Positions 1 through 54,880 of a stretch of DNA of 54,880 bases are shown here, in pieces; the first letter of the stretch is position 1, and the number at the start of each line of letters is the position of its first letter. The notes beneath the pieces were generated by a model. It was not told the DNA's origin. It saw nothing but the letters and a program-made list of their open reading frames with translations, and searched no databases. The stretch spans positions 1 through 54,880 of IMG/VR virus record IMGVR_UViG_3300025168_000109; one strand, 5' to 3'. This stretch comes from a virus. A program made the translations under genes and the position numbers.

Positions 1-2
1 AC

Positions 3-1508
3 TATTGGGCTACAGTAGACGATAGTAGTTGTGCTACATTAAAAGTATTTGGATGTATAGATACTTCAATGTATAATTATGATTCTTTAGCTAACACAAT
101 GGATATGGTAGATACTTGTGAGTTTACCCTTGTACTGCATGATCTTATGGGAAATGGATGGGTAGGATCTAATTTAAGATTATTATTACCTGATACCTTT
201 TATGACTTTACACATACTGGAGGATTTGTTAATGAATATCAAATAGGTATAACAGCACCTGATCCAATAGCTTTTGTATTTAATATAGATCCTTTAGCAC
301 AATTTACAACAATAGAATGTGGATTTACTATGATTAATCCAGACGGAGACACTTTAATTAGTATTATGCCTCCGTTTATTACACCAAGCCTTATGTACCC
401 TTTAATAACAAATTGTGGTAATGAGTGTATAGAAAAAGTATATGGATGTCCAGACACATTAGCATGTAACTATGTTGAAGATGTTAACACGCCAACTACT
501 TGCGTGTATCCAGTACAGTATTATGATTGTAATAATCAATGTATACTTGATGTAGATAATGATGGTGTTTGTGATGAAAATGAAATTATAGGTTGTCAAG
601 ATCCTTTATATTATAATTATAATGTTCTTGCAACAGACTCAGGATTATGTATTCCATTTATATATGGTTGCACAGATCCTACAATGTTTAACTATGATGT
701 TTTAGCAAACTCTGATAATGGAAGTTGTATACCATTTGTATATGGATGTATGGATAGTACAGCGTTTAATTACAATGCATTAGCTAACACAGATAATGGT
801 TCATGTGATTCTATAGTTATTGGTTGTACAAATCCAATAGCAATAAACTATAATCCTAATGCTAACACTGACGACTTATCTTGTATATTACCTATATATG
901 GTTGTACTGATAGCACAATGTTTAATTATAATCCTTTAGCCAATGTTGACAATAATTCTTGTATTTCTTATGTGTATGGTTGTACTGACCCTTCTGCACT
1001 TAACTACGACCCTGCAGCTAACACAGAAGATTTTAGTTGTATTGATTATATTTATGGTTGTACCGACAGTACTGCTATTAACTATGATACGTTGGCTAAT
1101 ACTGACAATGGTTCGTGTATTGAAGCAATTGTAGGATGTATGGATGTCAATGCTTGGAACTATAATCCTTTAGCTAATGTAATTTTAGGACACGATTCAT
1201 TAGGATGTTTATATGCAGCAGAATGTAATGCAACAGAACCTGGAGAGCCTTACTTTTTAAATGATGCTTGTTATGCTTGGGTTATAGAAATAGATGAATA
1301 TTGTTGTAATAATACTTGGGATGAAATATGCCAATTAACATATAACTATTGTGAAGGAACTTATACAGGGCCTTTAACACAAAGAATAACAAATAAAGAA
1401 TTAATATCTATAACAGATATATTAGGTAGAGAAGCAAAAGAAAGTGATCATCGAATATTATTTTATAGATACAATGATGGAACAATTGAGAAAAGAGTTA
1501 GACAATGA
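3..1508 (+). CDS. 5'-truncated Cys-patterned repeat protein with T9SS-like C-terminus
   Basis: The frame is open back to the window edge, and the repeat pattern already appears before the first ATG (base 69), so the true start lies upstream. Modules seen in order: a domain with a DLMGNGWVG motif near base 150; a GCPDTLACNY unit; an aspartate-rich DVDNDGVCDENE stretch; about eight units of the form GC-(T/M)D-x-x-A-x-NYN-x-x-AN-x-D-x-x-SC; a Cys-rich segment with YCCNNTWDEIC; and a C-terminus ITDILGRE...LFYRYNDGTIEKRV. All of these are familiar from secreted proteins of marine Bacteroidota, and the last resembles a type IX secretion sorting domain. The gene ends with an ATGA overlap with the endolysin, so it belongs to the late operon. 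It may be a tail adhesin built from host modules or a secreted virocell protein. Function is inferred. Confidence 0.8.
   Translation, partial: YWATVDDSSCATLKVFGCIDTSMYNYDSLANTMDMVDTCEFTLVLHDLMGNGWVGSNLRLLLPDTFYDFTHTGGFVNEYQIGITAPDPIAFVFNIDPLAQFTTIECGFTMINPDGDTLISIMPPFITPSLMYPLITNCGNECIEKVYGCPDTLACNYVEDVNTPTTCVYPVQYYDCNNQCILDVDNDGVCDENEIIGCQDPLYYNYNVLATDSGLCIPFIYGCTDPTMFNYDVLANSDNGSCIPFVYGCMDSTAFNYNALANTDNGSCDSIVIGCTNPIAINYNPNANTDDLSCILPIYGCTDSTMFNYNPLANVDNNSCISYVYGCTDPSALNYDPAANTEDFSCIDYIYGCTDSTAINYDTLANTDNGSCIEAIVGCMDVNAWNYNPLANVILGHDSLGCLYAAECNATEPGEPYFLNDACYAWVIEIDEYCCNNTWDEICQLTYNYCEGTYTGPLTQRITNKELISITDILGREAKESDHRILFYRYNDGTIEKRVRQ
591..1180 (+). repeat. Tandem GC-x-D...NYN...A...SC protein repeats
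   Basis: Eight consecutive units of about 24-26 residues. Each begins GC(T/M/Q)(D/N), has a central (N/Y)NY(N/D) and ends near SC. A further diverged unit lies upstream around bases 438-510, and another crosses the window start. Two cysteines per unit suggest one disulphide per repeat, which would fit folding outside the cytoplasm. The units vary in DNA sequence, so this is an old array rather than a fresh tandem expansion. Confidence 0.85.
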
Positions 1509-2002
1509 AGATAAGCAAGCATGTAAGTTATAAAGAAGGTGTTCACAGTAACACAGCTTTAAGAAAAGGATTAGACAATACTCCAAATAAAGAGCAATTA
1601 AAATGTATGAAAGAAATTGCTGAAGATATTTTTGAGCCGCTTCGCGCGTATGTAGGAGGACCAATAAAAATTAATAGCTTCTTTAGAGGAGAGCCTGTTA
1701 ATACTGCTATAGGAGGATCTAAGAATTCTCAGCATATGAAAGGGCAAGCTATGGATATAGATGATACTTTTGGTAGAATGTCAAATGCAGAAATGTACAC
1801 TTTTATAAAAGATCATTTAGACTATGATCAACTTATATGGGAGTTTGGTACTGAGTATCCAGAAGGTAATCCTAATTGGGTACATATTAGCTATGTAACT
1901 CATAGAGCAAATAGAAAACAAGAAGTAATTGCTATAACAAAAAATAGAAAAACTAGATATATAAAAGGGGAAGGAATTAACGAATACTTAAAAAACAAGT
2001 AA
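1505..2002 (+). CDS. Endolysin, peptidase M15 family (D-Ala-D-Ala carboxypeptidase-like)
   Basis: A 165-residue protein with the M15 zinc motif. SQHMKGQAMDID supplies His77 and Asp84, IWEFG supplies a candidate catalytic Glu113, and NWVHISY supplies His127. The family cleaves peptide cross-links in peptidoglycan. No signal peptide is visible, so it would need the holin encoded 5 kb downstream to reach the wall. The length fits single-domain phage M15 endolysins. The start overlaps the upstream stop as ATGA and the gene ends in a TAATG coupling with the next gene, placing it within the late operon. A structural tail lysin is possible, but the free single-domain form favours lysis. Confidence 0.85.
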   Translation: MKISKHVSYKEGVHSNTALRKGLDNTPNKEQLKCMKEIAEDIFEPLRAYVGGPIKINSFFRGEPVNTAIGGSKNSQHMKGQAMDIDDTFGRMSNAEMYTFIKDHLDYDQLIWEFGTEYPEGNPNWVHISYVTHRANRKQEVIAITKNRKTRYIKGEGINEYLKNK

Positions 2003-2247
2003 TGGCTAAGTGGATAAAACAACCAACTACAACAACAAACGTATATACAACAGATGCAAACTTTGTACATGATCAAGGCGTAGCTGCTGCAATATGGACT
2101 GTTCAGCATAATCTAAATAAAAAATGTAGTGTAACTGTAGTGGATTCAGCAAATCAAATAGTAGTAGGTGAAATAGTCTATAATTCAGACAACCAAGTTA
2201 CTATAACTTTTTCAGGCTCTTTTTCAGGAAAAGCCTATTTTAATTAA
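2002..2247 (+). CDS. Small tail-appendage protein
   Basis: 81 residues. The second half (WTVQHNLNKKCSVTVVDS... and a GKAYFN end) resembles the small beta-rich C-terminal domain found on many marine phage tail fibres. The downstream 801-aa fibre ends in a comparable segment (VDHGLGTRDVIVQLYD). It therefore looks like a free-standing copy of a fibre tip or fibre-associated domain. It is TAATG-coupled to the endolysin and lies 19 bases before the fibre gene. The exact role is not recognisable from sequence. Confidence 0.6.
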   Translation: MAKWIKQPTTTTNVYTTDANFVHDQGVAAAIWTVQHNLNKKCSVTVVDSANQIVVGEIVYNSDNQVTITFSGSFSGKAYFN

Positions 2248-2266
2248 CATATAAAAAACCAAAACA

Positions 2267-4672
2267 ATGGCAGAAATAAAATATTTAGTACATCTAAATT
2301 TAAACGATCAAGAGCTTCAGAATGTGAAGCTGCAACACCTTAACGCTGATCCGACAGCTGTTGAAGGTAAAATATTCTATCACAGTGGTAGTAATGTAAT
2401 AAAATTTCATAACGGATCTAGCTGGATTTCTTTATCTGCAGCAACAGGAGATATTACTGCTGTAACTGCTGGTGATGGTTTAACTGGTGGTGGTAGTTCA
2501 GGTGCTGTAACATTAAATGTTGTTGGTGGTACTGGTATAACAGCTAACGCTGATAACGTAGCTATTACAGCTGGTGGTGTTGATACAACTCAATTAGCAG
2601 ATGACGCTGTTACAGCTGACAAGATAGCAAATTCTATTAATAGTGCAATTGCAGCTAACACCGCTAAAAATACTAATGTTAGTACAAATTTAGCTATATC
2701 AGGTAGTACTGGTGCAAGAACAATAACTTCATCAGACGGTAACAATGCAGTAATACCTGTAGCAACTACAAGTGTTTCAGGTGTAATGAGTCCTACAACA
2801 TTTGATGCGGTAACAGCTAACACGGCTAAATCTACAAATGCTACACACACAGGAGATGTTACTGGTAGTGGTGCTCTTACTATAGGAAATGATAAAGTTA
2901 CTTATGCTAAGATGCAAAACTTAGGAACTGGTAATAGAGTATTAGGTGCTACATCAACAGGAGCTATTGGAGAAACTCAAGTAGTTACTGCAATGATTGC
3001 AGACGATGCAGTTACAGCTGATAAAATAGCTAACTCTATAAATTCTGCTATAGCAGCTAATACAGCTAAAAGCACAAACGTATCTACTAACTTAGGAATA
3101 AGTGGATCAACTGGAGCTAGAACTATTACATCTTCTGATGGTAATAACGCTGTTATACCTGTAGCAACAACATCTGTCAGTGGTGTTATGTCACCAACTA
3201 TATTTGATGCTGTAACAGCAAATACTGCTAAATCAACAAATACAGATGTAGATGTATCTGTAGCAAATCTAAAAACTAGACTTGCGGGTGGTTTTGGATC
3301 TAACGCAGTAACAATTGGAGACAGTAGTGATGTAGTAACAATAGGTAATGACTTAACTGTAACAGGAGATTTAATTGTATCAGGTAATACTACAACAGTT
3401 AACACTGCTCAATTATCAGTTGAAGATCCTTTAATTGAATTGGCTAGAGGTAATACTGCAGACTCAGTTGACATAGGTATATATGGAAGATACACTGCAA
3501 GTGGAACTAAGTATGCTGGGTTATTTAGAGATGCTAGTGATGATGATGTTTGGAAATTCTTTTCAGCAACTGGTAACGGTAATGCTGCTCCTTCAGCAAG
3601 TACAACTATTAATACTAGTAATGGATTTGCTTTAGCAACTGTTCAAGCAGAACAATTTAAAGGAGCTTTAGCTGGTAATGCAAGTACAGCAAGTACTTTA
3701 GCAACTCCTAGAAATATTAACGGTGTTGCTTTTAATGGTTCTGCAGCTATAACTGTTACAGCAGCTGCAACTACACTTACAGGTTCATCTCTTAAAAGTT
3801 CAGTTACAGGATCTTCTTTAACTTCTTTAGGTACTATATCAACAGGTGTTTGGCAAGGTACTGCAATAGCTACAGCATACATTGCTAATGACGCTGTTAC
3901 TGCAGACAAATTAGCTAATTCAATTAACACAGCTATTGCTGCAAATACTGCAAAGAATACAAACGTTAGCACTAACTTATCAGGAACAACACATGCAAGT
4001 CAATATACAGTTAATTCTTCTGATGGAAACAATGTAACAATAGCAGAAGCATCTGGTACTATTGCAGGTGTAATGACAGTTGCACACCACAATAAATTAG
4101 ATGGTATAGAAACTTCTGCAACTGCAGATCAAACAGCTGCTGAAATTAGAGCATTAGTTGCTTCGGCATCAGACTCTCAAGTATTTACAGATGCAGATCA
4201 TACTAAGTTAAATGGTATAGAAACAAGTGCTACAGCAGATCAAAGTAAATCTGATATTGAAGGTTTAGCAATACAAACTGTAGGAGCAATAACTTCTGGG
4301 TCATGGACAGCTACTGACATTGCGGTTGCTCATGGTGGGACAGGATCAAGTTCTGCATCAGGGGCAAGAACAAATTTAGGAGTTGCTTATGCTAGTGATG
4401 CAGAAGCATTAGCAGCATCAAGTAGTACAAAGGTTGTAACACCTGCAAATTTAAAAGCAAGAAGTTATAAAGGAACTGTTGGTGGAGCTACAACAATAAA
4501 TGTTGATCACGGATTAGGAACAAGAGATGTAATAGTTCAATTGTATGATGCAAGTTCTTATGAAACTGTATATGCAGAAGTTGCTAGAACTCTTACAACT
4601 AGAGTTGTATTAAAATTTAATGAGGCTCCAGCTTCTAACGATATAATTGTATTAATAACTAAAGTAGATTAA
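2267..4672 (+). CDS. Tail fibre protein with internal repeats
   Basis: An 801-residue, Ala/Thr/Ser/Asn-rich, Cys-free protein typical of phage fibres. The N-terminus (MAEIKYLVHLNLNDQELQN) resembles virion-attachment ends of marine phage fibres. The body has two near-identical 78-residue repeats, a third partial copy, two HxKLxGIExSATADQ units and GVWQGTAI/GSWTATDI fibre motifs. The C-terminus is a small beta domain (DHGLGTRDVIVQLYD) that probably folds as the tip. It sits among other appendage genes, just before two further probable receptor-binding components. Which sugar or protein it binds cannot be told from sequence. Confidence 0.85.
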   Translation: MAEIKYLVHLNLNDQELQNVKLQHLNADPTAVEGKIFYHSGSNVIKFHNGSSWISLSAATGDITAVTAGDGLTGGGSSGAVTLNVVGGTGITANADNVAITAGGVDTTQLADDAVTADKIANSINSAIAANTAKNTNVSTNLAISGSTGARTITSSDGNNAVIPVATTSVSGVMSPTTFDAVTANTAKSTNATHTGDVTGSGALTIGNDKVTYAKMQNLGTGNRVLGATSTGAIGETQVVTAMIADDAVTADKIANSINSAIAANTAKSTNVSTNLGISGSTGARTITSSDGNNAVIPVATTSVSGVMSPTIFDAVTANTAKSTNTDVDVSVANLKTRLAGGFGSNAVTIGDSSDVVTIGNDLTVTGDLIVSGNTTTVNTAQLSVEDPLIELARGNTADSVDIGIYGRYTASGTKYAGLFRDASDDDVWKFFSATGNGNAAPSASTTINTSNGFALATVQAEQFKGALAGNASTASTLATPRNINGVAFNGSAAITVTAAATTLTGSSLKSSVTGSSLTSLGTISTGVWQGTAIATAYIANDAVTADKLANSINTAIAANTAKNTNVSTNLSGTTHASQYTVNSSDGNNVTIAEASGTIAGVMTVAHHNKLDGIETSATADQTAAEIRALVASASDSQVFTDADHTKLNGIETSATADQSKSDIEGLAIQTVGAITSGSWTATDIAVAHGGTGSSSASGARTNLGVAYASDAEALAASSSTKVVTPANLKARSYKGTVGGATTINVDHGLGTRDVIVQLYDASSYETVYAEVARTLTTRVVLKFNEAPASNDIIVLITKVD
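2606..2839 (+). repeat. Fibre repeat, copy 1 of 2 (third partial copy near 3893)
   Basis: 78 codons starting AVTADKIANSIN and ending TANTAKSTN. The second copy at 3008-3241 differs at only three residues by hand alignment, yet most shared residues use a different codon. A shorter third copy starts at 3893 and runs to about 3980 before diverging. Confidence 0.85.
3008..3241 (+). repeat. Fibre repeat, copy 2
   Basis: Protein-level duplicate of 2606-2839, with N to S, A to G and T to I changes only. The DNA is strongly recoded at synonymous positions, so the two copies share no long identical DNA tract. Confidence 0.85.
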
Positions 4673-4675
4673 TAA

Positions 4676-5125
4676 ATGGCACAGAAGTATGAAAAGAAAG
4701 GCTCTCATAATTATTCAGCAACAGGAATAGGTACTACTAATGGTAAAGGCGAAGGAGACATTATGTATTATGGCAGTACTAATGTAAGCCAAGGTAGAAT
4801 TTATGTTCTCCATTATGCTGAAGCTGCGGAGTGGGTTCTAGCTGATGCTGACAATGCTGCTTCTGGAAACTTATTAGCAATAGCTATGGGTTCAGGAGCA
4901 GCTGATACAGTAGGAATGTTCTTAAGAGGTATGATATATGTGACAGGCGGCAGTGCTTTAACAGTAGCTAATGCAGGTAAGCCTGTTTATATTTCTACAT
5001 CAGCTGGAGTTATGACTTCTTCAATACCTACTGCAAGCAATGATTATGTAAGAATTCTAGGATATAATATAGCTAATAATATAATGTGGTTTAATCCCGA
5101 TAATAGTTTTATAAAAATAGCATAA
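4676..5125 (+). CDS. Probable tail/appendage structural protein, unknown
   Basis: 149 residues, Gly/Ala-rich and apparently beta-rich, with no transmembrane segment. It starts three bases after the fibre stop and is coupled (TAATG) to the LamG-like gene. Segments such as GDIMYYGSTNVSQGRIYVLH and GKPVYISTSAGVMTS look like the compact beta-sandwich proteins often found next to fibre genes in marine phages. I do not recognise a named family. Its position between a fibre and a lectin-like protein suggests a baseplate, fibre-cap or decoration role. Confidence 0.55.
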   Translation: MAQKYEKKGSHNYSATGIGTTNGKGEGDIMYYGSTNVSQGRIYVLHYAEAAEWVLADADNAASGNLLAIAMGSGAADTVGMFLRGMIYVTGGSALTVANAGKPVYISTSAGVMTSSIPTASNDYVRILGYNIANNIMWFNPDNSFIKIA

Positions 5126-6069
5126 TGCCAAATATAAGCCATTTAAATAATAAAGCTGTAGCAAATATACATTCTTTTAATGGAACTGAATATGGTAATT
5201 TAGGAACAGTAAATCTTGTTACTGCTCCTGGGTTAGCAGCTTCATTTGCAGATGATAAAGCGGTTGCTAAATCAATAACTACTGGAACTGGACAATCAAT
5301 AAGAATAACAGATAGTAATGGTCATTTTAATTTTGTACATAATTCTGCTTATACAATATCTTTTTGGATTAAACCTGGTTGGAACAGTTCTTTAAATGCT
5401 AATATACATTTATTTACTAGTACAACTACTGGAACAACTAATTCAAGCGCTAACATGATAAGGATATATTATCACGAAAGTTTAAATAGATTATATTTTG
5501 AATATCGTTCTGCATCAAATGCTAAGAAATCTAACTTTTGGTTATTTCATGCGAACTCTGGTAACTATGCAGCAGCATATGCAGCAGCTGGTTTAGGAAG
5601 TTCATATTGGAGTGCAAGTAATAGAGGTAATGTTGGAGATGATAATTTTACAATGATTACTATTGCAAAATCAACAACCAATTCAGCTGGATCTAATTAT
5701 GCAAAAATGTATTGGAATGGTACTTACTTAGGCAATGGGCATTATGGAGCAAACGGAACAGGTCAAGGAACTCCTAATATGTCTACTGCTGATAGACAAA
5801 TTGCAATAGGTAGTAATTCTTGGACTTATGCAAAAAGTGGTAACAGTACAGAAACACAATATAATGATTTAACAATTTGGGACAAACAATTATCTGCATC
5901 AGAAGTTTCTGAGTTATATAATGAAGGAACTAGACTTGATGCAACACAGCATAGTGCAGCTGAGAATTTACATATGTACTACAAATTTGAAAACAATGGA
6001 AATGACAGTAGCGGTAATTCTCGTCCTGCATTTGTAATAAGTGGTAATTCTAACTTTGAATCAATATAA
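5125..6069 (+). CDS. LamG/concanavalin A-like lectin-fold receptor-binding protein
   Basis: 314 residues. The hallmark LamG_3-type features are visible: YTISFWIKPGW in the first third, a long beta-strand region, and the closing signature DLTIWDKQLSASEVSELYN followed by LHMYYKFENNGNDSSGN. Such domains bind carbohydrates, so this is a good candidate for a glycan-binding adhesin of the tail. It is TAATG-coupled to genes on both sides within the appendage block. Family assignment is by motif; the ligand is unknown. Confidence 0.8.
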   Translation: MPNISHLNNKAVANIHSFNGTEYGNLGTVNLVTAPGLAASFADDKAVAKSITTGTGQSIRITDSNGHFNFVHNSAYTISFWIKPGWNSSLNANIHLFTSTTTGTTNSSANMIRIYYHESLNRLYFEYRSASNAKKSNFWLFHANSGNYAAAYAAAGLGSSYWSASNRGNVGDDNFTMITIAKSTTNSAGSNYAKMYWNGTYLGNGHYGANGTGQGTPNMSTADRQIAIGSNSWTYAKSGNSTETQYNDLTIWDKQLSASEVSELYNEGTRLDATQHSAAENLHMYYKFENNGNDSSGNSRPAFVISGNSNFESI

Positions 6070-6323
6070 TGAATTATTACATAGTAAATAATAATGTGTT
6101 TAATACTTTAGATAAAGTTAAAATTGATTATGCTTTAAATAGTATATCTAAAGATTTGTGGGTAGTAACTACTACTGAAACAGTAGCATTTAACATAGCT
6201 GAATATGAAAGTCCTGAAGCTATATGTGCGTATACAGTAGACAATCATTCTATATGGACAGGAGATGGCTTAGGTGTAGAGCCTTCGGAATTAGAAGATA
6301 TTAAATATTTAGAAGGAATATAA
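6069..6323 (+). CDS. Small hypothetical protein of the appendage block
   Basis: 84 residues, acidic, no membrane segment or known motif. It is coupled by TAATG to the LamG-like gene before it and to the next gene after it, which strongly supports real translation. Small acidic proteins directly after fibre genes are sometimes fibre-assembly chaperones, but nothing in the sequence proves this. Confidence 0.55.
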   Translation: MNYYIVNNNVFNTLDKVKIDYALNSISKDLWVVTTTETVAFNIAEYESPEAICAYTVDNHSIWTGDGLGVEPSELEDIKYLEGI

Positions 6324-6850
6324 TGAGTTATATATATAAAAAAATATTAGCAGACACAGCGTTTACAGAACTTATACCTTTAAATAGTATAAAAGACTGG
6401 GAAACTATTACTATAGCTAATACCGGTGCAGATTCAATTATAAACGTATATTTGTACAAAGTTTTAGAATCCGTTACAGCTGCAGAGATAGAGCAAGGTA
6501 TAGGTGAGACAGCAGAAACAATTTCTATACTACACGACACATCTATGACTGCTGATGTAACTTTAGTTTTAGACCCTTCAGATTTTGATTTTGATAATTC
6601 TAATTATAGTCTAAGGTTTGACACAACTACAAGCGCAGATATAACTGTTAATGCTACTAGTCAAGAAGGATACGTTGATACAGATGTAGAAACAGGAGGA
6701 GGCTATGACGGAGAAGAAGGAGATGAAGGCCCAAAAGACAATATACAAACAACTATAAATGGTGCTTCTGGATTTAGGCAAAAAATAATTAGAGCAGCTG
6801 ATGTCTCTTGGCAAGATGCTTTTCCTAATTATAATGTACCTGCAAGTTAA
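6323..6850 (+). CDS. Hypothetical structural protein, beta-rich
   Basis: 175 residues. The first 110 residues look like a beta-sandwich (WETITIANTGADSIINVYLYK; SLRFDTTTSADITVNA). An acidic, Gly-rich linker follows (GGGYDGEEGDEGPKD), then a short tail with FRQKIIRAADVSWQDAFPNYN. This layout suggests a folded domain with a flexible anchor in the virion. It is TAATG-coupled to the upstream gene and followed 11 bases later by the holin. I do not recognise a family. Confidence 0.5.
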   Translation: MSYIYKKILADTAFTELIPLNSIKDWETITIANTGADSIINVYLYKVLESVTAAEIEQGIGETAETISILHDTSMTADVTLVLDPSDFDFDNSNYSLRFDTTTSADITVNATSQEGYVDTDVETGGGYDGEEGDEGPKDNIQTTINGASGFRQKIIRAADVSWQDAFPNYNVPAS

Positions 6851-6861
6851 AAATAAAAATT

Positions 6862-7254
6862 ATGAGTATACTAACAAAAATATTATCAGGAGGAGCAACA
6901 GAATTAATTAAAGGTGTAGGTGGAGTTATAGATAACTTACACACATCTAAAGAAGAAAAGCTAGAAGCTGAGAAAAAAATAAAAGATATGATCATGGGGT
7001 ACGAAGCAGAAATGCAAAAGCAAGTTACAGAAAGATGGAAAATGGACATGCAATCTGACTCATGGTTATCTAAAAACATACGACCATTAACATTAATATT
7101 TTTAGTAGTATCAACAGTACTATTAGTATTTATTGATGCAGGAGTTATAGCTTTTGATGTTAAAGCTAGCTGGGTTGACTTATTACAGTTGGTTTTAATT
7201 ACTGTAATAGGGGCTTACTTTGGAGGGAGATCTCTAGAGAAAGTTAAAAAGTAG
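6862..7254 (+). CDS. Holin of the 3TM/GTA-holin type
   Basis: 130 residues. An N-terminal amphipathic region (ILSGGATELIKGVGGVIDNL), a charged helical segment (KEEKLEAEKKIKDMIMGYEAEMQ), then NIRPLTLIFLVVSTVLLVFI and a second hydrophobic helix LLQLVLITVIGAYFGGRSLEK. The NIRPLT and YFGGRS(L/I)EK signatures are typical of the holin family found in phages and gene-transfer agents. It would form membrane holes that let the M15 endolysin reach the wall. Lysis genes dispersed among tail genes are common in this phage type. Confidence 0.85.
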   Translation: MSILTKILSGGATELIKGVGGVIDNLHTSKEEKLEAEKKIKDMIMGYEAEMQKQVTERWKMDMQSDSWLSKNIRPLTLIFLVVSTVLLVFIDAGVIAFDVKASWVDLLQLVLITVIGAYFGGRSLEKVKK

Positions 7255-7273
7255 TAACCAATAACTAGATATA

Positions 7274-8404
7274 ATGGACAAAAACCAGATCAAGGCCTTC
7301 TTGAAAGACAGGCCTGGCTACCTTAAAGAGGGAGCTGAACGTCTTTCTGAAAGATTAGATTGTAGTGTAGAAGCATGTAGACATGCATTAAAAGAAGCAA
7401 GGATAGAAGCAAAAGAAAGTGAGTTTGGATTAGACAATGTAAGCACATCTGAAATAAGCGAATTTAAAGAGTTTCTAGACAGTAACGGAATATCAGAAGA
7501 TGATGTCAAGTCTGTAAAATTTTGGCAGACAATGAAGGGAGACAATAGATTTTCTGTAGTTACAAAAAGTGAGGGCAATATAATGAAAGAGGTTAAAGAA
7601 GAAATTCTTAAAGATCTTAAAGAGTATAGCCCTAAAGTTGAGAAGGAGTATAAACCTGTACAGGATCCTATAGTGTATGAAATATCTTTACCTGATATTC
7701 ATTATGGTAAGATAGATGGCCAAACACTAGAAGAAGCAGAAGATGCTTATATAGATACTATAAAAGATCTTATGAGTAAAGCTCGAGGATTAAATATAGA
7801 AAGAATACTTCTACCAATAGGTAACGATGGTATGAACTCTGAAGGATACTCAAGAGCTACTACTAAAGGAACCCCACAACATGATGGTGCAGAGTGGCAA
7901 GAAACGTTTGTTGGTTATTGTAATTTAATGGTAAGAGCAATACATTTTTTATCACACACAGCACCAGTAGACGTAATTATTATACAAGGTAATCACGACT
8001 ACGAAAGAATGTTTTATTCAGGAGAGTTTTTAAGAGCTTTCTTTTTAGAACATGATGGAGTAACAGTTGACAACAATTATGACTCTAGGAAGTATTATGA
8101 ATATGGAACAAATATGATTATGTTTACACATGGAGATAAAGAAAAACCTGCTGAAATGCCACTTATAATGGCAACAGAACAGCCTACTATGTTTGCTAGA
8201 ACAACACATAGAGAGGTTCATTGTGGGCATAAACATAAAGAAATGGTAAATGAATATCGTGGTATTAAAGTAAGATTTATACCTTCGATTTGTGGTAATG
8301 ATTCATGGCATAAAATGATGGGCTATGAAGCAAAGAGAACGGGACAAGCTCATATATGGAATAGAAAAAGAGGGTACGAAGGATATTTACAAACTAATCT
8401 ATAA
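7274..8404 (+). CDS. Calcineurin-like metallophosphoesterase
   Basis: 376 residues with the complete family motif set: D141-x-H143, GND at 183-185, GNHD at 239-242, H286 (FTHGD) and GHKH at 318-321. These bind two metal ions and hydrolyse phosphoesters. The N-terminal 45 residues look like a helix-turn-helix (LSERLDCSVEACRHALKEAR), and a charged helical linker follows, so a nucleic-acid substrate is plausible. Its place inside the structural operon, between holin and connector genes, is unusual for a repair nuclease and raises the possibility of a virion-associated enzyme. The substrate is not known. Confidence 0.85.
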   Translation: MDKNQIKAFLKDRPGYLKEGAERLSERLDCSVEACRHALKEARIEAKESEFGLDNVSTSEISEFKEFLDSNGISEDDVKSVKFWQTMKGDNRFSVVTKSEGNIMKEVKEEILKDLKEYSPKVEKEYKPVQDPIVYEISLPDIHYGKIDGQTLEEAEDAYIDTIKDLMSKARGLNIERILLPIGNDGMNSEGYSRATTKGTPQHDGAEWQETFVGYCNLMVRAIHFLSHTAPVDVIIIQGNHDYERMFYSGEFLRAFFLEHDGVTVDNNYDSRKYYEYGTNMIMFTHGDKEKPAEMPLIMATEQPTMFARTTHREVHCGHKHKEMVNEYRGIKVRFIPSICGNDSWHKMMGYEAKRTGQAHIWNRKRGYEGYLQTNL

Positions 8405-8409
8405 AGAAA

Positions 8410-9117
8410 ATGACACTAAATGAAATTGCATATAATATTTTAAACTTAGTCAGAGGAGGAAACTCTCACCATGACGAAAGTATATCTTTAGATCAAATAA
8501 AGTTTAACATTCAATATTATAGAGCAATGTTAATTAGAAGAGACTTTGCGCGTAACGGTCTTGTAACTAGACACTTAGAACAAGACTTAGGATGTATAGA
8601 GTTAGAAAAAGTAGATGCAACAAAATGTTGTAAACTACCACTAAGTTGCCATGTAATGAAAAGTAAAGTTAGAATACCTAGAACAGTTAGATTTAATTTT
8701 ACTGATGCTATTACATATGTAGGAGCTATAGATGGTATAACTGATATACCTATTGTAGATTCTCATATGGTTAAATATTTAATATGGGATAAATACACAA
8801 AAGATAATACAAAAGCATATATGATAGAAGACTATTTATATTTAGTAAATCCACAAGATATAGGATTTGTAAATGTAAGAGGTGTATTTGAAGATCCAAG
8901 AGAAGTAGCAAGCTTTGACTGTAGTGGTTCTAATTGTTATGACGATGATAGTGCATATCCAATACCAGCAGACATGTTACAAATTATTACACAAGGATTA
9001 CAACAAGGAGAGATGTCAGTATTAGCAGGTACAATGTCTGATAGAATGTTAGATAGACAACAAGATCCTACAATGCCAACAGGAGGAAGACAAAAACAAA
9101 GTAAAAGTAACGAGTAA
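8410..9117 (+). CDS. Head-tail connector / ring-type structural protein
   Basis: 235 residues. The N-terminus (MTLNEIAYNILNLVRGG...ISLDQIKFNIQYYRAMLIRRD) is characteristic of connector proteins next to the tail stabilisation gene in Bacteroidota podoviruses. The middle is beta-rich with several Cys, and the end is a disordered tail (GGRQKQSKSNE). It starts five bases after the phosphoesterase stop and is TAATG-coupled to the next gene. The role is inferred from gene order and N-terminal pattern; a ring protein under the portal is the best guess. Confidence 0.6.
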   Translation: MTLNEIAYNILNLVRGGNSHHDESISLDQIKFNIQYYRAMLIRRDFARNGLVTRHLEQDLGCIELEKVDATKCCKLPLSCHVMKSKVRIPRTVRFNFTDAITYVGAIDGITDIPIVDSHMVKYLIWDKYTKDNTKAYMIEDYLYLVNPQDIGFVNVRGVFEDPREVASFDCSGSNCYDDDSAYPIPADMLQIITQGLQQGEMSVLAGTMSDRMLDRQQDPTMPTGGRQKQSKSNE

Positions 9118-9596
9118 TGAAATATACTCTTACACAGATATATGAAAATTATAAAAATAATGTGGAAGATCCTGTTAATTCTACTGTGTTTAAAAATATT
9201 TGTGGAGACTTTAATATTCTTATTATGGATCATATTCTAGAAGGTAAAGAATTTAATATGGGATATAATATATCAACTCTTTCTATTGTAAGAATGAAAA
9301 GAGATCCTAGATCTCCTAGAGTAGATTGGGCAGAGTCTAATAAATATAAAGAAGAATTAAAAATGTCTGGAGAAAAATTATATGATAATGAAACAGGCGA
9401 AGGAGTTAAGTGGCAGATATATTTTACAGATGAATACTATTATAAGTATTATTGGAGAAAAAGTAAATGCACAATTCCTAACAAATCAGTATATAGATTT
9501 GATGCAACTAGAGGTATGAAAGGAAACAAAGAACGATTAACTAGATTATTAAAAGAAGATGACTTGGCGTATCTTAAATTTAAAAAATATAAATAA
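9117..9596 (+). CDS. Conserved protein of the connector region, unknown role
   Basis: 159 residues, basic and aromatic-rich. The pattern TLTQIYENYKNNV...FNILIMDHILEGKEFNMG and the end LKEDDLAYLKFKKYK are familiar from proteins encoded beside connector genes in phages of Bacteroidota, where they have no assigned enzymatic role. It is coupled by single-base TAATG overlaps on both sides. It may be a small connector or assembly factor; no catalytic motif is visible. Confidence 0.55.
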   Translation: MKYTLTQIYENYKNNVEDPVNSTVFKNICGDFNILIMDHILEGKEFNMGYNISTLSIVRMKRDPRSPRVDWAESNKYKEELKMSGEKLYDNETGEGVKWQIYFTDEYYYKYYWRKSKCTIPNKSVYRFDATRGMKGNKERLTRLLKEDDLAYLKFKKYK

Positions 9597-10471
9597 TGGC
9601 AATATATAAACTTATATCTAGCAGAGTAATAATTAGAAAAATAATGCGTGACCTTGGGCCCTCAGACTTTAACTGGTTAGATGATGCTATAGAATGGATG
9701 GGAGAAGCTTTAGAGCATATAGGAGCAGCACCACAATTAGAAAAGAAAGTGTGTTCTTTAACTGTCAAAGATTATACTACTTGTTTACCTTCTGACTTAT
9801 ACTATATTAATATGGTAGGAGTTAATACTTTTGTAACAAGTACAACTCAAACTGAAATACAAACTTTAACTACTAAGATTGCTGAAGTTAAAGCTATATT
9901 AGATGCAAACCCAGCACAAGAAGTAAATGTAGAATTAGGAGAATTAAATTCTAGATTAGCAATTTTAGAAAGCGCATACTGGAATGACCCTAAACAAATG
10001 TCTCCTTTATCATATGCTACATCTGAATTTCCAAACGCATTACATTGTGATAAATGTGTAAATATGAATGCTGAAACAAAAGAAACTTATTTTATTAATG
10101 CAAATAAAATTAAAACTTCTTTTGAAACTGGAGTATTATGCGTAAGCTATATGGCATTTCCAACAGATGAAGACTGTTATCCAATGCTTCCAGATGATAT
10201 TAGTTTTAAAGAAGCTATGTTTTGGTATGTATATAAAAAACTTTTATTAAGAAATCCTAACTTTAAACCAAATGGCATGGACTATCCTATGGCAGAAGGT
10301 CAATGGAAGTATTACTGTACGCAAGCTAGGAACGCAGCTAACTACCCAGACATAGACAGAATGGAAAGCTTTATGAACCAATGGGTTAGATTAATACCTA
10401 ATATGAGTAATCACGACGATTATTTTAATGACTTAAATACAAGAGAGCAATTAAGCAGAAGAGTAAACTAA
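9596..10471 (+). CDS. Tail tube / ring protein (tubular protein A-like)
   Basis: 291 residues. The order of elements matches connector or tail-tube subunits of short-tailed phages: IIRKIMRDLGPSDFNWLDDAIEWMGEAL, a short beta module, a helical insertion (about residues 83-123), then YMAFPTDEDCYPMLPDDISFKEAMFWYVYKKLL and a terminal helix. It lies directly before the giant muzzle/stabilisation gene, as the equivalent gene does in crAss-like phages. Assignment is from pattern and context; no enzymatic motif. Confidence 0.65.
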   Translation: MAIYKLISSRVIIRKIMRDLGPSDFNWLDDAIEWMGEALEHIGAAPQLEKKVCSLTVKDYTTCLPSDLYYINMVGVNTFVTSTTQTEIQTLTTKIAEVKAILDANPAQEVNVELGELNSRLAILESAYWNDPKQMSPLSYATSEFPNALHCDKCVNMNAETKETYFINANKIKTSFETGVLCVSYMAFPTDEDCYPMLPDDISFKEAMFWYVYKKLLLRNPNFKPNGMDYPMAEGQWKYYCTQARNAANYPDIDRMESFMNQWVRLIPNMSNHDDYFNDLNTREQLSRRVN

Positions 10472-10472
10472 T

Positions 10473-13400
10473 ATGGCAAAATTTAATAAAGGATTAAATA
10501 GAGACACTGACCCTTTAGATCAACCAGAGGGAAGTTACAGATACGCAAAGAATGTAGTTATTGAACCTAACTCTGGATCAATACAGTTTGAGCGTGGAAC
10601 AGGAGATGCTTTATCTCTTTCAGGAGCTTATAATCCTGTTACTTCAACAGTAGCTTTAACTCCTGGATATAATATTGTAGGAACAATTGTATTGCAGGAT
10701 GATACAGTTGTAATGTTTTCTGTGTATCCTAACTCTGCTACTTATATTAATGCTGGTACTTCTGAAATTGGTTTATATGATCCAACTACTAATACATATA
10801 CTACTGTTTTTAATGATTATGCTCAAGCACCTGCAGGAGAATCTCCTTTAAATTTTAGAAAAGAATATCCTATACAAGGAGAATTTAAAATTGATGGTAC
10901 AGGAAGAACATCTGTTTATTGGACAGATGATAATGAAGTTATGAGGTTTGTAAGAATATACTCCCCACCTATTACTGGTACAGCTTTTGATATGGAAACT
11001 TTAAATATATTTCCTTTATTATCTATAGCTCCACAGCCAGAGTTTAGTGAAATTACATCAGGAGTATTAGGATCAGGAGTTTATTCTTTAGCTGTAGCTT
11101 TAGTAAATGAAGAAGGAACACCTACTAATTATGTTAACTTATCTAATTGGGTTAAAATTACTGATGACCAAGAACAAAACTCTTTTACTGAAGTAAGTTC
11201 ATCAGGAGGTAGTCCTACTAACTATACTAGTAGTACTTTAAACAGTCATAGTGTTATGAATTATGATGGATGTCTTCCTGACACTCCATCAGCTAAAGGT
11301 ATAAAGTGGGTAGTTAAGAATTTAGACTCAAGATATACTTTTATTAGACCTGCTATTATATATAGAATAGGAGGTGTTTTACAAGCAATACAACTGCAAG
11401 ATGTAGATTATGATACAGCAATAAGCACTAGTAAAATAATATCATATACTGGTAATGAAACTGCTGAAGCAATTCTTTTAACAGACGTTTTAATAGCTCG
11501 AGAAAGTTATGTACAAGCTAAGACTGTAGCTCAAGTAGATGATGTTTTATATTGGGGTAATTTAGTTAAATCTAAAATAGATATAAATTATCAACCATAT
11601 GCAAACAATATAGAAATAGAAGCTGTATTTGCTAATGATGGTTTTTTACCAACAAGAAGTGTAAATGGAGTTTCTGTAGATTTTAGACCCGAAGACGGAG
11701 CTGGTAGAACTGCTGACTTTCAATATTTTTATAAAGGGTATCAAAGAGATGAAACATATGCTATATATATTTCTTGGATTATGTCTGATGGTAATGAGAC
11801 AGTAGCTTATCATATACCAGGAAGAGAAAAATTAACAGTAGGAGATTATGGAGGGACTGATTCTTCTACTGGTACTTTAGCTACTGAAACTTCTTTAGCT
11901 TCTAATTTAAATGTAAATATACCATGTAGAGATACAGGTACTTCAGGTATGGGACCAGTAGCACCTTATAATTCTCCTTATGCTCAATATGAAGAAATGT
12001 CAGGAATTGATATACCATTATTTAAAGCTACTACATATGGAGCATCTTTAGGTGGATCTAATGGAATGGGGTATTGGGAAAATACTTCTGAAGCATATCC
12101 TAATGATATTAATTATCAAGTACCTTTAAATGCTGATGGTACTAATTCAACTAAAGCTAGCTTAGCGGGAACTCCTGTTAGGCATCACCATTTCCCTTCT
12201 GCTATTACAGGAGAGAATGGTACTGGTAATGATGGTGGCCACATATGGCATAAAACAAATTTTCAAGGAAGGTATCAAAGCAATGTTATAAATCCTTTAG
12301 GGTTTAGAGCTAAAAATGTTCCTATACCAGCTTCAATGGTAGGTAAAGTAATTGCTTATAAATTACACTATGCTAAAAGAGATGAAGCAAATTCAACTGT
12401 TTTAGATGCAGGTATATTTAACAGTACTCCAAGTTATCACGGAGGTCCAAGGTGTGGTAAATGGGGAGCTGATCCTAAGAGTGGTCACGGAGACGCAAGT
12501 TGGTGCCCAGACTCAACTCTTTCAAATCCTAAAAATGGGTTTGAGGTTGCAGGACATACTTCTAATTGTTTTTCAGCTAATGTTACATACGCAGTTCAAG
12601 CTCCACCAGGAGGAAATGATTATACAGGAACAGGAAAATTTTCTGTAACTGAGCCTCAACCTAATTATGTAAGTGGTAATTATGATGATGTTACAGAAGG
12701 TGATATAGTTACTACTCCTTTTAGCGCTATGCATGCTCCTTATTCTAATGTAGGAGACGATGGTCAAGTTCAATGTGATAATGACTTTAACACTGAAAGT
12801 TTGCTAACCGTTTTACCGGCAGCTAACCATCTTAGTTTTAACGGCTTACACTCTCATATAAATAGTCCTGATACTTCAAACGCTGCTTTTATAAAACTTC
12901 AACGACATATTAGAATAGGGGGTGGAGGGAGTATGCAATCTACAGACTACAATCAGCTTTTAGGATCTGCATATATAAGACTTGATAATGATGGTAATCC
13001 AATTAGATCTAGAAATAAAGCAGCAACATTTTTTAATTGGACTATATTACCTCCTGTTGATTATGCATTTAATGCAAAATTAAATGGTGCTTTATATAAT
13101 ATAGATGAAGTTCAAGGTAGTGCTTCTAATCCTGTTGCAGGGACTTTTTATGGTAATTTTAGAGCTATAAAAGGCAATAGCTTTAAAAAAATAAATGCTG
13201 ATGAGATTGTTGGTAACGGATTAGGATCAGATATTATAAATTCTGGAGGATGCCAAACATTTTATTTACAAACTGTAAATAATATAAAAACACATAGCTA
13301 CGGTATGTGGATGAAGTTATACCATGCAACAGCAATACAAAAAAATATACCTTTTAACTCGTCAAGTGGGTCTTGGAGTATGAACTACCCAAGTTATAGA

Positions 13401-15884
13401 GTAGGCCAGCATAATTTTATGATAAATAAATATGATGAGACTGGTCAGGGTGCAGGTACATGGGCTTTTACTGAATGTGCTATAGGAGATCCTCAAATGG
13501 CTGGTAATGGAAATATGAGAGTTAACTGGGCAGATGGTTGGACTGGAACACCTGGAGCAACTTTTAATACAGTATTTTATCCTTGTAAAATATATAATGA
13601 TGGTAATAGTAATTCGTTTAATGAGCAGCAAGTTACGAATGATGTAGGAGAACATGTAGTTCAGTATACTGCATATGGAGCAATACACAGAAATATAGAT
13701 ACGCTGTATAATACTTTTGACACACAACAAGATCTTGTATATACTGGACACACACAAGATATTACAACTTTAGTTATACCATCTACAGGATTAATGTATA
13801 ATCCTGCTGACAAAATTTTTGGAGGTGATACATATATAGGATATTATTGTGAGACAAGATCTATGAAAAATGATGGCCCTACTATGAACGGACTAGATGG
13901 TAATGGTCCTAACTATTGCTCAGGTATTAACCAAAACAATAATAGTTTTGGGCTAATAAATTCTACACAAGATCATAGACAAATAGGTTCTTGTTGCAAT
14001 TTAATGGCAAACTTTGATTGTGCTTACGGTGATTGTAGTAATTTATCATTTTTTAATGGTCATAATTCAGGTGGATCTCAACAAGAACTTTATGCAAATC
14101 CTGCTAGGTATGGGCACTACACTTATGGTGTTATGGGAGACGTGCACGGAGTTTCAAGTGAAGATATTACTCAACAGCTTTACATTACAGAGTCTAAAAT
14201 AAATATGGTAGAAAGACATTCTGCAGACAATCCAGATGTTAATGAAGCATTTTATCCTTCAACTCATAGACAAAGTCCTGATATAGTTAATTGGAATAGT
14301 GGCCCTAGAATCTATACATATGATTCAACTATGCACAGCTTAATGGATGTTTATCCAACTGTAGCTTTTAATCATTTAAATAAAATTTCTAGCCAAACAG
14401 ATTTTCCTACAAGAATTATACGTAGTGTAAGATATAACAAGTCAGGATTAGTAGATAATTTTAGAACATACTTACCTGGAGAATATAGGGATTTACCTAG
14501 AAATAGAGGAGAGCTATGGAATCTATCTGTGTATGATAATGTTTTATTACCTCAACTAGAAAGAGCTCTAATGAAAACAAAAGGTAAAGAAATGTTAGAA
14601 GCTGGAGGTGGTATAGGAAGTGTTTCAGAAATTGCTTTAGGTGATGGTAACTTATTTAAAAGTGATCCTAACGAAGTCTTATATACTGAAAGAGGTTATG
14701 CGGGTACATTATCTCAATGGGGAGTTTGTACTTCTAGATTTGGACATTTATCAATAGACAAAAGAACAGGTAAGATATTTTTACTTTCTGATAAATTAGA
14801 AGAAATTTCTTCATATGGAATGAGAAAGTTTTTTGCTAGAAGGTTACGTGCTTGGGCATTAGAAGATTATGGATTACCATATAATATAGATATGCCTACT
14901 TTAGGTATAGGTGTTATAGCTACTTTTGATCCTGAACATTCTAGATTTATTATAACAAAATTAGATAAACAACCTACAACATTATTTGATCAGTATTATA
15001 ACTTAGCGCCTGGAGCAAATAATAAAATAACTTGGAATAGTTCTATTAAATTATATCAAAGATTAAACTCAAACACTTTACTTAACACTCCTATAGAATT
15101 TGATAATCTTGCATATTTTAAAGATGTAAGTTGGACAGCCTCTTATTATCCTGCTCTAAAATTATGGGGATCTTTACATGACTACGCTCCTAAATTATAT
15201 TTTTATACAACTAATAAATTATATTCTATAACTGGTACTTCTTTACAAAATATATGGCAGCATGGATTTGCTACAGGAACGACTGATATAACTGCTACAT
15301 ACAATATAAGTGAGTATTATGGTCGTGATTATGATGTTGTTTTTGAATATATAGATAATGTATCTCCACTAGATAATAAGTTATATTTTAATATTTCTTA
15401 TGAAATAGATGTAGATTCTCCTACAGATTTAGAAGCAGGGGCTAGACATACTTTTCAAGATTCAGGATTTACACATTATAATGTATATAACAGTAGACAA
15501 GTAAGTCAAGAATTACCTTTAGTAGAACCAGAAGGTACAAATAATAATTTATGGTCTTCTGCAACTGTTAGAAGAAAAGAAAGATCTTGGTATGCTAAAG
15601 GTTTTAGAGACGATAGACAACAATTAATTTCTTTTGGAGCAGTTACTGATGCCCCTATAGATACACCAATTCTTTTAACAGATTATCTAAATGGTGATGT
15701 AAATATGAACATTGCAGCTTTAGATACTTTAACTTTATTATGGAATCAAAGACGTAAAATGGTTGACAAATGGATGGCGATTAGACTTATCTCTAGAAGT
15801 GGTTACAATACTGGGCGTGAAATTAAGAAAAAATTAGTAACTTTGCACTCTGCTACTGCAGGCAAAAGAAAAACCTCTCGATAA
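10473..15884 (+). CDS. Muzzle / tail stabilisation protein (tubular protein B-like)
   Basis: 1803 residues. The N-terminus (FNKGLNRDTDPLDQPEGSYRYAKN) is the recognisable opening of the crAss-like stabilisation or muzzle protein, which builds the distal part of the short tail. The remainder is beta-rich with many aromatic and Gly residues. Cys clusters around residues 660-730 and 1170-1210 suggest metal sites or disulphides. The C-terminal region (WYAKGFRDDRQQLISFG, LLWNQRRKMVDKWMAIRLISRSG) resembles the end of this family. At 1803 residues it is large for the role, suggesting insertions. It is TAATG-coupled to the next gene. Confidence 0.7.
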   Translation: MAKFNKGLNRDTDPLDQPEGSYRYAKNVVIEPNSGSIQFERGTGDALSLSGAYNPVTSTVALTPGYNIVGTIVLQDDTVVMFSVYPNSATYINAGTSEIGLYDPTTNTYTTVFNDYAQAPAGESPLNFRKEYPIQGEFKIDGTGRTSVYWTDDNEVMRFVRIYSPPITGTAFDMETLNIFPLLSIAPQPEFSEITSGVLGSGVYSLAVALVNEEGTPTNYVNLSNWVKITDDQEQNSFTEVSSSGGSPTNYTSSTLNSHSVMNYDGCLPDTPSAKGIKWVVKNLDSRYTFIRPAIIYRIGGVLQAIQLQDVDYDTAISTSKIISYTGNETAEAILLTDVLIARESYVQAKTVAQVDDVLYWGNLVKSKIDINYQPYANNIEIEAVFANDGFLPTRSVNGVSVDFRPEDGAGRTADFQYFYKGYQRDETYAIYISWIMSDGNETVAYHIPGREKLTVGDYGGTDSSTGTLATETSLASNLNVNIPCRDTGTSGMGPVAPYNSPYAQYEEMSGIDIPLFKATTYGASLGGSNGMGYWENTSEAYPNDINYQVPLNADGTNSTKASLAGTPVRHHHFPSAITGENGTGNDGGHIWHKTNFQGRYQSNVINPLGFRAKNVPIPASMVGKVIAYKLHYAKRDEANSTVLDAGIFNSTPSYHGGPRCGKWGADPKSGHGDASWCPDSTLSNPKNGFEVAGHTSNCFSANVTYAVQAPPGGNDYTGTGKFSVTEPQPNYVSGNYDDVTEGDIVTTPFSAMHAPYSNVGDDGQVQCDNDFNTESLLTVLPAANHLSFNGLHSHINSPDTSNAAFIKLQRHIRIGGGGSMQSTDYNQLLGSAYIRLDNDGNPIRSRNKAATFFNWTILPPVDYAFNAKLNGALYNIDEVQGSASNPVAGTFYGNFRAIKGNSFKKINADEIVGNGLGSDIINSGGCQTFYLQTVNNIKTHSYGMWMKLYHATAIQKNIPFNSSSGSWSMNYPSYRVGQHNFMINKYDETGQGAGTWAFTECAIGDPQMAGNGNMRVNWADGWTGTPGATFNTVFYPCKIYNDGNSNSFNEQQVTNDVGEHVVQYTAYGAIHRNIDTLYNTFDTQQDLVYTGHTQDITTLVIPSTGLMYNPADKIFGGDTYIGYYCETRSMKNDGPTMNGLDGNGPNYCSGINQNNNSFGLINSTQDHRQIGSCCNLMANFDCAYGDCSNLSFFNGHNSGGSQQELYANPARYGHYTYGVMGDVHGVSSEDITQQLYITESKINMVERHSADNPDVNEAFYPSTHRQSPDIVNWNSGPRIYTYDSTMHSLMDVYPTVAFNHLNKISSQTDFPTRIIRSVRYNKSGLVDNFRTYLPGEYRDLPRNRGELWNLSVYDNVLLPQLERALMKTKGKEMLEAGGGIGSVSEIALGDGNLFKSDPNEVLYTERGYAGTLSQWGVCTSRFGHLSIDKRTGKIFLLSDKLEEISSYGMRKFFARRLRAWALEDYGLPYNIDMPTLGIGVIATFDPEHSRFIITKLDKQPTTLFDQYYNLAPGANNKITWNSSIKLYQRLNSNTLLNTPIEFDNLAYFKDVSWTASYYPALKLWGSLHDYAPKLYFYTTNKLYSITGTSLQNIWQHGFATGTTDITATYNISEYYGRDYDVVFEYIDNVSPLDNKLYFNISYEIDVDSPTDLEAGARHTFQDSGFTHYNVYNSRQVSQELPLVEPEGTNNNLWSSATVRRKERSWYAKGFRDDRQQLISFGAVTDAPIDTPILLTDYLNGDVNMNIAALDTLTLLWNQRRKMVDKWMAIRLISRSGYNTGREIKKKLVTLHSATAGKRKTSR

Positions 15885-17068
15885 TGAAGTATAAAAAGAA
15901 ATATAATGAAGGAGGTAGTGCTGGCTATGGTATAGATTATTCTTATAGAGATAATATGTTAAATAGTAGTATAGCTAAAGAAACACAATTTAACGCAGAT
16001 AAAAATAATTATTATACAAACTTAGCTAATACTACTTATCAAAACACTACTAGTGCTATTCAGGATGAGTATAATAATACTATGACTAAGGCTAGTAGCG
16101 AAGTAGCTGCAAATAAACAAAAGACTGCATTAGTTACAAAAGGACTTGGAGCAGCTTTTAATTATAAAGCTCCAGGATCTAAAACTAGTTACGGACAAGA
16201 CGTAAATAACTATCTTGGGCAAGAAACAAATTACCTAGGTATGGGAGTAGAAGAGGGTAATCAACTTGATCCTGCAGGATATGTTAAAGACAAAGTAATT
16301 GATCCTATTAAGAATACTTTTACAAACAAAGCTGCAGCTGCTGGTAGTGCTGTATTGTCTGAAGCTCCTAATCAAACTTTAAAAGGAGCAAGCGCTAGTT
16401 ACAATCCTGAATTCTTTTCAAATGTTGGAGGTAATATTGTAAATGACGCTACAGGAGAAGTAGCAGAAACTTTAGTTGAAGAGGTAGGTGGAGACTTAAC
16501 AGCTAGTATAGCAGAAGATGTAATAGGCGATGTAGCTTCAGATGTTACCACAGATGTTGTCACAGACGTTGTAACAGACACAGTAGTTGACACAGCTGCA
16601 GATGCTATAGTTGACACTACTGTGGATGTAGGAGCTGATGTATTAACTGACGCTACAGGTAAAGCAGCAGGAACAGTAGCTAAAGCACCTATTAAAGGAG
16701 GTGGATGGACAATAGCAGCAGATATAGGATTAGATTATTTAAGTAATGATAATGATGATTCTACATACACAGGAGGAGAAGTTGCTACAGATATAGCTAG
16801 TTTAGGTTTAGACGTTTTAACAGGAGATTTTCTAGGGGCTGGTATGCAAATATGGGACATAGGTAGCCAATGGGTTAGACGTAATAAACTTCAAAAACAG
16901 AAAAAATCAGCGCAAAAAAAGATGAAAAAAGATCAAGCAACTGCTACTATAGATAGAAGAGAAGATAAGTATGACGCTAAAAAATATGTAGGTTATAACC
17001 AAAAAGCAACAGGTAAAAGATCAGGCTTTGGCCGTGGAGAACTTGGAGGCTTTAGTAAATATATATAA
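15884..17068 (+). CDS. Putative internal virion (cargo) protein
   Basis: 394 residues. The N-terminal half is helical (YYTNLANTTYQNTTSAIQDEYNNTM). Residues about 190-265 form a striking Val/Asp/Thr/Ala-rich stretch of DVVTD-like units, then a region GWTIAADIGLDYLS...VATDIASLGLDVLTGDFLGAGMQ that could contact a membrane. The C-terminal part is very basic (KLQKQKKSAQKKMKKDQ) and could bind DNA. Position between the muzzle gene and the giant polymerase is where crAss-like phages encode ejected cargo proteins. No family recognised; role inferred. Confidence 0.5.
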   Translation: MKYKKKYNEGGSAGYGIDYSYRDNMLNSSIAKETQFNADKNNYYTNLANTTYQNTTSAIQDEYNNTMTKASSEVAANKQKTALVTKGLGAAFNYKAPGSKTSYGQDVNNYLGQETNYLGMGVEEGNQLDPAGYVKDKVIDPIKNTFTNKAAAAGSAVLSEAPNQTLKGASASYNPEFFSNVGGNIVNDATGEVAETLVEEVGGDLTASIAEDVIGDVASDVTTDVVTDVVTDTVVDTAADAIVDTTVDVGADVLTDATGKAAGTVAKAPIKGGGWTIAADIGLDYLSNDNDDSTYTGGEVATDIASLGLDVLTGDFLGAGMQIWDIGSQWVRRNKLQKQKKSAQKKMKKDQATATIDRREDKYDAKKYVGYNQKATGKRSGFGRGELGGFSKYI

Positions 17069-17070
17069 AT

Positions 17071-19008
17071 ATGAACTTTAAAGAAAGATTAAAACAAGCA
17101 CTAAAAACTCCTAATAAATTTGGATCAGGAGGTTATATTGAATACGCTGGAGGAGGCGATCAAATTGTATATGGAGCAAGACATTCTCAAGGAGGTGTTA
17201 TGAGAGATTCTAATACTGAACTTGAAGGAGGTGGATTTGATTCTCAAGGTAATCCAAAAGCAGGGGAAGTTATTACTACTGTATATGATGATGGGGGTAA
17301 ACCTCAAGAGTTTTATATGTCATATAAAAATGGTGTAGCTCAGGACTACTTGCAAGCTAAAGAAATGGCTGGAGGACAATTAAATCAAGCTCAAAAACAA
17401 GAGTTTGCTAAACAAAACGAAAGCATGAATCCTAATGGAAGTCCTTCTGATATTGCTGCAAATGGTGGATATATGAACTATAAGCATGGAGGAGCTCATA
17501 ATAGTGATGGAAGCAAAAGAGGTTTTTGGGACAATGTACATGCAAAAAGAAACAGAGGAGAGTCTCCTGATAAAAGGGAAGTTTCTTCTGACACAGCAGA
17601 AAGATTTAATCTTGCAAATGGAGGTATGGAAAAATACTTTATGGGAGGAATGCAAGGAATGATAGATCCTAGAGACCAGGCATTGTACGGGCAAGGTGTA
17701 GATAGAAGATCAGGATATTCTTTAGCTGATGGAGGTATGAATCCTTATGACTATATGATGGGAGGAGTTCAGATGGAGTATGGTGATGGAGGATTGCCTG
17801 ATTGGTTATACAAAGCTAGAGGAGAAGCTATGCAGAGAAACATGGGGATGGGCGGTTATCATTCTGATGAGTATATGTATGGTGGTAAAGATATGGAATA
17901 TGGTTCTGGAGGTTTACCTAAATGGTTATATAAAGCAAGAGGTAGAGCGATGGGAAAGGAAATGGAACAGGGAGGTAAAAAACTTTATCCACATGGCGGA
18001 TCCCATGTTCCAGATTTAAATTTAAATATGATGCCATCTGATAATCCTACCCCAAGAACAAACTACGCAGAATACGCAAACATATATAAGGGTGGTATAC
18101 CTCTACAAAAAAATCAAAACAACGGAGAAATTAGACAAGGAAGAGATAAAATGGGCTTTGGAGAAAAAGCTTGGGATGTAATTACAAACCCTTTAACAGC
18201 TTTTAAACAATATGGTAAATATGGAGAGTTGCAAGACAACTTTCAAAACATGGAAGAAGACAGTCCATTAGAAACAATGACAGAGTTTATTAATCCTGCA
18301 GCAGTTGCTGACATGTTATTTGAATATGGTAAGAGTGTAAAAAACGAAGGTATGACAACTGAGAACTTAGCACAAGGAGCTTTTATGTTAGCTTTTAGAA
18401 AAAGAATGCCTAGATTAAAAGGAGCTGATTTAAAAGCACAAGCAAATAAACTTTGGAATAAAGTTAAGAAAAACGAAATGTGGGCTAATCCTTTAGGGGG
18501 TTGGAACGGAAGTAAAATATCTTTAAAAGGAGTAAAAGATTATACAAATAAAGCTGGCGAGCTTGTAAAAGGTAATGTTGTAAAAGTTACAGGTAAACCA
18601 GGAAACTATACACAAAAATCGTCAACTCCTATGCTTACCTATCTACCAAGAACAGGAGGAGAAAGAGTTAAGAATGTTATTAAAAAATCAGGTAAACTAG
18701 GAGCTGTATATGGACCTACTGCTATAGGATATAATATGTCTACTTCTGAAACAGACACAAGTAAAACAATGGATTATAGGCTAGGAGATGGAGACTTTAG
18801 CATATTAACTGGAACTCAAGGGCCAACTGCAAACACACTAAACCCTGACACTATTCCAGTAACACCCTCAGCAGAATTAGAAGATTTAGGAACTACAGAT
18901 AGTATTCCTTTCACTGCTGTAGGAGATACTTTAAATATAGAAGGAGGTAATTGGAGAAGATTAGAAAATAGCGCAGACGGTAATATGAACTGGGAACAAA
19001 TAGATTAA
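17071..19008 (+). CDS. Gly/Met-rich putative cargo protein with repeats
   Basis: 645 residues. The opening FGSGGYIEYAGGGDQIVYGARHSQGGVM...ELEGGGF is a pattern I associate with proteins of the ejected-protein block in Bacteroidota phages. Residues about 160-310 are rich in GGM, YMMGG and YG(D/S)GGLP units, including two 20-residue copies spaced 40 residues apart. The C-terminal half is more ordinary, with helical (LKAQANKLWNKVKKNEMW) and acidic low-complexity parts. No enzymatic motif. The Met/Gly-rich part is probably disordered, which would suit a protein that must pass through a narrow tail. Confidence 0.5.
   Translation: MNFKERLKQALKTPNKFGSGGYIEYAGGGDQIVYGARHSQGGVMRDSNTELEGGGFDSQGNPKAGEVITTVYDDGGKPQEFYMSYKNGVAQDYLQAKEMAGGQLNQAQKQEFAKQNESMNPNGSPSDIAANGGYMNYKHGGAHNSDGSKRGFWDNVHAKRNRGESPDKREVSSDTAERFNLANGGMEKYFMGGMQGMIDPRDQALYGQGVDRRSGYSLADGGMNPYDYMMGGVQMEYGDGGLPDWLYKARGEAMQRNMGMGGYHSDEYMYGGKDMEYGSGGLPKWLYKARGRAMGKEMEQGGKKLYPHGGSHVPDLNLNMMPSDNPTPRTNYAEYANIYKGGIPLQKNQNNGEIRQGRDKMGFGEKAWDVITNPLTAFKQYGKYGELQDNFQNMEEDSPLETMTEFINPAAVADMLFEYGKSVKNEGMTTENLAQGAFMLAFRKRMPRLKGADLKAQANKLWNKVKKNEMWANPLGGWNGSKISLKGVKDYTNKAGELVKGNVVKVTGKPGNYTQKSSTPMLTYLPRTGGERVKNVIKKSGKLGAVYGPTAIGYNMSTSETDTSKTMDYRLGDGDFSILTGTQGPTANTLNPDTIPVTPSAELEDLGTTDSIPFTAVGDTLNIEGGNWRRLENSADGNMNWEQID
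17773..17952 (+). repeat. Two 60-bp repeats at 120-bp spacing (GGLPxWLYKARGxAM)
   Basis: Units at 17773-17832 and 17893-17952 encode MEYG(D/S)GGLP(D/K)WLYKARG(E/R)AM. Seventeen of 20 residues are identical. The intervening 20 residues (QRNMGMGGYHSDEYMYGGKD) are also Gly/Met/Tyr-rich, giving a 40-residue period. Confidence 0.85.
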
Positions 19009-19012
19009 AATT

Positions 19013-20386
19013 ATGACTTACTTTAAAAAAGAAAAAAAGAAAAATTTAAGCAAATACTTTCATGGAGGTGCTCATAGTCAGTCCTATGAAATGATAGATG
19101 GTATACCAATGCTTGATCCTACACTTAATAATTCTCCTATAAACAGGTTTAATCAAGCATCTACACAACAAGCATCTACACAACAAAACAATCCTTCATG
19201 GCAAAACAATCCAATGCAAAATGCACCAGTTACACCTACAACAGCTCCACCTGTATCTACTAATACTAGCTCATTTGATGCTAATGTACAAGCACAACAA
19301 AACGAGCTTATGACTCAAGGATATGAATTACCACGGTACGGAGCTGATGGATATATGGGAGATGAAACTCAAGGAGCATTAGACAGAAGAGCTTCAGATA
19401 GAGCAGGGGCCTCAGAGACTTTTGGAGTAGATCCAAATGATATTACGTTTAATCCTAACACGCAAAGATTTGAGCCTAGATTAGGAGCAAGTAATGCAGA
19501 AGGCGATACATGGAGTACAGATGGATGGACTTCTTCTGAAACTCCTGTAGAAGAAACTGTTGCAGTTGATGAAACTACTACTGTTCCAACTACTACTACT
19601 ACTCCTACTGAAACTAAAAAAGAAGAGCTATCTTTATTTCAAAGATTAGGTATAACAGCTCCTAAAGCAATGGCTTTAGTAGAAGGTATGTCTATACTTA
19701 AAGCTAACAGACAAGCTAACAATGCAAACGCTAAAATAGGAGAGTTAAGTGTTAGTACTGATAGAGCAACACCGCAAACATATAATCCAGAGCTTGTAGA
19801 CTTAAGTAAAGCACAAAAAGATGCTAAAGAATTAGGAGTAGCAGCTGTACGTCAAAGTCAACAATCAGGAAAATCTACAGCAGAAACAAGAATGTTAATG
19901 ACTGGAACTACAGACGCTATAGAAAAAATAGCTAAAACTGAATCTGAATTGCAGAAGCAAGAAAATAATATGGCTAAGAAAGTGAATCTTGAAGAGCGTA
20001 GAAATGTTGAACAATTTAATATTACTAACGCAAGAAAAGATCAAATAGCAAATAATGATATTAAAGCTGATATGTATAACAATAGTATAGCTATAACTCA
20101 GAATATGAGAGATACTATACTTACTAAAATTAAAGATACTAAAATGCTTGGAGCTGTAAATTCTCAAATAGACGCTTTATCTGCTGCTATATCAGGAGTT
20201 ACAGGTCTTAAAAAAAGAAAGTTTAACGACATTGCAAAGAATTTATTAAATTATGGTTTTGATGAAGCTACTATTAACAGTTTAATAGAAAGTCACGATG
20301 GTTTAAATGAAGAGACAGAAGTAAACGAACAGGCAGCTGGAGGATTTTGGGCAAGACGTAAAATGATGAGACAAAATAGAAAATAA
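19013..20386 (+). CDS. Putative cargo protein with peptidoglycan-binding-like motif
   Basis: 457 residues. After a basic N-terminus and a Gln/Thr/Pro-rich linker, residues about 95-125 read LMTQGYELPRYGADGYMGDETQGAL, which follows the pattern of PG_binding_1 domains (hydrophobic helix, G..L..YG.DG..G..T..A). A second Thr/Glu-rich linker follows, then a long helical region (about residues 220-440). A wall-binding motif would make sense for an ejected protein that helps the tail cross the envelope. It lies in the cargo block, four bases after the previous gene. The motif is short, so the domain call is tentative. Confidence 0.5.
   Translation: MTYFKKEKKKNLSKYFHGGAHSQSYEMIDGIPMLDPTLNNSPINRFNQASTQQASTQQNNPSWQNNPMQNAPVTPTTAPPVSTNTSSFDANVQAQQNELMTQGYELPRYGADGYMGDETQGALDRRASDRAGASETFGVDPNDITFNPNTQRFEPRLGASNAEGDTWSTDGWTSSETPVEETVAVDETTTVPTTTTTPTETKKEELSLFQRLGITAPKAMALVEGMSILKANRQANNANAKIGELSVSTDRATPQTYNPELVDLSKAQKDAKELGVAAVRQSQQSGKSTAETRMLMTGTTDAIEKIAKTESELQKQENNMAKKVNLEERRNVEQFNITNARKDQIANNDIKADMYNNSIAITQNMRDTILTKIKDTKMLGAVNSQIDALSAAISGVTGLKKRKFNDIAKNLLNYGFDEATINSLIESHDGLNEETEVNEQAAGGFWARRKMMRQNRK
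19154..19183 (+). repeat. Two tandem 15-bp repeats (CAAGCATCTACACAA)
   Basis: A perfect two-copy direct tandem repeat inside the Gln/Thr-rich linker of the 457-aa protein, encoding QASTQ twice. Probably a replication-slippage product in a flexible linker. Confidence 0.9.
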
Positions 20387-20390
20387 TACT

Positions 20391-22322
20391 ATGGGAAAAT
20401 ATGATATATCACGTAGCTTAACACCTGTACAGTCTACATTTGTAGACCCAGGACTAGATACATTTAAAGAAGCTGCTATGATCTACAGAAAGACGTATGA
20501 TCAAAATAAAGACGCTTACAACCTATCTAAGAGAGTTACAGCACAAATGGAGCTTATGCCTGGAGATGAGAAAGCAGGGCTTAGAGATCAATTTACTAAC
20601 ACTATTGATACTACATTTTCTAGTATAGTAAACACAGGTAATTTTGAAGACGCAGAAATGGCTGTACAAAATGCTGTAGACTTTATTACTACTGATAAAA
20701 CTGTACTACAAGCTAGAAAAAATTCAGCAGAATATTTAAAAGAAGAAGCTTTAATAGAGCAGTTTGGGCCAAGTGGTGTATTAGACTTTAATAAAAATTT
20801 AAGAGAAAACTTTACAACAGTTACAACAGACGAGCAAGGAGCTCCTATAGTTAATAACTATAAAGAGCAAATGGAAAAGAAAGAAGATTACTTTACATTA
20901 ATGAAAAATATGGTATCAGGAATAGCTCCTGATGGAAGACCTTGGTCTGAAACTATAGGTAATCTAACTGAATACGGAAACATGAAAGGAGTTAGTCAAG
21001 GTAAAGTACAGAGAATAGTTGACAAACTATATGAAGCATATAAAGGAGATAAGGCAGGAGACCAAGACTTTAGAAGATTAACACAGATAGAAGGAATGTC
21101 TGAAGGTCAAGCTAAAGAAGATATTGTACGTAGATTAGTAGGAGCTGCGTCTCCACAAGTTGGTAATGTTAGAACAATTAGTGGTATGAGAGAAAACTCT
21201 AATATGAACACTGACGGAACTCCTATAACTAATAGTGTTGTAAGCCCATTAAATGCATATTTACAAAGTACTGAAAAACAAGCTGTAAGTTTTGACGAAT
21301 TATTAGCAATGTCTGGAGGAGTAGAAGGTAGAATACCTGGTAGTTTTGCATACAATCAAGATGGTATAATGATTAACTATGCTACTCAATTAAGTGATCC
21401 AGAAAAAGCTAAAGTTGCAGACTATTTAATTAGGACAGGTGTAGTTTCAAATCCTGAAAGAGCTACAGAAATGATAGGACCTTTAGCTCAATTTAGAGCT
21501 TTCGAAGAAGCAGGAGACACAGACAGGGCTTTTGAAGTAGGGATTGAATTAGGGTTTATGAACAGACAAGATGGATATGATGTACAAAAAGCTAATAAAA
21601 TAAATGAGTTAGCGAATCAAGTAAGTATTCTTACAAACACTGACGCACTTAATAATATGGGAAGTTTATTAAATGTTACTGGAGTTAGAGGAGATTTTGT
21701 ACCAAACACTGGAACAAATATGCAAACAGTTGGGTCTTCTTTCTTAGTTGATGGTACTCTTAGATTTAATGAAGATCAAATGAATCAAATAGGAGAGCAA
21801 ATGGGATGGGGTAAAATAGGTAGATTTAATGATATGTTTAATACAGATATAGATAATAAAGTAGGAGTAGATGGAAACCCTATGTTTAGAAGAGAGGAAG
21901 ATGAAAACGGAGTTCCATACTGGTATATGAACTCTGTATATAAAACAGACTTTAGCACATCTAAAGAAGCTGCTGTATATGATATAAGAAATACTGAAAC
22001 TCAATACGGAGATAACGATGTACAACTGGTTAATGCTTCTAAAGATGTACAACTAATGAAGAAAATTAAAGTAGGTAGGTTTAGTACTTTCTCAAACGAC
22101 ATAGGTAGGATTGGCGGGTTATCAAATACTTCTGTAGTTAAAGATGTGTACAATGCTTATGCTGAAGGTCTTATAAGATATGTTACAAAGTCAGGCGGAA
22201 CCTCTAACGATTATTCTGCAGTACTTATGAAGATAGAAAGCGCTATTATAAAATTAACTAATAGTAATAAAAACCCTAGTAAACAAGAAGTAGAACAAGC
22301 AATAACAGAGGAATTAAAATAA
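20391..22322 (+). CDS. Putative internal virion (cargo) protein, helical
   Basis: 643 residues, soluble, mostly helical, no Cys. The N-terminal segment (LTPVQSTFVDPGLDTFKEAAMIYRKTYDQNKDAYN) follows a pattern common among proteins encoded just before the giant ejected proteins in Bacteroidota phages: a proline-containing lead followed by a YDQN helix. No enzymatic motif is visible. It is the last gene before the giant polymerase protein and is separated from it by a 19-base gap. A co-ejected structural or scaffolding partner is the most likely role. Confidence 0.5.
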   Translation: MGKYDISRSLTPVQSTFVDPGLDTFKEAAMIYRKTYDQNKDAYNLSKRVTAQMELMPGDEKAGLRDQFTNTIDTTFSSIVNTGNFEDAEMAVQNAVDFITTDKTVLQARKNSAEYLKEEALIEQFGPSGVLDFNKNLRENFTTVTTDEQGAPIVNNYKEQMEKKEDYFTLMKNMVSGIAPDGRPWSETIGNLTEYGNMKGVSQGKVQRIVDKLYEAYKGDKAGDQDFRRLTQIEGMSEGQAKEDIVRRLVGAASPQVGNVRTISGMRENSNMNTDGTPITNSVVSPLNAYLQSTEKQAVSFDELLAMSGGVEGRIPGSFAYNQDGIMINYATQLSDPEKAKVADYLIRTGVVSNPERATEMIGPLAQFRAFEEAGDTDRAFEVGIELGFMNRQDGYDVQKANKINELANQVSILTNTDALNNMGSLLNVTGVRGDFVPNTGTNMQTVGSSFLVDGTLRFNEDQMNQIGEQMGWGKIGRFNDMFNTDIDNKVGVDGNPMFRREEDENGVPYWYMNSVYKTDFSTSKEAAVYDIRNTETQYGDNDVQLVNASKDVQLMKKIKVGRFSTFSNDIGRIGGLSNTSVVKDVYNAYAEGLIRYVTKSGGTSNDYSAVLMKIESAIIKLTNSNKNPSKQEVEQAITEELK

Positions 22323-22328
22323 ATTTAT

Positions 22329-22336
22329 TATTTTTG
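22329..22336 (+). promoter_or_regulatory. Candidate Bacteroidota -7 element (TAnnTTTG) before the giant gene
   Basis: TATTTTTG lies five bases before the ATG at 22342 and matches the Bacteroidota -7 consensus TAnnTTTG. I see no TTG -33 element at the usual distance (around 22305-22310). If used, the transcript would be leaderless or nearly so. It could equally be chance in AT-rich DNA. Confidence 0.3.
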
Positions 22337-22341
22337 CACAC

Positions 22342-25300
22342 ATGGCTTTAGACGAAAACAATTTACCTGAAGGCAACGGATTAAAAAGTTCAGCTATAAG
22401 CACTGTCGACACACAAGGCTCAGGACTATCTGTTTCTAACACACTCCAAACACTAACATCTCCAAGACAAGGATCTAGTATAAATCAAGCTGCAGCGAGC
22501 GCAAGCTTTACAAACGATTTAGCTACAGATCCTAGTATATTTTCAGATGGTCTAAGATCTCAAGGATTTCTTGATCCTAATCAAAATCCTGAAATGTATA
22601 AGACTATATATCAGTCTGATGCAGCCAATGCTTGGAATACTTTATTTAATGAAATGCGCACAATGCGTAAGTCAGAAGTTGAAGATGATTTAAGAGGGGT
22701 TCGTATACAACTAGCTGAGTATGAAAACGCTAAAGACAGAGCTGATTCGTTTTATGCTGAAGGACTTGTTAGTAAAGTAGAACATTCTAATATACTAAAA
22801 CAAATAGAAGAAGGACATTTAAGAGGAGGTAAAGATAAATTAGATTTAGTAGATCAACTTATTGATGGTGTAATGGGAGGCTTGTCTCAAGCTTTAACTG
22901 CAGAAGATTATGCTAATGCAGTAGACAGAGCTCAAAAATCTGGACTATTAAAAAGAACAGAAAATATTGAAAAGTCGTATTCTAAAAACACTGATACATA
23001 TCAAAGTTTATTAGAAGAAAAAGAACAGCTTAAAAAAGACATCGAGGAAAGAGAAGAAGAAACAAGGACTGGAGGTTTTGCTAGTTTGTTTTCTGGTGCA
23101 ATAGGAAGAGGAGATGCTTTTGGTGCTCAAGGAATACCACTACCTATTTATGGTGGAGGAGATGTAGAAGAAGATTATGCTATAAGAAGTAAAATAGAAA
23201 AAGCAGGAGGAGCTACTGCGTTAAGCTCGCTGCCAATTTTTAGTAAAGCTTTTGGGCTATCTGATAGTTGGACAGGAGATGAATACTTTCAATATAAAGC
23301 AGCTGAAGACGCTGCAGGTTCTATATCTACATTTGAAGGGCAGGTAGCATCTATCGTAGGTCCTGCTATAATACAGACTTTAGAAAAGCAAGCACAAAAT
23401 AAATATTTTAAAGGAGTTAAAAATCCTTATCTTAGAACAGCATCCGCGTTAACTCAGTTTGCAACAATAGTAGCAGGTAACTTTTGGAGTAGAAATCTTG
23501 AGACTAAAATGGAATCAGGCGATGCTTACTGGCAAAAAGTAGATAAACTAGAAAACGCTTTACAAGAAGACCTTAGAGCTCAAGGAATAAACAGAGAACT
23601 TACAAAATCAGAAAAAAACAATATAGCTATAATGGCTAATGATGGTGTAGGAGATCTTAAGAGAAAGAATATGTGGCTTGGTGGATCAGATGTAATGCAG
23701 TTTGCTTTAACATTTATGAAACTTCCAGGACTATCTAAAGCATTTACAGGAACTACATTTAGAAATATTGCTGGAAGAGAATTATCATCTAGAATGACTG
23801 GTAGATTAGGAATAAATGCTCTTAAGTTTAGTGCAGCTGTTGGAGTATCTAGAGAGTTAGAAGGAATGGAAGAAGGCCTTCAACATAAATGGGTACAAGA
23901 TTATTTAGGTGTTTATGGCGGAGAAACTTCAGGATCTTTTCTAAACAATCAATGGAATTCTATGAAGCGTGCTGGAGGCGACGCTATAGATTATGGTTTA
24001 AATATGTCAGGATTAAAAAATTCAGACCCTGAAATGTATGAAAGCTTAGCATTTAAAACAGCTGTACAGTCTGGTAGGGATATGGCAACTATGATGACTG
24101 GTGGTGGTAGAACTGTGTCTAATTGGGGAGGAGCTAAATCTTTAGTTGAACTAAAACAAGCTATGTCTTTATTAGGTGAGGGTGGAGATAATGTAAATAG
24201 AAAAAGACTTTTTGAAGATAAGAAAAGTTTAATGTATAAGTTTTTCTCACAAGGTAATACATCAAACTTATACGATGCTATATATCGTATGAGTAGAAAG
24301 GTTGGCAGTATGAAAACACCTTTAATGACAAGACAAGAAGCAATAGATGCAATAAACGAAGTACAACAAGCTGAAAAAATATACAATGATGTATTTGATA
24401 ATAAATCTCCTTTAGCTATAAGTGGTTTTGGAATAAACTATGATATAGGAAGACTAGGAGGTAGAGAAGCTTATACAGAAGCAGACAAAAAGAAAGTGTT
24501 TTTAAATGCTTTAGATGTTATAGAAAATGGTAAAAGAAATAAAGAGTTATTAGAAAAGCAACAATCATATAGAGAAGGTAAAGACGAGTCCTTAGACTTA
24601 TATGTTACAGCACTTACAAAAGAAGAGCGCGCTGAGTATGAAGATAAAAATACAACAAAGAAAAGGAAGAAAGAGCTTGAAGATAAATTAACAGCTGAAG
24701 GTGTATCGTTAGAAGAAAAAGAAAAAATTAAAGCTAAAATGGAAGATAGAGGGTTTTCATCTACTCCATACGATCAAGAACTTTTAGAGAATGCAGAAGC
24801 AACTGAAAAAAGGAAAAAAGAAAATGAAGAAATAGCGTCTGAGAAAAAAACTTGGATAGGAAATCCTGATACTAATGATGGGGCGCTTTGGAATATAAGT
24901 GATGTAGAAAAAGTTAAAGCATTAATGGAAGAGCGTGAATCATTAATGAAGAAGAAAGATCTTACTAACGCTGATCTAATGGCTATAGAAGATTTAGAAA
25001 GGCAAGAAAATCAGATATGGTATGAACAAGACTTTGAGTATAAAGCTTTAGAAAGAGGTAGATTGTTAGGATCAACTAAAAAGGCTGCTTTAATACATGG
25101 TATAGGAAGTATTATACAACATATAGAAAAGTATGGATCAAAAGGTCTTAATAAAATACTGCCATCTATATTAGAAAACAATACTAAATTAGATGCAACT
25201 ACAATAAAAGATTTACAAGTACTAGCTAATGAAATTGTAACTAACAGGCAGAAAGTAGCAGACTCTATAAAAGATCTTAAAAAGAAAAGACAAGAGCTTT

Positions 25301-28300
25301 TGTTTGATGCAGAAACTGAAACACAACACACATCATTAACACAACAAGAAAAAGAAGAATTGCTTGAGCTTAGAGAACTAGAAGATGCGGGAACATTAGA
25401 TGAAGCTCAAACAAAAAGACTTGCAAAGTTAGTATCTAGAAGTATAACAGACAAAGCTTTAGATGGTATTACAGAAGAAGTAACAGCGCTAGAAGCAGAA
25501 GAAGCATCTTTATCTGAGACTGCTGATATGTCTGAACAATATATTAGTCGTATAGAATCAAATCCTTCAGATTTCTTAATAAATGATAGCGACTTTGAAG
25601 CAAAAAGCGATGACACAATACTAGAAGAAGCTGCGTTAGAAGCTACTGAAGGTATGGATTATATAAAAGATCAATTAAAAAACATACCAGACTTTGCTGA
25701 TGTAGAAAATGGTCAAAGAATATATAATCAAATAAAAGAAAGAGAAGATATATTTAGAAGAAGAACTGTAGAAGCTGAAGACTCGAGAAAAGACTACTTT
25801 GAAAATATTGCAAACACTTTAAAACTAGCGCTAGAAGACATGTCGTCTTTACTAGAGACTATAAAAGCTAATGCTGCAAATAGAACTGAAGAACAAACTG
25901 AATCAGAAAGAAGAATGTTTCAAGATGCTTTAAGTTCTTTAGGATTAAATTTAGAATTTGAAGTAGACGAAGGAGCTGTTTTTGAAAATGTAGGAAAAGT
26001 AGTTTTAGAAACTGTAGGGCAACCTGCATTAAATGTATTAAAAAATTCTTTATTAACTAATACAGATAAAGTAGGAGTAACATTAGTGCTACAAGGTTTG
26101 TTAAAATCTATATTAGCTGATCAATCTAAAGTAAAAACAAAATTAAAATCAGACTTAAAGAAAATATCTAAAGCGCAAATTAAAGCTTTTACAGATATTA
26201 TAAAAGAAAATTTTGAAAGTAAAGTAGCAACAGACTTTTATTTAGAAAACCCTAAGATAGGTCTTAAAAATGTATTACATCAAATATCTACGTTAAATGA
26301 AGATAAAGATTTAAATAATAGAGACTCTGCATTATGGAAATATGTAGATCATTTAAGCCCACATAAATTATTAGAAGATATAATAAAAGAAGATAGAACA
26401 GGATTAGAAGCTTCTTCTGAAGTTCTTGAACATCTTCTTATGCACCACATATTTCATCTACAAGCTGAAAATCAATTAGATCTATTAAACTCTGATATAA
26501 ATGTAACAGATCAATTAGAGAATGAAAAGTTTGTATTGCAAAACAAAACAATAGAGTTTATCCCAACTAAACAACAATTACAATCTATAAGAGAATTATC
26601 TGTATTTTTAAAATCTGAAATAGCAAATAAAGATACTTTAACTTTAGGTGGGGTATCCTCTTTTTTACAAGGAGCTGCTGGTACAGGTAAAAGTAAAATA
26701 GTATTACCTTGGGCTATACAAACAGCTGGAATACCTAATAGAGCTATTTATGCTTTTGGACATAATCCTAACTCTTCCGCAACTATTAACTCTTCTTTAA
26801 ACTTAATAAAAAATAAAAAAGACGCAAATACTTTAGACAGCTTTTTACAATTAGATGACGCGGTAGCAGAAGACTTAGAAGTTATTATTATAGATGAAGC
26901 TCCTGCATTAAATGATTTACAATATCAAAATGTAGAAAAACAAATAGCACATATAAACGCTCTTAAACACGCAAGTAAAAAACCAGCTATCAAAGTAGTA
27001 ATGCTAGGAGATCAAGCACAATTAACTAATGAAGTAATATCTCCTCTAGACGCGTTTGGAGCTTTTAAAACTATGCATACAGTAATTACTCCTATTACAA
27101 GTATATATAGAAGTGACAATCCAGCTATAGCTAACTTCCAAGATACTTTTAGAAGAAGAAAAGAAGATTTATCTAAAACACAACTAACAGTAAAGTTAAA
27201 CTCATCACATCCTTGGAGACCTGGAGCAATAGGAGTTTATGGAGTAGCAGGAGATTTTAAAGAAAGACTAATACTTAAACTTCAAAACGCATCGCCAAAT
27301 GGAGAACGTCGAGTAATTATAACTAACCCAAATAAAAAAGAAGAATACCAAAGCTTAATTAAAGTAAACAAACTTCAAGATGTAGAAGTAATGTCTTTTA
27401 TAGAAGCACAAGGAGAGACTATAGATGAAGTTTATATGGACATTGTTAGAGATAATATGAATCTCGAAGACTTTAACAAAGCGCTTTACACGGCAACTTC
27501 TAGAGCACAAAATTTAATTGTAGCTACTAATTTAAATATAAAGAATACAATAGATCCACAACTAGATGCTGTACAACAAGGTTTAGGTCTAGAGTTAATG
27601 CAAAGAAGAGAAGAGTTTAAAACTGAAGTTTTAGAAAACTCTAAACTTTTAAGAGAGTTTGATGAACTATCTGACAGAGAAACTATTCACGAGTCAGTAG
27701 AAGAAGCTCTTGAAGAAGAGCCAACAGTAGTAGACGAGTTTATTGATGAAGCAATGTCTGAAGAAGATGAAGCGCGTAACGAAGAGCAAGCAGAAGAGCA
27801 AGATAAAGTACACCCAGAAACTACTAGAGGAGAAGAGTTAGATCAAGACTTAATGCCTGAGCAAGCATATGATGTAGAAGAAGATTTAGGGGGTTACACA
27901 GAAAACAGCTCAGAAGAATTTGATAATAATATAGATGTTTCTGATAAACATGTTTTGTTTTATCCTGAATATGATGCTTTAAGTTCTACTACTATAAGAA
28001 AAGCCACAGTACTTCCTGTTATGTCTGATAGGCCTATATCATTTGTAAAAGGTAGAGCTGTAAGTAGAGACGGTAAAATTATATCAGGAATAGTAGTATT
28101 GCAAGAAGCTAGAGAACAATTGGGAACTAGCACAAGATTCTTTGAGTATGATAATAAAAAAGTATTTAGAAGAATAGCTGTAATAGGAGACAGCAATGAG
28201 ATAGACCAAATGAACTTTTTAACTAAAGCTCAAAAGAAAAGTTTAAAAGACACTTTAAGTACAGGAGTATCAATACCTTTAGGAGAGCTTGGTATACCAG

Positions 28301-31300
28301 GAGATAAGAGTTTAGTATCTGATACAAACAATGCTGTATCTAGAAACAATATAATAACCGGTGTAGCCATTCCAAAGGGTGGAGCTAGAAGGCTTACATA
28401 TAAATATGGGTCCCGTAGAGAAGCTTCTTTTACTTTTAATCAACCTGCTGCTTCTAATTTCTTAAAGCAAAATAAAAAACTTGTAGATAATATATTACAA
28501 AAATTTATTGATTCTTTTTATACTGAGTCCCAGCCAATAACTGATGAACAATTAAAAAATATTAAACAGTCTAGAGTTAAGATATTTAAGAAGAAAGATA
28601 TAAAAGATTTAAATGTGCCTGAAGGATTTAACATTAAATCTGGTAGACCTTATTTAGTTATAAAAGGAGTAGGGAATGAAAACAAAACACAATACATAGC
28701 TTTAACTGCTAGAAGAATATCTAGAAATATAAAAGATGATGTTAAAAATTATTTCCAATATATAGATGCTTTTGGACAAGCTACAGCTAAGATAGAGCAA
28801 TTGTCTCAAGGAGCTCTTAAATTAGGTACAAAAGGCTTTGTAGATTTTATTAGAGGGGCAGATAAAATGGCACAAGACATAGCTACTGGAATAGGTAACG
28901 TTGCTGCTATGGAAGAACTTATAGAGCTAAGAAATGTTGTAAGAGATTTAAGATGGAGCGAAGTAGACACAAACTCAAACGGAAGTATAAGTAAAAAGAC
29001 TCAAGGCGTGGGTCCTGCACAGGCTGCTATGAACAAACTTGCTCAAAGTAATTCTATATTTAGAGTAGAAAGAAGAATAAAAAGAAATGGTAAAAAAGTT
29101 AGAATAGTTACTTCTAAAAGTTTATTATCTTTTTCATCACAAGGTCAAAGTAAAGGTCCTATTACAACTCAGCTTTTAGAAACAGTGTTTAACTCTCAAG
29201 ATGATAAAGGTTATAACCACGTACTACACTTACCTTTAGACATAGACATGTTTAATGATCTAGACTCTTCTGGGACCTCTACAACTGTTAGAACAGCTAA
29301 ACAAAATCACAATGCGGCTTCTAAAGTATTAACAAGCCAGCTTGAAAGTATAGAAGGAACTAAAATTATATTAGGAAATAGTAATGCAGTAGATGAAAAA
29401 AGATCTAAACCTAAAGTAACTACTACTAAAAAGAAAAAGAAAAAGCTAAGAGGTAATATAGGAGATATAAATAACTTAGAAGGTAAAGAGTACAGAGAAA
29501 AATCTGAAGATTTAAAAGGAAGCCTTATAAGTAAAGATGACGCTAACAATCTTATAAAAAGATTATTACCAGATTTAATTGCTACAGACTCTAAAGGTAA
29601 TGAGTACTTAAAACCAGGTAATATAGTATACTTAGACGCTCTTAGAATGCTAGAGCTTACAGAAAGTAAAAATGTTTTAGGTAAATTTATAGACCAAAGA
29701 ATATATCTATTAGAACAAAAAGATGGTATATATGACAATGTAGTACGTCATGAAGTGTTTCATAAAATACTTTCATATTATTTAACAGACTCTGAGCGTA
29801 GAACGTTATTTCAAACTGCAAGAACACAATACAAAATTCCTAAAAGCCACACTAATGCTCAAGTAGAAGAAAGATTAGCTAGAGAGTTTATGAAGTTTAG
29901 AGTTGATGAAAACTCAGTAGTAGCTAGAATAAGAAAGATATTTAAAAAAATATTAAAGTTTTTAGGATTTATAGATAAGAATGCAGACAACATACAAAAA
30001 CTATTTACTAATATAGATAATGGTTATTTTTCAGGAAGTAACATGGTTGGAGATCCTGTAAGCACTAACATGAATTTTGAAAGCTTAACAGAGCAATGGG
30101 AAAGTGTTGAAATATATAGAGAAGCTAGATCTAGATTTATTAAAGGTATGGACTCTTTAATGTCTGAGTATGATGATGGTCAACAAGATATAATTTCTGA
30201 AGTTGACTATGAAAACTCAGAAGTTACAGGCGTTCCTATGGGTAGAGATGAAGCTTTAAACTATTTAGTTGAAAATAACTTTCCTGATTTTGTACAACAA
30301 TTAGAAAGCAAAGGTTTAGGTAATTTAAATGAAGCTCAAAGCAGAATCTACAAAGCATCTAAGTTGTTATCAGATCCTAGAAAAGCTAGAGCAATGTTTA
30401 AAGATGTGTATCAAAGAGACACATTAGATGAAGGATATGAATTAGAAGAAAGTTTACATTTAGACAATGTAAATTTAAGTGATGTTATTAATGACGCTAA
30501 TCTTAAAGATCATTCTAGAAACTTGTCACAATCTGTTATAGAAGTATTAACAGGTATATCATACACTGCATCAAATGGTAAATCTAAAAGATTAAATATA
30601 AAGCATGCTTACTTCCAAGCATTACAATTACTGACTAATACATATGATCCTTCTATAACTAAAATGAGGGCTAACATAAAAAAGAAATCTAAAAATTTAG
30701 GTAACAAGCTAGGCACTGCAGGTAAAGCAGTAGAAGATGCAATTATTAAATTAATAGATGAATCATTTAACACTTTAAATGAAAACAATTTACACCAAAT
30801 AGAAATTGGTAAGGATAGAATAAAAAGAGAAATATTAAACGAACAGTTAAAAAATATTACAGGACGAACTAAAACTGCTACTGCTAAAAGAGATAAAATT
30901 AGACAAAAGATAGACAATTTAGATATATCTGATTTTGAAATACCTGGTAATTATCATTTTGTAAATCAAAATAAATTTATATTTTCTAAAGACTCTAACG
31001 TTATTGCTGCAGATTTGTTACAAGATCTAGCAGGTCAAGAACAATTTTCTACAGTAGCTAGAAAGAAAAATGAATCTTCTGAAGAATTTTATTTCCGTAT
31101 ATACAATGCATTAGATGCAGAAGGTATGGCAATTCCTACAGAAGCTTTAATTGCTTTATATACTAAAGGTAAAGCTACAAGAGACCTTAAAAACTTAATA
31201 GTTAACACAGCAAGTTTAAGAGAAGAAACATTTATGTTGGGTGACTATACCTATGAATGGGATGACAGTACTAAAAGCTCTGTTAAAAAGATAAGATACT

Positions 31301-34300
31301 ACAGACATAAAGAGTTTGGTACAAGAGCTACTGCAAGCTCAGATATAAGAAATTTTATAAACTCTAATCTTAAATCTTTAAAGCAAGCAGCACCAGGATT
31401 ATTAAAGTCTATTAAAAAATCTTCTACTACTAAAGACAAAATGAATATCTTAAATAAGTTTATGTCTCTTATACAGTACCCTGAAGACAAAGTACTTATA
31501 CATAGAAAGTATGCTGAACAAGCTCTTATAAAACTAGAAGGATTTTTACAAAGACTTCCTGATGTAGGTAAAATGAATAAAACAGCTCCTAAAGTAGAGA
31601 GTGAAAAGACCGGTAAAATGGTATACGACACATTTACTATAGATGATTTAGTTAATGATGAAGGATCTCTTTTAGAAGCTCTTGGTAATATGTTAAAAGT
31701 AGAAAACGAAGCTACTAAAGCACATAGTATTAAAAATGTAGAAGGTAAAACTATATATGCATTCCACAATAGTTCTTATGGTGTAGATATAATAAAAGAT
31801 TTATCAGACAATAAAAAGCCTGAGCACTTACAAGGAGAGTTTTATGGTAATAACATATTTGTTAATGGGCAAAGTGATATACGTGAAATGCAAGACTGGG
31901 ATGGTATTATAGATAGAAAACGTAAAAACATTCCTATTACATATACAGCTGAAGGAGAAAAGCAATGGTTAGATAGAAACTTTAATTATTATTTTTTAGC
32001 AGGGCTTAAAGAAGCTAATCAAGGATTATACTATACTCAACAATTAACAACAGTATCTGATAAATCATCTCCTAAATCAGTGCAGGTAAAAGCATTAAAT
32101 CCACAACAAATTAAAGAAGCGGTTACAACTATGGTAGAACAATACCATAAAAAATCACTTAAAAAGTCTTTAGTTTTTCCAAAGATTATTGAGAGCACTA
32201 GTTTAACAAAAGGTCAAAAAGTTTCTAGAATTATACAAGAGTTAGAAACTAGAACTGATGCTATGTTAGCTAAGATACAATCAGAGAATATTCTTAAAAA
32301 TATGGACTACTCTGCAGCGGTGGACCAGTTAAACTTTAGCAAGCTATCTAAAGAAAAACAATTGAGAGCTTTAGTAAACACGTTTGTATCTAACTATGCA
32401 GTTAACTCTTTCTTTTTAAATCAACTAGTTTTAGGAGACACTGCTAACTTTAAAGATTCATATGATGTAGTTAAAAGAATGTCTATTGCTTTTGCGCCTG
32501 GATACAAAGGGTTTGTAAATCCTTTATTAGGTATGAAGAAAAACTTTAGAGTTGCAGTAATGGAGGACCCACAAGCTACTGCTTTTGATTTCTTATCGCC
32601 TAAAGAAAGAACAGCTTTAGTAAGAGACTTAAAAGATTTAGGATTAGATAGTCCTATAGATTTAGCTGACGGTCAAGGATTTGTTTTACCTAGTAGATTA
32701 AAAGATTTAAGAAGAGGTTTTGGAGGAGGTTTTAATCCTGGAACAGTTATGAAACCTGTTTATTATGGAATAGATTCTACAGGTAAGCCTACCGCGCTTA
32801 AATATTCTACAACAGTATTGACAGAAAGCTTAGTTGAAAATCACCCGGGTCTTAAAGCTCTTAAAAAACAAATGGAACTAGCAGAGGTTGATGAACTAGT
32901 ATTTAAGTCTGGAGTAAAAGTAGGAGCCCCAAACACTTTGTCTAAACCAGGTTATCCTAAAATCAATCCTAACACTAACTTTACAACTAGACCTAAAATA
33001 GAAGCTGAATCTATATTAACTTTAGATAATGCAAGCCTTAGATTACAGTTAGATCCTACAGCTGATCCTAATGCTTTAGTTTCAAATCCGACGCAATTAG
33101 CTTATATGATCAACACTAACGGATTAAACAGTGAGGCAGCTGCTGATTACTATGAGTCAATGGCAGAGTTAATTGATTCTGGTACAAAAGATTTCTTAAT
33201 GGAACTAGGATTAATGAATAGTACAGGAGCGGTTAAGAAGTTCTTAAATCTAAATCAGTCTAGAAGGAATGCGATAGAGAAAAAGATAAGAGCTAAAATA
33301 ATAAATGCAGCTGACACAACTGAGTCTGCACATAAAGAGGCTGAAGTTTTATCCGCTAAAGATGAAAATGGGAACCCTGCAGTTACTATTAATTTCCCTG
33401 CTGTAGTAAATAAAATATACCAACATTTAGCATCATCTTTAAGTAAAGCTACAATAAAAATAAAATTCCCTGGGTCTAAGTTAATATTACAAAGTGCTTA
33501 TGGAGCTACTATAGAAGATCCTGTAACCGGTAAACAAAGACCTTTAAAACATATTACAGCTGATAGACCATATGCTGAAGTTTTAATGCCTAGAATACAT
33601 TCAGACAAATTTAAACTAGGTGATAGTATTTATGATAACCACATGATGGGTTTCCGTATACCTTCTACAGAATTACACTCTTCTGTATCTTTAAAAGTAG
33701 TAGGATTTTATGATGCACATGACACTAATGTTATTATAGCGCCTAAAGAACTTGTTACAATACACGGGTCTGATTTTGATGTTGATTCATTATTTGTAAT
33801 TAGAAAAGGACATACTAGTGATAAATCTAAAAGCGGTGTTTCTTTGTATACAAATGACAACACTGGGTTAAAAACTAATAATAAAGACCTTTTATTAACT
33901 AATAATGAGGTAATACCTTCTTCAGATAATTTTATAACTAGTGTACGAGATGAGGTTAATTATTATCAAAACCAAATTAGAGATTTAAATTCTGTAATGA
34001 AGTTAGCAGAAGACAATACAAATAACAGAGAAATTAAAAAAGATCTTAAAAAGACTTTAGAAGTTCTTAAAAGAGTAGAAAAGGCAGCAGTTAAAAATAA
34101 AATGTTAGACACTTACTTAGATGTTATAGAAGATCCTAAAAATAGAGAAACTATATTGTCTCCTATTACTATGACTAATTTAAAGGGTAGAGTTAAAAAT
34201 GGTAAAGATCTAGACAATTCTGTATTTGGAGTAATATCTGAAGATATGGGACTCCCTATATTAGATAACCATTCTCAATTGTATGGCACAAAAGATTTAA

Positions 34301-37300
34301 CAAATCCTTTAGATGAAATGTACATGCATCAAAGTAATCAACAAGGATCTAAACTAACCGGTTCAGGAGCAAACTCAATGAAAGCTCTTGCATATATGAT
34401 GGAAGCGTCTGAAGGAAGTCAACCATCTGTATTAGTAGATAAAAAAACACAAGAAGGTGAGATATTACCATTTGAATTTACAATAGATGGTATAACATAT
34501 AGTAGATTAAATAGATATGAAAAATTAAGAGGAGATAAAAACAGTAAGCATACAATTTGGCAAACAATGGACTCTGTGACTAATGCTGCAATTGATAACT
34601 CTAAAGAACAAATTTTAAACATCTTAAATTTAAATCAAGCTACTGCTTCTATGTTTTATGTTATGATCGGTACAGGAGTACCTTTAAAAACAGCTGTTAG
34701 AATTATGTTACAACCTGCAGTTAAAGAAGCAGCTAGAGTAAATCCTAAACAGTTCAGTAAAGGAGCTTCTATAGTTAGAAAACAAATATTAGACAAATTA
34801 GGGAGTGCAAAGTCAAATACTCCTGACTCAATACAAAAAGGAATTGAGCAAACTAAACTAAATACAAAGAGTTTAAAGAAAGGTATCCTTGCAACTAGCT
34901 CTAGGTTTAATAAATCATTTGATAAACAACTTGGAAGCACAGCTGATTCTATATTCCAATTAGTAATATTAGACTTACTATCTCCTGAAGGAGCTAAAAA
35001 GGGCCTTAATAAGTATGGTAACGATTTAGCAACAGTAGCATCTACTTTACAAGTATTACAATCATTACCTTCTAACCACGAAGATTTAACAGGTTTAATA
35101 GACAACATGCAAGATATGTTTGCAGAAGACAGTTCTTTTGGATTTGATCTATCTAATATACTTAATTCTTTACCGCATTTACAAAGAGCAAAAGATACTG
35201 CAGAAATATTATACAGTATTACTTCTGAAATATTACATGTAAATAATCCTAGCTTAAAAGAATTTGCTGCAGGTGTAAACACAATGATAGGAAACACATC
35301 ATCATCTGAAGATAGAATAGGTGGTAACGAAAGAAACAAAAAAATAAGAGAAGAGTTTGTAAGATTTATAGCGTCTATAGTATCTGATACTAAAAGTATA
35401 CCGCCTATGGATGTCAAACTAGGACAAGTTTCTACTACAGTAGCAGGTACGCAAGCGTTATCTCATAGACTAGCTCTTCAGATTACTGATATGAAGAAAA
35501 AGAATACTACAAACGCATTCTTAAGTAGAGTAGCAGTAAATAGAGATAAAAGAGGTATACAGTATATAAGTTCTAATGCTGCAGGCATTACTCAAGAAGA
35601 ACTTGTAGAAGTATACGCAGACTTTAATAGATTAGATCCTCAATTGCAAGAAGATATATTACAATATTCTATAGCTAAAGAAGGTATGTTATTTGCAGCT
35701 AGTAATATAACTATGATGATAGAACCAAAAAGATTTGCTGGATACGATCAAAGAAGAGCTAAGATTTTAGCTGAGCTTATAGAAGATCCTAAAAAATTAG
35801 AGGTCCTTAGAAATAGATTTACTGTACAATACGCTCTTACTAATCCTAACCTATTAGCTTCTACAGGTAATAAAAAAATATCAGAAACTATAGTAGAAGA
35901 AAATGGTAGTAAGTATGGAACTAGAAAAGATAGATTATCTACAGGAGAAATTGTATTCTATGATTTAAAAATAAATAATGATTTAGGAGAGGGACCTTTG
36001 TTCTTATCTAATCCTAATTATAATCAAGTATATATAAGAGTACACCAAGATGTATTAGACCAAGATACAAAAGGATTTAGTTACTATCAAGTAGTAGCTA
36101 AAGGATCAGCATCTACTAGTTTTTATACAGTAGATCAGTTAGATTTAAATACTGAATACAATTTACAAACACACTTCCCTAAAAATGCGTTAGTTAGAGC
36201 TGTTGAAGATGGATCAGTAAATGAGTTAATTTTATATAAGCAAATAAAAGGTTTAGAAAAAGGAGATAAAATGGTTCTTAGAGCTCATGATGATGTATTA
36301 AGAGCAGACGGAATAGAAGTTATAATATCTGATGTATCTGAAGAAAAACAAAAAGATAAAATAACAGAGATAACAACTACAGTAAGTAAAATTACTTTTG
36401 AAGAGCAGAGAACAGACATGACTCCTTTTATAGAATTACCTGAGATAGGATTAGATGATACTAAGGAAGAGCCTGCAATGCAAAAAATATCTGATGCGCA
36501 AACTATAAGTGAAGAAGCTGCTAACATTATAGTATCTAGATTAGAAAGAGTTTTTGGATTTAAAGCTAAGGTTATAAATAGACCAGATCTAGAATGGGCC
36601 GGTAAATTTGTAGCTGATGTTCCTATTATAAATGTAGCATACATGAGAGCGGATACTGCTTTTCATGAGTTTGCTCACCCGTGGGTAACAGCTATCTTTA
36701 TGAGAAATAAACCATTATTTAATAAGTTAAAACTAGAGCTACAATCTAACTTAGAAGGTCAAGCTATACTAGCTAAAGTAAAACAAAGATACCCTAACTT
36801 AAAAGGTGATGAATTCTTTAAAGAAGCTATTGTAACAGCAATTGGAGAGTATTCAGCAGGTATGATTGATGAGCAAGGTAAAGGTTTAGTAGACGCAATA
36901 TTTGAGCTGCTAAAAAGAATAGGTACTATGATAAAAAAATTATGGAATTCTAATGCCATAATTACTCCTGAAGAGTTAACAAATATGGACCTAAGAGGAC
37001 TAGCTTTATTATTAGCAGAAACAGATGCTCGATTAGAAACTAATATAACAGAGTTTAAAAATCAACCTAAAATAGTAACTAAACAAAACTTCTTAAAAAG
37101 ATTACAAGGTGAAGGAGTTATAAGCCCGGGGCAGGTAAATGGATATTATGCTATTATGGATATAGTTCCAGGTACTACAGAAAGAAGACCAGATCTATTT
37201 AACAAGCATGCTGAAATGGTAGCGCAATATGAACAAGACTATCCAGGATTAATAAGAAGAGTTGGAAATGATGTAGTATTTGATTTTGAGGTTCCTGTAG

Positions 37301-40300
37301 AAGAGTTTAGCGCTAATGCAGAGTACCAAGTTATAGATAATGACCCCATAACAGATGAAAAAGGATTGGATAAAATAGTTGATGAAGATACAATTAAATA
37401 TTTAGAGAATGCTAGAGATGTTGAAAATGTAAGACTCTCAGATGATGAAGCTAATTACCAAGGTAACAGCGGTGTTTATAAAAGACTTACTCATTTTGTT
37501 AAAACAGGAGTTTTAGGACAATCTACAGATACAGTTGCTTCTGAATATGCTGCTAAAAAAGTATTTGAAAGAAATAAAAGAAACATTGAAACAGGAACTA
37601 TATTAATAGAAAACAAGCCGTTTACATATAACCAACTAGTAGATAGATTCCAAAGAAAAGCTAACAATTCAGCAGCTAGAGGTAGAGCAGTGCATAAACT
37701 AATGGAGTGGTTAGTAACTAAAGATGATAGAGTTTTAAAAGATTTAAGAGAGATACAAAGAGAAAAACCTGATCAAGATGCTATAACAGATGCATCATTA
37801 AAATGGGTAGAACAAGTAGGAGAAGGAGTTTTAAGAAAAATAGGATATACAGATACTGATAAAATGAAAGCAGAACTAATGCTGCACAGTCCTATATTAA
37901 GTATAGCTACACAAATTGATGGTTTAATACAACATGAAGATGGTACTTTAACAATGGTAGATTGGAAGTCTGGTGGATATTTCTTAAACGATAGATCTAC
38001 TGCGCAAATGATGAGATATTCTAACGGTACTACAAACGATGTGTCAGATAGTAAACTAAATAAAGCAATGTTAGAACTAACCTTAAGAGCTATTATGGTT
38101 AAAGAACATCAGCCTAATGCTAAATTTAGACAGATTATGGTGCATCATTTAGAAAAATCTAATCCATTTAAACAACCGTTTGAAGTGCATGTAAAAGATT
38201 ACTTAAAAATTATATCTAATTATTTACAAGCTGAAAAACCAGAAGAATTTAAAGCTTTAGAAGAAAAAGGTTTATTAGATGCTAATAATTACATATCTCA
38301 AGACATGAGAAATAATGCTGCTTTAGACAAGTATTCTCATCAACCTTTAGAAGCACAAGTAGAAGGACTAGAAAAAGATATAGAAATACTAAGAACTAAA
38401 ATAACTACTCCAGGAATGTCTAATGATTTAAAAGCGGATAAAGATCTATTAGAAGCTTTAACTACAGCATATCTAGAGCTTACTAAAACATCTAAAGAAA
38501 CGTTAAATTCTGAAGGTAAATTAGGAGACTTTAAAGCATGGGCAAGTTCTATATATAATATAAACAGTCCTAGACTGCAAGCATTTAATAAAATATTTAG
38601 AAGAGCATCTCAAAAATCTCAAAACAAAATAGAAAACGAGAAACAAATTGCTGAAAAACTATTTAAAGATGTTAGAGATGAATTTATGAAAAAAAATCCT
38701 GCAGTTAAAATAACAGGCCTAGCAACTTTAGGAGCTAGATCTGGATTTGATTACAAAGGTTTATATGATTTTGCTTATGAAGAAAAATTAGACGGTGTTC
38801 AAACTCCGGGAGTATACATGATCAGTTTAGAAGATGCTAAAACTAAATATGATAAAGGAGAATTAACAGATGCTCAGTATAAACTAGTAAAACATTTAAG
38901 AGAAACTTGGAATGCAAATTGGTCAGAGTTAATGAATAAAAAAATGGAATCTGGTAATCCTTATTCTAAGATTATAGGAATGCATAATGTAGACAACACT
39001 GTTATTGAAGGTAAACTACATCCTAACTTTATGCCAAGACTTCCTCTAGAAAGTGCAGAAGCATACGAAAGATACAGAGGTGAAGGATTTATTAATAGAC
39101 AAGTTAAAGGTACTGGTCAAGTTATAAAAAACTTTGCAGCTAACACATTCTCTCTATTTATAGAGCAAAATTACTATGGTCAAAACGATAGTATTAACTC
39201 TCATATACCTGTTAGGTTTATGGGTTCTACCGGTATTATAGCAGATCAAGTACATTCATTTAACTTAGAAAGAATGCATTATGATTTTACAGCTAATCTA
39301 ATGCGTAAACAAGAAATGGATTTTGTAGTAGCTTTAGGAGATGGATTAAAAAGTTATTATAATACAATGAAAGATTTAAAAGGTAATGATGATAAAGGGT
39401 GGAAAAACTATGAGAAATTCATGGAAAACTTTATTATTAATTCTATAATGCAAGAAAGAACTGCAGGTAGAAATAACCATTGGTCTTCTAAACAATATAA
39501 TATTGTTAATCCTTTTTATGATCCAAATAAACCTACTAGTCCTTACAACAAGCAAAGCTTCCAGTTTAGTTTATTTAAATTAATGATGGCAGTTAAGCAT
39601 ATAACTACCGGTAAAGCTTTATGGTTTAAATTTATTGGAGGTACATTTAATGGGGCTATTATTTTAATGTATACTGCAATGAAAGCAGTGCAGGGATCTG
39701 CAGCTAAAAGATTAGGATATGATCCAGGAGTTATAGATGTAACTACAAGCCAACTTTTATGGGCAGGTAAAGAGGTTGGTAAATACTTTGGAGATCAAAT
39801 ATTAAGATCGTTTAGTAATGATCCTTCTAAAAACAAATTACACAATCTATTAAAAAGATTTAAATATTTACCAGATAATTATGATTACGCCGTAGATCAA
39901 TCAGACATGATGAATCTTAAGAATCCTACATTAACATATGATAAATTATTCTTTTTCCATGCTATACATGAAGAGTGGGGGCATGCATTACTTTTAGCAG
40001 CGCAAATGAAAAATATTAAAATGGCAGACGGATCATCTATATGGGACAGTTATGATAATGAAGGTAATTTTATGAAAGTTAAAAATGGAAAAGCTAACGT
40101 TAGAGGTGTAATAACAGATCCAAGCGGAGTTAAAAGGGTTATTGGAGAGCTTACAGAAGATGAGATAAACAAGATGCTAAAAATGTCTACTGATATACAT
40201 GGAGCGTATAGAACTAGTGAAAGAACAGTACTAGAAAGTACCGCGGTAGGTGTTTGGGCAATGCAGTTTAAGAAATATTTACCTGCGCTATTGATTCAGG

Positions 40301-40842
40301 AAATGGAGTCAAGAAAAGATGATGTGTACATGGGTAAATATGAAGCATTAACTGATGAGAAAGGTAATAAAATTAAAAGTGAAGTTGAAGTAGATGGTCA
40401 AATGGTTGAAATGGATACTATGGATTGGGTTACTTGGCAACATGAAGGTAGAGCTAAACTTTTATTAAAGTTTATAGCTTCTATGAAAGGAGGTCAGTAT
40501 ACTAATTACAAGTATTCTAATTTAAATGACAGAGATAAATATGATTTACTTGGTATATTATCTAAATTCTCTGCATTTGCTTTAATGGGGCTTGCAATGT
40601 CAACTATGGATGATGATGATTATCCAGAACCACTAATGCAAAGAATGGAGTACTTACAAAAAGATGCTTTACAAGGGTTAATGCCTAGCGAGCTCTTAAG
40701 AACACTTAAGAATCCATTTGCAGTTATAGCACACGCTAATAGTATAATTGAAACTGACTTTAGTATAAGTGCTCAAAGAAAGAATATTCCTTTCCTATCT
40801 ATAGGAGCGGAGTTAGAAAGGTATGGCATGATTGAAAGGTAA
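22342..40842 (+). CDS. Giant 6166-aa polyvalent protein: SF1 helicase, two zincins, crAss-like RNA polymerase, RecB-like nuclease
   Basis: A single uninterrupted frame of 18.5 kb. Order by residue: helical N-terminus with hydrophobic/amphipathic patches (1-600); coiled coils (about 700-1250); SF1 helicase (about 1410-1750); acidic linker (about 1785-1870); zincin motif HEVFH (2470-2474); RNA polymerase core with ADGQG (3442-3446), FKSGVKVG and DFDVD (3811-3815); second zincin motif HEFAH (4775-4779); PD-(D/E)XK nuclease (H5118, D5193, D5207, K5209); and a long C-terminal region. In crAss-like phages the polymerase with the DFDxD motif is packaged and ejected to transcribe early genes. I infer the same here. 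Last gene of the late operon, as expected for a virion protein. The individual module boundaries are estimates; it may be cut by its own peptidase domains. Confidence 0.9.
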   Translation: MALDENNLPEGNGLKSSAISTVDTQGSGLSVSNTLQTLTSPRQGSSINQAAASASFTNDLATDPSIFSDGLRSQGFLDPNQNPEMYKTIYQSDAANAWNTLFNEMRTMRKSEVEDDLRGVRIQLAEYENAKDRADSFYAEGLVSKVEHSNILKQIEEGHLRGGKDKLDLVDQLIDGVMGGLSQALTAEDYANAVDRAQKSGLLKRTENIEKSYSKNTDTYQSLLEEKEQLKKDIEEREEETRTGGFASLFSGAIGRGDAFGAQGIPLPIYGGGDVEEDYAIRSKIEKAGGATALSSLPIFSKAFGLSDSWTGDEYFQYKAAEDAAGSISTFEGQVASIVGPAIIQTLEKQAQNKYFKGVKNPYLRTASALTQFATIVAGNFWSRNLETKMESGDAYWQKVDKLENALQEDLRAQGINRELTKSEKNNIAIMANDGVGDLKRKNMWLGGSDVMQFALTFMKLPGLSKAFTGTTFRNIAGRELSSRMTGRLGINALKFSAAVGVSRELEGMEEGLQHKWVQDYLGVYGGETSGSFLNNQWNSMKRAGGDAIDYGLNMSGLKNSDPEMYESLAFKTAVQSGRDMATMMTGGGRTVSNWGGAKSLVELKQAMSLLGEGGDNVNRKRLFEDKKSLMYKFFSQGNTSNLYDAIYRMSRKVGSMKTPLMTRQEAIDAINEVQQAEKIYNDVFDNKSPLAISGFGINYDIGRLGGREAYTEADKKKVFLNALDVIENGKRNKELLEKQQSYREGKDESLDLYVTALTKEERAEYEDKNTTKKRKKELEDKLTAEGVSLEEKEKIKAKMEDRGFSSTPYDQELLENAEATEKRKKENEEIASEKKTWIGNPDTNDGALWNISDVEKVKALMEERESLMKKKDLTNADLMAIEDLERQENQIWYEQDFEYKALERGRLLGSTKKAALIHGIGSIIQHIEKYGSKGLNKILPSILENNTKLDATTIKDLQVLANEIVTNRQKVADSIKDLKKKRQELLFDAETETQHTSLTQQEKEELLELRELEDAGTLDEAQTKRLAKLVSRSITDKALDGITEEVTALEAEEASLSETADMSEQYISRIESNPSDFLINDSDFEAKSDDTILEEAALEATEGMDYIKDQLKNIPDFADVENGQRIYNQIKEREDIFRRRTVEAEDSRKDYFENIANTLKLALEDMSSLLETIKANAANRTEEQTESERRMFQDALSSLGLNLEFEVDEGAVFENVGKVVLETVGQPALNVLKNSLLTNTDKVGVTLVLQGLLKSILADQSKVKTKLKSDLKKISKAQIKAFTDIIKENFESKVATDFYLENPKIGLKNVLHQISTLNEDKDLNNRDSALWKYVDHLSPHKLLEDIIKEDRTGLEASSEVLEHLLMHHIFHLQAENQLDLLNSDINVTDQLENEKFVLQNKTIEFIPTKQQLQSIRELSVFLKSEIANKDTLTLGGVSSFLQGAAGTGKSKIVLPWAIQTAGIPNRAIYAFGHNPNSSATINSSLNLIKNKKDANTLDSFLQLDDAVAEDLEVIIIDEAPALNDLQYQNVEKQIAHINALKHASKKPAIKVVMLGDQAQLTNEVISPLDAFGAFKTMHTVITPITSIYRSDNPAIANFQDTFRRRKEDLSKTQLTVKLNSSHPWRPGAIGVYGVAGDFKERLILKLQNASPNGERRVIITNPNKKEEYQSLIKVNKLQDVEVMSFIEAQGETIDEVYMDIVRDNMNLEDFNKALYTATSRAQNLIVATNLNIKNTIDPQLDAVQQGLGLELMQRREEFKTEVLENSKLLREFDELSDRETIHESVEEALEEEPTVVDEFIDEAMSEEDEARNEEQAEEQDKVHPETTRGEELDQDLMPEQAYDVEEDLGGYTENSSEEFDNNIDVSDKHVLFYPEYDALSSTTIRKATVLPVMSDRPISFVKGRAVSRDGKIISGIVVLQEAREQLGTSTRFFEYDNKKVFRRIAVIGDSNEIDQMNFLTKAQKKSLKDTLSTGVSIPLGELGIPGDKSLVSDTNNAVSRNNIITGVAIPKGGARRLTYKYGSRREASFTFNQPAASNFLKQNKKLVDNILQKFIDSFYTESQPITDEQLKNIKQSRVKIFKKKDIKDLNVPEGFNIKSGRPYLVIKGVGNENKTQYIALTARRISRNIKDDVKNYFQYIDAFGQATAKIEQLSQGALKLGTKGFVDFIRGADKMAQDIATGIGNVAAMEELIELRNVVRDLRWSEVDTNSNGSISKKTQGVGPAQAAMNKLAQSNSIFRVERRIKRNGKKVRIVTSKSLLSFSSQGQSKGPITTQLLETVFNSQDDKGYNHVLHLPLDIDMFNDLDSSGTSTTVRTAKQNHNAASKVLTSQLESIEGTKIILGNSNAVDEKRSKPKVTTTKKKKKKLRGNIGDINNLEGKEYREKSEDLKGSLISKDDANNLIKRLLPDLIATDSKGNEYLKPGNIVYLDALRMLELTESKNVLGKFIDQRIYLLEQKDGIYDNVVRHEVFHKILSYYLTDSERRTLFQTARTQYKIPKSHTNAQVEERLAREFMKFRVDENSVVARIRKIFKKILKFLGFIDKNADNIQKLFTNIDNGYFSGSNMVGDPVSTNMNFESLTEQWESVEIYREARSRFIKGMDSLMSEYDDGQQDIISEVDYENSEVTGVPMGRDEALNYLVENNFPDFVQQLESKGLGNLNEAQSRIYKASKLLSDPRKARAMFKDVYQRDTLDEGYELEESLHLDNVNLSDVINDANLKDHSRNLSQSVIEVLTGISYTASNGKSKRLNIKHAYFQALQLLTNTYDPSITKMRANIKKKSKNLGNKLGTAGKAVEDAIIKLIDESFNTLNENNLHQIEIGKDRIKREILNEQLKNITGRTKTATAKRDKIRQKIDNLDISDFEIPGNYHFVNQNKFIFSKDSNVIAADLLQDLAGQEQFSTVARKKNESSEEFYFRIYNALDAEGMAIPTEALIALYTKGKATRDLKNLIVNTASLREETFMLGDYTYEWDDSTKSSVKKIRYYRHKEFGTRATASSDIRNFINSNLKSLKQAAPGLLKSIKKSSTTKDKMNILNKFMSLIQYPEDKVLIHRKYAEQALIKLEGFLQRLPDVGKMNKTAPKVESEKTGKMVYDTFTIDDLVNDEGSLLEALGNMLKVENEATKAHSIKNVEGKTIYAFHNSSYGVDIIKDLSDNKKPEHLQGEFYGNNIFVNGQSDIREMQDWDGIIDRKRKNIPITYTAEGEKQWLDRNFNYYFLAGLKEANQGLYYTQQLTTVSDKSSPKSVQVKALNPQQIKEAVTTMVEQYHKKSLKKSLVFPKIIESTSLTKGQKVSRIIQELETRTDAMLAKIQSENILKNMDYSAAVDQLNFSKLSKEKQLRALVNTFVSNYAVNSFFLNQLVLGDTANFKDSYDVVKRMSIAFAPGYKGFVNPLLGMKKNFRVAVMEDPQATAFDFLSPKERTALVRDLKDLGLDSPIDLADGQGFVLPSRLKDLRRGFGGGFNPGTVMKPVYYGIDSTGKPTALKYSTTVLTESLVENHPGLKALKKQMELAEVDELVFKSGVKVGAPNTLSKPGYPKINPNTNFTTRPKIEAESILTLDNASLRLQLDPTADPNALVSNPTQLAYMINTNGLNSEAAADYYESMAELIDSGTKDFLMELGLMNSTGAVKKFLNLNQSRRNAIEKKIRAKIINAADTTESAHKEAEVLSAKDENGNPAVTINFPAVVNKIYQHLASSLSKATIKIKFPGSKLILQSAYGATIEDPVTGKQRPLKHITADRPYAEVLMPRIHSDKFKLGDSIYDNHMMGFRIPSTELHSSVSLKVVGFYDAHDTNVIIAPKELVTIHGSDFDVDSLFVIRKGHTSDKSKSGVSLYTNDNTGLKTNNKDLLLTNNEVIPSSDNFITSVRDEVNYYQNQIRDLNSVMKLAEDNTNNREIKKDLKKTLEVLKRVEKAAVKNKMLDTYLDVIEDPKNRETILSPITMTNLKGRVKNGKDLDNSVFGVISEDMGLPILDNHSQLYGTKDLTNPLDEMYMHQSNQQGSKLTGSGANSMKALAYMMEASEGSQPSVLVDKKTQEGEILPFEFTIDGITYSRLNRYEKLRGDKNSKHTIWQTMDSVTNAAIDNSKEQILNILNLNQATASMFYVMIGTGVPLKTAVRIMLQPAVKEAARVNPKQFSKGASIVRKQILDKLGSAKSNTPDSIQKGIEQTKLNTKSLKKGILATSSRFNKSFDKQLGSTADSIFQLVILDLLSPEGAKKGLNKYGNDLATVASTLQVLQSLPSNHEDLTGLIDNMQDMFAEDSSFGFDLSNILNSLPHLQRAKDTAEILYSITSEILHVNNPSLKEFAAGVNTMIGNTSSSEDRIGGNERNKKIREEFVRFIASIVSDTKSIPPMDVKLGQVSTTVAGTQALSHRLALQITDMKKKNTTNAFLSRVAVNRDKRGIQYISSNAAGITQEELVEVYADFNRLDPQLQEDILQYSIAKEGMLFAASNITMMIEPKRFAGYDQRRAKILAELIEDPKKLEVLRNRFTVQYALTNPNLLASTGNKKISETIVEENGSKYGTRKDRLSTGEIVFYDLKINNDLGEGPLFLSNPNYNQVYIRVHQDVLDQDTKGFSYYQVVAKGSASTSFYTVDQLDLNTEYNLQTHFPKNALVRAVEDGSVNELILYKQIKGLEKGDKMVLRAHDDVLRADGIEVIISDVSEEKQKDKITEITTTVSKITFEEQRTDMTPFIELPEIGLDDTKEEPAMQKISDAQTISEEAANIIVSRLERVFGFKAKVINRPDLEWAGKFVADVPIINVAYMRADTAFHEFAHPWVTAIFMRNKPLFNKLKLELQSNLEGQAILAKVKQRYPNLKGDEFFKEAIVTAIGEYSAGMIDEQGKGLVDAIFELLKRIGTMIKKLWNSNAIITPEELTNMDLRGLALLLAETDARLETNITEFKNQPKIVTKQNFLKRLQGEGVISPGQVNGYYAIMDIVPGTTERRPDLFNKHAEMVAQYEQDYPGLIRRVGNDVVFDFEVPVEEFSANAEYQVIDNDPITDEKGLDKIVDEDTIKYLENARDVENVRLSDDEANYQGNSGVYKRLTHFVKTGVLGQSTDTVASEYAAKKVFERNKRNIETGTILIENKPFTYNQLVDRFQRKANNSAARGRAVHKLMEWLVTKDDRVLKDLREIQREKPDQDAITDASLKWVEQVGEGVLRKIGYTDTDKMKAELMLHSPILSIATQIDGLIQHEDGTLTMVDWKSGGYFLNDRSTAQMMRYSNGTTNDVSDSKLNKAMLELTLRAIMVKEHQPNAKFRQIMVHHLEKSNPFKQPFEVHVKDYLKIISNYLQAEKPEEFKALEEKGLLDANNYISQDMRNNAALDKYSHQPLEAQVEGLEKDIEILRTKITTPGMSNDLKADKDLLEALTTAYLELTKTSKETLNSEGKLGDFKAWASSIYNINSPRLQAFNKIFRRASQKSQNKIENEKQIAEKLFKDVRDEFMKKNPAVKITGLATLGARSGFDYKGLYDFAYEEKLDGVQTPGVYMISLEDAKTKYDKGELTDAQYKLVKHLRETWNANWSELMNKKMESGNPYSKIIGMHNVDNTVIEGKLHPNFMPRLPLESAEAYERYRGEGFINRQVKGTGQVIKNFAANTFSLFIEQNYYGQNDSINSHIPVRFMGSTGIIADQVHSFNLERMHYDFTANLMRKQEMDFVVALGDGLKSYYNTMKDLKGNDDKGWKNYEKFMENFIINSIMQERTAGRNNHWSSKQYNIVNPFYDPNKPTSPYNKQSFQFSLFKLMMAVKHITTGKALWFKFIGGTFNGAIILMYTAMKAVQGSAAKRLGYDPGVIDVTTSQLLWAGKEVGKYFGDQILRSFSNDPSKNKLHNLLKRFKYLPDNYDYAVDQSDMMNLKNPTLTYDKLFFFHAIHEEWGHALLLAAQMKNIKMADGSSIWDSYDNEGNFMKVKNGKANVRGVITDPSGVKRVIGELTEDEINKMLKMSTDIHGAYRTSERTVLESTAVGVWAMQFKKYLPALLIQEMESRKDDVYMGKYEALTDEKGNKIKSEVEVDGQMVEMDTMDWVTWQHEGRAKLLLKFIASMKGGQYTNYKYSNLNDRDKYDLLGILSKFSAFALMGLAMSTMDDDDYPEPLMQRMEYLQKDALQGLMPSELLRTLKNPFAVIAHANSIIETDFSISAQRKNIPFLSIGAELERYGMIER
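26560..27560 (+). other. SF1 helicase module of the giant protein
   Basis: Walker A GAAGTGKS begins at residue 1444, Walker B IIIDEAP at 1515, motif III GDQAQL at 1556, SIYRSDNPAI as motif IV, and motif VI YTATSRAQNL at 1716. The set fits the SF1B (RecD2/Dda/Pif1-like) group, which translocates 5'-3' on ssDNA. In an ejected protein it could help pull in or open the genome. Confidence 0.85.
29650..29930 (+). other. Zincin-like metallopeptidase motif 1 (HEVFH)
   Basis: HEVFH at residues 2470-2474 follows a helix (IYDNVVR), and a downstream VEERLAREF gives a candidate third ligand Glu. This is the layout of zincin metallopeptidases. It could act in self-processing, in cutting host proteins, or be inactive. 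Confidence 0.65.
32480..34400 (+). other. RNA polymerase catalytic core (double-psi beta-barrel motifs)
   Basis: Three blocks typical of crAss-like virion RNA polymerase appear in order. ADGQGF is at residue 3442. Then come KPVYYG and VDELVFKSGVKVG (about 3514-3527), with lysines where the first barrel has its catalytic lysines. Finally RIPSTELHSSVSLKVVGFYD leads to the metal-binding triad DFDVD at 3811-3815. The three aspartates would hold the catalytic Mg2+, as in cellular and YonO/crAss-type enzymes. Confidence 0.85.
36620..36880 (+). other. Zincin-like metallopeptidase motif 2 (HEFAH)
   Basis: HEFAH at residues 4775-4779, with the downstream helix FFKEAIVTAIGE giving a candidate third ligand. 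It is separate from the HEVFH motif 2300 residues earlier and shares little sequence with it outside the motif, so it is not an obvious duplication. Confidence 0.65.
37560..38150 (+). other. PD-(D/E)XK (RecB/Cas4-like) nuclease module
   Basis: GRAVHKLME (H5118), ATQIDGLI (D5193), then VDWKSG (D5207, K5209), and a helix LNKAMLELTLRAIMV at the expected place of the QxxxY helix. This is the RecB-family order. The QxxxY residues themselves are not conserved. Confidence 0.75.
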
Positions 40843-40845
40843 AAA

Positions 40846-40865
40846 AAAGGGGCAAACGCCCCTTT
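40846..40865. terminator. Bidirectional intrinsic terminator between convergent operons
   Basis: GGGGC, loop AAAC, GCCCC, extended by three A-T pairs to an 8-bp stem. An A-tract on the left and a T-rich stretch on the right give a U-run to RNA from either direction. It lies between the stop of the giant gene (40842) and the stop of the leftward operon (40869), exactly where both operons must end. Confidence 0.9.
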
Positions 40866-40868
40866 CTT

Positions 40869-41258
40869 TTATTCTCTGTCCATTGACATTTTTAACAACA
40901 ATAAATAACCAATTAGATCATCTACAGTATCTTCTGTTTCATCAGTAATTCCTTTATTACTTATTCTTGCTAATTTATCATCTATTCTAGCACATATAGC
41001 TTCAGTAGAACCTAACTTACTAAATATATTTGTAGGATTAAGCGCTGTGTTACCATACGCCTCATTCTTTTCTTTTAATAAAGTAGTAATTTTAGTTGTT
41101 ATCTGATCTAAATGCCATCCAAATTTAGGACTTGCAGGCTTCCAAGGATCTTTGTTTCTTTCAGTATCCCAATAAAGATCATTGTGACTAGAAGTACTAG
41201 TATAAGTCGCATGAACTTTTAAAGCCGGCGGCTCTTTTATTTTACATTTTTTACTCAT
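40869..41258 (-). CDS. Nucleotide modification associated domain 1 (DUF1599)-like protein
   Basis: 129 residues. The C-terminal two thirds show the pattern KNEAYGNTALNP..IFSK, ICARIDDKLARI and ETEDTVDDLIGYLLLLK, which I recognise from the Nmad1/DUF1599 phage family. These are all-alpha, MazG-like proteins predicted to act on nucleotides or modified bases; the biochemical activity is not settled. The first 45 residues are a polar lead. It is the last gene of the leftward operon, next to the shared terminator. No DNA-modifying enzyme is obvious elsewhere in the window. Confidence 0.7.
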   Translation of the reverse strand: MSKKCKIKEPPALKVHATYTSTSSHNDLYWDTERNKDPWKPASPKFGWHLDQITTKITTLLKEKNEAYGNTALNPTNIFSKLGSTEAICARIDDKLARISNKGITDETEDTVDDLIGYLLLLKMSMDRE

Positions 41259-41259
41259 T

Positions 41260-41790
41260 TTAATAATAATTTAAATTAAACGTTTCTTCTTCTTCATTCA
41301 TTATACTATATAATTCAGAGTCTTCAGGAAGAAGAGCATCTAACTTACGTTCTAAGTATTCTCTTCTTTCTTTAGACTTAAATAATATTTGACCCATATT
41401 ACCATCAATATCAAATCTGTGAAAATCTAATATTTGTAGTTTATATTCGTCTCTTAATTTTGAATATTTACCACGTTTAAAATTTTCAAAATCTTTTTTA
41501 TATCTATCAGGAACTTTAAATACAAATAATAAATGTTTTGAAGAAGGATTCTCTACCGCAATAAATGAACTAATTTTATTTAGTAAACCTACAAATTCAA
41601 TAAAAGCTTTTCTTTTAGAATTTTTATACAGTAGCAGAATACAATCAACATTGTTACGTTTTTCAATAAAAGCATTAATAAAAAGTGTATCATAAAATAA
41701 TAGTCTTCTTTCGCCTCCTAGCATAGGAAATAAAAATAAACTAGTTTTAGTTTTACGCTCACCATTCATTGTCTTCTTCTTTTGATTCAT
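41260..41790 (-). CDS. Hypothetical basic protein
   Basis: 176 residues, rich in Lys, Arg, Phe and Leu, with no recognised motif. A hydrophobic beginning (TSLFLFPMLGGERRLLFYD) and a central FENFKRGKYSKLRDEYKLQILDFHR suggest a compact alpha/beta fold, and the C-terminus is acidic. The frame overlaps the end of the exonuclease gene; a second ATG at 41769 shortens the overlap and follows an A/G-rich stretch, so it may be the true start. Function unknown. Confidence 0.6.
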   Translation of the reverse strand: MNQKKKTMNGERKTKTSLFLFPMLGGERRLLFYDTLFINAFIEKRNNVDCILLLYKNSKRKAFIEFVGLLNKISSFIAVENPSSKHLLFVFKVPDRYKKDFENFKRGKYSKLRDEYKLQILDFHRFDIDGNMGQILFKSKERREYLERKLDALLPEDSELYSIMNEEEETFNLNYY

Positions 41791-42514
41791 TAAAGGATGC
41801 TATTTCATTTACTCTAAACACTAGTTCAGATTCTTGGATTCCCATATTATACGCTTCTTGTTTTGTTCTAAGTAAATATACAAGATTATAGGTTTCTGCA
41901 AATTTAATGATTCCTTGGTGCATTCCAAATTTTTCAGTATATTTTTCTAGAACCATAGTCAACTTAGGATTATCGTCAACCCACTTTTCTGCAGTTTTTT
42001 CTCCTACTTTAGGAATACCAGGTATACCATCTGTTGAGTCTCCCATTAATGTTTGAATTAACAAAAATCTATCTGCATTATCTTCAGTAGTAAAAACAAA
42101 TTCCATTTTACCGTAGTTATAATGTGTTCCAGGAAGTTGTTTTAAAACATCTTTATCTGGACTACATATAACAGAATCTGGATGATTATCTTTAAATATA
42201 GCTACTAAATCATCTGCTTCTAATCCGGCAACTCCATAAAATCCCCACTTTTGTTGTATATACTCTTTAAGAGCATAGAATATAGGTGGTTTTGCTGTAC
42301 CTCCTTTTCTATTATATTTATATGGCTTAGTTTTTGCTATTCCATATCTAAAACATCTTCCTAGAGTTAAAAACCCTATGAAGAATTCTGCTTCTGCAAA
42401 ATTTATTATTTGTCTAATTCTCATATCTAAGCTTTCCATAGCTTCTTCAAGAGTGGGTTTCCCCATTTCATAATAAATTAAACTGTCAGCATCTATTACT
42501 GCTATTTTACTCAT
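41759..42514 (-). CDS. 5'-3' exonuclease / flap endonuclease (FEN family)
   Basis: About 251 residues from the ATG at 42514. I prefer this to the ATG at 42541 because the protein then begins MSKIAVIDADSLIYY, the usual FEN N-terminus, after an A-rich leader. Metal-binding acidic residues appear in IDAD, GLEADDLVA, SPDKD and MGDSTDGIPG, and the helix-hairpin-helix PGIPKVGEKTA is intact. Such enzymes remove RNA primers and 5' flaps during replication. The family is close to T5/T7-type phage exonucleases. It stands alone, without a fused DNA polymerase domain. Its leader carries a GC-rich inverted repeat. Confidence 0.88.
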   Translation of the reverse strand: MSKIAVIDADSLIYYEMGKPTLEEAMESLDMRIRQIINFAEAEFFIGFLTLGRCFRYGIAKTKPYKYNRKGGTAKPPIFYALKEYIQQKWGFYGVAGLEADDLVAIFKDNHPDSVICSPDKDVLKQLPGTHYNYGKMEFVFTTEDNADRFLLIQTLMGDSTDGIPGIPKVGEKTAEKWVDDNPKLTMVLEKYTEKFGMHQGIIKFAETYNLVYLLRTKQEAYNMGIQESELVFRVNEIASFNESKEEDNEW

Positions 42515-42544
42515 TTTTTTAATTTTTATTAGGTTAAACATATT

Positions 42545-42586
42545 AGGGGGAGGGTCCGTGGCATATTACATTAATAACCTCCCCCT
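42545..42586. promoter_or_regulatory. GC-rich inverted repeat in the longest intergenic gap
   Basis: AGGGGGAGG at 42545-42553 pairs perfectly with CCTCCCCCT at 42578-42586 around a 24-base loop. It lies in the only gap above about 100 bases in the leftward operon, upstream of the exonuclease start. There is no U-tract, so a simple intrinsic terminator is unlikely. It could be an RNA leader structure, an operator or a recombination/processing site. Confidence 0.6.
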
Positions 42587-42630
42587 TCTATGCAATCAAT
42601 TAAACCGAGTTGCAAAACAACTCTTTACAG

Positions 42631-43665
42631 TTAGTCTTGCATGTACTTTCTGTACTCCGGTTTAACTTGAACTTTAAATGTATACAATTCCCTATTTTGG
42701 ATTTGTATTTCTTGTCTACATAATACCTCTAAAGCTCTAAAACATCTTGAATCTAAAGAACCTTTGTCTTCAAAATATTTAATTGCTCTTTCAGCATTAC
42801 ATTGGGATAGATCATGTATATCATGTTTTTCCATCCAGTATTGCACATCCTTATTTCTATTAAAATTGTATGATTTTCTATTTAAGAAATCAGCATACTC
42901 ATATAATAAAAATGGTTGTCCTGTTGGGTCAATAGTAGGTATTATTTTACCTGCCATCTCATATTCTTCGTCAGAAGCACTATAATTATCAATCATTTTT
43001 TTAATATCTTCCATTAACTCTTTAGTCATAGGAACTCTATTAGCAGATTGATTAAGAATAGTATCTGTCTCAATAACATCTAACTCTCCATCTTCAATAG
43101 ATTTAGCTAAAGTTAAAGACATACTAGTAAAGAGATAAGAATCATAAGGAGCACTTTCATAATCTACATTATGTTGGTAGTGATCTCCTAATGATCTTTT
43201 ATCTAGAATAACATCGTTACCGTGCTTGCTATAATAATCTGAAACTGCATCTCTATGATCATTGCAAAAATAACCATTAGTCAGACAAAACATCATTTTA
43301 GTCTGAGCAATATTAGCCACACTAAGATATTTATCATAGAAATTAGTATGAGGAATAACAAAATCTGCTTTCTCATAGTCATTAGTAACAGTAATTTTAT
43401 GCTCTTTAAGCGCTGCTTTTAATCTATCAGTTGATACATTATGCATTGGTAATATAAAAGCTTTTTTAACTTGCGTTAAATCATTAGTTGTTTCTGTTTC
43501 TAATATGTTTATTATTTTATCATATTGAGATTTTGACTCAGATAGATATAAAGTTTCAATGTCAAGATTGTTCATCATTAGACCTGCATGCTTTACATCT
43601 GTAAATCCCAAGTCATCTAATAACTCGGGACTCACTTCACTGTGGTGTACATTTTTACTTGCCAT
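42631..43665 (-). CDS. Uncharacterised partner protein of the MoxR/VWA pair
   Basis: 344 residues, soluble, acidic. The N-terminal 40 residues are followed by an alpha/beta region (KAFILPMHNVSTDRLKAALK, VTNDYEKADFVIPHTNFYDKYL) that resembles a BRCT-like or Rossmann-like fold by eye only. The C-terminal half is helical with many aromatics. I do not recognise a family. It is TAATG-coupled to the MoxR-type ATPase, so it is very likely translated with it and may be the adaptor or substrate of the ATPase/VWA complex. Confidence 0.65.
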   Translation of the reverse strand: MASKNVHHSEVSPELLDDLGFTDVKHAGLMMNNLDIETLYLSESKSQYDKIINILETETTNDLTQVKKAFILPMHNVSTDRLKAALKEHKITVTNDYEKADFVIPHTNFYDKYLSVANIAQTKMMFCLTNGYFCNDHRDAVSDYYSKHGNDVILDKRSLGDHYQHNVDYESAPYDSYLFTSMSLTLAKSIEDGELDVIETDTILNQSANRVPMTKELMEDIKKMIDNYSASDEEYEMAGKIIPTIDPTGQPFLLYEYADFLNRKSYNFNRNKDVQYWMEKHDIHDLSQCNAERAIKYFEDKGSLDSRCFRALEVLCRQEIQIQNRELYTFKVQVKPEYRKYMQD

Positions 43666-44843
43666 TATTTAATTGTCATTTTAATTATAGCTGGATTCAT
43701 CATCATTTGGTTAAACTTAGACTTATTTCCAGTGTATATTGTCCTAACTACTAAATACTTTAAATCGTCAGTAAAATAGCTTCCCGTGCACAGGTTGACG
43801 AGACGTTCTTGCATTTTTGGATTTACGGTGTCTGTTTTTGAGTATGCAACAGAGAAATTAGCTATACGAGTAGCTAAAAGGCTAGCTATGTCAGCTCTAT
43901 AGCTATCACCAGTACCTATACACTCAGTTAACTGCGGAAGTACCTGCTCTGCTTTACCAAGAACTATCTCTCTTGGCGTCACTAGTTTGTCAAGCTTGTT
44001 ATTAATAAACGTAGTAAACATAGAAGCAAACTCATTACCTACTGAGCCCTCACCAATCATTTGAACTAACGGTAACTCATCTTCAAATGCTTTAATACTT
44101 GATATACTATTAAAGAACGTTGATATAGAACGAGCATTAGTTTCTTGAGTCACTAACTCAGGATGCATCAACAAGAAGTTAATACATCTAGTATCTATAC
44201 CATTCTCTTCTGCCCAACGGCCCCACACATTAACATCAAATTTAAGATTTGCTGTAATATAACGAGTCTTTTGTGCAGAATCTACAGAGTTTACCATATA
44301 GTCACCATTATCAGGATTAGCTGTTAAGATAATATGCCAATCTTTAGGCAAGGTCCATGAGATATATGTCTGTCTATCTACGAGCTCCATACAAGCTTGA
44401 ATAAATCTTGTATCTGCACGGTTCCAGTCATCAAGTAGCAGTACACCACCGGCTTTCTTATCAGCAATCCATTCTGGAGCTGAATAAGACATTCTGCTTT
44501 TACCAGTAGTTTGAAATCCTAGTTTAGAGTGATCGTTAACAGCTACTTCATCTACCCATTTACCTCTTTTCTGACCTTCTACTTCTTTCCACATTTGAAA
44601 CTGCTTAATAGGAAATCCTACTAAGTCACCTAGCTCTTCTATCTGAGCTAAGTTAAGCTTTACAAAGTCAAGACCATGTGCAGCTGTCATGTCCATAATA
44701 CTAGTTGTTTTACCAATACCGGACTCACCTACTACTTCAATAGCAACAGGCTTTTTACCTTGACCTTGAAGGTGTCGGTTGTTTTTAATAATATGTCCTA
44801 CAAAATCTTGTAGTTCATCTATATTTAAATTTACTTCATTCAT
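43665..44843 (-). CDS. MoxR-type AAA+ ATPase
   Basis: 392 residues. Walker A GESGIGKTT (39-47), Walker B LLLDDWNR (135-142), sensor-1 TANP (174-177) and a likely arginine-finger segment SAQKTRYI (189-196). The spacing and the GGVLLLDD(W/E)NRA form are those of the MoxR/NorQ group, which remodels partner proteins together with VWA proteins. The flanking genes fit: a VWA/metallopeptidase upstream (20 bases away) and an uncharacterised partner coupled downstream. Probably cytoplasmic. The target complex in this phage is unknown; assembly, metal insertion or counter-defence are possible. Confidence 0.85.
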   Translation of the reverse strand: MNEVNLNIDELQDFVGHIIKNNRHLQGQGKKPVAIEVVGESGIGKTTSIMDMTAAHGLDFVKLNLAQIEELGDLVGFPIKQFQMWKEVEGQKRGKWVDEVAVNDHSKLGFQTTGKSRMSYSAPEWIADKKAGGVLLLDDWNRADTRFIQACMELVDRQTYISWTLPKDWHIILTANPDNGDYMVNSVDSAQKTRYITANLKFDVNVWGRWAEENGIDTRCINFLLMHPELVTQETNARSISTFFNSISSIKAFEDELPLVQMIGEGSVGNEFASMFTTFINNKLDKLVTPREIVLGKAEQVLPQLTECIGTGDSYRADIASLLATRIANFSVAYSKTDTVNPKMQERLVNLCTGSYFTDDLKYLVVRTIYTGNKSKFNQMMMNPAIIKMTIK

Positions 44844-44862
44844 AATTTTTGGTTTAATTGAT

Positions 44863-46035
44863 TTAATTTAATTGAATTTTTATTCCAGGTAACTCTTCGT
44901 TAATCCTAGATTTACTGCTATGTACCCAGAGAGCGTTCTTTGGGCAATTGTCAGGATTAGGAGCTTCACCATCTGTGAGACATATAAATCCTGAATATTT
45001 AGTTTTAGGATCATTGTAATGATCTGTAACTGGTTGAAAGCACGTTCCACCTCTACCTTTGATTTCCCAAGACTTTTTAGGGTCAAATTCTGAAATATCA
45101 GTTATTTGGGTGTCAAACTGTGCAACAGTAATTTGGTTACCAGTTCTATACATGTGACCTAACTCATGCATAAATTCTACTAGCTCCTCACTACTAACGG
45201 ACCCTGATGTGTCAACGCCTACGAGCACATGATTCTTATGCTTAATTTTAAGGCCTGGGTTTCCAGCATAACGCTTGTTATTTTTACGTCTAAGTTTTTT
45301 AGTATAAATTTTAGATGCATTATTAACATAACGTTTAAGAAAAGATTTCCAATTGAACTTAGGAGGATTTATAGTAAATAACTTTTCAATTATTTCTGCC
45401 AATTCTCCAGGAATAGTACCACATTTCTTCTGAATTTCTTCAGCCGTGGTTTTCATTTGGTGTTCATATTGTTTCTGAACTAGTTTCTTTTCAGCTTCAG
45501 GTAAATCTGTAACTTCTTCCCACTCTTTATGATCATATTGACTATTACCGTCCATTTGATCTAGAATTTTTTGAAGACTTGAATTACTAGAGTTACCATC
45601 TTGATCGCATTCTTTATTAAGTATATCATAATATACTTTAGTACCTGCTTTCTCTGGTAAAAATATACCGGGGAAAGAGAATCTCGTCAAGCCACCCTCT
45701 GGCAACATATACTCAGCAATATATTGGTTGATTTCTATATCTGCCGCAATATTAAAAAGTTTTTTGTTAGGGTATCTATCTGCCAGTATAATATGGCCAA
45801 AAGCTATATGTAATAGCTCATGTTTTAGCAAGCCATGTTGATGATGCTCACTTAAGTTAGAGAAAAAGTCTGGATTAATAACCAGTCTCATCCCAATGCC
45901 GTGTTTTCCTACACCGGCTGTGGCACAACTCTCAGTGAACTCTTTTTGGAGTCCAATGAGAAATATACCATAAAAAGGCTCAGAGAATATCAGTGTTTTA
46001 GATACTCTCGAGAGTTGTTCATGTGTTGATCGCAT
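44863..46035 (-). CDS. VWA-like protein with N-terminal metallopeptidase motif (DUF2201 type)
   Basis: 390 residues. The N-terminal domain has HELLH (72-76) and a following DIEIN (99-103), the layout of the putative metallopeptidase domain in VWA-like DUF2201 proteins. The C-terminal domain is VWA with a full MIDAS: DTSGS (275-279), T331 in GGTCFQP and LTDGE (353-357). Bacterial relatives sit beside MoxR-type ATPases, as here. The VWA domain would bind partner protein through Mg2+, and the ATPase would remodel it. Peptidase activity is inferred from the motif alone. Confidence 0.85.
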   Translation of the reverse strand: MRSTHEQLSRVSKTLIFSEPFYGIFLIGLQKEFTESCATAGVGKHGIGMRLVINPDFFSNLSEHHQHGLLKHELLHIAFGHIILADRYPNKKLFNIAADIEINQYIAEYMLPEGGLTRFSFPGIFLPEKAGTKVYYDILNKECDQDGNSSNSSLQKILDQMDGNSQYDHKEWEEVTDLPEAEKKLVQKQYEHQMKTTAEEIQKKCGTIPGELAEIIEKLFTINPPKFNWKSFLKRYVNNASKIYTKKLRRKNNKRYAGNPGLKIKHKNHVLVGVDTSGSVSSEELVEFMHELGHMYRTGNQITVAQFDTQITDISEFDPKKSWEIKGRGGTCFQPVTDHYNDPKTKYSGFICLTDGEAPNPDNCPKNALWVHSSKSRINEELPGIKIQLN

Positions 46036-46044
46036 ATTTAGTTT

Positions 46045-46905
46045 TTAGAATATATACCTTATATTATTCCAAGGTATAATTGATTGATGTAATTTTTTAA
46101 ATTGTCTTATATACTCAGACTTAAGTCCAAGCTTGTATCGTACATTTTCTCCACCATATTGTGAAATTTTAACTTCTTGCTTGTCTGGAACCCAAAGATC
46201 TACTTCTGTCTTTGCGTTAGCAATCATGTTTTCTGTGTGTTTTTTGAAATTGTGTGTTAGAAATATAACTTCAGCTTGTACTCTGCTTTTATATTTTCTA
46301 TCTACAATAACATTAACATCTTCAAATAATCGTGCATAATCATTTATCCAAGTATCTGTGACAATAACTGGAGAAAAATTTATGTGTACGTCGTACCCTG
46401 CTTCTATAAAATCATTGATTGCTATAATTCTATCAATAATTTTAGTTGTATTAGGTTCATGTATATCTGCCATTTTCTGAGGCATTAAGCTAAATCTAAT
46501 ACGTATTTTAAATTGAGGGTTATATGCTAAAAGTTTTTTGTTTACAAACTTTGTTGCAAAAGATCCCATTGCTACTGGGTGAGCTCTGAAGAAGTCAAAT
46601 ATATCTTCCCACTGATGGTACTTAGCGTGAAGACAAAAATCCTCATTACAACTTATATCATATGTTGTAAACTCAGAGTGTGTTTGATTAGGCTTCTCTA
46701 CGGGTGTAAAGTAAGCGTGATTGTTTATAGCTGTAAGTATATCTCCTGTGTTAGTTGCTACAGTAAGACCTGTTGCTCTATGTCTTTTCATGTAACAATA
46801 AGAACAGTTATACAAACATCCATAACCAAAACTTGGTGTTATAAAGTCTGTGGATCTACCAGAAGGCCTTATAAGCATAGACTTTCGAGTAATTTGTTCT
46901 ATCAT
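46045..46905 (-). CDS. Radical SAM protein, spore photoproduct lyase-like
   Basis: 286 residues. C30-x3-C34-x2-C37 in FGYGCLYNCSYCYMKRH holds the 4Fe-4S cluster that splits SAM, and the surrounding residues match the SPL group. SPL repairs thymine spore photoproducts in endospore formers, but SPL-like proteins are also found in non-spore-formers and phages, with unknown substrates. The protein is shorter than Bacillus SPL (about 340 residues). It lies between the VWA gene and a Cys-rich zinc protein in the early operon. DNA repair or nucleotide chemistry is the likely theme. Confidence 0.8.
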   Translation of the reverse strand: MIEQITRKSMLIRPSGRSTDFITPSFGYGCLYNCSYCYMKRHRATGLTVATNTGDILTAINNHAYFTPVEKPNQTHSEFTTYDISCNEDFCLHAKYHQWEDIFDFFRAHPVAMGSFATKFVNKKLLAYNPQFKIRIRFSLMPQKMADIHEPNTTKIIDRIIAINDFIEAGYDVHINFSPVIVTDTWINDYARLFEDVNVIVDRKYKSRVQAEVIFLTHNFKKHTENMIANAKTEVDLWVPDKQEVKISQYGGENVRYKLGLKSEYIRQFKKLHQSIIPWNNIRYIF

Positions 46906-46907
46906 TA

Positions 46908-47168
46908 CTAGCCCATGTCTCTTTTTTCATCTGCGCGATCTTCTGCAATAGCATCAAGTCTTTGATTTTTATACTCATAGTCTTCAATAGACTCTTCAAA
47001 GAAGTCGTCACATGTCTCACATACAAATCCTTCTAGAGGTTCTGCATGATCTAAGCATTTGCTATCTTGACATATACCATTTACTATTGGTGCATCACAG
47101 CAAAAGCTGCGACCATCATCATTATCTGTGTATTCTGCCCCACAGCAAGGGCTTACCATTTCTGTCAT
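46908..47168 (-). CDS. Small Cys-rich zinc-binding protein
   Basis: 86 residues with nine cysteines: SPCCGAEY, SFCCDAP, NGICQDSKC and FVCETC. The pairs are spaced as in two zinc ribbons, followed by an acidic helical tail (FFEESIEDYEYKNQRLDAIAEDRADEKRD). Such proteins often bind nucleic acid or act as adaptors. It lies two bases from the radical SAM gene and could be its accessory protein. No enzyme motif. Confidence 0.7.
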   Translation of the reverse strand: MTEMVSPCCGAEYTDNDDGRSFCCDAPIVNGICQDSKCLDHAEPLEGFVCETCDDFFEESIEDYEYKNQRLDAIAEDRADEKRDMG

Positions 47169-47170
47169 GT

Positions 47171-47632
47171 TTAATTGATTTTTTTAATTAATTCTATAGT
47201 TTCTAAAACTTGTTTTCTATTCTTAGGTAAGAAAAGTGTGTAAGTATTATCTGATTGCATAATATGCTTTTTAAATAGCTTCCATTTTATAGGAAACACA
47301 TCATTAGCAAAGCCTTTAACTTCTATTATCCATTTATTGTTAGGGTCTACAAAGTCTGGTGTATAAGTTATATCTCTAATTTTTACAGTAGTTTCTACAT
47401 AGCCCTTGGATTTATGGGGCTCTACACAAGTATAAGGAAAACGGAAACCCTCCATTAATATGAACTTTTTCTTTTCATATAATGATTTGATTCCCGCTTC
47501 CTCTAACTTTTGATATGTAAATAATTCTAACTTAGATCTGAACTTAATACCTTTATAAACACTAGCAATTGCATTTCTAACTTTCTTGTTTACCGGCTTC
47601 TTCTTTAGTCTTCGTCTCACTTTTTTGTACAT
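47171..47632 (-). CDS. PD-(D/E)XK endonuclease (DUF1064 / T7 endonuclease I-like)
   Basis: 153 residues. After a strongly basic start (KKVRRRLKKKPVNKK), the nuclease core is visible: FRSKLELFTYQKLEEAGI (Glu), YTPDFVD (Asp) and WIIEVKGF (E-x-K). This is the layout of small phage endonucleases that cut branched DNA or Holliday junctions. The start overlaps the primase end by 56 bases in another frame, and no later in-frame ATG gives a complete domain. Role in recombination or debranching is inferred. Confidence 0.8.
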   Translation of the reverse strand: MYKKVRRRLKKKPVNKKVRNAIASVYKGIKFRSKLELFTYQKLEEAGIKSLYEKKKFILMEGFRFPYTCVEPHKSKGYVETTVKIRDITYTPDFVDPNNKWIIEVKGFANDVFPIKWKLFKKHIMQSDNTYTLFLPKNRKQVLETIELIKKIN

Positions 47633-48626
47633 TAATTATTATTTGTTTTATCTGATCAATTCTCCATTGCTTACCGCGCTGAACATATTCATTAGCTATA
47701 AAATCTGAAATGTCTTTACTAGCCCATTCTTCTTTTAACGTAGCATTTAAGAATCCAAAAGTTCCACAAATTCTTTCTGCCATTGTCTGTCCAGCTAAAT
47801 CATTATCATAAAACAAAATTATACATTTAAAACGACTTTTAAGTCTTTCTATAACATTTTCATCCGGCATAGTTGTTTCACTCTGAAACGCAATTGCTGG
47901 AATACCAAGGCTATACAAAGACATAACGTCCTTTAAAGATGAGGTTATTACTAGAGTACCTTCTAGACCTTTTAACATATGTAGGCCTTGAATTTGAGTG
48001 GCATTAGTATTTGAAAACCATTTCCTTTCTTTTTCTTTGGGAGCATATATTTTATACTTTAACCCAATTCTATAAGCATAGGTGATAGATTTACACACAA
48101 ATCTATTTTCATTTATCCAGAAATGAGAAATAGGTTCAACAAGAAATTCTTTTAATATTTTTTTACTAATATTAAACTGCTTCCAGTACTTAGCGTCGTC
48201 AAACGTCCATTCTCTTTTCTTCTTTTTAATTATTGTTACTCTTCTCGTTTCAATAGTTTTATTATACAGTTTTGGCTTAGAGCCGCTAATTCTTTTAAAA
48301 GTGCTATTAGCAGGCCCTAAGTTTAATCCAAAATCTGTATCTATAATAAGTAAAGCTTCGTGAAAAGTACAAGTAAATTTATAACTTACATATGTAAAAC
48401 AGTTAAACGCATGCTGTGGTTGCCCAAAGTCTTTGTATAACAATCCTCCATTCCAAGCTACAATTACACTGTCATTTGAAGTGTCTTCTCTGAATTCACT
48501 ACAAAATCTTCTGCCCACATCTTTAAAAGACGGACAATAATACTTAAATATATCAAAAGGTGATATTTTTTGTAAAATTACGTCTGTATGAAGATGGGCC
48601 CCACTGTCTCTACTTTCAATTACCAT
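47577..48626 (-). CDS. DnaG-type primase with TOPRIM domain
   Basis: 349 residues from the ATG at 48626, two bases after the upstream stop; a longer frame reaching 48674 would overlap that gene by 47 bases. The N-terminal part (FCSEFREDTSNDSVIVAWNGGLLYKDFG) resembles the DnaG N-terminal region without its zinc cysteines. The TOPRIM fold (about 222-310) shows VITSSLKDVMSL, LFYDNDLAGQ (DxD at 274-276) and KDISDF. The usual catalytic Glu of the first motif is Ser here. It works with the DnaB-like helicase encoded 3 kb upstream in the same operon. Confidence 0.8.
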   Translation of the reverse strand: MVIESRDSGAHLHTDVILQKISPFDIFKYYCPSFKDVGRRFCSEFREDTSNDSVIVAWNGGLLYKDFGQPQHAFNCFTYVSYKFTCTFHEALLIIDTDFGLNLGPANSTFKRISGSKPKLYNKTIETRRVTIIKKKKREWTFDDAKYWKQFNISKKILKEFLVEPISHFWINENRFVCKSITYAYRIGLKYKIYAPKEKERKWFSNTNATQIQGLHMLKGLEGTLVITSSLKDVMSLYSLGIPAIAFQSETTMPDENVIERLKSRFKCIILFYDNDLAGQTMAERICGTFGFLNATLKEEWASKDISDFIANEYVQRGKQWRIDQIKQIIINVQKSETKTKEEAGKQES

Positions 48627-48627
48627 A

Positions 48628-49389
48628 CTATTGTAACCAGTCGTCTGATTCAGATGGAGCAGCCGGCTCAGCATCAGCAGTTGTTACTGATAACTGTGGC
48701 GTAAACTGTCCCCATTGTAAATCTCCAGGGAACTCAGCATTAAATCCTGAATATTCTCCATTAAGAGCTTTAACAAAATAAGAGTCTCCTGATCTTTGTG
48801 TTCTACCAAAGTGACTTGTATAAACATTCTGATACTTACCATCTTTAACACCTACAAGAACTCTAACTCTGTTGTTAGATAACTGTGTAACTAGTTGTTT
48901 AAGCTCTGAAAGATCAGTTCCTGCTGCAATTTTAGACATAGTATCTAAAGATACTTTACCTCCACTTGCAACGTTAGCCCAAGCTTTAATAAAACCAATT
49001 AACTTTTCTTCATTAGGGAATGCGGCTCTAATACCTTCTTTCTTATACCAGTCATAAGAACTTAAACCCCCTTCGTCTGTTGCATAAGCAAACTGACCAT
49101 AATGGTTTACAAATTGAGTTTTATCTCCATTTCTAGTAATTTTTGGTGTATTTTCTAACAAAAACTCTACTTTAGTTGTAAGGTCTTCATTAGATACCCA
49201 GAAACATACTTTAAATATGTCTTTACCATTAAGTTCCATTGAATAATTTGGCTCTTGTTTTACATTAATTCCCATTGCATGTAGTTCTGCCATGTTAGGA
49301 TTTACTGCTTTTACTTCCATATTAGTTAAACCGGCCCACAATTTGATTCCTCCTAATACTTCTTTACTACTGTCATTACTTTCTATCAT
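48628..49389 (-). CDS. Putative single-stranded DNA-binding protein
   Basis: 253 residues. The core has beta-rich segments (KDIFKVCFWVSNED, RVRVLVGVKDGKYQNVYTSHFGR) and ends in a disordered tail with the acidic tip SESDDWLQ, the usual architecture of phage ssDNA-binding proteins whose tail docks polymerase or helicase. It lies between primase and Sak4-like genes, where an SSB is expected. No clear OB-fold motif can be read by eye, so the call rests on architecture and context. Confidence 0.5.
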   Translation of the reverse strand: MIESNDSSKEVLGGIKLWAGLTNMEVKAVNPNMAELHAMGINVKQEPNYSMELNGKDIFKVCFWVSNEDLTTKVEFLLENTPKITRNGDKTQFVNHYGQFAYATDEGGLSSYDWYKKEGIRAAFPNEEKLIGFIKAWANVASGGKVSLDTMSKIAAGTDLSELKQLVTQLSNNRVRVLVGVKDGKYQNVYTSHFGRTQRSGDSYFVKALNGEYSGFNAEFPGDLQWGQFTPQLSVTTADAEPAAPSESDDWLQ

Positions 49390-49406
49390 TTTTTTATTTA
49401 TTTAAA

Positions 49407-50087
49407 TTACATATCAAAAGAGTTACTCTCTTCTAATTCTATTGGTTTAAGCTCTTGGTTTTCGCCCCAAGGCACTGGCGTTACTTCTTCTTCGTCGTCT
49501 GTGTCAGATAACTTGTCACCATCAGGTACACCTGTTATTTCTGGAGTATCAATTGGATCTACTGTTTCTGCTGAAGCTTTTAATAAAGTTTCTTCTGGAG
49601 TTTCATATTCCGTAGGACTTAACATTTCCAAAATAGCTTCTTGAGTCTCATGCATTTGATCTTTAACTTCTGTAACTGTCTCAATAGCTTCGTCTATAGC
49701 CTCTTCTAAAGTTACTTGATTAGGATCTATTGCTTCTACTGCAGACTCTAAAGTTTTATTAAATGAGTCAGCTCTTTCCTGAGCAACTTTTTCATTAAAA
49801 CTAGGATCTACTTCATCAGCTTCTGGAAGTGCAGCTTTTATTGCATCTAAAGGCATGCTTTCTTCAGTGTCATCTACAAATGTAAAAGACAAAGATTTCT
49901 TTCTACTTGGTCTTCTACCTTTAAGAAAAGGATGCTTAAACATCTCATCAACTTCCCAAGGTTTAATACCATACTTAACAGCCATATCTGACTTGCTAAC
50001 ACCGTCTTTTAGATCTTGATCTATCTGCATAACGGAAATTTTTGGAGGCGTTTCACCTGCCTGTACGTTTTTTCTAATTTCAATCAT
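49407..50087 (-). CDS. Acidic protein with N-terminal helix-turn-helix-like segment
   Basis: 226 residues. Residues 20-50 (QIDQDLKDGVSKSDMAVKYGIKPWEVDEMF) fit a helix-turn-helix, followed by a basic patch (KGRRPSRKKS) and then about 150 acidic, probably helical or disordered residues (many Glu, Asp, Thr). It could be a DNA-binding regulator or a recombination/replication accessory. It is the neighbour of the Sak4-like ATPase, two bases apart. Family not recognised. Confidence 0.5.
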   Translation of the reverse strand: MIEIRKNVQAGETPPKISVMQIDQDLKDGVSKSDMAVKYGIKPWEVDEMFKHPFLKGRRPSRKKSLSFTFVDDTEESMPLDAIKAALPEADEVDPSFNEKVAQERADSFNKTLESAVEAIDPNQVTLEEAIDEAIETVTEVKDQMHETQEAILEMLSPTEYETPEETLLKASAETVDPIDTPEITGVPDGDKLSDTDDEEEVTPVPWGENQELKPIELEESNSFDM

Positions 50088-50089
50088 AA

Positions 50090-50791
50090 TTAATTATCTA
50101 TAAATATATTTGACCAGACTAAGGGCATGGTCTTCCCTATTAAATGCGGACATCTTGTACCACCTGTTACATCTTGCAAAGAATCAAAGGAAATTATAGT
50201 TTCATCTTTATCTCTGCTTATATAACCAATAGCATCTGCCCGTGAGCAAGTAATTTGTTTAAGTTTACCAGTAAGGTCGAGATCTTTTACAACCACTTCC
50301 GTACCTTTCTTATCAACTACTTTATCCTTTAAGTGACCAACTAAGATTACATGATCTGCTAGTCTGTTCAATTTATCTATCCATTTTTGAAATGCTATTC
50401 TTAAATATAAATAGCCGCCGCCGTTAGGCAATGATAGTATTGACATTCCAGGATACTTTGTATCAAAGTTTTTACCCATAGGAGTTTTCATATAAAGTAA
50501 CTTAGCGTCTGCTTCACACCACTCTTCTAATTTAGAAATAGTGTCAATTGCTACGTACTTATATGGTTTATTGTTTTTAATTATCTGTTGACCAACTTCA
50601 GATAGTTCTTTTAAGCTGTTTACTTTAATTTTTAAAGCATCAACCATATCTGAACCGTCTTCTAAGTCAATAATTAAACAATTATCTAACTGAGCTAACA
50701 TAGTAGTCTTACCTATCTTAGGTGGACCATATATTATCATGTTTTTAGGGGATTTGCGGCTCGCCTTAACCTTCGCTTTTGGTAGCTCCAT
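50090..50791 (-). CDS. Sak4-like RecA-fold ATPase (AAA_24)
   Basis: 233 residues. Walker A GPPKIGKTT at 22-30, LIIDLEDGSD and YVAIDTISKLEEW (Walker B), HVILVGHLKD and a C-terminal VTGGTRCPHL segment. This set is typical of phage Sak4 single-strand annealing/recombinase proteins, a short RecA-like group. It would promote strand annealing with the SSB. The gene start overlaps the small upstream gene by 26 bases. Confidence 0.8.
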   Translation of the reverse strand: MELPKAKVKASRKSPKNMIIYGPPKIGKTTMLAQLDNCLIIDLEDGSDMVDALKIKVNSLKELSEVGQQIIKNNKPYKYVAIDTISKLEEWCEADAKLLYMKTPMGKNFDTKYPGMSILSLPNGGGYLYLRIAFQKWIDKLNRLADHVILVGHLKDKVVDKKGTEVVVKDLDLTGKLKQITCSRADAIGYISRDKDETIISFDSLQDVTGGTRCPHLIGKTMPLVWSNIFIDN

Positions 50792-50981
50792 ACTCTTCTT
50801 TTTTTATTTTATACTTAGTTATTAATCTATCTCTTTTCTGTTCTAGTTTAGCTTTAGATACAGACGGACTTGAAAAAATAGAAACATCTTCATATTCTTT
50901 CACTACCCTCCCTTTAACTTTCTTCAATTTATTTATTGTAGAAGTTAAGTTCTTAACAATTTTAACTGCACGTTCTCTCAT
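50766..50981 (-). CDS. Small basic hypothetical protein
   Basis: 71 residues, Lys/Arg-rich and helical (KIVKNLTSTINKLKKVKGRV, KLEQKRDRLITKYKIKKEEYG). Its ATG overlaps the stop of the 53-residue gene upstream as ATGA, and its end overlaps the Sak4-like gene, so it is probably translated. The two helices could form a coiled coil. Function unknown. Confidence 0.5.
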   Translation of the reverse strand: MRERAVKIVKNLTSTINKLKKVKGRVVKEYEDVSIFSSPSVSKAKLEQKRDRLITKYKIKKEEYGATKSEG

Positions 50982-51139
50982 CTCTTAGTTTTTAATTTAC
51001 CTCTTAATGAATTGCGTTTTGACATAAGTTTATCTAGCTCCTCTGGATTGTTTTTAAATCTTTTCATACGTTTATCTGTATGATTGATCTCATTTAAAAG
51101 TGCTAGTTTTAGTCTTGTTTTTCCTTTCTTTTTGCTCAT
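50978..51139 (-). CDS. Very small basic protein (53 aa)
   Basis: Hand-translated frame MSKKKGKTRLKLALLNEINH... ending RGKLKTKR and TGA. Its stop overlaps the next ATG as ATGA, the coupling seen elsewhere in this operon. It is very basic and helical. It overlaps the 48-residue gene upstream by 50 bases in a different frame. Translation is plausible; function unknown. Confidence 0.45.
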   Translation of the reverse strand: MSKKKGKTRLKLALLNEINHTDKRMKRFKNNPEELDKLMSKRNSLRGKLKTKR

Positions 51140-51236
51140 AATCGTTAATGTTTTTAAATAATTGTTCGTTTTGTGTTAATTCTCGTTGAAAGATTTTTTT
51201 AAGCCTTTCTTTCATTATGGCTCTTATTGTTCTCAT
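51090..51236 (-). CDS. Very small basic protein (48 aa)
   Basis: Hand-translated frame starting MRTIRAIMKERLKKIFQREL and ending TKTSTFK. The ATG overlaps the stop of the DnaB-like helicase gene as ATGA (51233-51236), which supports coupled translation. The second half overlaps the 53-residue gene in another frame, so at least one of the two could be spurious. Function unknown. Confidence 0.4.
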   Translation of the reverse strand: MRTIRAIMKERLKKIFQRELTQNEQLFKNINDYEQKERKNKTKTSTFK

Positions 51237-52168
51237 TGTTTTATTCTTTCGTTAATAGTAAATGTAGACATGTCTGCTTGATATGGTATCATACCTAGCA
51301 TACCATCTCTATTCTTTTCAACATGACAAGCCAATAAACCAACCGGGTCCTCATCACAATAAGTATTAGTAATACCATACAAATCATGCGGCCTATTAAG
51401 AATCAAAACTACATGTGCATCCTGACCAATGCTGTCACCACCAAAGAGATCAGTTAACAACGGCTGATATTGATTTTTTGCACGGTGCTCTTGCTCAATG
51501 TTACGATTAAGCTGAGACAATAATATATTTACAGCTCCCATTTTAGATTGTAAATACATACAACCTTTAGAAACTATATTAAGTCTTTGCAGCTCAGTCT
51601 CTGATTTACCTGAAATAAGTCTAGAATGATCATATACATTGATTACAGTCTTTTCTGGGTATTTATTAAATATATCTTCATTAGCTTTTATAATAAAGTC
51701 CATACTTCTAGGATGATTATTAAAATAAATATCATAGTTATTATATCTACTAGCGTTAACAGCATATTTATTAAAATCAACTTGAGATAAAGGCTTATCT
51801 AAAGAAAACAACTCTCCAAGGCCTTGCTTAAGATCTTTTGAAGCACTACGCATTATCTGCTGATAACCGGGCATCTCAAAGGTCCAATACAATACAACCA
51901 TAGAAGTATTTTGATTCTCATCTAGAACATCAAATATCAATTGATTACTGAACGCAGACTTACCTACGCCGGGGCGGCCTGCAATTACATACAATTTCCC
52001 TTTTTGTAAACCACCCAGTAAGTTACGATTTAGCCTAGGCCATTTAGTAGCTATAACATCTCTGTTACCAGTCATACCAGCTCTTACAACAGCAAGAGAC
52101 TGTTTAACCGCGGTCCCTATCTTCTGAAAGCCGCTATTTTTAAAGGGATCTTGTAATTCTTCCATCAT
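51233..52168 (-). CDS. DnaB-like replicative helicase
   Basis: 311 residues: the RecA-fold C-terminal domain only. GRPGVGKS (64-71) is Walker A, VVLYWTFEMPGYQ the substrate-contact segment, VINVYDHSRLI Walker B, LLSQLNRNIEQ motif H3, and FGGDSIGQDAHVVLILNRP the arginine-finger region. The N-terminal DnaB domain is missing, as in many phage helicases. It should form a hexamer, unwind the fork and recruit the separate TOPRIM primase. The start overlaps the upstream gene by 29 bases. Confidence 0.88.
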   Translation of the reverse strand: MMEELQDPFKNSGFQKIGTAVKQSLAVVRAGMTGNRDVIATKWPRLNRNLLGGLQKGKLYVIAGRPGVGKSAFSNQLIFDVLDENQNTSMVVLYWTFEMPGYQQIMRSASKDLKQGLGELFSLDKPLSQVDFNKYAVNASRYNNYDIYFNNHPRSMDFIIKANEDIFNKYPEKTVINVYDHSRLISGKSETELQRLNIVSKGCMYLQSKMGAVNILLSQLNRNIEQEHRAKNQYQPLLTDLFGGDSIGQDAHVVLILNRPHDLYGITNTYCDEDPVGLLACHVEKNRDGMLGMIPYQADMSTFTINERIKQ

Positions 52169-52673
52169 TTTTATTTGTTTTATCTAAGTTAATATCTATG
52201 TAGTCTTCCCACGTATAATTGTTAAGCCATGTTTCTAGCTTCTGCATATATCCAAGACTATCTTTGTCTAGTTCTAATTGAACTCTTAACAATGCCATAA
52301 TCTCTTTGTGTTTTGCTACCTTCTCATTTGTTATCTTGCGATAACGATTTTTAGCTTTCATATTAGTGTAAGCATTAGGGTCTTTAGCATGTAATACACG
52401 CCTACCACGGTTAGGAGACTCTACAACTGCAGGATATACTTCAATTAACTCATTGAACAAGTCATCAAAATCACCTGCAAATTGGTCAAGCCACTTATCA
52501 GTTACTTCGTAACTGTCATCTAACCACCCTTCAACTCTTAAAAATTCATAATTAACACTTTCATCTAATTTTTCTGAAATCTCATTAGCTTTATGTTTAG
52601 CATGTAAAGCTACGTACTCGTTAGGGAGTAAATCTAGTTGTTCTAGTAATTCTAAATCTATTTCTATTTTCAT
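52140..52673 (-). CDS. Hypothetical helical protein upstream of the DnaB-like helicase
   Basis: 177 residues, acidic N-terminal half and mixed C-terminal half. The start MKIEIDLELLEQLDLLPNEYVALHAKHK and the segment RRVLHAKDPNAYTNMKAKNRYRKITNEKV give no clear family. It overlaps the DnaB-like gene by 29 bases and the SF2 helicase gene by four (ATGA), so it is probably co-translated with both. Its position would suit a helicase-loading or accessory factor, but the sequence does not show the AAA or HTH features of known loaders. Confidence 0.55.
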   Translation of the reverse strand: MKIEIDLELLEQLDLLPNEYVALHAKHKANEISEKLDESVNYEFLRVEGWLDDSYEVTDKWLDQFAGDFDDLFNELIEVYPAVVESPNRGRRVLHAKDPNAYTNMKAKNRYRKITNEKVAKHKEIMALLRVQLELDKDSLGYMQKLETWLNNYTWEDYIDINLDKTNKNDGRITRSL

Positions 52674-53860
52674 ATCTCAAATGTTACGTTTTTTAAATTT
52701 TTAGTTGCACTCTTAATCCACTTCTCTTCTTGACTATCTCTCACATATAATACTATAACTTCACCGGTTTTTCCTTCTTGAAATCTTATAAGCCTACCTA
52801 CACGTTGTATCATAGATAATGACTTACTAGTAATTCCACATATAATACCCATATTAGCATCAGGTACATCAAAACCTTGATTTAAAGCTTTTGTTGAACA
52901 CAATACATTTATTTTACCAGTTCTAAAGTTATCTAAAGCAGCATCTTTTTGTTTCTTACTTCTTTTAGAATGATAACTTTGAGCTAAAGGTATAACTGAG
53001 TCTGATAACATATCAGTAAATTCATTAGCACCTCCAAAAGCAAGTATTCTTTTAGTTGGGTTAGCAAAAACTAAATCTCTAAAAGCATCTATTTTATTGC
53101 TAGCAAAATCTATAATCTTTTTACGCTCTCTTATACATCTGTAAAATTGAGTAGCAGCTTTCTTTTCTTGAGGGCTTGCACTAAGGTCTTGCATAATAAG
53201 CTTTGCATTTTCCCAAGCATCAAAATTTCCTAGCTGACTCTTCCAATAAACAAATCTATTGTTGACTTTCTTGTAACTTGTACGCTCATCAAATGTTAAA
53301 TCTATAGGCCTACATATAATATTATAAGGAGAAACTAAGCCTAAATCTACACACTCATCTAATGTTATTTCAAATACAATAGGAGCTATCTCTAACAATA
53401 ACTCTTTGTATTCATATTCTTCAGGTAAGGTAGCAGTCATACATAATAATCTGTCAAATATATTGTTGTCAAAAAACTTACGATACTCAGGAGATAATCC
53501 TAAATGTATTTCATCACATATTACTACATCATAATGCTTACCTATCATTTTATATGCGCTTTGATAACACATAAAATCTACAGTGTCTAAACAGTCTTCA
53601 TACCCCCACTTAATAAACTCTTCTTTAAATTGATCTTTAAGTTGAGTTGTAGGAACAAGTACAAGACCTGTTATCTCTCTATTTTCTACGTTTTCCTCAC
53701 TATCTTTTAATCTTTTTATAGTCTCACCTACAGCTATTACACCGCATCTAGATTTACCAAAACCTGTACCGGCTATAATACTTCCGTGGAAACTATTCAT
53801 AGCCCAATGATTCAAGGCTTTTTTCTGCTGCTTATCTTTTAACTCATTCAAATCTTCCAT
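52670..53860 (-). CDS. SF2 DNA helicase, DEIH-box (UvsW/type III-like)
   Basis: 396 residues with a complete SF2 set: AGTGFGKS (30-37), LVLVPTTQLKDQ (Ia), DEIH (116-119), MTATLP (141-146), ILAFGGANE (IV), VLCSTKALNQGFDVP (V) and QRVGRLIR (VI). The compact two-domain layout and DEIH box match UvsW-like phage helicases that migrate branched DNA and resolve stalled forks. It heads the recognised part of the replication cluster and is ATGA-coupled to the next gene. Substrate inferred from relatives. Confidence 0.85.
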   Translation of the reverse strand: MEDLNELKDKQQKKALNHWAMNSFHGSIIAGTGFGKSRCGVIAVGETIKRLKDSEENVENREITGLVLVPTTQLKDQFKEEFIKWGYEDCLDTVDFMCYQSAYKMIGKHYDVVICDEIHLGLSPEYRKFFDNNIFDRLLCMTATLPEEYEYKELLLEIAPIVFEITLDECVDLGLVSPYNIICRPIDLTFDERTSYKKVNNRFVYWKSQLGNFDAWENAKLIMQDLSASPQEKKAATQFYRCIRERKKIIDFASNKIDAFRDLVFANPTKRILAFGGANEFTDMLSDSVIPLAQSYHSKRSKKQKDAALDNFRTGKINVLCSTKALNQGFDVPDANMGIICGITSKSLSMIQRVGRLIRFQEGKTGEVIVLYVRDSQEEKWIKSATKNLKNVTFEI

Positions 53861-53871
53861 TTTATACAGTT

Positions 53872-54084
53872 TTAATTAATTACAAATTTTAATGTCTCTA
53901 GCAAAGTCTTTTGCAAATAAGCCCAAGCTTCAATTGGTGTCTTGAACTCTCTGGTTCTGACCAATCTCCACTCTTTGGGCCTCTTTCTAAGCTTGTACAA
54001 ATGGGCGACAAATTTACTATCTTTTATAATAACCGCAGGCCAATAGCCATACTTTATTATTTCTTTTATGTCTTCTTCGTACAT
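53872..54084 (-). CDS. Small hypothetical protein
   Basis: 70 residues, basic (YKLRKRPKEWRLVRTREF), with a WPAVIIKDSKFVAHLY beta-like segment and a C-terminal helix (EAWAYLQKTLLETLKF). It overlaps the next upstream gene by 19 bases. No known motif; small compact fold likely. Confidence 0.5.
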   Translation of the reverse strand: MYEEDIKEIIKYGYWPAVIIKDSKFVAHLYKLRKRPKEWRLVRTREFKTPIEAWAYLQKTLLETLKFVIN

Positions 54085-54290
54085 GCAAACTCCTTCTCTA
54101 GTATCTCGAGTAATTTCTTATCACCTACCATAGGTTTTGACCCTCGTAAGTCTTTATACTCTTCAGGTTTAAAGATCATTTTAACTTCAATAATCTCTCC
54201 TCCTAATACATTTCTCTTAACTATCCATCTTCTACCTCTGACAGTTTTATTACGTTTTAGTTGCTCTCTTAAACTCATATCGCTTTCCAT
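54066..54290 (-). CDS. Small basic hypothetical protein
   Basis: 74 residues, with an N-terminal basic segment (REQLKRNKTVRGRRW) and an alternating strand-like part (WIVKRNVLGGEIIEVKMIF). A second ATG 12 bases in (MSLREQ) could be the true start and would shorten the overlap with the upstream gene. Function unknown. Confidence 0.5.
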   Translation of the reverse strand: MESDMSLREQLKRNKTVRGRRWIVKRNVLGGEIIEVKMIFKPEEYKDLRGSKPMVGDKKLLEILEKEFACTKKT

Positions 54291-54538
54291 AAAGTTACAG
54301 TTCTATTTGTTTGCTTATCTTTAAAAGTACCACTATCAGTGACTCTACCTTTATTTACAAGCTCAGTAACTCTGCCAGTAACAGAATTTATTTCCCAACC
54401 TAAATACTTAGCTATCATTCTATTTGTAGCCATGCCTTTAGTTTTAAGTATACTATAAACCTGATCTCTCTTAGATTTTATATTTACTTTAGTTTGTTTA
54501 AATGACGCTAGCTGCGTCTTCCTTATTCGTTTTACCAT
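54275..54538 (-). CDS. Winged helix-turn-helix protein
   Basis: 87 residues. Residues about 20-70 read as a winged helix: DQVYSILKTKGMATNRMIAK (helices 1-2), YLGWEINSVTGRVTELVNKG (turn and recognition helix), then the wing RVTDSGTF..RTVTLWKA. The form resembles phage MarR/replication-initiation type domains. Likely a DNA-binding regulator or replication accessory. It overlaps the upstream gene by seven bases. Confidence 0.65.
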   Translation of the reverse strand: MVKRIRKTQLASFKQTKVNIKSKRDQVYSILKTKGMATNRMIAKYLGWEINSVTGRVTELVNKGRVTDSGTFKDKQTNRTVTLWKAI

Positions 54539-54774
54539 ACTAGTCTATTTTTTTTAAGTTGATACTTATCCATATTATTATGAATCTTAGGTTTTAAAAT
54601 GGGGTAAGCAGTAAGCAAATTTTCATATTCTCTGAATTTATTATCTTTAGTTTCAACCTTCCCGCTGAACTTAAAATAATTATCAAACTCTATAAAATTT
54701 TGCCTACATCTTTCCTTCCATTCCATTTCCTCTCTACATTCCTGTACAAAGTACTTAACTAACTCTTTATCCAT
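54532..54774 (-). CDS. Small hypothetical protein
   Basis: 80 residues, charged and helical at the N-terminus (KYFVQECREEMEWKERCRQNFIEFDNYFKF), basic at the C-terminus. It is TAATG-coupled to the partial gene before it and overlaps the winged-helix gene after it. No recognised motif. Confidence 0.5.
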   Translation of the reverse strand: MDKELVKYFVQECREEMEWKERCRQNFIEFDNYFKFSGKVETKDNKFREYENLLTAYPILKPKIHNNMDKYQLKKNRLVW

Positions 54775-54880
54775 TAGCTTTTCTTTGCTCTTGGTTTACG
54801 TTTAGCTTTTGGTTTAGATTTAGCTAACTTATCTTCATACTCTAATGCTAAGTCTTGTAACTTCTCATCATTTGTTTTAG
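54774..54880 (-). CDS. 3' end of a gene with a basic Lys/Pro-rich tail (partial)
   Basis: The last 34 codons of a gene whose start lies beyond the window. It ends in a charged helix (EKLQDLALEYEDKLAKSK) and a basic tail (PKAKRKPRAKKS) before TAA, which overlaps the next ATG as TAATG. The lysine/alanine tail is typical of nucleic-acid-binding proteins. The family cannot be judged from this fragment. Confidence 0.6.
   Translation of the reverse strand, partial: KTNDEKLQDLALEYEDKLAKSKPKAKRKPRAKKS

Follow-up and report, generated by a model that had tools for sequence, protein, structure and literature searches.

A single open reading frame in a 54.9-kb fragment from an uncultured phage (IMG/VR record IMGVR_UViG_3300025168_000109; the whole 54,880 nucleotides are called the window here) encodes a 6166-residue protein that is the known crassvirus transcription block, usually two or three neighbouring virion genes, in a fused and rearranged form; relatives divide it among two to four genes. 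We place a probability of roughly 0.6 on the whole account developed below, in which this block is virion cargo that would be ejected into the host, with terminal disulfides linking the separate proteins of split relatives and peptide bonds doing the same for the window's chain. The protein is known here from its gene alone, from which the identities and order of the modules, their catalytic motifs, the reality of the frame, the fusions and fissions among relatives and the distribution of cysteines can be read.

The human gut virome is dominated by crassviruses. These phages must push enzymes of about 700 kDa per set, together with their DNA, through a narrow tail, and the fused chain of one lineage and the paired terminal cysteines of others both point to covalently continuous threading. 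If this is true, separate proteins could be joined reversibly by such a link and delivered across membranes.

The reading frame and its modules

The frame spans positions 22342-40842 on the plus strand, and its 6166 open codons specify a product of 694 kDa without a single cysteine. The initial annotation described a frame open over about 18.5 kb that holds five enzymatic modules, and this description stands, since the coding signal is uniform throughout and every motif lies at the residue that had been named, with its catalytic residues intact. Given the base composition of the window, a frame this long would stay open by chance with a probability of about 10^-225. Codon usage in frame 0 agrees with that of the neighbouring genes in 12 of 12 segments of 500 codons, whereas the other two frames disagree. 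The features needed for the discussion are as follows.

10473..15884, plus strand: crassvirus muzzle protein, a Crassvirales marker (Pfam crAss_MUZ 1e-30, crAss_MUZ_C 1.1e-6)
15884..22322, plus strand: four cysteine-free open reading frames (394, 645, 457 and 643 aa) in the position of the crassvirus cargo genes gp45/gp46
22342..26481, plus strand: N-terminal region, residues 1-1380, weakly conserved
26485..27564, plus strand: SF1 helicase, residues 1382-1741, with Walker A GAAGTGKS at 1444, DEAP box, GDQAQ and a conserved Arg
27565..29625, plus strand: junction J1, residues 1742-2428, variable; a gene break in G012, G013, G019, G021 and G026
29626..30138, plus strand: zincin 1, residues 2429-2599, HEVFH at 2470 and a downstream Glu
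32344..34737, plus strand: RNA polymerase core, residues 3335-4132, DFDVD at 3811
34855..36360, plus strand: conserved post-polymerase region, residues 4172-4673 ("post" HMM, 23 open reading frames including that of the window)
36361..36588, plus strand: junction J2, residues 4674-4749; a gene boundary in G001, G002 and most other Crassvirales
36589..37014, plus strand: zincin 2, residues 4750-4891, HEFAH at 4775 and a downstream Glu
37552..38118, plus strand: PD-(D/E)XK nuclease of the RecB/Cas4 type, residues 5071-5259, with H5118, D5193, D5207 and K5209
38179..40731, plus strand: C-terminal module, residues 5280-6130, homologous to the C-terminus of phi14:2 gp65 and of Suoliviridae protein B

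It is very improbable that the long frame results from an assembly or sequencing error that fused two genes. Such an error might be suspected because two genes that meet at J2 take the place of the single frame in the sister genomes G001 and G002, but the coding signal runs uniformly through J2, and the cysteine pair of the split form is missing from the window, as a true fusion predicts. Moreover, single chains of 5,470-6,679 aa occur in at least seven other records that were assembled independently (G004, G005, G008, G010, G014, G018 and G020). The single-chain relatives and the uniform coding signal together rule out the artefact that the initial annotation had raised as a concern. G009 likewise has one open reading frame once two frame disruptions are allowed for. 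In G009 (L018/L096) the C-terminal module runs on without a gap in other frames, and the apparent end at 5570 aa is a frame disruption rather than a gene boundary.

The profile of the polymerase core has a sole match in the PDB, 6VR4 (phi14:2 gp66), at an E value of 6.9e-60, in agreement with the crAss-like RNA polymerase with DFDVD that had been proposed. Structure prediction had been suggested as a check on the DPBB fold, and the AlphaFold2 model of the core (pLDDT 74.5, pTM 0.75) matches 6VR4 in Foldseek at 3.6e-24 as well as the DPBB polymerase QDE-1, so that the refuting outcome named there, a polymerase region without a DPBB match, did not occur. Conserved segments flank the core (about 3335-4132) on either side.

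The other enzymatic modules have conserved motifs as well. The helicase matches Pfam AAA_30 (3.6e-8 over 1432-1608), Viral_helicase1 (2.5e-5) and, weakly, UvrD_C_2; its motifs are conserved in an alignment of 16 sequences, and the PDB matches of its profile include Pif1, RecD and Dda. Both zincins carry the motif expected of active metallopeptidases, HExxH with Glu as the third ligand. In zincin 1 the H, E and H are invariant among 17 aligned sequences and the downstream Glu is present in more than 90%, whereas in zincin 2 all four residues are invariant among eight. Zincin 1 is homologous to the zincins of Suoliviridae protein A (E 1e-14 to 1e-20), and searches of PDB sequences with the zincin profiles gave only chance-level matches. 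The nuclease matches Pfam PDDEXK_1 at 4.3e-5. Its alignment of 19 sequences has invariant D143 and K159, with H68 and D157 at 90% or more (alignment columns), and its model weakly matches Cas4-family, MGME1 and AdnA nucleases.

The ends of the chain also have counterparts. One part of the N-terminal region resembles the N-terminus of Suoliviridae protein A from cr118_1, since the N-terminal HMM matches residues 337-601 of cr118_gp14 (E 9.7e-7), and it matches G002 strongly. An AlphaFold2 model of residues 5066-6166 (pLDDT 73.1, pTM 0.65) finds crassvirus RNAP-associated proteins in BFVD, including S0A048, the 1421-aa gp65 of phi14:2 (E 8.7e-15). In J1, there is an acidic stretch at 1806-1871 and a Lys-rich stretch at 2331-2413.

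The transcription block among crassviruses

The gene order of the window, with a structural block followed by giant transcription genes and then a replication block on the opposite strand, matches that of the other crassviruses compared. The four open reading frames upstream of the giant gene might encode further cargo, as their position suggests. Single-sequence pattern searches of viral contigs with the polymerase, helicase and muzzle protein returned nothing or one distant match, a tblastn search of named phages with the first 2853 residues gave no match, and relatives were recovered by alignment-based search. In the polymerase tree, the window and 22 IMG/VR records form one clade (SH-aLRT 100), separate from the Suoliviridae, Steigviridae and Intestiviridae representatives in a tree built without named Crevaviridae, zeta or epsilon members. 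This clade appears to be an undescribed deep crassvirus lineage in which the helicase precedes zincin 1.

Two other loci in the window deserve mention. On the minus strand, at 43665-46035, an AAA ATPase (phrog_1297) adjoins a metallopeptidase/VWA-like protein (Pfam DUF2201), and annotations hint at the same pair in other crassviruses. At 69-1508, a 479-aa open reading frame has 32 cysteines, many of them paired seven apart with a repeat every 26 residues, and adjoins tail-fibre-like genes that have no cysteine.

When the architecture of relatives is read with one profile HMM per module, the order within the clade is constant: N-terminus, SF1 helicase, J1, zincin 1, polymerase, J2, zincin 2, J3, nuclease and C-terminal module. 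All clade members profiled in their upstream part have the helicase. Breaks at J2 occur in the sister genomes G001 and G002 and also in G006, G017 and G023; G013 is broken at J1, G019, G021 and G026 are broken at both J1 and J2, and G025 is broken at J3. Splits in the clade are thus confined to three inter-module junctions, and the parsimony minimum is five changes for J2, including one on an Intestiviridae-type branch beyond the clade, and three for J1. These fusions and fissions mark natural module boundaries, which might be useful for structural work. In most other crassviruses examined, the first gene encodes zincin 1 and the polymerase, and the next encodes zincin 2, the nuclease and the C-terminal module with varying completeness. 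It is this module order, together with the split forms found across relatives, that identifies the window's gene as a fused and rearranged version of a known cassette. Some blocks are disrupted in other ways. In the clade members G015 (L024) and G022 (L031), many in-frame stops interrupt the block; frames of 4,400 aa or more open when TGA is taken as sense, which makes recoding and/or introns likely.

The fusion has several precedents. Giant multidomain transcription proteins of crassviruses, some with PD-(D/E)XK domains, have been described (PMC7886860), and a review cites crAss-like RNAP genes of "up to ~6000 aa" (PMC10136315). The Suoliviridae proteins A and B (cr118_1 gp14/gp15, cr50_1, cr55_1 and cr4_1) resemble the window in that zincin 1 and the polymerase share a chain of 4.5-4.9k residues, to which cr118 and cr50 add an SF1 helicase, so joining helicase, zincin and polymerase on one chain is not new. 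In these two phages, however, the helicase terminates protein A rather than preceding zincin 1, and the Suoliviridae block occupies two genes, with zincin 2 and/or PD-(D/E)XK and the C-terminal module on protein B and a cysteine pair at the C-terminus of A and the N-terminus of B. The zincin-polymerase-helicase giants at 11055-25895 of L002 (YP_010110531.1) and 11094-25418 of L003 bear the public names "exonuclease V" and "DNA helicase", and their polymerase is left unannotated.

The gp67-gp66-gp65 set of Cellulophaga phage phi14:2 shares with the window the polymerase core and the gp65-homologous C-terminal module, but it consists of three genes in which no SF1 helicase was found. In the Steigviridae phage crAss001, gp47, gp50 and gp49 make up the same cargo set but are three genes on two strands. 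The initial annotation contrasted the chain with the phi14:2 polymerase of about 2180 residues. The window's chain is indeed larger, but the difference was overstated because gp66 taken alone is an unfair comparison; the fair figures are 5398 aa for the phi14:2 set, 6102 aa for the crAss001 set and 6166 aa for the window. The Intestiviridae-type RNAP giants (cr11_1 gp66, cr271_1 gp48 and the IMG/VR proteins L079, L086 and L089) are chains of 4.4-5.6k residues, and the latter three also carry the C-terminal module, but unlike the window none gives a helicase or zincin profile match. In L079 (5642 aa), polymerase and C-terminal module have been fused independently, and this chain also has no cysteine.

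Beyond crassviruses, gp50 of phage N4 is likewise a giant cysteine-free single chain; it is ejected, as the window's protein would be, and has a fused zincin (PMC5512222). However, it is a T7-like single-subunit polymerase without DPBB fold or homology to the window's protein, whose core instead matches the 6VR4/QDE-1 DPBB polymerases. The initial annotation pointed out a likeness to polyvalent proteins, which are delivered and combine zincins with numerous other enzymatic domains in a single chain (PMC5512222). The window's protein has two zincins and several enzymes and may be delivered as well. It has a transcription core and lies in a Crassvirales gene context, and other typical effector domains were not found.

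Cysteines at protein ends

The complete absence of cysteine from the chain, and a rule for its placement in relatives, escaped the initial annotation. About 65 cysteines would be expected in 6166 residues, as the rest of the window's genes have a mean of 10.6 per 1000 residues. Split members of the clade have a cysteine within the last one to six residues of the upstream protein and another at residue 2-6 of the downstream protein at 15 of 15 junctions, where random placement of the same cysteines predicts 0.002 such pairs, and they have few cysteines away from the junction ends.

Across the Crassvirales, both terminal cysteines are present at 63 of 88 automatically called junctions. Most of the other 25 (22) fall in genes that are frame-disrupted or stop-recoded (G009, G015, G022, G024, L060 and L069), which alignments confirm in G009 and L069 and which is deduced in the rest. 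Cases in G009 and L069 were accordingly rejected as junctions without cysteines, being frame disruptions within one gene. The remaining three comprise two with unrelated upstream open reading frames (L046) and the first junction of G012, which has neither cysteine. Outer ends behave differently from interior ones: none of 71 trailing C-termini has a cysteine, and for six of the seven leading N-termini that seem to have one, the preceding open reading frame ends in cysteine. The seventh, L075, groups with the Steigviridae, whose third subunit lies elsewhere.

The virion proteins of two cultured phages follow the pattern exactly. In phi14:2, where cysteines occur only at interior ends, gp67 has its sole cysteine as the last residue (-1), gp66 has cysteines at 3 and -2, and gp65 has one at 3. 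In crAss001, gp47 has a sole cysteine at -3 of 2341 residues, gp50 has cysteines at 5, 1334 and -9, and gp49 has one at 5. A cause at the nucleotide level, such as overlapping codons or translational coupling, was considered and is ruled out by the varying positions and by crAss001 gp47, which lies on the opposite strand, as do the leading subunits of tikkala and cr116, with the C-terminal cysteine kept. The sequence around the N-terminal cysteine is of two or more unrelated kinds (MACPNKN-like and MACKIFR-like). No description of this terminal-cysteine rule was found in the literature searched, which mostly excluded subscription papers, and an earlier mention is possible.

Avoidance of cysteine is not absolute among crassvirus cargo proteins, as several internal cysteines occur in gut relatives of the Intestiviridae and Steigviridae, including 23 in L086 and 15 in cr271 gp48. 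In the window phage, avoidance extends beyond the giant chain, since the fibre-region open reading frames (2267-7254) and those in the cargo position (15884-22322) are also free of cysteine. The 6393-aa chain of G010 (L097/L019) has an intein-like insert at residues of about 1257-1540, inside the helicase Walker A (GLAG/TGKT), with a CLSGD start, a VHN end and an HNH-like segment; this insert accounts for three of the five cysteines of the chain.

Proposed delivery of the cargo and competing explanations

The terminal cysteines of split relatives and the absence of cysteine from the fusion suggest that the cargo travels as one covalent train. We consider it slightly better than an even bet that crassviruses eject their giant transcription cargo in this way, disulfide-coupled head to tail when it is split, and that in the window phage and several relatives the train has become a single cysteine-free protein; this is a joint estimate for the covalent train, the terminal disulfides, their cytoplasmic reduction and the cysteine-free fusion. 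The packaged chain would pass N-terminus first through the tail and the envelope as a thread, and would refold in the cytoplasm to transcribe early genes. There, the SF1 helicase might act on the incoming DNA and the nuclease could act on DNA ends. A thread without cysteines would be safe from stray disulfides, a reason also put forward for the N4 vRNAP. In a split block, the C-terminal cysteine of one protein and the N-terminal cysteine of the next would be joined by a disulfide between the two proteins, holding the cargo in one covalent train until the reducing host cytoplasm frees the working enzymes. In the window phage, peptide bonds would give the same continuity, so that cysteines would not be needed.

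Several published observations bear on this proposal. The crAss001 proteins gp47, gp49 and gp50 are virion cargo, with detection by mass spectrometry on record, and need to unfold in part on their way through the tail, while inter-subunit disulfides of the same virion lie elsewhere than in the cargo (PMC10172136); no report was found of a gel showing the cargo in a linked state. In phi14:2, gp66 is the virion RNAP that transcribes early genes, according to the citation in PMC7886860. N4-type vRNAPs have no cysteines (none in the 3500 residues of N4 gp50 by our recount), which the authors attribute to passage through the tail and periplasm (PMC3715699, PMC3915230 and PMC2784036). The initial annotation envisaged a genome-entry machine that would pull in, transcribe, defend and process. 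Genome entry is a plausible role, and the crAss-like virion RNAP fused to helicase, zincins and nuclease is most likely ejected cargo, but its proposed defensive role drew no support from domain searches of the chain, which found neither a host target nor an anti-defence domain.

That last result also makes it improbable that the chain is mainly a polyvalent counter-defence effector whose nuclease and proteases are directed at the host. The domain mix is indeed like that of polyvalent proteins (PMC5512222), and an ART-PolyVal domain is present in one protein B of the Suoliviridae, but conservation along the chain is highest in the RNAP and in the gp65-like C-terminus, and the gene sits in the position of the transcription block. 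Rather more credible, though still doubtful, is that the terminal cysteines are not bonded across proteins and instead bind metal, make contacts during assembly or form redox links within one protein. Thiols have many uses, and disulfides in the cargo are themselves deduced. However, these cysteines occur only at interior ends and always in pairs, in varying positions and at least two unrelated types of N-terminal sequence, and both vanish when the genes fuse; furthermore, gp67 and gp65, with one cysteine each, could not form an intramolecular link between their ends.

Somewhat less doubtful, yet still tentative, is the proposal that the chain is a self-cleaving polyprotein, in which the zincins would cut J1 and J2 at virion maturation or after entry to yield the separate proteins of relatives. 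In split genes, each zincin is the first domain past the break, with HExxH at residue 106-149 for zincin 1 and 149-256 for zincin 2. J1 contains long polar linkers, and zincin processing of polyvalent proteins has been proposed (PMC5512222). Conversely, the zincin motifs are intact in the fully split G019 and G021, where there is nothing to separate, while the fused G005 has lost zincin 2, which is likewise missing from the split G001. Processing of J1 and J2 by the zincins is thus possible but would not be their only purpose. Self-cleavage would also be compatible with delivery as a covalent train if it occurred as a later, intracellular step. Thioredoxin-family proteins are encoded by some crassviruses, at 1879-2124 of L113 and 14396-14665 of L115, and might be of interest if cargo disulfides need to be reduced upon entry.
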